Source: Alphaproteobacteria bacterium MarineAlpha10_Bin2
Lineage (GTDB): Bacteria > Pseudomonadota > Alphaproteobacteria > UBA828
NCBI GenBank assembly: GCA_002937555.1
Contig: PTKB01000003.1
Location: forward strand, 1-35,713
Direction of reading: 5' to 3'
DNA length: 35,713 nucleotides
The notes beneath the pieces are model-generated. The model was not told where the DNA came from and did no database searches. It saw nothing but the letters and a program-made list of their open reading frames with translations. Position numbers and translations under genes: made by a program. Positions 1 to 35,713 of this stretch are shown piece by piece; position 1 is the stretch's first letter, and every line of letters starts with the position of its first letter.

Positions 1-1681
1 GTGCGCCGGCCACGGCGGCGACGATGTGGCAATGCGGAAAGACCCATCCGCCGCCATCGCCGAGATCGTCGTACCAGGGTTGCGGGTGCGCCATTTTGCG
101 ATAGGCGAGGCCGAATTCGCCAACCGCGGCGCCGAGGCTCACGGCCTCCACTTCGCCGGCCGCCATGCGCGCGACATAGCCCAACGTGAACGCCGATCCG
201 GCGAGGGCGCGGTGGCGCGGATCCTGCTGGTTGAACGCCATGCGGATATTGGTTTTGTTGTCGTAAGTGCTTGGGCCGTAGGGATTGTAGCGCATGCCGA
301 TAGCGCTCGGGCCGACCCTGTAAGTCTTGCCGCCGGCCATGGCGCGCACCGAGCCGATGAGCGACGGCAGGGATTGCAAGGTCTCCATGACCGAGCGGTC
401 ATCGACCTCATGCACCACGGCCGAGGTGAGGTGCGAGATAAAGTCGTAAAGGTCGGGGGTCGGGTGATTGCGGTTCAATTCGGTGAAGTTGGTCAGCACG
501 CCGCCGCCGAGAGCGACGCCGGGAAAGGCCTGGCGCGCCGCGCTGTAGGTTTCCTCGAAGCTCGGCACGCCGAGTGCCTCAAGGGTTTCCAAGGTGAAAT
601 CCATGAGCCGCGCCTGGGCCACGATGACGGCGTCGGGTTTGACCTCGGCCGCCGCGATGGCGCCGGCGGCATGGCTCATTTCTTCCGTCAAAGGGCGCTC
701 GCAAGGGGCGACGATTTCGACCACCAATTCCGCCTCCAGCGCGTCGGCGAGCTGCTGGCAAGCGGACAGATCGGCTTCGTTCTGATCGGCGCGATATTCC
801 GCGATCAGCAATTGCGGGCCGACACCCTGCAACAGGTCGAGCGCCTCCAGGCTTTTTCGGCCGAGATCGGCAGGGACGCCGATACCGATGCGCGGCATTT
901 TCTTGCCGCTGCCGGCGCCGAGGGTGACCGCGATGGCGGAATAGCCGTCTGCGGCGGAATCGCCTGCTGCGCCGTCGAAGGTTACCGCCACCGATTGGTT
1001 GAACTCGCTGCCGCCGTCGATGGTGTAGGGAAAGGGCAGCGACAGCGGGCGGTAATAGGTCTTGTAAGAGGCGTCGGTCCAATTGCGCTGGTCCTCGCAC
1101 TCCCAAGCATGTTCGCCCTCCATGCGGCAGGTTACGCGAAGGCCCGGCGGCGCCTCATGTGTGATCGCACGCATGTCGAAAAACGGCTGCAGCGGCATGA
1201 CGTGATCGGGAAATATGGTCTCCTCGGCGCTGCCGTCGACATGCAGGATCGTGCACGGTTGCCCGGCGACGCCATCGACGGCGTGCAGGATGACGAATCC
1301 CGTGCGGCTGGTTTCGAAATCGCTTCCGGTGCGCGCCGCAACGCTGAATTTCAAGCCATCGGTTGCCGAGCCGGCGATCTCGGCATGAAAACTTATCGAG
1401 CCGCTGGCTTCGTCGACTTCGCCGTCATAGGAAGCCCGAAAACTGTCCCCGCCCTCCTCGATGGAGAGATTGGATATAGCCGGGTGATAGGTCTGCCAAG
1501 CCGGGCCGCGCACGACAAAGGCGATGCCGCGTATGGCTTCATGGCCGCCCATGCGCACATAGCGCAGTTTACCGGCCTCCAACTCGACCGACAGCGGACC
1601 GGCGCGGAGTGTGCGGATTTCGGCCCGCGGCTCTTCGGTTCCGAATAGCTTGAGTGCCCGGCTCGGGGGCGCAACGGTCAT
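1..1681 (-). CDS. D-apionate lactonase-like protein (ApnL family), 3' end truncated by window edge
   Basis: My reverse-strand translation from ATG at 1681 is open to base 1: MTVAPPSRALKLFGTEEPRAEIRTLRAGPLSVELEAGKLRYVRMGGHEAIRGIAFVVRGPAWQTY...AITHEAPPGLRVTCRMEGEHAWECEDQRNWTDASYKTYYRPLSLPFPYTI...GMRYNPYGPSTYDNKTN. GGGGAG RBS-like sequence lies upstream. Absent from the supplied ORF track because it has no stop inside the window. Family call is from remembered ApnL-type motifs. Confidence 0.65.
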   Translation of the reverse strand, partial: MTVAPPSRALKLFGTEEPRAEIRTLRAGPLSVELEAGKLRYVRMGGHEAIRGIAFVVRGPAWQTYHPAISNLSIEEGGDSFRASYDGEVDEASGSISFHAEIAGSATDGLKFSVAARTGSDFETSRTGFVILHAVDGVAGQPCTILHVDGSAEETIFPDHVMPLQPFFDMRAITHEAPPGLRVTCRMEGEHAWECEDQRNWTDASYKTYYRPLSLPFPYTIDGGSEFNQSVAVTFDGAAGDSAADGYSAIAVTLGAGSGKKMPRIGIGVPADLGRKSLEALDLLQGVGPQLLIAEYRADQNEADLSACQQLADALEAELVVEIVAPCERPLTEEMSHAAGAIAAAEVKPDAVIVAQARLMDFTLETLEALGVPSFEETYSAARQAFPGVALGGGVLTNFTELNRNHPTPDLYDFISHLTSAVVHEVDDRSVMETLQSLPSLIGSVRAMAGGKTYRVGPSAIGMRYNPYGPSTYDNKTNIRMAFNQQDPRHRALAGSAFTLGYVARMAAGEVEAVSLGAAVGEFGLAYRKMAHPQPWYDDLGDGGGWVFPHCHIVAAVAGA

Positions 1682-1734
1682 GACTGTCTCCCCATCGGCG
1701 TGCTTCTTTTTTTGGCCTTGCTGCCGATCGGATG

Positions 1735-1763
1735 AGTATAGCGTTGGTCTACCTGTTAGACCA
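1735..1763 (-). promoter_or_regulatory. Candidate promoter/operator: perfect inverted repeat TGGTCTA-N5-TAGACCA (1745-1763) next to a -10-like TATACT (1735-1740, minus strand)
   Basis: tggtcta cctgt tagacca has exact 7-bp arms. A further agaccaa half-site lies at 1767-1773. Located just upstream of the apnL-like gene; resembles GntR/FadR-type TGGT...ACCA operators. Confidence 0.5.
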
Positions 1764-1791
1764 GGAAGACCAAGTATCGCAGCGAGAGATT

Positions 1792-2496
1792 TCAGCCCAA
1801 ATGGGGTGGTGGGCGGAGATGCGGGCTCAAGCGCCATTCGGCGTATTTCAAGGTGCGGACGATGACAAGGGTCAGTGCGAGATAGAAAATCGCCGCCAGG
1901 AGAAACAATTCGTAGGGCGCGAAGGTACGCGCGACGATGACCCGCGCAACGCCGGTGATGTCCAAGAGCGTAATCGTGCTGGCGAGCGCGCTGCCTTTGA
2001 GAATGAGGATGATTTCATTGCCGTAGGCCGGCAGGGCGAGGCGAAAAGCACGGGGAACAGTGATGCGGCGCAGTATTAAGAATTTTGGCATGCCGAGCGC
2101 GCGCGCCGCTTCAAGCTCACCGTGCGGCACTGCCTGAATGGCGCCCCTCAGGATTTCCGCCGTGTAGGCGGCGGTGTTGAGAGTGAAGGTAAATATGGCG
2201 CACCAATAGGCTTCCTTGAATACCAGCCACAGGAAACTTTCGCGCACCGCTTCGGATTGGCCCAAGCCGTAATAGACGATGAAGATCTGCACCAGGAGCG
2301 GCGTGCCGCGGAAGACGAAGATAAAGCCATAAACCGGCATCCAAACGACGGCATGTTTGGACACCCGCGCGAGCGCCAACGGGATCGCCAAGCACAAACC
2401 AAGCGCCAGCGCCAAAGCGATCAACTGCACCGTCATCGCCATGCCCTCGAGGAGCGACGGGATGCTGTCGACCATCAATTGGAGATCGAATTCCAT
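1792..2496 (-). CDS. Polar amino acid ABC transporter permease (HisM/ArtM type)
   Basis: 234 aa; MEFDLQLMVDSIPSLLEGMAMTVQLIALAL...FVFRGTPLLVQIFIVYYGLGQ; EAARALGMPKFLILRRITVPRAFRLALPAYGNEIILILKGSALAS is the HisMQ signature loop. Confidence 0.93.
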   Translation of the reverse strand: MEFDLQLMVDSIPSLLEGMAMTVQLIALALALGLCLAIPLALARVSKHAVVWMPVYGFIFVFRGTPLLVQIFIVYYGLGQSEAVRESFLWLVFKEAYWCAIFTFTLNTAAYTAEILRGAIQAVPHGELEAARALGMPKFLILRRITVPRAFRLALPAYGNEIILILKGSALASTITLLDITGVARVIVARTFAPYELFLLAAIFYLALTLVIVRTLKYAEWRLSPHLRPPPHLG

Positions 2497-2500
2497 GCGC

Positions 2501-3190
2501 CTAACCCATGCGCACGCCGCGTCGGGCGCGGCGCTCGGAATATTGCAACACGACCATCGAGACGATGGTGAAGAGGAGATAGATCACCGCGGCGGCCAGA
2601 AAAAATTTGAACGGCTCGTGCGTTTTTCCGGCGGCGGCGCGAGTATTGTACATGAGCTCGTTGAGGTTCACGACCGAGATCAGCGACGTGTCCTTGAGCA
2701 GCACCAGCCATAGATTGCCGAGGCCAGGAAGGGCGAAGCGCCACATTTGCGGCAGCATGACGCGGCGGAACATTTGCAGACGCCCCATGCCGACCGCGTA
2801 AGCCGCTTCCACCTGCCCTTTGGGAACGGCAAGAATAGCGCCGCGGAACACTTCGGTGGCGTAGGCGCCGAACACGAAGGCGAGCGTAAACGTGCCGGCG
2901 ATAAACGGCTTTATTTCGACATATGATTCACCGCCGAGCCCGTGCCAGATATTCTGCACCAACAAGGAACCGCCATAAAAGACGATGAGAAGCAGCAGCA
3001 ATTCGGGCAGGCCGCGGACAATCGCGGTATAGGCAGTCGCCGCGCCGCGCAACAGGATGAAATTCGATAGCTTGGCGGTGGCGCCGACCAATCCGAACAC
3101 CAGGCCGAGCGCGACCGAAGCCAGGGCGACCCTGAGGGTCAGCCAAGCCCCGTCGACCAGCAACGGCCCATAGCCGTGCAGTTCGATCAC
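2501..3190 (-). CDS. Polar amino acid ABC transporter permease (HisQ/ArtQ type)
   Basis: 229 aa; TAIVRGLPELLLLLIVFYGGSLLVQ...VEAAYAVGMGRLQMFRRVMLPQMWRFALPGLGNLWLVLLKDTSLIS; adjacent to the HisM-type permease. Confidence 0.93.
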   Translation of the reverse strand: MIELHGYGPLLVDGAWLTLRVALASVALGLVFGLVGATAKLSNFILLRGAATAYTAIVRGLPELLLLLIVFYGGSLLVQNIWHGLGGESYVEIKPFIAGTFTLAFVFGAYATEVFRGAILAVPKGQVEAAYAVGMGRLQMFRRVMLPQMWRFALPGLGNLWLVLLKDTSLISVVNLNELMYNTRAAAGKTHEPFKFFLAAAVIYLLFTIVSMVVLQYSERRARRGVRMG

Positions 3191-3219
3191 GCGCGGGGCA
3201 CCTTCTCCTGAAAAACGAA

Positions 3220-3251
3220 AGCGCCCCGGGCCGTTATGGCCCGGGGACGCT
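3220..3251 (-). terminator. GC-rich stem-loop between SBP and permease genes (mRNA stabiliser or partial attenuator)
   Basis: agcgccccgggcc-gttat-ggcccggggacgct: paired arms with one bulged base, in the 82-nt gap between the SBP stop (3273) and the permease start (3190). Confidence 0.55.
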
Positions 3252-3272
3252 TGCTCTCATGTCGCGGTCGGT

Positions 3273-4061
3273 CTAACCGCCATAGACATCGAAGCCGAAA
3301 TATTTGTCGTTGATTTTCTTATAGGTGCCGTTGGCGCGGATAGCGGCAATGGCGTCGTTGAGCATTTTCTGCAAATCCGTATCGCTTTTGCGGATGGCGA
3401 TGCCGGCGCCGTCACCGAACCATTTCGGATCGGTAAAGTCGGGGCCGACGAATTCGGCATCCTTGCCGGCGTCGGTTTTCAGAAAGCCTTCTTCCAAGGC
3501 GACGCTGTCGGCGAGAAGCAGGTCCACGCGGCCCGCCGTGAAATCGAGATAGGCTTCGTCCTGGGTACCGTATCCCTTGATTTCGACGATATCGCCATAA
3601 TTATCGTTCACGAAATTCTCGTGGATGGTGGCGCGCTGCACACCAACCGTTTTTCCTGCCAACGAATCACGATTAATTTCGATGCCGGAGCCCTTCTTGC
3701 GCACGAATTTGGCCGGCGTCGAATAATATTTGTCGCTGAAGGACACCTTCTTCTTGCGTTCCTCGGTGATCGACATCGAGGCGATGATGGCGTCGTACTT
3801 GTTGGCTAGAAGAGCGGGAATAATGCCGTCCCAATCCTGCGGTACCAAATCGCATTCTGCGTTCATTTGCTCGCAGATCGCATTAGCGATGTCGATGTCG
3901 AAGCCCATTAACGTGCCGTCCGGCTCCATCCAACTGAAGGGCGGATAGGCGCCCTCGACGCCGACGCGCAGCTTGCTCCAATCCTTCGCTTCTGCGATTC
4001 CGGCGTATAGCGCCACTGAGGCGGCGAGAATAATGGCCGTCAGTAAATTTCGGATTTTCAT
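3273..4061 (-). CDS. Periplasmic substrate-binding protein of a lysine/arginine/ornithine/histidine-type ABC transporter
   Basis: Start trimmed to MKIRNLLTAIILAASVALYAGIAEA (signal peptide) with GAGCTG upstream; LRVGVEGAYPPFSWMEPDGTLMGFDIDIANAICEQMNAECDLVPQDWDGIIPALLANKYDAIIASMSITEERKKKVSFSDKYY is SBP family 3. Confidence 0.93.
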   Translation of the reverse strand: MKIRNLLTAIILAASVALYAGIAEAKDWSKLRVGVEGAYPPFSWMEPDGTLMGFDIDIANAICEQMNAECDLVPQDWDGIIPALLANKYDAIIASMSITEERKKKVSFSDKYYSTPAKFVRKKGSGIEINRDSLAGKTVGVQRATIHENFVNDNYGDIVEIKGYGTQDEAYLDFTAGRVDLLLADSVALEEGFLKTDAGKDAEFVGPDFTDPKWFGDGAGIAIRKSDTDLQKMLNDAIAAIRANGTYKKINDKYFGFDVYGG

Positions 4062-4133
4062 TTTCAGCTCCCTGTTTTTTGTGTCCAGCCTCAAGGTTCC
4101 GATTTCCCAAAGGCGCGGTCAAGAGTTCAAAAG

Positions 4134-4934
4134 TTAAAATTCACCGGCGGCGAGGAACTGCCGGCAACGTTCGGAGCGTGGCGCGCCAAAGACTTGCGAC
4201 GGCGGGCCCTCTTCCTCGACACGGCCGTCATGAAGAAATATTGCCTTCGAGGAAACTTCGCGTGCGAACGCCATCTCGTGGGTGACGATAATCATCGTCC
4301 GGCCCTCTTCGGCGATATCGCGGATTACTTTTAGCACTTCGCCGACCAATTCCGGATCGAGCGCCGATGTCGGCTCGTCGAACAGCATCAATTGCGGCTC
4401 CATGGCGAGCGCGCGGGCGATCGCAGCGCGCTGTTGCTGACCGCCGGAGAGATGGGCCGGGTAATGCTCGCGCTTGTCGGTCAGCCCGACCCGCTCCAAG
4501 AGCGCCTCTGCCCGCTCGTACGCTTCGGCTTTGGGCAGTTTCAACACATGCAGCGGCGCTTCGGTCAAATTCTGCATAACCGTCATATGCGTCCATAGAT
4601 TAAAACTCTGGAACACCATGCCGATGGTCGAACGAATACGATCGACCTGACGCGCGCTCTCGGGCACGAGCCCTTTACGGCCCTTGTTTTTCATGCGGAT
4701 TAATTCGCCACCCACCCAGATGCGCCCGGCACTGGGCGTTTCCAAAAGATTGACACAGCGCAGCATGGTGCTCTTGCCCGAGCCGCTGGCGCCGATGATG
4801 GAGAGAACGTCGCCCTCCCCCGCCGTGGCGGAGACGCCCTTCAGCACCTCGAGCGGACCGAAGCTCTTATGCAAATCCTCGACCGCGAGCGCGTTGCCGC
4901 CATCAGGGACTTGGTCAGTCACGCTTTCCGTCAC
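4134..4934 (-). CDS. Polar amino acid ABC transporter ATP-binding protein (HisP/GlnQ type)
   Basis: Walker A GASGSGKST, signature LSGGQQQRAAIARAL, Walker B LMLFDEPTSALDPE. Start re-assigned to GTG at 4934, overlapping the upstream TGA (4931-4933) as GTGA, rather than the longer 4994 ORF. Confidence 0.93.
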   Translation of the reverse strand: MTESVTDQVPDGGNALAVEDLHKSFGPLEVLKGVSATAGEGDVLSIIGASGSGKSTMLRCVNLLETPSAGRIWVGGELIRMKNKGRKGLVPESARQVDRIRSTIGMVFQSFNLWTHMTVMQNLTEAPLHVLKLPKAEAYERAEALLERVGLTDKREHYPAHLSGGQQQRAAIARALAMEPQLMLFDEPTSALDPELVGEVLKVIRDIAEEGRTMIIVTHEMAFAREVSSKAIFLHDGRVEEEGPPSQVFGAPRSERCRQFLAAGEF

Positions 4935-6043
4935 ATTGAAACTCGACACACCGTATCCGTTTGGTAGCCCGTAATTACCCGCCGCCAACCGCACAGCTTC
5001 TCATCCAATGCGCGGTCGCCGGTATCCACATGCAACAGATTATCCCGAAGCGAAGCAATTTTCTCTATCGTTGCGGCGACGGTGATGTGTTCGATACCGA
5101 CGCGCGAAATCACGGCGGCGCTGATCTGCTGATTGCCACGGCCGAAAAAATGCCCCTGCCCGCCGATTGGCGTCACGGCGATGGCTGCCGTGCTGTCCAA
5201 GGCGGCAAGGATATCGCGCTCGCCGGCATCATCGGCGATGCGCGCGCCGTCGCGCAACAGATCGACGCCGAGCAGGGTTTTTTCCACGCCGATCGCTTCC
5301 GCCACGGCGCGCATGGTGGTGCCGGGGCCAAGGATATAGAGGCGCCCCGGCTCCATCGCCTCGGCGATGCGCATTGCGATGCCGGCGAGCGCCGTGCGGT
5401 CGCGGCTGACGCCGCCGGCCTTGCTGCCCTGCACCAGATCGGGCAAATAGGGCACACTCAAATAGCCGTAGAGCTTGGCCGAGACCGCGCCGTCGCGGAA
5501 CGCCGCCTCGTCGATATCCATCACTTCGAGCTCGCGCAGCGAAATACCGCCCTGCAAATAACGCAGCACCATGCGGGCAGCGGCGCGCGGGTTGGTGGCA
5601 TAAACGGCGGAATGCATTTTCACCCCGGCGGGAATACCGACCACCGGAACGGTGCCGCCGATGGCGCGCACCAAATCGCGCGCCGTGCCGTCGCCGCCGG
5701 CAAAGAGGATGAGATCGACCGGCAGCTCGGCCATCGCTTGCGCAGCACGCTCGCTGTCATCGGCGGTCGTATCGCCGTCCATTGAAGTTCCGATTATTTC
5801 AGCTGTGTAGCCGGCCGCGCGCGCCTCCGTCTCACCCATCTCCCCGGGGGCAGCGAACAGCTTAAGGGGCGTGTTTGCTTGGGCGATGGCACCGAGCGCC
5901 TCAAGGGCGCGCGCCGGCGCTTGCGGCTCGGCGCCCAATTCCCGCGCGCGGGCGACGATTTCGGGCGTATCGCTGCCCTTGAGTCCAACGGTGCCGCCCA
6001 TCCCGGCGATGGGATTGACGATCAGACCGAGGCGGAAGGCCAC
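4931..6043 (-). CDS. ATP-NAD kinase family protein (AcoX-like)
   Basis: 370 aa; LGLIVNPIAGMGGTVGLKGSD...ILFAGGDGTARDLVRAIGGTVPVVGIPAGVKMHSAVYATNP: NAD-kinase-type GGDGT motif and AcoX-like architecture. Confidence 0.85.
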   Translation of the reverse strand: MAFRLGLIVNPIAGMGGTVGLKGSDTPEIVARARELGAEPQAPARALEALGAIAQANTPLKLFAAPGEMGETEARAAGYTAEIIGTSMDGDTTADDSERAAQAMAELPVDLILFAGGDGTARDLVRAIGGTVPVVGIPAGVKMHSAVYATNPRAAARMVLRYLQGGISLRELEVMDIDEAAFRDGAVSAKLYGYLSVPYLPDLVQGSKAGGVSRDRTALAGIAMRIAEAMEPGRLYILGPGTTMRAVAEAIGVEKTLLGVDLLRDGARIADDAGERDILAALDSTAAIAVTPIGGQGHFFGRGNQQISAAVISRVGIEHITVAATIEKIASLRDNLLHVDTGDRALDEKLCGWRRVITGYQTDTVCRVSM

Positions 6044-6049
6044 CAGGGC

Positions 6050-7648
6050 TCAATAGCCTCCGTGGTGATGTTCGATCTTGCGCCGGTTTTCCGACGTCCA
6101 CATTGCTTTTTTGCGCATGTATCCGCGATAGGTGAAGGCCCAGCAATCCGGGTCTTCCGGCACGTCGCCGTCGATGCGCGTGGTGGCGGCATTGTAGGGC
6201 CCGCCTTGCGCTTTCTCGGCGTCGCTATAGGCCTCGTCGGAGATCGCCTGCAGCGCCGCCAGCATCTGATCCATCTCCTCGACCGTCAGCGATTCGCCGG
6301 GCTCCATGGTAAATGGCTCCGGCACCAGCATCGGCATATGGCTCGGCATGCAATGCTGCACGCCGAAATCGACCATGCGGTCGATCACGTCATGGCTGGT
6401 GACGCCGGTCTCGGCGAACATCTGCTCGAAGCTGTAGCGCACCTGTTCGAGCTTGGGATAATTGTTGGCCGGCCACGGAATGGTGACGCCGCGCACGTCG
6501 CGCATCTTGGCGAGCATATAGTTGTTGTTGAGGACCGCCGTCTCGGCCACGGCACGGAGACCCTCGGCGCCGAGACTCATGACCCAGGAATAGGCCTTCA
6601 ACACCGCATGCACATTGCCAATAAAGGCGCGAATGCGGTCGATGCCTTCGCCTCGGTCATAGTCGAGGCGGTAACCGCCGGCGCCGTCCTCGGCGACGAT
6701 CGGGCGCGGCAGGAATTTGCGTAGAAATTCCTTCACGCCGACCGCGGCGCAACCCATGCCGAGCGAGCCGTGCGGCGCGGAGAACGTCTTGTGCAGGTTG
6801 AACTGACACATGTCGAAGCCGGTATCGCCGGCGCGCACCACGCCCAAGAGCGGATTGCCGTTGGCCTGGTCGTATGCGCAGAGCCCGCCCGCCTCGTGCA
6901 CCAGATCGACGAACTGGCGGATATGCGGATTATACTGCCCGGTATCTTCCGGGTTGGTCAGCATCAGGCCCGCGGTGCGCTCGGAAATCGCCGCCTTCAG
7001 CGCATCCACCCCGGCGTAACCCATGTCGCCCGGCATCAGCGTGATCACCTTGAAGCCGGCGACCGACGGCGTCGCCGCGTCCGCCGGATGCGAGAAGGAG
7101 GTGGTGATGATTTCGTCGCGCTTGCCCAGATCGCCGCGCGATTCATGATAGGCGCGGATCAAGCATGCGTTGGTGTAAATGCCCTGGGCGCCGCTTGCCG
7201 GCTGGAACGTGAATTCGTCCATGCCGGAGATCTCGCACATGATGCGGTTGAAGCGGTACATCAGCTCCAACAGGCCTTGCAGGCTTTCCACCCCTTGCAA
7301 CGGATGAAGATCGGCGAGCCGGGCGCCGCGCGCGATATGCTCATGGACCTTCGGGCTGTATTTCATCGTGCAGGTGCCCATCATGTCGGTGGTGACATCG
7401 AAGCCCATGCACATTTGCGACAAGCGCAGGAAATGGCGCAGCACGCGATGCTGCGTCACCTCGGGCAAATCAGGCGGCGCGGCGCGGCGCGCGCCTTCGG
7501 GCAGTGAAGCCGCCACATCGCCGACGGCGGCGACAATTTCCGCATCCACGGCAGGTGGCACGATGCCGCGTGCGCCGGCTTCGCTCAACTCGTTGATCAG
7601 CGCCTCGTTCCAGCGCGCGGCATGAAAGCCGCTTCCATTCGCGCTCAT
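6050..7648 (-). CDS. gcvPB: Divergent glycine dehydrogenase (decarboxylating) subunit 2-like PLP enzyme
   Basis: 532 aa; GTCTMKYSPKVHEH, ISGMDEFTFQPASGAQGIYTNACLIRAYHESRGD and the PLP-lysine region FNLHKTFSAPHGSLGMGCAAVGVKEFL. Overall GcvPB, but hallmark motifs altered (see findings). Confidence 0.85.
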   Translation of the reverse strand: MSANGSGFHAARWNEALINELSEAGARGIVPPAVDAEIVAAVGDVAASLPEGARRAAPPDLPEVTQHRVLRHFLRLSQMCMGFDVTTDMMGTCTMKYSPKVHEHIARGARLADLHPLQGVESLQGLLELMYRFNRIMCEISGMDEFTFQPASGAQGIYTNACLIRAYHESRGDLGKRDEIITTSFSHPADAATPSVAGFKVITLMPGDMGYAGVDALKAAISERTAGLMLTNPEDTGQYNPHIRQFVDLVHEAGGLCAYDQANGNPLLGVVRAGDTGFDMCQFNLHKTFSAPHGSLGMGCAAVGVKEFLRKFLPRPIVAEDGAGGYRLDYDRGEGIDRIRAFIGNVHAVLKAYSWVMSLGAEGLRAVAETAVLNNNYMLAKMRDVRGVTIPWPANNYPKLEQVRYSFEQMFAETGVTSHDVIDRMVDFGVQHCMPSHMPMLVPEPFTMEPGESLTVEEMDQMLAALQAISDEAYSDAEKAQGGPYNAATTRIDGDVPEDPDCWAFTYRGYMRKKAMWTSENRRKIEHHHGGY

Positions 7649-9042
7649 GACAACACCTCCGCGAGGCTATCGACAAGCCGGTCGATTTCTTTCTTGCCGT
7701 GTATTTCGGTGACGCAGTAAAGCGCCGACTGGCCGAATTCCGGAAACTCGTCGCTTAAATCTTTGCCGCCGAATATGCCGTTCGCCAGCAACGCGGCGTT
7801 GACCTCGGCGACGGTTTTGCCGCTGGCGGCGAAATCGATGATGAACTCCTTGAAAAAGGCGCAATCCAAATGGGCGACGCCGATGCCGTCGAGGCTGTCG
7901 ATGCGCTCGGCGGCGTAACGCGTGCGTTGCATGATTCCAGCTCCCAATTCCTCGATCCCGCGCGGCCCCATCAGCGACAGATAGACCGCCGCACCGATGC
8001 CCCACAGCCATTGCGTGGTGCCGGCGTAATCCTCCGAATCATGGCGCTTGTCGTAGGAGGTTCGCTCCATGGTCGACCAGGCGAAGCCGATATCGCCTTC
8101 CTCGGCGCCGGGCGCGATGCTCATCAGGATCATCGGAAATTCGGCGACGAAGCGTTCTTCGTCGCGGCTGGCGATAAACCCGGCGCAGCCGCCGCCGGCA
8201 TACATGTGAATGCCGAGCGGCTGAATTTCGCCGCACACGATATCGGCGCCGTAATCGCCGGGCGCCGCGAGCACGCCGAGGCTTAAGGGGTCGACACCGA
8301 CCACCAGCATGGCGCCGGCGGCATGCACCAACTCGGCAATTTCCGCGCCGCGCCCCTCGATGAGGCCGAAATAGGACGGGTTCTCAAAATAAACCGCGCC
8401 GATATCGGAGGTGAGCTTTGATTTGAGATCGTCCAAATCCACCAGCCCGCTCGCCGCATCGAGGGCGATCGTATCGACATCCGCCACCATCTTGGTGAAG
8501 CCGCGGATTTGCGATTGCATGTCGCCGCTGACGGCGCCCGACAACAGCACGCCGCGTCGTCCGGTGATGCGGCAGGCCATGGTGACGGCGCTGTTGACCG
8601 CCGCGCCCATGTCATAGGCCGGGGTGCCGACGACTTCCATGCCGACCAACTCGCCGATCAGGCTTTGGAATTCGAACATCGCCTGATTCTTGCCATGGTC
8701 CGAATAGGTGCCGCCGCCATAGGCGGTGAGAAACTCGCCACGCCCGGTAATTTCGTCGCAGATCGCCGGGACATAATGTTGCCAGCAGCCGGCGCCGCAA
8801 AAATTGAGGTGATCGCGGCACGAGAGATTCTTGCCGATAATGGCTTCGACATGGCTGCGCAGATCATGCTCGGACGGCAGCGGATCGGGCAGGTTTAGGA
8901 GACCTTTCACCTGCAAATCCTCGGGCACAGAGGCATACAGATCGGTGACACTGCCGACGCCGATTTCCGCCAGCAGGCGCTGTCTCGCCTGCGGCGCCGC
9001 GTTCGGAACGTAAGGGTGAATAAAACCTTTTTCGTCCGTCAT
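7645..9042 (-). CDS. gcvPA: Divergent glycine dehydrogenase (decarboxylating) subunit 1-like protein
   Basis: 465 aa; HPYVPNAAPQARQRLLAEIGVGSVTDLYASVPEDL...HYVPAICDEITGRGEFLTAY...MFEFQSLIGELVGMEV: GcvPA family. ATGA overlap with the gcvPB-like gene. Confidence 0.85.
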   Translation of the reverse strand: MTDEKGFIHPYVPNAAPQARQRLLAEIGVGSVTDLYASVPEDLQVKGLLNLPDPLPSEHDLRSHVEAIIGKNLSCRDHLNFCGAGCWQHYVPAICDEITGRGEFLTAYGGGTYSDHGKNQAMFEFQSLIGELVGMEVVGTPAYDMGAAVNSAVTMACRITGRRGVLLSGAVSGDMQSQIRGFTKMVADVDTIALDAASGLVDLDDLKSKLTSDIGAVYFENPSYFGLIEGRGAEIAELVHAAGAMLVVGVDPLSLGVLAAPGDYGADIVCGEIQPLGIHMYAGGGCAGFIASRDEERFVAEFPMILMSIAPGAEEGDIGFAWSTMERTSYDKRHDSEDYAGTTQWLWGIGAAVYLSLMGPRGIEELGAGIMQRTRYAAERIDSLDGIGVAHLDCAFFKEFIIDFAASGKTVAEVNAALLANGIFGGKDLSDEFPEFGQSALYCVTEIHGKKEIDRLVDSLAEVLS

Positions 9043-9072
9043 GTCGTGATCTCCCGTATTTCCCGCGGCCCG

Positions 9073-10005
9073 TTATCCGCCCGTCATCAGGATAAGCATA
9101 AGAGACAGGCTCACAAGAGAGACTGCGGTGGTAACGACGATCGCCGCCGAAGCGTCTTCGAGGCGGACTCCATAGTGGCCGGCGATGACGAAGGCGTTGG
9201 CGCCCACCGGCATGCCGGCCATCAGAACCGCGACGACCGCCCAGAGCGGCTCGAGCGGAAATACGAATAGAGTCAACAGCCAGACCACGAGCGGAAACAG
9301 CGCCAGTTTAGCGACGCTGGATAGCGCGGCGAAGGCAAGCAGAGTGGCGACCGGCCGACCAGCGAGGAAAAGGCCGATGGCGACGAGGGCGGCCGGCGCC
9401 GCGGCCTGGCCAAGAAGGCCCAACAATCTCTCGATCGAAAGCGGCAAAGTTGCGCCCGTCAGCGACAACAGCAAGCCAATCACCACCGCCCACAGCAATG
9501 GATTGGTGCAAAGCGCCTTGGCGGTATTGAGGAGCACTCCGCCCGACGCCCGGGCGCGGGTGATTTCCAAGATCAGCACCGCGCCGGTCATGATCAACAC
9601 CGAATTGATCAACACGCTGAGACTGGCCGGAACCACCGCCGGTGCGCCGAACGCGGTTGCGGCAAGCGGTATGCCGAGATAACCATTGTTGTCATAGCTG
9701 GCGATGACGCCGCGCATGGCCGAGCCGGCCAGATGATCCTTGAAGAGTAAGCGTCCGGCTAAACCAGCGGCAATCCAGGTTACGATGATGCCGATGGAAA
9801 AGACGGCAATGAAATTCCAATTGATGATCTCGTCCGCCGGCACGCCGGCCAAGCTAACGATCATCAGCGCCGGCATGGCGAGGTAATAGACAAAATTATT
9901 GAGCGCCGGGAAGATGGCGCCACCGAGAATATTAAACCGTGCCGCGCCGTAGCCGATGGCGATCAAGGCGAATGCCGGGAGCACCGCTGTCAGCAGCGTC
10001 TCCAT
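9073..10005 (-). CDS. AEC (auxin efflux carrier) family transporter
   Basis: 310 aa, multiple hydrophobic segments; METLLTAVLPAFALIAIGYGAARF...PALNNFVYYLAMPALM and C-terminal AVVAVLMAGMPVGANAFVIAGHYG. Confidence 0.88.
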   Translation of the reverse strand: METLLTAVLPAFALIAIGYGAARFNILGGAIFPALNNFVYYLAMPALMIVSLAGVPADEIINWNFIAVFSIGIIVTWIAAGLAGRLLFKDHLAGSAMRGVIASYDNNGYLGIPLAATAFGAPAVVPASLSVLINSVLIMTGAVLILEITRARASGGVLLNTAKALCTNPLLWAVVIGLLLSLTGATLPLSIERLLGLLGQAAAPAALVAIGLFLAGRPVATLLAFAALSSVAKLALFPLVVWLLTLFVFPLEPLWAVVAVLMAGMPVGANAFVIAGHYGVRLEDASAAIVVTTAVSLVSLSLMLILMTGG

Positions 10006-10020
10006 TGCAGGGTCGCAGCG

Positions 10021-11697
10021 TTAGGCGTCGAAACGGTCGATCACGACACCCGGCGGCGTGGCGGCAACATAGTCCTTGCCGTCGAACACATGTTGGCCGT
10101 TTACCCACACGCCATGCACGCCCTCGGAATCGCGCGTGAGGCGGCTTTCTCCGCCGGGTAAATCGAAGGCGCGGCGCAACGGCCCGCGCGTCACCGTCGC
10201 CGGGTCGAACAGCAACAGATCGGCATGGGCGCCGGGAGCGATACGTCCACGATCGGTAATGCGGTAGAGATCGGCGGGCAAGCTGGTCAGGCGTCGAATG
10301 GCATCGGCCAAATCAAATGACCCACGCTCGCGCACCCAATGTCCGAGCAAATGGAGGCCATACGCCGCATCGCAGAGATAGCGCAGATGCGCGCCGGCAT
10401 CCGACAGACTGATCAAGCTGCCGGGCTCCTGCATGAGCTTCTCGACTTCGTCTTCGTTGGAATTCATCAGGCCGGCGGTAAAGACCGTCTCCAGACCCTC
10501 ATCCGCGGAGAGATCGAAAAAGGCATCGATGGGATCCTTGCCCTGGCGTTCGGCGACTTGCTCGATGTTCAGCCCTTCCAAACTCTGGTTCTCCGGCCGC
10601 GCCGCCATGGCGACCTCAACATTCGACCAATCGCCAAAGAACAATTTGCCTTTCTGCGGCACGTCCAAATCGTGGCGGAAGCGGCGGCGGAATTCCGCGT
10701 CGCGGATTTGACGCTCAAAACTTTCATTGTCGACATTGATCAGCGGCCGCCATGAATCCAGGCTTTGCATCGGGAAGGCGGCGGTCAGGGCGAAATCCAT
10801 GCTGAGGCTTTGGCAGGACACTTGCGCCCAAAGTTGGTTTCCGCGTGCCTGAGCGGCGGCGGAATCGGACACCATCTGGGGCGCGCGCTCAGGGAACGCC
10901 TCGTTATAGAGCGCCGCAGTCTGGAACACGGGGCAGTTATTGTCGTGCGCCAGCGATTCCATCACTTCGGAGGTCATGCTCGGCCCGACGGTGAGTTGGA
11001 ACACGCCCCGGCCCTTTTCACCGAGTACGCCCACCAGGCTGCGCATCTCGCTTTCCTCGGCGAGGCGTGAGGGCATCGGCACGCCGCCATCGCCGTAATG
11101 ATTGATCGAGGTGGAAGTGGAGAAGCCGATGGCACCGGCGTCGATGCCGCCGCGCACCAGATCCCGCATTTCCGCCACTTCATCCTCGCGCGCCGCACGC
11201 TCGGAAGCTTCCGGCCCCATCACCATGGTGCGCACGGCGGAATGGCCGATAAAGGCGGCCACGTTCGGCGTCACGCCCTTGCGTCTGAGCAGCGCCAAAT
11301 ATTCGTCGAAGCTTTCGAAATCCCAATTTGTGCCGCTGCGAAGCGCGGTCAGCGACATGCCCTCGACCTCGGCCAGATTGCGCGCAATCAGATCGCGGCA
11401 ATCGGGCGGGCACGGCGCGATGGAAAAGCCGCAATTGCCGACGACAACGGTCGTCACGCCCATCGAGGGCGAGGGCGTGGCGTTCGAATCCCAAGTCAGC
11501 TGCGCGTCGTAATGGGTGTGCACATCGACGATGCCGGGGGCGAGCACCAGCCCGTCGCCGTCGACGCTCTCCTTGGCGCCGCCGTTCAATTTTCCGACTT
11601 CGGAAATGCGGCCATCTTTGACCGCTACATCCGCCGTCCTGAGCGGCGCGCCCGTGCCGTCGGCAACTTCTGCGCCTTTGATGACAAGATCATACAT
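10021..11697 (-). CDS. Amidohydrolase family protein, N-acyl-D-amino-acid deacylase type
   Basis: 558 aa; MYDLVIKGAEVADGTGAP...LVLAPGIVDVHTHYDAQLTWDSNATPSPSMGVTTVVVGNCGFSIAP; C-terminal GRIAPGAHADLLLFDPATV. Confidence 0.88.
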   Translation of the reverse strand: MYDLVIKGAEVADGTGAPLRTADVAVKDGRISEVGKLNGGAKESVDGDGLVLAPGIVDVHTHYDAQLTWDSNATPSPSMGVTTVVVGNCGFSIAPCPPDCRDLIARNLAEVEGMSLTALRSGTNWDFESFDEYLALLRRKGVTPNVAAFIGHSAVRTMVMGPEASERAAREDEVAEMRDLVRGGIDAGAIGFSTSTSINHYGDGGVPMPSRLAEESEMRSLVGVLGEKGRGVFQLTVGPSMTSEVMESLAHDNNCPVFQTAALYNEAFPERAPQMVSDSAAAQARGNQLWAQVSCQSLSMDFALTAAFPMQSLDSWRPLINVDNESFERQIRDAEFRRRFRHDLDVPQKGKLFFGDWSNVEVAMAARPENQSLEGLNIEQVAERQGKDPIDAFFDLSADEGLETVFTAGLMNSNEDEVEKLMQEPGSLISLSDAGAHLRYLCDAAYGLHLLGHWVRERGSFDLADAIRRLTSLPADLYRITDRGRIAPGAHADLLLFDPATVTRGPLRRAFDLPGGESRLTRDSEGVHGVWVNGQHVFDGKDYVAATPPGVVIDRFDA

Positions 11698-11717
11698 GGT
11701 AATTCCCGCCGTTCGGT

Positions 11718-12311
11718 TCAGGGCGCTTCGACGATCTTTACGCCGATCATCGAATCCCGCGTCACCAGCTTGGCCAGTTCCTCCCGGCTCATGCCGTCAG
11801 TGCTGGCTGGCCGTCTGGGCAGCACCAGATAGCGCATGTCGGCGGTGTTGTCGTGCACCCGCACCTCGACATCCGCGCTCGGCTCGGTGCCGAATTCCTT
11901 CAACACCATGCGCGGCTCGCGCACGACGCGGGAGCGGTAGTTTACCGACTTGTACCAATCCGGCGGAATGCCCATCAACATGCGCGGGAAGCAGGAGCAA
12001 AGGGTGCAGACGATGACGTTGTGCACCGTCTCGGTGCTTTCCACCACCATCAGGCGCGTCGGTCCCATATCGAGGCCGATGCTCTCACAGGCTGCCGTAC
12101 CGTCGGCCAGCAGGCGCGCTTTGAAATCCGGATCGGTCCAGGCTTGTGCCACCACCGCCGCACCGATGTCCGGCGTGCGTTTGGCCATGGCATCGATCTC
12201 CGCTTCCATATCGGCTGCGCTGAAATAGCCCTTGTCGATCAAAAGTGCGCTGACGGCGAGTTCCATCGCCTGATAGTGATCGAGGACGCTGTCCTCCGAA
12301 CGCATGGTCAT
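11718..12311 (-). CDS. Nitrile hydratase alpha / thiocyanate hydrolase gamma-like metal-binding subunit
   Basis: 197 aa; VIVCTLCSCFPRMLMGIPPDWYKSVNYRSRVVREPRMVLKEFG, with the CTLCSC claw at 11991-12008; LVTRDSMIGVKIVE C-terminus. ATGA overlap with the upstream gene. Confidence 0.92.
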   Translation of the reverse strand: MTMRSEDSVLDHYQAMELAVSALLIDKGYFSAADMEAEIDAMAKRTPDIGAAVVAQAWTDPDFKARLLADGTAACESIGLDMGPTRLMVVESTETVHNVIVCTLCSCFPRMLMGIPPDWYKSVNYRSRVVREPRMVLKEFGTEPSADVEVRVHDNTADMRYLVLPRRPASTDGMSREELAKLVTRDSMIGVKIVEAP

Positions 12312-12598
12312 GTGTTTTCCTCCGACTCAAGCCAGTGCTCGTACAGCTCCACATCGATGGTATCGCCGGCGGAGCCGGAATAATCCGACCACACCCGGGA
12401 TTGGGCGAAGCGCACGCGGTAGAGCGGGCGCTTGGGTAGGCCGTCGCGTCCGAACGCGAGTTCCTCCGGATTGGCGAAGGAATCGAGCACCTGGGCTATA
12501 TGGCCGGATTTACCGCGGATGTAATAGGGCGTGCGCACATGGCCTGGCGGAAAGGCGCGCCGCACGGTGACATTGTCTCCAGGCACGAAACGGGCCAT
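12308..12598 (-). CDS. Nitrile hydratase beta C-terminal-half protein (thiocyanate hydrolase alpha-like)
   Basis: 96 aa; FVPGDNVTVRRAFPPGHVRTPYYIRGKSGHIAQVLDSFANPEELAFGRDG..PLYRVRFAQSRVWSDYSG..DTIDVELYEHWLE: SH3-like C-terminal half of NHase beta. Confidence 0.88.
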   Translation of the reverse strand: MARFVPGDNVTVRRAFPPGHVRTPYYIRGKSGHIAQVLDSFANPEELAFGRDGLPKRPLYRVRFAQSRVWSDYSGSAGDTIDVELYEHWLESEENT

Positions 12599-12933
12599 CA
12601 GCCTCTGTCTCCCGCTGCGCGCGCCGTGTCTTCGACTTCGGCCATTTTGCGGCCCAACTCGTCGGAAGAAATAATGCCTTTTTCCAATAAATTGTGTGTG
12701 ATCGAGGAGACCCAGCGTTCGTAATAGGTCATCTTTGAATAGTTTTCCGCGCCCAGTTCCTCGATGCCGCGGCGCAACTCATCGACGCCGATGACGCGGC
12801 GCTTCGAGTTGGAGAGCAGCATCATCAGCGCGTCCACACGCTTTTCCCATTCCGGATGGGAATGCCCGCCCCGGTCCACCGGGCCGGCATCGCGCCCGCC
12901 CATATCGTGATGCATGCGTCCGGCGTTTGCCAT
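12598..12933 (-). CDS. Nitrile hydratase beta N-terminal-half protein (thiocyanate hydrolase beta-like)
   Basis: PEWEKRVDALMMLLSNSKRRVIGVDELRRGIEELGAENYSKMTYYERWVSSITHNLLEKGIISSDELGRKM. ATG at 12933 preferred over the TTG at 12942 in the track; stop overlaps the next start as TGATG. Confidence 0.85.
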   Translation of the reverse strand: MANAGRMHHDMGGRDAGPVDRGGHSHPEWEKRVDALMMLLSNSKRRVIGVDELRRGIEELGAENYSKMTYYERWVSSITHNLLEKGIISSDELGRKMAEVEDTARAAGDRG

Positions 12934-12993
12934 GTCATTCAACCCTCTCTGCCGTGCCGCATCATGCTACCCGGCGATGCCCGGCAGGCAAGC

Positions 12994-13824
12994 CTAATCG
13001 CCTTCGCCAGGCGGCCAAATGACGGGAAACCAATCTTCGCGCAGGCGCTCGCCGGTTTTCTGCCCGATGCCGGGATAAGGCGGCGAGGTGCGGCCCGGAC
13101 GCTCAACGAAACGGGCGTCTTCGCCAAGCCAGCGCGGCGCGAAACCGCGCCGGCGCCCGGCTCCCGGATTGGCCGGCGCGCCGTGCACAGTGCTGAAGTG
13201 AAAGAGAATCACATCGCCCGGCGCGAGTTCATAACTGCGGATATCGTATTTCTCGCGTTCGCGGTCGATGCTGGGGATGGTTTCGAAGCCGCCGCCGTCA
13301 TAGGCGTAGTCCGTGTCGTCGGCGAAACGGCGCGGATAGAACAGTTTTCCCCAGCGGTGCGAGCCGGCGATGAATTCGGGACAGACGTCGCGCGGCACCG
13401 GGTCGAGGGGGATCCAAAAGCTCACGGTCTGGCGGCCGTCGACGCAGTAATAGGGCGCGTCCTGGTGCCAGGGCGTGCGCTTGGCGGTGCCCGGTTCCTT
13501 GACCAAGACATGTTCGTGAAAAAATTGCGCGCTTGGGGACTGCATCACCGCCGCAGCGACGGCGGCGGCGGGCGATTCATAGACGAAGGCGCGGTATTCG
13601 GGGATGCGCTCCCAGTTGCAATAATCATCGAAGAATCTGCCCTGCCCCTCGCCATGCTCGCCGGCATAGGGACCCGGCTCGGCGAGGTTGCGCTCGACGC
13701 CGTCGCGCAAAGCATCGAGCCAGTCGCCGGCAAAAAGGCCGCGCAGGACGCCGACGCCGTCGCGTTGGTATCCGGCGACGTCGTCCTCGCCGACAAGCGC
13801 GGTTAACCGATCCCGTCCGACCAT
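12994..13824 (-). CDS. Phytanoyl-CoA dioxygenase (PhyH) family Fe(II)/2-oxoglutarate-type oxygenase
   Basis: 276 aa; metal motif TPWHQDAPYYCVDG, VSFWIPLDPV, LAPGDVILFHFSTVHGAPANPGAGRRRGFAPRW. Confidence 0.88.
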   Translation of the reverse strand: MVGRDRLTALVGEDDVAGYQRDGVGVLRGLFAGDWLDALRDGVERNLAEPGPYAGEHGEGQGRFFDDYCNWERIPEYRAFVYESPAAAVAAAVMQSPSAQFFHEHVLVKEPGTAKRTPWHQDAPYYCVDGRQTVSFWIPLDPVPRDVCPEFIAGSHRWGKLFYPRRFADDTDYAYDGGGFETIPSIDREREKYDIRSYELAPGDVILFHFSTVHGAPANPGAGRRRGFAPRWLGEDARFVERPGRTSPPYPGIGQKTGERLREDWFPVIWPPGEGD

Positions 13825-14695
13825 TGGGCTATTTTCTCGCCGACTTCATGGGGAAAATCCTCGGCGACATAATGGCCGCTTTCGCCGAGAAATACATCTT
13901 CGAGATTGGGGAAATCGCGGCGGCACATCTCCACCGTCTCGGGCGGAACAATGGCGCCGGGCTGGACGTGAAACAGCAGCTTTGGCAGCGCGGATTTCTT
14001 TAGCTCGGCGACATAATTGCTGATGATTTCTGCCGTGCCCGCGGGCTTGCCCTCGATCGGCAGCTCCTGCGGCCACACCCAGAGCGGCTTGCGGTGGGCG
14101 ACATCGCGGAACGGTTCGAGATAAGTGTTCATTTCCGCCTCCGACAGATCGCGGTGAATGCCGTAAGGCAGAATCTCTTCCATGAAGACGTTCTTCTCGA
14201 CAATCAGTTCCCAACTCACGCCTTCGGTGCGGAACTGTTTAAAGCCTTCGGCCAGATCCTGCGGCCAATCGTCCCAACTGGGGAAGGTGCGGACGAAGGT
14301 TTCCATGAACGCCAGGCCGCGGATGTTGTCCTGGTGGCGCATGGCGTAGTTGAGGCCGAGGCCGCCGCCCCAGTCGTGCAGCACCAGGGTGATGTCCTTT
14401 AAGCCGAGGGGGCTTCGATGAAGCCTTCGATATAGCCGTGGTGATCGGCGTAATCATAGTTGATGTCGGGCTTGGCGGATTTTCCGAAGCCGATCAGGTC
14501 GGGTGCGATGCAACGGCCGCGGCCTTCGAGGTGCGGGATGACGTTGCGCCACATATAGGACCAGGTGAAATTGCCGTGCAGCAAGAGGAACGGTTTGCCC
14601 TCGCCGACATCGGCGTAATGCATAGCTGCGCCGTTGATCTCGATGAAATTGGGCTCGAAGGGATAGTCGGCCGAAAACGGCCCGCGGCCTGTCAT
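13803..14695 (-). pseudogene. Alpha/beta hydrolase of haloalkane dehalogenase type, split by a frameshift
   Basis: N-part (14399-14695) LLLHGNFTWSYMWRNVIPHLEGRGRCIAPDLIGFGKSAKPDINYDYADHHGYIEGFIEA, then a frame change at the G5 run 14408-14412 to LGLKDITLVLHDWGGGLGLNYAMRHQ...GESGHYVAEDFPHEVGEKI (13803-14384 ORF). Together one haloalkane-dehalogenase-like chain. Confidence 0.8.
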
Positions 14696-14751
14696 GTATC
14701 GTTCTCCCTGGCTCTTTGGATTGCGCACGCGACGCGGGCGCGGCCGGCATG

Positions 14752-14776
14752 GTATCAGATTATCTGGATAAGATAC
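14752..14776. promoter_or_regulatory. Candidate operator with nested inverted repeats between the divergent hydrolase run and the amidase
   Basis: gtatcagattatctggataagatac contains CAGAT-T-ATCTG, TTATC-TG-GATAA and outer GTATC...GATAC; 15 bp upstream of the amidase ATG. Confidence 0.35.
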
Positions 14777-14790
14777 TTCGGGACCGAACC

Positions 14791-16242
14791 ATGGCCGATC
14801 AAAACAATGCGAGCGAACTCTATCGCCTCAGCGCCGCCGACGCTGTTACCTTCTTGCGGAAGGGTGAAATTTCTCCTGTAGAACTGGTCGAGGCATCGGC
14901 GGCTCGCATCGAGGCGACGGACGGCGCGCTGAATGCCCTGCCGACACTCTGCATCGAACGCGCGCGGGCACACGCCGAGCGCATCATGAAGAACGGCGGC
15001 ACCGGACGGCGCGATCCGGCCTGGCTCGGCGGTCTGCCGATTTCGGTCAAGGACCTGGTGCCGGTCGAGGGCGTGCGCACGACATGGGGCTCGCCGCTCT
15101 ACGCCGATCATGTGCCGGCGCGCTCCGACATTATGGTGGAACGGCTGGAGGCCAATGGCGCGATCGTCATGGGCAAGAGCAACACGCCGGAATTCGGCGC
15201 CGGCGCCAGCACCTTCAACGAAGTGTTCGGCAAGACGCGCAATCCGTGGAACACCGACAAGAGCTGCGGCGGCTCGTCCGGCGGGGCGGCGGTTTCGCTG
15301 GCTGCCGGCCAAGTGTGGATGGCGACCGGCTCCGACCTCGGCGGCAGCCTGCGCATTCCGGCGAGCTATTGTTCGGTCACGGGCTTGCGGCCGAGCCCGG
15401 GCCGGGTGGCGCACGGGCCGGCGGACTTGCCCTACGACACGCTTATGGTCGACGGGCCGATGGGCCGCGATGCGCTCGATACGGCGCTCTTCCTCGACGC
15501 CATGTGCGGCGCCCATGTGGAAGACCCGATCTCCCTCGCCGCCCCGGCAGAACCCTTTGCCCAGGCGGTGCGCGAGAAGGAAAAACACGCGCCGAAGCGG
15601 GTCGCCTACAGTCCTGATCTCGGAGAATTTCCGGTCGATAGCGAAGTGGCCGAAATATGCGCCGCCGCCGCCCAGCGCTTTCAAGCCATCGGAGCGGAGG
15701 TCGAAGATGGCGGCCCGAGCTTCAAGGGCGCGGTGGACATATTCCAGACGCTGCGCGCGGTGCTGTTCTCGGCGATGAAGGCCGACATGCTGCGGACCCG
15801 CCGCGACGCGCTGAAACCGGAGCTGATTTGGAATATCGAAAAGGGCTTGGCGCTCCAATCGGACGAGATCGGCGCGGCGGAAATCGCCCGCGGCAAGCTT
15901 TATCGGCGCATGGCGAAATTTTTTGCCAATCATGACTTGTTGCTCTGCCCGACCGTCATCGTGCCGCCGTTCGATGTCGACATCCGCTATGTCGAAGAGG
16001 TGAACGGCCATAAGTTCGACAATTACGTCGATTGGCTGGGCATTACCTTTGTGATCTCGCTAACCGGCTGCGCCGCTATTTCGACACCGGCGGGATTTAC
16101 CAAGGACGGCTTGCCGGTCGGTCTGCAAATCGTCGGCCCGCCCGGCGCCGAAGCGCGCGCCCTCGCCGCGGCGGCGTTGATGGAAGAGCAGATGGGATTG
16201 TCCGGCCACGTCCCGATTGCTCCGAAGAGCCCGGGTGGTTAG
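14791..16242 (+). CDS. Amidase (amidase signature family)
   Basis: Start trimmed to MADQNNASELYRLSAADAV; LGGLPISVKDLVPVEGVRTTWGS, KSCGGSSGGAAVSLAAGQVWMATGSDLGGSLRIPASYC (Ser-cisSer-Lys signature). Confidence 0.93.
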   Translation: MADQNNASELYRLSAADAVTFLRKGEISPVELVEASAARIEATDGALNALPTLCIERARAHAERIMKNGGTGRRDPAWLGGLPISVKDLVPVEGVRTTWGSPLYADHVPARSDIMVERLEANGAIVMGKSNTPEFGAGASTFNEVFGKTRNPWNTDKSCGGSSGGAAVSLAAGQVWMATGSDLGGSLRIPASYCSVTGLRPSPGRVAHGPADLPYDTLMVDGPMGRDALDTALFLDAMCGAHVEDPISLAAPAEPFAQAVREKEKHAPKRVAYSPDLGEFPVDSEVAEICAAAAQRFQAIGAEVEDGGPSFKGAVDIFQTLRAVLFSAMKADMLRTRRDALKPELIWNIEKGLALQSDEIGAAEIARGKLYRRMAKFFANHDLLLCPTVIVPPFDVDIRYVEEVNGHKFDNYVDWLGITFVISLTGCAAISTPAGFTKDGLPVGLQIVGPPGAEARALAAAALMEEQMGLSGHVPIAPKSPGG

Positions 16243-16760
16243 GCAGGGCTCGCAGCTTCCATGCGGTTGCGCACGAGATACCAGACGATCAACGCGCCGA
16301 CCAATTTGCTTGCCGTCATCGCCAACACGGCGGGGGCGGAAAGCCAGCCCATGATGCCGAGGAAAACGATGGTATCGAGGGGCGTCGCCAGGACGCTGGA
16401 AAACAATATGCGTTGCGCGAACGACCGCTTGGTGAAGCTGTAAACGAGCCAATCTGCCAGCTCGCTAATTGCGAAGGCTGCGACCGAGGCATAGGCCACG
16501 AATGGATCGGCCAAGAAATATGAAAGGACTCCCGCGACCAGCATGGCGGCCAGTACCCAATGGCCGATGACGCGTTGCGCGAAGTCCCGCGCGATAAAGA
16601 TTAAGCCAACGACCAACGCCACCGGCGGCCACATTTCGCCGCCACCCATGTCGACCGGCTGCACCACGATGAACAGCCAGTTCACCAGGACGATCAAGCC
16701 GATGTAAATCGCCGCCCAGAACAAGGCGGCCGGCCGCATGATCTCCGACAAAGTGGGCAC
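16239..16760 (-). CDS. VUT family / queuosine precursor transporter (YhhQ-like)
   Basis: VPTLSEIMRPAALFWAAIYIGLIVLVNWLF...AFAISELADWLVYSFTKRSFAQRILFSSVLATPLDTIVFL. GTG start at 16760 with AGGAGA RBS; directly downstream of queF. Confidence 0.85.
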   Translation of the reverse strand: MPTLSEIMRPAALFWAAIYIGLIVLVNWLFIVVQPVDMGGGEMWPPVALVVGLIFIARDFAQRVIGHWVLAAMLVAGVLSYFLADPFVAYASVAAFAISELADWLVYSFTKRSFAQRILFSSVLATPLDTIVFLGIMGWLSAPAVLAMTASKLVGALIVWYLVRNRMEAASPA

Positions 16761-16771
16761 GCTAGTTTCTC

Positions 16772-17245
16772 CTAACCTCTGCCGCGATAGGGCGCGACGC
16801 CCTGATCCGGCAGCCATAGATCCTTCGGCGGCGGTCCGGATTGATAGAAAACATCGATCGGTATGCCGCCGCGCGGATACCAATAGCCGCCGATCCGGAG
16901 CCAGCGCGGCGCCAGCACGTCTTCGAGACGCTTGGCGATGGCGACCGTGCAATCCTCATGAAAAGCGCCGTGATTGCGGAACGACGCCAGATAAAATTTT
17001 AGCGACTTACTCTCGACCAAGCGCGCGTCGGGAACGTAATCGATGACCAAATGAGCGAAGTCCGGCTGTCCGGTAATCGGGCATATAGAGGTAAATTCCG
17101 GGCAGGTAAAGCGCACGAGGTAATTCGTCTCGCCATGCGGGTTGGGCACGCTTTCGAGCACCGCTGCATCCGGCGATTCCGGCAGTTCCACCTTTTGGCC
17201 GAGTTGGCTCAGGCCCTTTAGCTCTTCTTCGGTCATCGCCGTCAT
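16772..17245 (-). CDS. queF: NADPH-dependent 7-cyano-7-deazaguanine reductase QueF
   Basis: 157 aa; [53 protein letters not shown] (QueF motif ESKSLK). Confidence 0.95.
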
Positions 17246-18039
17246 CTGCCCTTGAAATCGGCCGGGCGTTTCTCGCGGAAGGCGGTGGTGCCTTCGTTGA
17301 TGTCTTCGGTGCGGCCGAGATCGTAAAACGAGCGCGATTCGAGCTTGAGCGCATCACCCATCGGCATGTCGAAAGAGCGCAACATGACATGCTTGGCGTA
17401 GCGTTGCGCGAGCGGCGCACGGCTGGCCAGCACTTCCGCAAACTCGAGGCTGCGCGCGACTAAATCCGCGAGCGGATAAATTCGGTTCACCAGTCCGATT
17501 TTCTCGGCATGGGCCGCATCGATGCGCTCGCCCGAGAGGATCATTTCCATGGCGTTGCCGAGGCCGACGATTTGCGGCAGGCGCACGCAGCCGCCGTCGC
17601 ACGGGTGGAAGCCCCAATTGACGTCTTGATGGGCGAACTCGGCGTTGGGCGAACAGAAGCGGATGTCGCAGGCCTCGGCAAGCTCCAGCCCGCCCGAGAT
17701 GGCGAAACCGTTGATCGCCGCGACGATGGGCTTGTCGATCTCGAGCCCGCGGGTGATGCCGCCGAATCCGGTGCCATCGGTGTAGCGTTCGCGGAATTCG
17801 GCCGCCGGGCGGGTGGCGTAATCGATGGTGTAGCTCTTGAGGTCGGCGCCGGCGCAAAACGCCTTGTCGCCGGCGCCGGTGATCACCGCCGCGCGTGCGT
17901 CCCCGTCGGCGGCGAATTCGCGCCATATATCGGTCAGCCGGTCATTGGCGGCGAAATCGAGCGAATTCATTTTGTCGGCGCGGTCGATGGTGATCAGCCG
18001 CACCCGCCCGTGCTTCTCATAGAGAATATCATCCGCCAT
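17242..18039 (-). CDS. Enoyl-CoA hydratase/isomerase family protein
   Basis: [28 protein letters not shown]...[11 protein letters not shown]...[26 protein letters not shown] (crotonase). Start trimmed from 18072. Confidence 0.93.
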
Positions 18040-18049
18040 GGTTACGCCC

Positions 18050-18805
18050 CTACCAGGCCGCCCAGCCGCCATCGACTAGCAAATTGGCGCCGTGCACCTG
18101 ATCAGAATCCGAGGATGCCAGGAACACCGCGGCACCGGTGAGTTCGTTCGGGTCCATATGGCCGACGCCAGTCGGCGTCAGCGACGCCTGACGTTCGTCA
18201 TAGCCCGCCTCGGCGCGGTACGGCGCGTTCATATCGGTCTTGATGTTGCCGGGCGCGAGCGAATTCACATTGATGCCGTCCTTGGCCAGTTCCAGACAGA
18301 GCGCGTTCACCATGTTCACCTGCCCGCCTTTCGACGAGCAATAGGCGCCCGAATTGGGAAAGCCGCCAACGCCGGCGATGGAAGTGATGTTGATGATTTT
18401 GCCGCTACCCTTGGCTTTCATGGTCGGCACCACCGCACGCGCCATGAAGAAGCTGCCCTTCAGGTTGAGGTCGATTTGGGTGTCCCAGATTTCTTCGGTG
18501 GTGTCCTCGATGGGGACGGCGGTGAAAATTCCGGCATTGTTGACCAGTATGTCGACCGTGCCGAACGCGGCGATGACCTCGCCGGCCAAGCGGTCGCATT
18601 CCGACACCTGGGCGACATCGGCCTGAAACGCCTTGGCCTCGCCGCCAGCGTCGTTGATCTCCTTGACGACGGCCTCGGCCTTGTCGAGATTTGAATGTGC
18701 GACGACGGCGACACGCGCGCCCTCGGCGCCATAGCGCCGGGCAATACAGGCGCCGATACCACGCGAGCTGCCGGTGATGATGGCGACCTTACCTTCGAGT
18801 TTCAT
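18050..18805 (-). CDS. SDR family oxidoreductase (3-oxoacyl-ACP-reductase-like)
   Basis: VAIITGSSRGIGACIARRYGAEGARV, DILVNNAGIF, ITSIAGVGGFPNSGAYCSSKGG, LLVDGGWAAW. Confidence 0.94.
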   Translation of the reverse strand: MKLEGKVAIITGSSRGIGACIARRYGAEGARVAVVAHSNLDKAEAVVKEINDAGGEAKAFQADVAQVSECDRLAGEVIAAFGTVDILVNNAGIFTAVPIEDTTEEIWDTQIDLNLKGSFFMARAVVPTMKAKGSGKIINITSIAGVGGFPNSGAYCSSKGGQVNMVNALCLELAKDGINVNSLAPGNIKTDMNAPYRAEAGYDERQASLTPTGVGHMDPNELTGAAVFLASSDSDQVHGANLLVDGGWAAW

Positions 18806-18867
18806 GGCTGCACCTATTGAATGGCTTGTGTTGCGCGAGCTTAGCTAGGCGGGCCGGGCAGTCAATC

Positions 18868-20079
18868 TCAAGCTGCGGCGATGTCCGGCCACTCCGCGTC
18901 GCGCGAGCGGCTCAGCGCGGCGCCGATATCGCTCAGGCTATTCAGGCTGTGCACGGTGCGGAAATCATCGACATGCGGCAGGATCGCCCGAACGCCGCGC
19001 GCTTCAGGGCGGAAGCCTTCGAAACGCAGCAGCGGATTGAGCCAGATCAGGCGGCGGCAGGATTTGTGCAGGCGCTCGATCTCGCGCTCGAGCCCGTCGA
19101 CATCGCCGCGGTCCAGCCCGTCGGTAATCAACAAAACCACCGCGCCCTGGCCGAGCACCCGGCGTGACCAGGAGCGGTTGAAGTCGAGCAGGCTCTCGCC
19201 GATACGGGTGCCGCCCGACCAGTCGAGCGCGGCATTGGCCACCCGGTCAAGCGCCACATCGACATCGCGGTACTGCAAATGGCGGGTGATATTGGTGAGG
19301 CGGGTGCCGAATATGAAACTGTGCACTCGGTCGCGGTCATTGGTGATGGCGTGCACGAAATGGAGGAACATACGCGAATAACGGCTCATCGACCCAGATA
19401 TGTCGCACAGCACGACGAGCGGCGGATGGCGGGTGACGCGGCGGCGGTATTTGAGTGGCATGATGGCGCCGGAGGTGCGCATCCCGGCGCGCAGCGTCGC
19501 CCGCATATCGATCTTGGCGCCGCGCGGATCGGCGGCGAAACGGCGTGTCGGGATCTCCATGATCGGCAGGCGCATTTCGGCGATGACCCGCTTGGCCTCT
19601 TCGACCTCCTCCTTCGACATGCTGTCGAAATCCATTTCCTGCAGCACTTCCATGGCGGAATAGGTTTGCGTGGCGTCGAGCTCGACTTCGATTTCGTCCT
19701 CGGCCTGCGGCTTGGGCGGATCGTCGGGCGAAAGCGCATCGGCCACGCGGCGGCTTATTTTCTCCGGCTCGCCCTTTTCCGCCGCCGTCGGGGCGGCGAC
19801 CGCCATCATGCGGCGCAACTCTTCAGGGTTGCGCCAAAACAGGCGAAACGCCTGGTCGAAAACCTGACGCTGGGCGGCGCGCTCGACGAATACGGCATGC
19901 ATCGCCCAGTAAAAATCATGGCGCGGCGCGAGCCCGATCAAATCCGCCGCCTGCACTGCCTCCAGCGTCTTGCCGGGGCCGACCGGCAGGCCGGTGGCGC
20001 GCAGCGCACGGGCGAAATGCATGATGTTTCGCGCGAGCTTGCCGCCGCCGACAATATCGACCGGTGCCAGACGGCTCAT
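18868..20079 (-). CDS. VWA domain-containing protein, CoxE-like
   Basis: 403 aa; MRTSGAIMPLKYRRRVTRHPPLVVLCDISGSMSRYSRMFLHFVHAI (MIDAS DxSxS); ATGA-type overlap with the upstream MoxR gene. Confidence 0.9.
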   Translation of the reverse strand: MSRLAPVDIVGGGKLARNIMHFARALRATGLPVGPGKTLEAVQAADLIGLAPRHDFYWAMHAVFVERAAQRQVFDQAFRLFWRNPEELRRMMAVAAPTAAEKGEPEKISRRVADALSPDDPPKPQAEDEIEVELDATQTYSAMEVLQEMDFDSMSKEEVEEAKRVIAEMRLPIMEIPTRRFAADPRGAKIDMRATLRAGMRTSGAIMPLKYRRRVTRHPPLVVLCDISGSMSRYSRMFLHFVHAITNDRDRVHSFIFGTRLTNITRHLQYRDVDVALDRVANAALDWSGGTRIGESLLDFNRSWSRRVLGQGAVVLLITDGLDRGDVDGLEREIERLHKSCRRLIWLNPLLRFEGFRPEARGVRAILPHVDDFRTVHSLNSLSDIGAALSRSRDAEWPDIAAA

Positions 20080-20999
20080 GAGCTGCTCTCTCCGAGATCG
20101 CCCAGCACGCCTTGAAGCGTTGCAGCCTGAGCGGCGGCGCCGCCGGCCTGATGATTTTTAATAATTTGCGCGATTCCGGCGCTGGTATCTTTCGGGTCGA
20201 GTTCCTGACGGTCCAAATCGATCAATGTGGCGGCCCAATCGACCGCCGCCCGGACGAACGCGTCGCCGCGAAATTCGGTTTGTCGCAATTCATCCACCAA
20301 GCCATCCAGGCGTTCCGTCAGGCGCCGCGCAATGCCGGGCGCACGGAATTCGAGTATCTCCGCCTCGCGCGCGGCGTCCGGGTAATCGATCCAGTGATAG
20401 ACGCAGCGTCGCTTGAGCGCGTCGTGAATTTCGCGTGTGCGATTGGAGGTGAGCACGACAATCGGGCGCTGGGCAGCGCGGATGGTGCCCAATTCCGGCA
20501 CGCTTACCTGAAAATCGGAGAGGATCTCCAACAGATAGGCTTCGAAGCCTTCGTCGGCGCGGTCGATTTCATCGATCAACAAAACCGGCGCGCCGGCGTC
20601 GCTCTCCTCCAATGCTTGAAGTATCGGGCGCTTGACGAGAAAGCGCTCGGAGAAAATATCGGCGGCGACTTCGTCTTTGTCGCGGTCCTTCTCATGCTCG
20701 GCGAGACGAATCTCGATCATCTGCGCGGCGTAGTTCCACTCGTAAACGGCGGCGGATGCGTCCAAGCCTTCATGACATTGCAAGCGCAGGAGCGGGCGGC
20801 CCATTTCGCGCGCGAGAACCAATCCAAGCTCGCTCTTTCCGACGCCGCTGCGGCCTTCAAGCAGAAGCGGGCGGCCGAGTTTGAGTGAGAGAAAGAGCGC
20901 CGTCGCCAAGCCGCTGTCGGGCACGTACTTGCCCTTCCGCAACAGCGCGCGCGTGCTCTCGACCGAATCGGGAATCTTCGTCGTGTCCATTCTCACCAT
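20076..20999 (-). CDS. MoxR-family AAA+ ATPase (CoxD-like)
   Basis: 307 aa; LLLEGRSGVGKSELGLVLAREMGRPLLRLQCHEGLDASAAVYEWNYAAQMIEIRL...APVLLIDEIDRADEGFEAYLLEILSDFQVSVPELGTI...VVLTSNRTREIHDALKRRCVYHWIDYP. Confidence 0.92.
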   Translation of the reverse strand: MVRMDTTKIPDSVESTRALLRKGKYVPDSGLATALFLSLKLGRPLLLEGRSGVGKSELGLVLAREMGRPLLRLQCHEGLDASAAVYEWNYAAQMIEIRLAEHEKDRDKDEVAADIFSERFLVKRPILQALEESDAGAPVLLIDEIDRADEGFEAYLLEILSDFQVSVPELGTIRAAQRPIVVLTSNRTREIHDALKRRCVYHWIDYPDAAREAEILEFRAPGIARRLTERLDGLVDELRQTEFRGDAFVRAAVDWAATLIDLDRQELDPKDTSAGIAQIIKNHQAGGAAAQAATLQGVLGDLGESSS

Positions 21000-21106
21000 C
21001 CACGGGTGGAAAGTAACGTTTCCTCTGTTCGCATCAAAGGCTTAACATTCCGGACAGCGACACGAAACCCCGCCCAGATTCTTCCCGTATCTGCATCGAA
21101 ATTTGA

Positions 21107-22285
21107 ATGTCCCTGGTTCCTCTGATTATCGCCGTCCTGGTCAATTTTTCGATGGGCTCGTTTTATGCGTGGAGCGTAATGGTCGCGCCGCTCGAGCAAT
21201 CACTCGGCGCCACCCGGTCAGACATCAGCCTGGCCTACTCCGTCAGTTTCATCACTATGACCGTGGGCATGTTCGTTACGCACAGCCTGCTGCGTATCGC
21301 GTCGCTGCCCTATTTGCTATTTGCCGTCTTTACCATTGCCGGGGTGGGCCTGGCGATATCCGGATATTTCGAAGCGCTGTGGAGCCTGGTGATTGGCTAT
21401 GGCGTCTTGTTCGGGTTCGCCCTCGGCGTGTCTTACTTCCTGGCGATGACTGCGGCAAGCCTGAACCTCCCGGTCCGGCCCAGCATCGCGCTTAGCATGA
21501 GCATGTCGGCCTTCGCCGGCGGCGGACTGGTGTGGCCGCCGATATTCGCGGCGATCATAGAATGGCAAGGGCCGCATGCCGTACTCTTGCTGTTTGCCGC
21601 CTATCTCGTTCTGGTCGGAGCCCTGAGCGGAATCCTGTTGCACGCCTCCCGCCCGCCGACCCACCCTGGTGCCGATAAGGGCGGCGGCCTGTTCAGTGAT
21701 ATTCTCACCCACCGCCCTCGGGTTTTCATATTGCTGTGGGCGGGATTCATCTGCATCGGATTTGCCGCGTTGATGTCGATCGGTCATGCGGCGGGCATCG
21801 TCGTGGATCATGGATTTCCCGCAGACCAAGCCTATTGGGCGCCGATGCTGACCAATCTCGTCTATATTGGCTGCGCGCTCTCGGCCGGGATCGTCTGCGA
21901 TTGGATTACCGGCCGGCGCGTGCTGATCGGGATCGCCGCCCTGACGGCGATCCCGCTGTTGACGCTTTATTTCGCGCCTTCCGCCACCATGAGCCTCATT
22001 GCACTCGCCGTGGTGGGCGGCGCATTCGGCGCCAGCGCCTCGGCCTATCCTGTGACCGTCGCCGGCTATTACGGCGTTTCGGCGCTGCCCCGCATCTATG
22101 GGCGGATGGCTACGGCGTTCGGCGCCTCCGGCCTGCTCGGCCCCTTTGCCGCCGGTGTCCTCTATGATTGGCAGGGCGGTTATGAAATCGCCATTCTCAT
22201 TGCCGGTGTTTTGGCCGTGATCGGCATCGCCACCTTGTGGTGCCTGCCCAAGACGCCCGCTATTGAGGCTGCGGCGCGTCCGTAA
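21107..22285 (+). CDS. MFS transporter (oxalate/formate antiporter-like group)
   Basis: 392 aa, about 12 hydrophobic segments; VNFSMGSFYAWSVMVAPLEQSLGATRSDISLAYSVSFITMTVGMF. Confidence 0.85.
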   Translation: MSLVPLIIAVLVNFSMGSFYAWSVMVAPLEQSLGATRSDISLAYSVSFITMTVGMFVTHSLLRIASLPYLLFAVFTIAGVGLAISGYFEALWSLVIGYGVLFGFALGVSYFLAMTAASLNLPVRPSIALSMSMSAFAGGGLVWPPIFAAIIEWQGPHAVLLLFAAYLVLVGALSGILLHASRPPTHPGADKGGGLFSDILTHRPRVFILLWAGFICIGFAALMSIGHAAGIVVDHGFPADQAYWAPMLTNLVYIGCALSAGIVCDWITGRRVLIGIAALTAIPLLTLYFAPSATMSLIALAVVGGAFGASASAYPVTVAGYYGVSALPRIYGRMATAFGASGLLGPFAAGVLYDWQGGYEIAILIAGVLAVIGIATLWCLPKTPAIEAAARP

Positions 22286-22578
22286 CTTCGGAAATAAACT
22301 CCTCGAACTTGCCGCCCTTGGTCTTCGGCATCGCGTCGAAATATTGGAATAAGATTTCGAACGGGTGGCCGAGGGCGTTTTGGATCACAGACCTCAGCTG
22401 ATCCTCCTCCGCCACCCTGGCGGACAAAGTCGGCAAGCAATAGGAACGAACCGCCTGGAACGACTAGCGTTTCCGCGCCGTCAATTGGAAGGACGATCGT
22501 TTGTCCCTGTTCGTTGCGGAGTGTAGCTCCCGGAATTAGGGAAGATACGGTGCCAGAACCATCCTTTTGCGCACTCAT
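22180..22578 (-). pseudogene. Chimeric remnant: N-terminal piece of a large secreted/RTX-adhesin-like protein joined to the C-terminal tail of a CapK/PaaK-type CoA ligase in another frame
   Basis: N-piece MSAQKDGSGTVSSLIPGATLRNEQGQTIVLPIDGAETLVVPGGSFLLLADFVRQGG ends at a GGCGGAGGAGGAT junction. The alternate minus frame (about 22430-22260) reads VAEEDQLRSVIQNALGHPFEILFQYFDAMPKTKGGKFEEFISEVTDAPQPQ*. Confidence 0.45.
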
Positions 22579-22639
22579 ATGTAACGTTTGTAATGCTCCC
22601 AAAACCCCATTCCGATCCGATATGGGGCGCGAATCCTGC

Positions 22640-22870
22640 CTATAGCTGCGCTACTATAACTCAGTTGCAAGTATTAACAAAATGTTGATTATGAAACTAA
22701 TTTTCGGTTTACATCGCTAACAATGTATTTATTCTGAATTGCTCCAAATAATTTTATGTAACATAACATGTGTTGCAAGAATATTTACTTAATACTTGAA
22801 CTAGAATTGGCCGATAATTCGAGAAAGGCCGCGAATTCATTGAAATAGATGTAAATAAATCGAAATTGGT
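22640..22870. other. AT-rich non-coding island
   Basis: By eye, A/T-dominated sequence (e.g. attaacaaaatgttgattatgaaactaattttcggtttacat) in an otherwise GC-rich window, with no credible CDS. Confidence 0.7.
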
Positions 22871-23022
22871 TTTTGTTGCGACATACAAGAATAATAGCGC
22901 TTTATTGCCCACCAGCGCCGCAAAACCTGTAACCGCCAAGCATCCTGTTTGCCTCGACGCTCTGCTGCGTTAAACCTAGTTCCGCTGCGGCATCCCGCAC
23001 GGCTAAGGAAATGAGGTGGAAA

Positions 23023-23523
23023 ATGGTGGAAGGGTTCAACAAAGGCTTCCCGGTATCCTGGGATCAATTGCACCGCGACGGGCGGGCGCTGGCATGGAGA
23101 TTGGCTGAAATCGGGCCATTCGAGGGTATTGCCTCGATTACCCGCGGCGGCCTCGTGCCGGCGGCGATCGTCGCCCGGGAACTGGATATTCGCCTCGTCG
23201 ATACGATTTGCGTCTCTTCGTACGATCATCAGGACCAATCGGAAGTCATCATCATCAAGGGCCTCGAGGGCGATGGCGAAGGATGGCTGATCATCGATGA
23301 CCTGGTCGATACCGGAAAAACCGCCCGAGTCGTGCGCAACATGCTGCCGAAGGCGCACCTCGCCTGCGTTTACGCCAAACCGCTCGGCAAGCCGCTGGTC
23401 GACAGCTATATCACCGAGGTCAGCCAGGACACCTGGATCTTTTTCCCGTGGGATACCGATCTGCAATTTGTGCCGCCCATCGCCGGCGAAGAAGGCTCGG
23501 CCAACAACCGAAACGATAGCTGA
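23023..23523 (+). CDS. gpt: Xanthine-guanine phosphoribosyltransferase
   Basis: [110 protein letters not shown], close to E. coli Gpt. ATG 23023 follows GAGGTGG; ATG 23011 is also possible. Confidence 0.94.
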
Positions 23524-23534
23524 AGGAGAACAAA

Positions 23535-24092
23535 GTGAGCCGCATCCCGCTGCCAAAAGAAGACGAGCTGGACGCCGACCAGCGCCGGGTTTACGACGAC
23601 ATCAAATCGGGCCGGCGCGGCGCTGTGCTCGACCTCTTCATGATGATGATGCACAGCCCCCAGCTCGCCGACCGGGCGCAGCGCCTCGGTGTCTTTTTAC
23701 GCTATGAAACCAGCCTGCCGACGCGCCTCAGCGAGCTCGCGGTGCTGACCACGGCCAAGCATTGGAATTCTTCCTACGAGTGGCATTTCCACGAAAAAGA
23801 AGCGCGCGCCGGCGGCTTGGCGGAGAATATTATCGCCGCCGTCCGCGCCGGTGACACGCCGGCATTCGACAATGCCGAAGAAGCCGCCGTCCACGCCTAT
23901 ACGCGCGAGCTGCTCAGCAACCGCCATGCCAGCGACGAAACCTATCAAACCGCGCTCGGCTTTTTCGGCAACGCCGGCATGGTCGAGCTGACCTGCCTGA
24001 TCGGCTATTACTGCATGATCGCGATGACCCTGAACGAACATGGCGTGCCGCTTCCTGAAGGCGCCGAGCCAGCCTTGCCGCCGCCCGGCTGA
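23535..24092 (+). CDS. Carboxymuconolactone decarboxylase (CMD/AhpD-like) family protein
   Basis: 185 aa; LFMMMMHSPQLADRAQRLGVFLRYETSLPTRLSELAVLTTAKHWNSSYEWHFHEKEARAGGL; GTG start with AAGGAG RBS. Confidence 0.9.
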   Translation: MSRIPLPKEDELDADQRRVYDDIKSGRRGAVLDLFMMMMHSPQLADRAQRLGVFLRYETSLPTRLSELAVLTTAKHWNSSYEWHFHEKEARAGGLAENIIAAVRAGDTPAFDNAEEAAVHAYTRELLSNRHASDETYQTALGFFGNAGMVELTCLIGYYCMIAMTLNEHGVPLPEGAEPALPPPG

Positions 24093-24107
24093 TCGCGTTC
24101 GGCGGCA

Positions 24108-24139
24108 CAAAAATTCGCCCCGCCGTTTCCAGCGGGGCG
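24108..24139 (-). terminator. Rho-independent terminator for the minus-strand SBP gene
   Basis: cgccccgc-N8-gcggggcg stem (24116-24139), followed on the minus strand by AATTTTTG; lies just past the SBP stop at 24164. Confidence 0.75.
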
Positions 24140-24163
24140 ATGAGTCGTTCAAGATAGGCTTAT

Positions 24164-25381
24164 TTAGCGCGCGATATAGTCGTAGTGCTTGCCAAACAAC
24201 ACATCCATCGGCACCGCCTCGGAGATCGTCCATTCGTCGACCACAGCTGGTTTGCCGTTGGTGGTCTCGACAATTAAATACGGTGCTCGAGCCTGATGGT
24301 GCAAGGTTTTGGTGAAGGTCCGCGTTCCAACGAGCACAGGCTCATCTTGGAAAGACTCCAGTGCTTCCACGACGGCATCGGAATCAAACGTGCCCGCCAT
24401 CTCCACCGCCTTGGCCCACATCTCGAAAACCACATAGCCAGGGTAGGCGTACTGGCTAATTGGATATGCGCCAGTTAGGGCTTTGAATTTTTCGTTGAAG
24501 TCTAGTACGGCCTGCCGCGGATCATCTCCATAGATCGAGGCTTGCTCGGGAACAAAGTGGCCACTCAAGTCAGGTACCGCCTCAAGCCAATAGTCTCCCG
24601 TCATGGAGCTTCCGCCACCCAACGCACTGTTAATTCCAGCCGCTCGAATCTGACGAATCGCACTTGCGCCGCCCGGGTTATAGCTACAAATCTGAATGAA
24701 ATCGGGTTCGACATCCAATGCTTTGATGCGGTCGATCTGCGGCTGAATGGTGGGATCCTCGTTCTGGAACACGTCATGTCCGAGGATTTCTCCGCCGATC
24801 TTTTCGCGCCACATCCAATCGAATCCGTAGCAGATGCCCTTGTTATACTCGATCACGTCGTCGAGCAGGATATAGGCCGTGCGCCAGCCTTTTTTGTTCC
24901 AGCCCCATTCGGCCAGTGCCGCGCCCTGCACGGCCGCGAGGACCGAGCTCGAGAACGCGTATTTGCCGATGCCCTGGACGCCGGCGAGCACGCTCTCGGC
25001 GCATAGGAAGACGGAAATTTTCTTTTGGTTCTGCGCCGCCAATGCCGCCGGAGCGCCAAAGTCGTAGTCACAGTCCACCGCGATCGCCTGGGCGCCCTGA
25101 TTGAGAACGGAGATACCGGCCTTCTTGCTCTCGACGCGGTCGGTCTTGGCGTCGGCGAACACTGCCTCGATTTTCTTGCCCAACAGGCCGCCCTTGGCAT
25201 TCCAATCGTCAATCGCGATTAGCGCCGCTTCGGTCGACGGTCCGCTATAGGCCTTCATCCAACCGGACGATGAGCCGGCGAAGCCGAATTTGACGACATG
25301 ATCGTCCGCTTGGGCGGGCGATGTGGCGGCGAATCCGAGAGCCAAGGCCCCCGCCGCCACCAACGACATAAATTTTCTCAT
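24164..25381 (-). CDS. ABC transporter substrate-binding protein (branched-chain amino acid/urea type, Peripla_BP_6)
   Basis: Start trimmed to MRKFMSLVAAGALALGFAATSPAQA (signal peptide); VKFGFAGSSSGWMKAYSGPSTEAALIAIDDWNAKGGLLGKKIEAVFADAKTD. Confidence 0.92.
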   Translation of the reverse strand: MRKFMSLVAAGALALGFAATSPAQADDHVVKFGFAGSSSGWMKAYSGPSTEAALIAIDDWNAKGGLLGKKIEAVFADAKTDRVESKKAGISVLNQGAQAIAVDCDYDFGAPAALAAQNQKKISVFLCAESVLAGVQGIGKYAFSSSVLAAVQGAALAEWGWNKKGWRTAYILLDDVIEYNKGICYGFDWMWREKIGGEILGHDVFQNEDPTIQPQIDRIKALDVEPDFIQICSYNPGGASAIRQIRAAGINSALGGGSSMTGDYWLEAVPDLSGHFVPEQASIYGDDPRQAVLDFNEKFKALTGAYPISQYAYPGYVVFEMWAKAVEMAGTFDSDAVVEALESFQDEPVLVGTRTFTKTLHHQARAPYLIVETTNGKPAVVDEWTISEAVPMDVLFGKHYDYIAR

Positions 25382-25626
25382 GGTTGCTTCTCCCGAGTTG
25401 ATTTCCCTAAAATCCAATACGCCTGACTTAAGCACTTCGGGCATTGTCGTGGAATATGCCGCATTTGCAAGGCGCTTTGACATGAACCTTCGTTCGCCAG
25501 CCATTTTCCAGTTGATTCCCCCGGCAACAATCAATTAGGTACCTGTCACCGGGGCGCATGAAGCAGCGCAAAAAAGCGCCGGAAGGGAGATCGCAGGCCG
25601 ATCGGGCTTGCACGGAAGGGGCAAGA

Positions 25627-26367
25627 GTGGCGGAACAGGCCAACGGCAGCGGACAGACCCTGGAAGCACGTCAGGTATCGGTAAGCTTCGAAGGCTTGAC
25701 CGCCGTCAACAGTGTCGACGAAACCCTGCATCAAGGCGAGATTCTAGGACTGATTGGCCCGAACGGGGCCGGCAAGACGACGCTGGTCAACGCCATGACC
25801 GGATTTCAATTGCCCGCTGCCGGCGAAGTTCTCCTCTGCGGCAAAGTCATTTCCAGTTTGTCGCCCCATTGGATCCGCCGGCACGGCGTTGCCCGTACGT
25901 TTCAGGCCGGGCGTCTGTTCCGCGATATGCCGGTCAGCGAGAATGTCGAAGTCGCCGCTGTCAGCATGGGCCTCAGCCGCAAGAAGGCGCATGCCCATGC
26001 CATGGAGCTGTTGGAATGGCTTGGCCTCGCCGACCGCGCGGAAATGCCCGCCGGCATCCTGCCTTACACTGACGAACGGCGCGTCGGCATCGCCCGGGCG
26101 CTCGCACTCAGCCCGCAATTCGTGCTGTTGGACGAGCCGGCGGCCGGAATGTCGGATTTAGAATGCGACGACATCATGCAGGTGGTGCGCGAAATTCCCG
26201 AACGCTTCGGCTGCGGCGTGCTGCTGATCGAACATAATATGCGCGTCATCATGGGCGTCTGCGCCCGCATCCATGTGCTCGATTCCGGCAAAACCATCGC
26301 CCGCGGCACGCCGGCGGAAGTGCAGAAAAACCCGGTCGTCATCAACGCCTATCTCGGGCATTCCTGA
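25627..26367 (+). CDS. livG: Branched-chain amino acid-type ABC transporter ATP-binding protein
   Basis: LIGPNGAGKTTLVNAMTGFQLPAAGEV; HGVARTFQAGRLFRDMPVSENVEVA; QFVLLDEPAAGMSDLE. GTG start at 25627 proposed; the track ORF begins at 25558. Confidence 0.92.
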   Translation: MAEQANGSGQTLEARQVSVSFEGLTAVNSVDETLHQGEILGLIGPNGAGKTTLVNAMTGFQLPAAGEVLLCGKVISSLSPHWIRRHGVARTFQAGRLFRDMPVSENVEVAAVSMGLSRKKAHAHAMELLEWLGLADRAEMPAGILPYTDERRVGIARALALSPQFVLLDEPAAGMSDLECDDIMQVVREIPERFGCGVLLIEHNMRVIMGVCARIHVLDSGKTIARGTPAEVQKNPVVINAYLGHS

Positions 26368-26370
26368 GCG

Positions 26371-27117
26371 ATGCTGCTCAGCGTCGATAATATAACCGTC
26401 CATTACAGCCGCCTGCCGGCCTTGCGCGAGGTTTCGGTATTTGTCGACGAGGGCGAAATCGTCTGTATCGTCGGGCCCAACGGCGCCGGCAAATCGACCA
26501 CGCTGTTGTCGATCTCGGGCGTCCTTAATCCGACCAGCGGCGACATCACTTTCGACGGCAAGCGGATCAACGGCATGAGCCCGGAAGCGGTGGCGCGCGC
26601 CGGCATCTCGCAGGTGCCGGAAGGGCGCCATGTGTTCACCACCCTCAATGTCGAGGAAAACTTGCGCATCGGCACGTCGATCCGCCAAGACCGCAGCGAC
26701 ATCGAGAAAGATTTCAAAAAGGTGCTGGAAATATTTCCGGTCCTCGCAGAGCGCCGCAAGCAGGCCGCCGGCAAACTCTCCGGTGGCGAGCAGCAGATGC
26801 TGGTGATTGGCCGCGCGCTGTTGACAAGCCCGCGCATCATGACCATCGACGAACCGTCGCTCGGCCTCGCGCCCAATTTGGTCGACCGGGTTTACGAGAC
26901 TCTGTTGGAATTGCGCAAAGACCGCGGTCTGACGCTGCTCATCGTCGAGCAAAGCTCCGAGCGCGCGCTGAAGAGCGCCGACCGGCTCTATGTGTTGCGC
27001 AGCGGCCAAATGCAACTCGAAGGCAACGTCGCCGACCTGCAGGACGGCGAGAAAGTGCGCCAAGCCTATTTCGGTTTCGAGGAAAGCACCACCGATGACG
27101 ACGAGGTGGCGTTTTAG
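26371..27117 (+). CDS. livF: Branched-chain amino acid-type ABC transporter ATP-binding protein
   Basis: VGPNGAGKSTTLLSISGVLNPTSGDITFDGKRINGMSPEAVARAGISQVPEGRHVFTTLNVEENL; LSGGEQQMLVIGRALL; MTIDEPSLGLAP. Confidence 0.94.
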   Translation: MLLSVDNITVHYSRLPALREVSVFVDEGEIVCIVGPNGAGKSTTLLSISGVLNPTSGDITFDGKRINGMSPEAVARAGISQVPEGRHVFTTLNVEENLRIGTSIRQDRSDIEKDFKKVLEIFPVLAERRKQAAGKLSGGEQQMLVIGRALLTSPRIMTIDEPSLGLAPNLVDRVYETLLELRKDRGLTLLIVEQSSERALKSADRLYVLRSGQMQLEGNVADLQDGEKVRQAYFGFEESTTDDDEVAF

Positions 27118-28034
27118 TGGATTATATTATCCAGACTGTCATCAGCGCCCTGAGCTTCGGCAGCTTCTACGCGTTGGGCGCCCTCGGCATCGGCCTCTTA
27201 TTCAGCGTCCTCCGGCTAATCAATTTCGCCCATGGCGATTTCATCACCATCGGCGGATTTGCCTTGATAGTGCCCTCCTCCGCCGTCGTCGCGACCGTGT
27301 TGATCGGCGGGTTTCATCCGGTTCTGTTGGTGATATGCGTCGTTGCGATTGTCATCATCGTGGCGCTGCTTTCCTATTTTCTTGTCTTCCAACATGTGCA
27401 GAATTCCTCGCCGGCGACGATGATGATCGTCTCCTTTGCGCTCGGCTACACCCTGCAAAACATCATCCTGATGATATATGGCGGCCGGCCCAAAGCGGTG
27501 AACATATTTCCCGAACTGACCGGGCAAGTACAAATTTCGGACGGCGTTAGCGTGCAAATCTTGCAGCTCGTCATCATTGCTGTGACATGGATCCTGCTGA
27601 TCGCGCTCGTCCTCTTTTTGCGGCGCACCAAGGTCGGCGTGCAGATGCGCGCGGCGGCGGAAGATTTCCGCATGGCCCGGATGCTCGGCGTCAACGGAAA
27701 AAGTGTGATCGCCCTGGCCTTCATTTTGAGCGGCCTCTTGGCCGGCATTATGGCTCTGCTGTTCGTCACGCAAACCGGCGTGCTGACGTTTCGCATGGGC
27801 ACGCCTATCATGTTGTTCTTCTTTATCGCCACCGTCATCGGCGGCATGGGCAGCCTGGTCGGTGCCGTGGTCGGCGGCTATGCGGTCGGCATTGTCAGTG
27901 TCGTACTGGCGGCCGTGTTGCCGGGAGACATACGCATCTTCCGCGACGCCCTCGTATTCCTGATTGTGATTATCATCCTGCTGGGGCGGCCGCAGGGCCT
28001 GGTGCTCACCAAATCCGCAAAGGATCGCGTCTGA
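27117..28034 (+). CDS. livH: Branched-chain amino acid-type ABC transporter permease
   Basis: 305 aa; ALSFGSFYALGALGIGLLFSVLRLINFAHGDFITIGGF; GTG start overlapping the previous TAG. Confidence 0.93.
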   Translation: MDYIIQTVISALSFGSFYALGALGIGLLFSVLRLINFAHGDFITIGGFALIVPSSAVVATVLIGGFHPVLLVICVVAIVIIVALLSYFLVFQHVQNSSPATMMIVSFALGYTLQNIILMIYGGRPKAVNIFPELTGQVQISDGVSVQILQLVIIAVTWILLIALVLFLRRTKVGVQMRAAAEDFRMARMLGVNGKSVIALAFILSGLLAGIMALLFVTQTGVLTFRMGTPIMLFFFIATVIGGMGSLVGAVVGGYAVGIVSVVLAAVLPGDIRIFRDALVFLIVIIILLGRPQGLVLTKSAKDRV

Positions 28035-29089
28035 TGATCGAGGCCAACACGCCCCTTCTGCGCTTGGTGCGCACCTTTTGGCCGTTGATCATACTAAGCT
28101 TGGCGCTGCTGATCATTGTCGCCATCGTCGATTTCACCGGCGACATCATTTTGGCTCAAACGCTCGTCGAAGGATTGGTGCGGATCGTCATTGTCGCTGC
28201 GCTTTATATATTTATCGGCAATTCGGGCATCATATCCTTCGGCCATATTGGCTTCATGATGATCGGCGCTTATGCCACCGCATGGCAGACCTGTTGCCCC
28301 TATACGCGCGAGATGTTCATGCCGGGCTTGCCGGTTTATCTGCTGAACAATACGCATCATTTCATACCGGCGATCCTGTTGGGCGGTTTGCTGGCGGCGG
28401 TGGCCGCCTTGATTACCGGTCTTGCCATCATGCGGCTTTCCGGCATAGCCGCATCGATCGGCACGTTTGCCCTTATGATGGTGTTCTATTCCGTTTACCT
28501 GCGCTGGAGCACCTGGACCTCCGGCGCCAGTTCGGTCGTCGGCCTGCCGACGACGACGACGCCGTGGGTGGGGTATGTCTACGCCGTCATCACACTCGCC
28601 GCGGCGTTCCTCTATTCGCGCTCGAAATGGGGCTTGGCGCTACGCGCGTCACGCGACGACGAGGTGGCCGCCAGGGCGTCCGGCGTCAACGTCTTCCGGC
28701 AAAGGCTTCTCGCCTTTGTCGTGAGCGCCTTCTTCTGCGGCATGGCCGGTGGCCTGTTCGGCCATTTTCTCGGCATGCTGACAGTGGATAGTTTTCATCT
28801 CTCCATGACCTTCATCACCCTTTCCATGCTTGTCCTTGGCGGCATGCAAAGTCTCTCCGGTGCGGTCGTTGGGGTGGTTGTGCTCTCCTTCGTGATTGAC
28901 GTTCTCCGGCGCCTGGAGACCGGTGTCGGCAACTTCTCCATCCCGACCAGCTCGGCGGAAGTGTTCGTCGGCATCACGATTATTCTGATTCTTATCTTCC
29001 GCCCATCCGGCATCACCGGAAACGCCGAAATTTACTGGCCGTTCAAGGCCGATGTCAGCGCGTCGGCCGCCATGAAACGGCAGTCCTAG
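28034..29089 (+). CDS. livM: Branched-chain amino acid-type ABC transporter permease
   Basis: ALYIFIGNSGIISFGHIGFMMIGAYATAW; GLALRASRDDEVAARASGVNVFRQRLLAFVVSAFFCGMAGGLFGHFLG. Start trimmed to ATG 28034; the 27587 ORF start lies inside livH in another frame. Confidence 0.93.
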   Translation: MIEANTPLLRLVRTFWPLIILSLALLIIVAIVDFTGDIILAQTLVEGLVRIVIVAALYIFIGNSGIISFGHIGFMMIGAYATAWQTCCPYTREMFMPGLPVYLLNNTHHFIPAILLGGLLAAVAALITGLAIMRLSGIAASIGTFALMMVFYSVYLRWSTWTSGASSVVGLPTTTTPWVGYVYAVITLAAAFLYSRSKWGLALRASRDDEVAARASGVNVFRQRLLAFVVSAFFCGMAGGLFGHFLGMLTVDSFHLSMTFITLSMLVLGGMQSLSGAVVGVVVLSFVIDVLRRLETGVGNFSIPTSSAEVFVGITIILILIFRPSGITGNAEIYWPFKADVSASAAMKRQS

Positions 29090-29100
29090 GGCCGTTTGGT

Positions 29101-29565
29101 TCAGGTCTGATCGACCCAGCCGTCGAGATGCGGCGCGAAAAACTTTACGTCGAGCCGGAGATGCTTGTTGAGCCAAACACCGTCCTGCTTGACGTAATCA
29201 TCATCATATTCGGCGGCTAGCCAGCGCGCTTCCTTCTTGCCCTCCATGTTCGTCGTACACGGCATGATCAGCCACCATTTGCCGTTGGCGCTGTCGCCAT
29301 CGACGGTGATGATCGGGTTCAGCACCAGATGGCCGGCGAAGACGATATCCTTCGATATGCCACGGAAGAATTCCCGGATCGCCTCGCGGCCCTCATAGCG
29401 GCCGAAATCGGCGCCGTCCCAGATGCCGTCCTCGGTAAACATATTTGCGATCCCGTCCGGGTCGTAGCCGTCATCGCAATAGGCGCAGTACCGCGCCTTC
29501 ATCTGTTTGATGTCCTCGATCGCGGTCAGCCGCGCAACCTGTTGTTCCAGCGTCGCCTCGCCCAT
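29101..29565 (-). CDS. Nuclear transport factor 2 / SnoaL-like family protein
   Basis: MGEATLEQQVARLTAIEDIKQMKARYCAYCDDGYDPDGIANMFTEDGIWDGADFGRYEGREAIREFFRGI. Start trimmed from 29700. Confidence 0.85.
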   Translation of the reverse strand: MGEATLEQQVARLTAIEDIKQMKARYCAYCDDGYDPDGIANMFTEDGIWDGADFGRYEGREAIREFFRGISKDIVFAGHLVLNPIITVDGDSANGKWWLIMPCTTNMEGKKEARWLAAEYDDDYVKQDGVWLNKHLRLDVKFFAPHLDGWVDQT

Positions 29566-29735
29566 GGTGATCCTCGCCCTGTCGGTTGATGTCGGAGTGA
29601 AAGAGTGTGACAGCGCTTGCCAACGGTCAAAACTTTTCTTTGCGCAAGGCTCAATAACGGCGTGTCGCCAAGCTCTGCGTTGGCCTATCATGGCCGTCAC
29701 GGATTGACGTGGTCGATAGCAAGGAGAGGCAGGAG

Positions 29736-32066
29736 ATGGCCAAATTTGGTGTGGGACAATCGGTCAAGCGCAAAGAGGATGACGACCTGTTGCTGGGTGC
29801 CGGCGTCTTTCAGGACGACCTCAACCTGCCCGGTCAGGCGCACAGCTATTTCCTGCGCTCCGAGCATGCCCATGCCGATATCGAAAACATAGATTGCGCC
29901 GAGGCGCTCGCCATGCCGGGTGTGGTGGCCATCTTTACCGGCGCCGATGTGGAGGCGGATGGCCTCGGCACCGTGCCCTGCCTGATGGACGCCTTCGTGC
30001 CGCTCACCCGCCCCGACGGCAGCCCACGCTATTACCCGCCCAACTATCTGCTTCCGGCGGCGCGCGTGCGCCATGTCGGCGAGGCGGTGGCGATGGTCGT
30101 CGCCGAGACGGCGCTCCAGGCGCGCGACGCGGCGGAAAAGATTGCGGTGACTTACCGCGCGCTGCCGCATGTAGTGGAGACCGAACGTGCCGAAGCACCG
30201 GACGCGCCGACCTTATGGCCGGAGGCGCCGGGCAATCTGTCCTTCTTCTGGGAGCATGGCGACAAGGCGGCGGTGGACGCCGCCTTCGAAAAGGCCGAGC
30301 GTGTCGTCGCGCTCGATTTGGTGAACAGCCGGGTTATCGTCAACTCAATCGAGGCGCGCGGCGCGCTCGGAGTCTTCGATGAAGCGAGCGGGCGCTATAC
30401 GCTGCACACCAACACCCAGCATCCCTTCGATACCCGGAACGTCGTCGCCGGAATCTTGGGCGCCGAGCAAGACGATGTGCGCATCCTGTCGCCGATGATT
30501 GGCGGCGGTTTCGGCATGAAACATATGGTCCACCCCGAGCAACCGTTGGTCGCCTGGGCGGCCAAGAAAACCGGGCGCCCGGTCAGATGGATGAGCGAGC
30601 GCGGCGAAGGCTTTGTCAGCGATACCCAGGCGCGCGATCACGTCACCCACGCCGAACTGGCGCTCGACAGCGAAGCCAAATTTCTCGCCATCCGCGTCAG
30701 CACCACGGCAAACCTCGGTGCTTATGTTTCGAATTTGGGCCCCGTTAGCCCGTCGCTCCTCTATACCCGTATGCTCGCCAATGCCTACCGCACGCCGGCG
30801 ATCCATGCCGAGGTGCGGGGCGTGCTGACCAACACCGTCTTCACCGACGCCTATCGCGGCGCCGGCATCCCCGAAAGCGCCTATGTGGTGGAACGGCTGG
30901 TCGACAAGGCGGGGCGCGAGACCGGCCTTGGCGCGGTCGAAATCCGTCGCCGCAACGTCATCCAGGCCGAGCAAATGCCCTACACCACGCCGATGGATAT
31001 CGTCTACGATACGGGCGATTTCGAAAAGAACATGGACGATTGCCTGACCTTCGCCGACTGGTTCGGCTTTTCCCAGCGCCGCGCGCTGGCGCATGAGCGC
31101 GGCAAGTTGCGCGGCATCGGTTTGGCGCTTTACGTCGAATCCACCGTCGGCGATCCCAACGAGAGCATTTCCATTCAGTTCACCGAGAACGACAGCGTGA
31201 TCCTGAGGGCCGGCACCAAATCTTCCGGTCAGGGCCATGGCACGATATTCGCGCAGTTCCTGCACGAAACCCTGGGCGTGCCCTTCGACAAAATTTTCTA
31301 CGAAGAGGGCGACACCGACACATTGTCGCAGGGCGGCGGCAGCGGCGGCTCGCGCTCGACCTATATGGTCGCCGTGGCGGTCAAGCTCGGCGCCGACAAG
31401 ATCATCGAGAAAGGCAAACAACTGGCCGCCCATCTGCTGGAAACCTCGGCAGCGGATATCCGCTTCGAAGATGGCACGTTCACGGTTGCCGGCACCGACA
31501 GATCGATGGACATCATGGCGCTGGCGGTGGCCGCCCGCGACACGGCCAATCTGCCCGACGGCATGGAACCGGGGCTCGACGAGCGCGCGCAGTCTGAAAT
31601 CACCGACCCGACGCTGCCCAACGGCTGCCATATTTGCGAAGTCGAGATTGATCCCAGTACCGGGGCACTTGAGCTCGACACGTACACCGCAGTCAATGAT
31701 TTCGGCCGCGTCGTCAATCCGCAATTGCTGGAAGGCCAGATTCACGGCGGTCTCGCCCAGGGGCTCGGCCAGGCGGTGTTCGAGAACTGCGTCTATGATT
31801 CCGACAGTGGCCAGTTGATCAGCGGCTCGTTCATGGATTATTGCCTGCCGCGCGCCGACGATATGCCGGAGTTCTTTCTCGCCACCAACGAAGTCCTCAC
31901 CGAGCAGAATGTTTTCGGCGTCAAAGGCTGCGGCGAAGCCGGCTGCATTCCGTCCGTGCCGGCGGTGGTGAGCGCGGTGCTGGACGCCTTGGCCGTGCGC
32001 GGCGTCGAGACGATCGACATGCCGCTAACGCCGGAGCGCATTTGGCGCGCCGCCCAGGCCGGCTGA
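29736..32066 (+). CDS. Xanthine dehydrogenase family protein, molybdopterin-binding (large) subunit
   Basis: GVGQSVKRKEDDDLLLGAGVFQDDLNLPGQAHSYFLRSEHAHADI; MIGGGFGMKHMVHPEQPLVAWAAKKTGRPVRW; AYRGAGIPESAYVVERLVD; GVKGCGEAGCIPSVPAVVSAV. Start trimmed to ATG 29736. Confidence 0.94.
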   Translation: MAKFGVGQSVKRKEDDDLLLGAGVFQDDLNLPGQAHSYFLRSEHAHADIENIDCAEALAMPGVVAIFTGADVEADGLGTVPCLMDAFVPLTRPDGSPRYYPPNYLLPAARVRHVGEAVAMVVAETALQARDAAEKIAVTYRALPHVVETERAEAPDAPTLWPEAPGNLSFFWEHGDKAAVDAAFEKAERVVALDLVNSRVIVNSIEARGALGVFDEASGRYTLHTNTQHPFDTRNVVAGILGAEQDDVRILSPMIGGGFGMKHMVHPEQPLVAWAAKKTGRPVRWMSERGEGFVSDTQARDHVTHAELALDSEAKFLAIRVSTTANLGAYVSNLGPVSPSLLYTRMLANAYRTPAIHAEVRGVLTNTVFTDAYRGAGIPESAYVVERLVDKAGRETGLGAVEIRRRNVIQAEQMPYTTPMDIVYDTGDFEKNMDDCLTFADWFGFSQRRALAHERGKLRGIGLALYVESTVGDPNESISIQFTENDSVILRAGTKSSGQGHGTIFAQFLHETLGVPFDKIFYEEGDTDTLSQGGGSGGSRSTYMVAVAVKLGADKIIEKGKQLAAHLLETSAADIRFEDGTFTVAGTDRSMDIMALAVAARDTANLPDGMEPGLDERAQSEITDPTLPNGCHICEVEIDPSTGALELDTYTAVNDFGRVVNPQLLEGQIHGGLAQGLGQAVFENCVYDSDSGQLISGSFMDYCLPRADDMPEFFLATNEVLTEQNVFGVKGCGEAGCIPSVPAVVSAVLDALAVRGVETIDMPLTPERIWRAAQAG

Positions 32067-32079
32067 AGGGGCGCACGGC

Positions 32080-32616
32080 ATGGCCAATCCCGACCCGGCA
32101 ACACTGAACCTGCCCAATGGTTTCATTCCCGAAACCAAGCAGATTTGCATCGTCACGCGGGATTTGGACGCCATGGTGCGGCGCTATGCCGATAAGCTCG
32201 GCATCGGTCCGTGGTGGGTCAACGAATACCGCCCGCCTGAGCTGACCGACACCACTTATCGCGGAGAGCCCTCGACGTTCAGCATGCGCCTGGCGCTGGC
32301 CTGGACCGGTGTGCTCAATTGGGAAATCATCCAGCCGCTCGAAGGCCCGAGCATCTACCACGATTTTCTCGAGCGCAACGAAGAAGGCATGCAACATGTC
32401 GGCATCCTCCTCAGCGATCTCGGCATGACCTGGGACGAATGCCATGAGGCCTTCGAGGCGCGCGGCTTCGCGCCGATCATGGCCGGGCGCTGGAAGCGCG
32501 TCCGCTTTTGCTATTACGACACGTTAGAGGCCACCGGCACCACCATCGAGGTGATCGACCGGCCCGCCGATTTTGAACGCCCGGCGCCGGAATATTGGTA
32601 TCCCGAACCGGCCTGA
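32080..32616 (+). CDS. VOC (glyoxalase/methylmalonyl-CoA epimerase-like) family protein
   Basis: KQICIVTRDLDAMVRRYADKLGIGPWWVNEY...NWEIIQPLEGPSIYHDFLERNEEGMQHVGILLSD...FCYYDTLEATGTTIEVIDRP. Confidence 0.9.
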   Translation: MANPDPATLNLPNGFIPETKQICIVTRDLDAMVRRYADKLGIGPWWVNEYRPPELTDTTYRGEPSTFSMRLALAWTGVLNWEIIQPLEGPSIYHDFLERNEEGMQHVGILLSDLGMTWDECHEAFEARGFAPIMAGRWKRVRFCYYDTLEATGTTIEVIDRPADFERPAPEYWYPEPA

Positions 32617-32625
32617 GGCCGACCC

Positions 32626-33438
32626 TTAGCGGCCCTTCCATTCAGGATTCCGTTTCTCGAGAAAGGCCGAGATTCCTTCCTTCGCGTCTTCCGACTGGAT
32701 GGCGCGGACGATGACCTCGTCGACATATTCATAGGCCTCGTCGAGCGGCATGGTGAGCTGGCGGTAGAACGAGCGTTTGCCCATGGCGAGAGAATGCGGC
32801 GACTTGCTGGCGATGAGCGCCGCCAGTTCACCGACCCGCGCGTCCAGTCGATCCGGCGCCACCGCCTCGTTGATGAGGCCGAAGCGGAGCGCCGTCTCGG
32901 CGTCCTGCAGTTCGCCGGTCAGCAGCATCTGCATGGCGTGTTTGGGGGCGATGGTGCGGCTCAATGCCACCTGCGGCGACAGGCACCAGAGGCCGATGTT
33001 CACCCCCGGCGTGGCGAAGCGCGCTTCCGTCGACGCCACCGCGAGATCGCAGGTCGCCATGAGTTGGCACCCGGCCGCCGTGGCCACGCCATGCACCTTG
33101 GCGATGATCGGTTTCGACAGCTTGAGCATGCTTTGCATCATGTGCGAGCAGGCGCGGTTGGCGGCGAGCTTCGTCGGCGGGTCCTCCATGGCGTCGATCG
33201 ATTCATTGAGGTCATGGCCGGTGCAGAACAAGCGGCCCGAGGCCGCCAGCACCACCACGCGCACGGAAGCATCATTGTCGATCTCGTCCCAAGCGGCCTG
33301 CAGCGTATCCACCAGTTCGTGCGACAGGCTGTTGCCGGATTTCGGCCGATTCAACGTAAGCGTCGCGATGCCGTCCAAGTCACTGCGCAGGAGAACCGGC
33401 TCCGCCGCCTCAGATATCTCCGCCTTCTCTGTCGCCAT
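32626..33438 (-). CDS. Enoyl-CoA hydratase/isomerase family protein
   Basis: GIATLTLNRPKSGNSLSHELVDTLQAAWDEIDND...LFCTGHDLNESIDAM...KPIIAKVHGVATAAGCQLMATCDLAVASTEARFATPGVNIGLW. Confidence 0.93.
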   Translation of the reverse strand: MATEKAEISEAAEPVLLRSDLDGIATLTLNRPKSGNSLSHELVDTLQAAWDEIDNDASVRVVVLAASGRLFCTGHDLNESIDAMEDPPTKLAANRACSHMMQSMLKLSKPIIAKVHGVATAAGCQLMATCDLAVASTEARFATPGVNIGLWCLSPQVALSRTIAPKHAMQMLLTGELQDAETALRFGLINEAVAPDRLDARVGELAALIASKSPHSLAMGKRSFYRQLTMPLDEAYEYVDEVIVRAIQSEDAKEGISAFLEKRNPEWKGR

Positions 33439-33451
33439 GATTCCGCTCCTT

Positions 33452-35713
33452 CTAAGGGTCCGCCGCCAATTCCATCATCAAATCCTTGGCTGCGACCGTC
33501 ACGCCGGCTTGCGTCACGATGCGCTGCACAGTGCCGGCGCGCTCGGCATGCACCGCAGTTTCCATTTTCATCGCCTCGATGGCGAACAGCACGTCGCCGC
33601 GCGCCACGGTTTCGCCCTCGCTGTGGAACACCTTGACCACCATGCCCGGCATCGGCGCCGCGACATGGTCGGGATTGCCTTCTTCCGCCTTGGGCAGCGC
33701 CTCATGGGTGGCGCCGGCGCTGAGATCGTCGATCTGAATATTACGCGGCTGACCGTTAAGCTCGAAAAATACCGTGCGGTGGCCCTGGTCATCGCCCTCG
33801 CCGAGAGCAAGAAAACGGATGATGAATTGCCGGCCGCGGGCAATATCGAGTGTTACCTCCTCGCCCGGCGCCATGCCGTAGAAAAACACATGGGTCGGCA
33901 GCACGCTGACATCGCCGAAGCGCCGGCGGTGCTTGGCATAGTCCTCGAACACCTTGGGATACATCAGATAAGACGCGAATTCCGTATCCCGGATTTGCCG
34001 GCCCACATTGTGTTCGGCCTCGGCACGGAGCGCGGCCATATCGGCGCTCTCGAGCACCGAGCCGGGGCGCACCGTCAGCGGCTCGCGGCCTTTCAGCACT
34101 TTCTTTTGCAGCGCTTCCGGGAAGCCGCCCTGCGGTTGGCCGAGCTCGCCGGCAAAGAACGAAACCACCGATTCCGGAAAGGCGATCTCGCGTTCCGGAT
34201 CGAGAACGTCTTCGGGCGTGAGACCGCTGGTCACCATCAGGAGCGCCATGTCGCCCACCACTTTCGAGGTCGGCGTTACCTTGACGATGTCGCCGAACAT
34301 TTCGTTGACCTGAGCATAGGCCGTGGCCACTTCCGGCCAGCGCTCATCGGCGACGCCGAGCCCGCGCGCCTGCTCCCTGAGATTGGTGTATTGCCCGCCC
34401 GGCATGGCGTGAACGTAGACATCCGAGGTGCCGGAGCGAATCTCGCTTTCGAAGGCGTAATAGCCGCGCCGCACTTGCTCCCAATAGTGCGACAGTTCGC
34501 GTACCGCGCCCTGATCGAGGCCGCTGTCGTTGGCGGTGTGCTCAAGCGCCGCGTTGACCGAGCCGAAGCTCGGTTGCGAGGTGAGGCCAGAGAGCGCATC
34601 CATGGCCAGGTCGACCGCATCCACGCCGGCTTCCACCGCGGCGATCACGCTTGCAGCGGCGATGCCGCTGGTGTCATGAGTGTGGAAATGAATTGGCAGA
34701 CCGGTTTCCTGTTTGAGCGCCGTGATTAACTTTGTCGCCGCCGCCGGCTTGCACAAGCCGGCCATGTCCTTGACCGCGAGGATATGCGCGCCGGCTGCTT
34801 CGAGCTCACGCGCCATGGTGAGATAATAGGCGAGATCATACTTTGTCCGCGCCGGGTCGGTGATATCGCCGGTGTAACAGATCGCCGCTTCGCACAGCTT
34901 GCCGGACTCGATCACCGCGTCCATGGCGACGCGCATGTTTTCCACCCAGTTGAGGGAATCAAATATGCGGAACAAGTCGATCCCGCCATCCGCCGCTTGC
35001 TGCACGAAATAGCGCACCACATTGTCGGGATAGTTGGTGTAGCCGACGCCGTTGGAAGCGCGCAGCAGCATTTGCAGGAGGAGATTGGGCATCGCCTCGC
35101 GGAACGCGCTCAAGCGCTGCCACGGGTCTTCCTTGAGGAAGCGCATCGCCACGTCGAAGGTGGCGCCGCCCCAGCATTCGACCGACAGGAGATCGGGCAG
35201 CAGATGCGCATAGGCGGGCGCGGCGGCGAGCAGATCATAGCTTCGCATGCGCGTCGCCAACAGCGACTGATGCGCATCGCGCAGGCTGGTGTCGGTAAGC
35301 AGCACCTGATCCTGGGCGCGCATCCAATCGGCGAACCCGGCGGCGCCCAGTTCGGCAAGGCGTTGGCGCGACCCGGGCTTGATTTCGCCTTTGAGCCCGT
35401 CGGGCTTGATCGGCAGCCGGGCCGGCGGGCCGATTGGGCGGCCCGCGACTTCCGGATTGCCGTTGACGATGACGTCACCGATGAAGCGCAGCAGACGCGT
35501 TGCGCGGTCGCGCCGTTTGGCGAAATGGAAGAGCTCCGGCGTCTCGTCGATGAAGCGGGTGGTGTAGTCGCCGCCGCGGAACTTGGCATGGCTCAGGAGC
35601 GTTTCCAGGAACGCCAAATTTGTGCGCACGCCGCGAATACGGAATTCTCTGAGCGCCCGATCCATGCGCTGAATGGCTTCGTCCGGTGTTGGCGCCCAGG
35701 AGGTCACTTTTTC
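33452..35713 (-). CDS. pyc: Pyruvate carboxylase, C-terminal portion (carboxyltransferase and biotinyl domains), 5' end beyond window
   Basis: LTDTSLRDAHQSLLATRMR, WGGATFDVAMRFLKEDPWQRL, KDMAGLCKPAAATKLI, biotin motif AIEAMKMETAVHAE. Frame open to the right edge. Confidence 0.95.
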   Translation of the reverse strand, partial: EKVTSWAPTPDEAIQRMDRALREFRIRGVRTNLAFLETLLSHAKFRGGDYTTRFIDETPELFHFAKRRDRATRLLRFIGDVIVNGNPEVAGRPIGPPARLPIKPDGLKGEIKPGSRQRLAELGAAGFADWMRAQDQVLLTDTSLRDAHQSLLATRMRSYDLLAAAPAYAHLLPDLLSVECWGGATFDVAMRFLKEDPWQRLSAFREAMPNLLLQMLLRASNGVGYTNYPDNVVRYFVQQAADGGIDLFRIFDSLNWVENMRVAMDAVIESGKLCEAAICYTGDITDPARTKYDLAYYLTMARELEAAGAHILAVKDMAGLCKPAAATKLITALKQETGLPIHFHTHDTSGIAAASVIAAVEAGVDAVDLAMDALSGLTSQPSFGSVNAALEHTANDSGLDQGAVRELSHYWEQVRRGYYAFESEIRSGTSDVYVHAMPGGQYTNLREQARGLGVADERWPEVATAYAQVNEMFGDIVKVTPTSKVVGDMALLMVTSGLTPEDVLDPEREIAFPESVVSFFAGELGQPQGGFPEALQKKVLKGREPLTVRPGSVLESADMAALRAEAEHNVGRQIRDTEFASYLMYPKVFEDYAKHRRRFGDVSVLPTHVFFYGMAPGEEVTLDIARGRQFIIRFLALGEGDDQGHRTVFFELNGQPRNIQIDDLSAGATHEALPKAEEGNPDHVAAPMPGMVVKVFHSEGETVARGDVLFAIEAMKMETAVHAERAGTVQRIVTQAGVTVAAKDLMMELAADP

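Follow-up and report, generated by a model that had tools for sequence, protein, structure and literature searches.

The nearest known counterparts of the gene pair analysed here are the P-proteins of glycine cleavage, which occur as the two subunits GcvPA and GcvPB, as in Thermus thermophilus (1wyt/1wyu/1wyv), or as a single chain with homologous halves, as in human GLDC (6i35), Synechocystis (4lhc) and E. coli (9uz6). For human GLDC, docking has led to the proposal that Arg373 and Lys376 form salt bridges to the H-protein (PMC7259800). Another point of comparison is AcoX, which is typical of acetoin dehydrogenase clusters and has an unknown function (PMC3543383), and which is a predicted NAD kinase (PMC9676059).

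The window, i.e. the whole analysed stretch of 35,713 nucleotides from Alphaproteobacteria bacterium MarineAlpha10_Bin2, carries a two-gene pair (hereafter variant PA and variant PB) that shares with Thermus GcvPA/GcvPB the two-gene arrangement, the fold, the PLP lysine and the PLP contacts. However, the pair belongs to a separate clade, and the canonical active-site motifs TPYQPE, HGTNPA, DGAN, TNPNT and EQHIRRExATSNIC are replaced in it. Unlike two-subunit glycine decarboxylases, it lacks gcvH and gcvT nearby and has NAD-kinase-like and short-chain dehydrogenase (SDR) partners, and the window genome has a canonical single-chain P-protein of its own besides the pair, with gcvT and gcvH. The genes of this region are as follows.

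1792..2496, minus strand: HisM-type permease
2501..3190, minus strand: HisQ-type permease
3273..4094, minus strand: family 3 amino-acid-binding protein, passing the Lys/Arg/Orn binding-protein cut-off (286.8 vs 256.35)
4134..4994, minus strand: HisP-type polar amino-acid ABC ATPase, probably starting further downstream than listed
4931..6043, minus strand: COG3199/AcoX-type ATP-NAD-kinase-like protein, 370 aa (PF01513, E=1e-18; PF20143, E=5.4e-13)
6050..7648, minus strand: variant PB, GcvPB-like subunit of the variant clade, 532 aa (PLP lysine K287, stacking His H187, Asp D260)
7645..9042, minus strand: variant PA, GcvPA-like subunit of the variant clade, 465 aa
9073..10005, minus strand: auxin-efflux-carrier (AEC) family transporter (PF03547, E=1.2e-36), 30 bases upstream of variant PA
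10021..11697, minus strand: amidohydrolase, 558 aa, a lineage-specific neighbour 15 bases beyond the AEC gene
11718..12311, minus strand: Co-type nitrile hydratase alpha (PF02979, E=5.9e-76; CTLCSC motif), a lineage-specific neighbour
12308..12598, minus strand: C-terminal part of nitrile hydratase beta, encoded separately (PF02211)
12598..12942, minus strand: N-terminal part of nitrile hydratase beta, encoded separately (PF21006)
18050..18805, minus strand: SDR oxidoreductase, 9 kb upstream of the pair

The open reading frames of variant PA and variant PB are both intact and overlap by 4 bases, and the NAD-kinase-like gene starts 6 bases downstream of variant PB. The product of this gene has the N- and C-terminal NAD_kinase domains with GGDGT, its kinase activity being a prediction, and the search for a solved relative gave none at E<=0.001. 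The gene at 4931-6043 presumably belongs to COG3199 and is presumably kin to AcoX. It is followed by the polar amino-acid ABC transporter spanning 1792-4994, of which the HisP-type ATPase is conserved in the window genus and in one genus of the same family.

On the other side of the pair, the nitrile hydratase genes start 20 bases beyond the amidohydrolase and encode an alpha subunit with the CxLCSC metal motif and both the N and C domains of beta. This three-gene nitrile hydratase with a split beta subunit lies in the same apparent operon as the pair and was seen only in parts of the window's family; it was rejected as a general pathway marker, being present in few members of that family. The window SDR is possibly the counterpart of the SDRs that adjoin the pair in other phyla.

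P-protein homology was found over both subunits. Profile searches matched variant PA to GDC-P (E=3e-48) and variant PB to GcvP2_C (E=1.2e-8), and both subunits aligned over nearly their full length with the Thermus chains (1wyt_A, E=9e-61; 1wyt_B, E=3.8e-85), with the PLP lysine in NLHKTF. The NCBIfam GcvPA/GcvPB equivalog cut-offs were exceeded as well (427.7 vs 364 and 507 vs 441). When the window was compared with its congeners (L045/L136), dN/dS was about 0.04 for variant PB, 0.09 for variant PA, 0.13 for the NAD-kinase-like gene and 0.07 for the canonical gcvP. These four genes are all under strong purifying selection, and the motif changes in the pair represent neither chance nor damage. 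The AlphaFold prediction of variant PB reached a pLDDT of 36.8 from the single sequence, and a mean pLDDT of 59.4 (pTM 0.67) from a 7-sequence alignment. The latter model is of low confidence and was used for the fold family only; therefore, we do not argue pocket geometry from it. Its next fold matches after the P-proteins were sphingosine-1-phosphate lyase and the cysteine desulfurase SufS, at 13-18% identity.

For the active site, we aligned 43-46 variants with 22 canonical sequences. The PLP machinery (K287, H286, D260, N263, N265, H187 and H293) was invariant in variant clade I, to which the window pair belongs, and in the canonical enzymes. Around it, variant PB carries the fixed or near-fixed switches P183T, S185F, A186S, G188P, N190D, P191A, T235D, E240N, G261Q, E157I, Y355W, A375N, H401E and E402Q, among which G188P, T235D, G261Q and A186S occur in 100% of the variants, with a different residue fixed in the canonical enzymes. 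The same holds for G110, P141, T328 and G341 of variant PA. In this subunit the TPYQPE loop is lost, with one residue deleted and Y113 and H116 gained, and EQHIRRExATSNICT has become TS(F/Y)xxR...GT. The replaced EQHIRRExATSNIC motif spans the positions of human GLDC Arg373 and Lys376, the docking-predicted H-protein contacts, which were placed via K754 in an alignment. At the position of Lys376, 32 of 43 variants, the window among them, carry an acidic residue (Asp or Glu). This replacement is consistent with a loss of H-protein docking, insofar as the docking-predicted interface is correct. In the heterodimer, T235D, G261Q and N190D would be expected to alter the shape of the substrate side, and the change from EQHIRRE to TSFxxR to close the lipoyl entrance or alter its charge.

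The first-pass annotation, made from the window sequence, had described a GcvPA/GcvPB-like pair at these coordinates in which hallmark glycine-decarboxylase motifs were replaced. All the strings that it quoted are present, and the alignment bears out its claim that the PLP-lysine context is kept while the active-site and H-protein-facing loops are altered. However, the His of SAHGTNPASA is retained (H187 of variant PB) and only the flanking residues have changed, and the LHPYQPEETVQG difference is present but minor.

In maximum-likelihood trees of PB (56 rows, stem branch of 0.74 changes per column) and PA (54 rows, stem of 0.60), clade I and its sister clade II formed one group with 100/100 support, and all canonical two-subunit and fused P-proteins fell outside it in both trees. 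Members of the variant group come from Asgard archaea, Chloroflexota, Acidobacteriota, KSB1, Bacteroidota, a few Alphaproteobacteria and cultured plasmid-bearing strains, including Rhodococcus jostii RHA1 (on plasmid pRHL1, near 436808-440894), Gemmobacter and Paracoccus aminophilus. A 60-genome survey of relatives gave variant PA at 64-90% identity within the window's family, and a collection scan gave it at 47-53% in a Hodarchaeota archaeon, Chloroflexota, KSB1, Bacteroidetes, Aminicenantes and bacterium SM23_31. Variant PB was found at 46-51% in about 36 of 232 genomes of the Asgard phylum. Asgard matches at 39-45% were separated from the variants and set aside because the four that we examined retain canonical motifs. 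The pair was also present in 8/349 Chloroflexota, in 8/297 genomes of the Aminicenantes-containing phylum and in 3/6 genomes of the SM23_31 phylum, and in no other of the 299 Pseudomonadota genomes drawn. Clade II occurs on plasmids of Gemmobacter, Rhodococcus, Sphingomonas, Paracoccus, Antarctobacter, Roseicitreum and the haloarchaeon Natronosalvus, and in 5/395 alphaproteobacterial genomes, not counting the window's own. Most of its members keep P188, D235, N240, E401 and the S/R/G pattern of variant PA, while the clade departs further from clade I elsewhere, e.g. APK in place of APHG. Judged by these sequences, the pair is an ancient, separate and widespread branch and not a local oddity or a local loss.

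Bin contamination is possible among the sampled genomes. One region sampled as Chloroflexota (L157, genome G649) is about 75% identical to the window's variant PB and has neighbours resembling those of the alphaproteobacterial genus g6, which makes contamination of the bin or a very recent transfer probable. In addition, the alphaproteobacterial bin G008 contains two copies of the pair (L053, L056), one of them close to the window; the other is about 48-51% identical and groups with sequences from the Aminicenantes-containing phylum.

The first-pass annotation had proposed searching the genome for a separate canonical gcvTHP set. Another contig of the window genome (291 contigs, 84.66% complete) carries gcvT, gcvH and a canonical gcvP of 979 aa, in which the TAYTPYQPEISQG, SAHGTNPASA, HKTFCIPHGGGGPG and REQHIRREKATSNICT motifs are intact. 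Thus, the pair is a paralogue, and its identity to the genome's own canonical P-protein is 24% for variant PA and 29% for variant PB. GCV_H and a canonical GDC-P match were each detected in 18/18 tested genomes that carry the pair, the latter as fragments only in some draft bins (G004, G008, G018, G355). Using profiles built from the canonical neighbours, we observed gcvH at 22/23 and gcvT at 19/23 canonical loci, a control set in which one genome is counted twice and one class dominates. With the same profiles neither gene was found at any of 70 variant loci, though most of these extend further out. On the window contig a single biotin/lipoyl domain was found (33467-33667), and it belongs, as the biotin domain, to a pyruvate-carboxylase-like gene lying 24 kb from the pair. 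The profile search of the loci thus agrees with the annotation that no GcvH or GcvT lies near the pair, and two of the three outcomes that it had named as fatal to its reading, placement inside the canonical GcvP clade and the pair being the sole gcvP of the genome, were both contradicted. Its view of a non-canonical enzyme was borne out, but instead of having lost hallmark motifs, the pair is better described as a long-established, coherent sister branch that has fixed motifs and partner genes of its own.

The NAD-kinase-like gene adjoins the pair in 17 of the 26 sampled lineages, and SDR genes lie beside it in 16 of 26, although the neighbourhoods in GC-rich bins rest on simple ORF calling. 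The usual order in Asgard archaea is SDR-SDR-PA-PB-kinase; that of clade II is kinase-PA-PB, so the NAD-kinase-like neighbour is repeated on plasmids. Lys/Arg/Orn-type binding proteins and polar amino-acid ABC transporters stand beside pairs of both clade I (in the window genus) and clade II. Other lineage-specific neighbours include an APC permease, an acyl-CoA synthetase, a primary-amine oxidase, an ArgE/DapE deacylase, sarcosine/glycine-oxidase-like DAO enzymes, and DHDPS-family and ornithine-cyclodeaminase-family enzymes. None of these accessory genes is universal, so that they single out no substrate for the pair. Relatives of the NAD-kinase-like protein in Peptoclostridium and Natronosalvus (L171, L172) adjoin other PLP-enzyme genes, not GcvP-like ones, which suggests that this family is more broadly linked to amino-acid catabolism.

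The separate ancient branch, the kinase-like neighbour and the missing glycine-cleavage partners together make it most likely that a different amino acid is processed. We would put at about even the chance that the pair is an active PLP enzyme that breaks a C-alpha bond of a non-glycine amino acid, with no lipoyl carrier, in a catabolic module. We infer the substrate class, decarboxylation and lipoyl independence as follows. The enzyme would bind an amino acid other than glycine, would break a bond at C-alpha, with alpha-decarboxylation most likely, and would protonate or otherwise release the product itself without handing it over to a lipoyl H-protein. It may work in an amino-acid catabolic module with the COG3199 NAD-kinase-like enzyme and short-chain dehydrogenases, and in the window lineage the neighbouring ABC transporter for polar amino acids could import the amino acid, or the neighbouring amidohydrolase could free it. 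Counted against this reading are the accessory genes, which differ between lineages and pin no single substrate, and the GcvH encoded elsewhere in the genome, which could serve in trans.

The same features could also be explained by a non-glycine substrate handled without decarboxylation, by a C-alpha/C-beta lyase, an eliminase or an enzyme cleaving an amino ketone supplied by the SDRs, by analogy with acetoin modules; this is possible but rather unlikely. In these modules AcoX, the predicted NAD kinase, is found together with an alcohol dehydrogenase and an enzyme that forms a carbanion, and no neighbours of the pair are more constant than the SDR and NAD-kinase-like genes. The acetoin clusters thus resemble our locus, as far as the likeness by description goes, in placing a predicted NAD kinase next to a catabolic enzyme that forms carbanions; however, their enzyme is ThDP-dependent whereas the one here depends on PLP, and the AcoX analogy is indirect. 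The nearest non-P-protein folds of the low-confidence model, sphingosine-1-phosphate lyase and cysteine desulfurase, would also suit a lyase, although their likeness to variant PB as fold-type I PLP enzymes is one of fold and does not specifically support their chemistry; a sphingoid-base-like pathway of SDR, kinase and lyase would be speculation. The primary-amine oxidase beside the Gemmobacter pair fits an amine product, and the P-protein homologues known to us are decarboxylases, both of which count against this alternative.

We consider it distinctly unlikely that the pair is a second glycine decarboxylase with drifted motifs, served in trans by the GcvH encoded far away in the genome or by some other lipoyl protein. 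The equivalog cut-offs passed by both subunits, the intact PLP site and the presence of GcvH in all carriers tested agree with such a role, but at motifs invariant in canonical enzymes the variants have fixed other residues across phyla, the motif facing the H-protein is replaced, gcvH and gcvT adjoin none of the 70 variant loci, and the same genomes keep a canonical P-protein while the pair forms a separate clade. The kinase-like partner and the lack of any activity on record could point to a non-catalytic protein that binds PLP for regulation or for PLP handling. This is very improbable given the invariant catalytic Lys, Asp and His, the retention of both subunits as a pair, the strong purifying selection and the catabolic neighbours. 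The fragmented and incomplete assembly could raise the suspicion of a degenerating pseudogene pair or an assembly artefact, a barely conceivable explanation that is refuted by the intact ORFs, the dN/dS of about 0.04-0.1 and the conservation in dozens of independent genomes.

Returning to the C-alpha-cleaving, lipoyl-independent enzyme on a non-glycine amino acid, we found nothing in the literature on the family (GcvP-like PLP enzymes, GcvPA beside nitrile hydratase, COG3199, AcoX/ATP-NAD kinase). The odds seem balanced that the pair founds an undescribed, lipoyl-free PLP family of the P-protein fold acting on a polar, possibly beta-hydroxy or oxidised, substrate, and that with the COG3199 kinase and SDRs it forms a catabolic pathway common to Asgard archaea and a scatter of bacteria. 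If so, this would be a new amino-acid-processing enzyme family, it would mean that the P-protein fold can function in the absence of H-protein, and it would give a way into the AcoX-type NAD-kinase-like proteins, which have long gone unexplained. The NCBIfam glycine dehydrogenase label on both subunits is probably a systematic misannotation. As both exceed the equivalog cut-offs, public "aminomethyl-transferring glycine dehydrogenase" labels need caution, and reconstructions of glycine cleavage and reductive glycine metabolism in Asgard archaea and uncultured lineages may count the wrong gene.

Further from the pair, the minus-strand gene at 13803-14384 encodes a haloalkane-dehalogenase-like alpha/beta hydrolase of 193 aa vs 296-306 aa in relatives (L045, L047), possibly reflecting a truncation or a frameshift in the window assembly. 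At 14716-16242 the likely real gene is a plus-strand amidase resembling that of L048, which the 418-aa ORF on the minus strand probably just shadows. Finally, a molybdenum hydroxylase large subunit is encoded at 29709-32066 on the plus strand, and a CoxE-like VWA protein and a MadB-like AAA ATPase at 18868-20999 on the minus strand, which suggests a CO-dehydrogenase-like or aldehyde-oxidase system.
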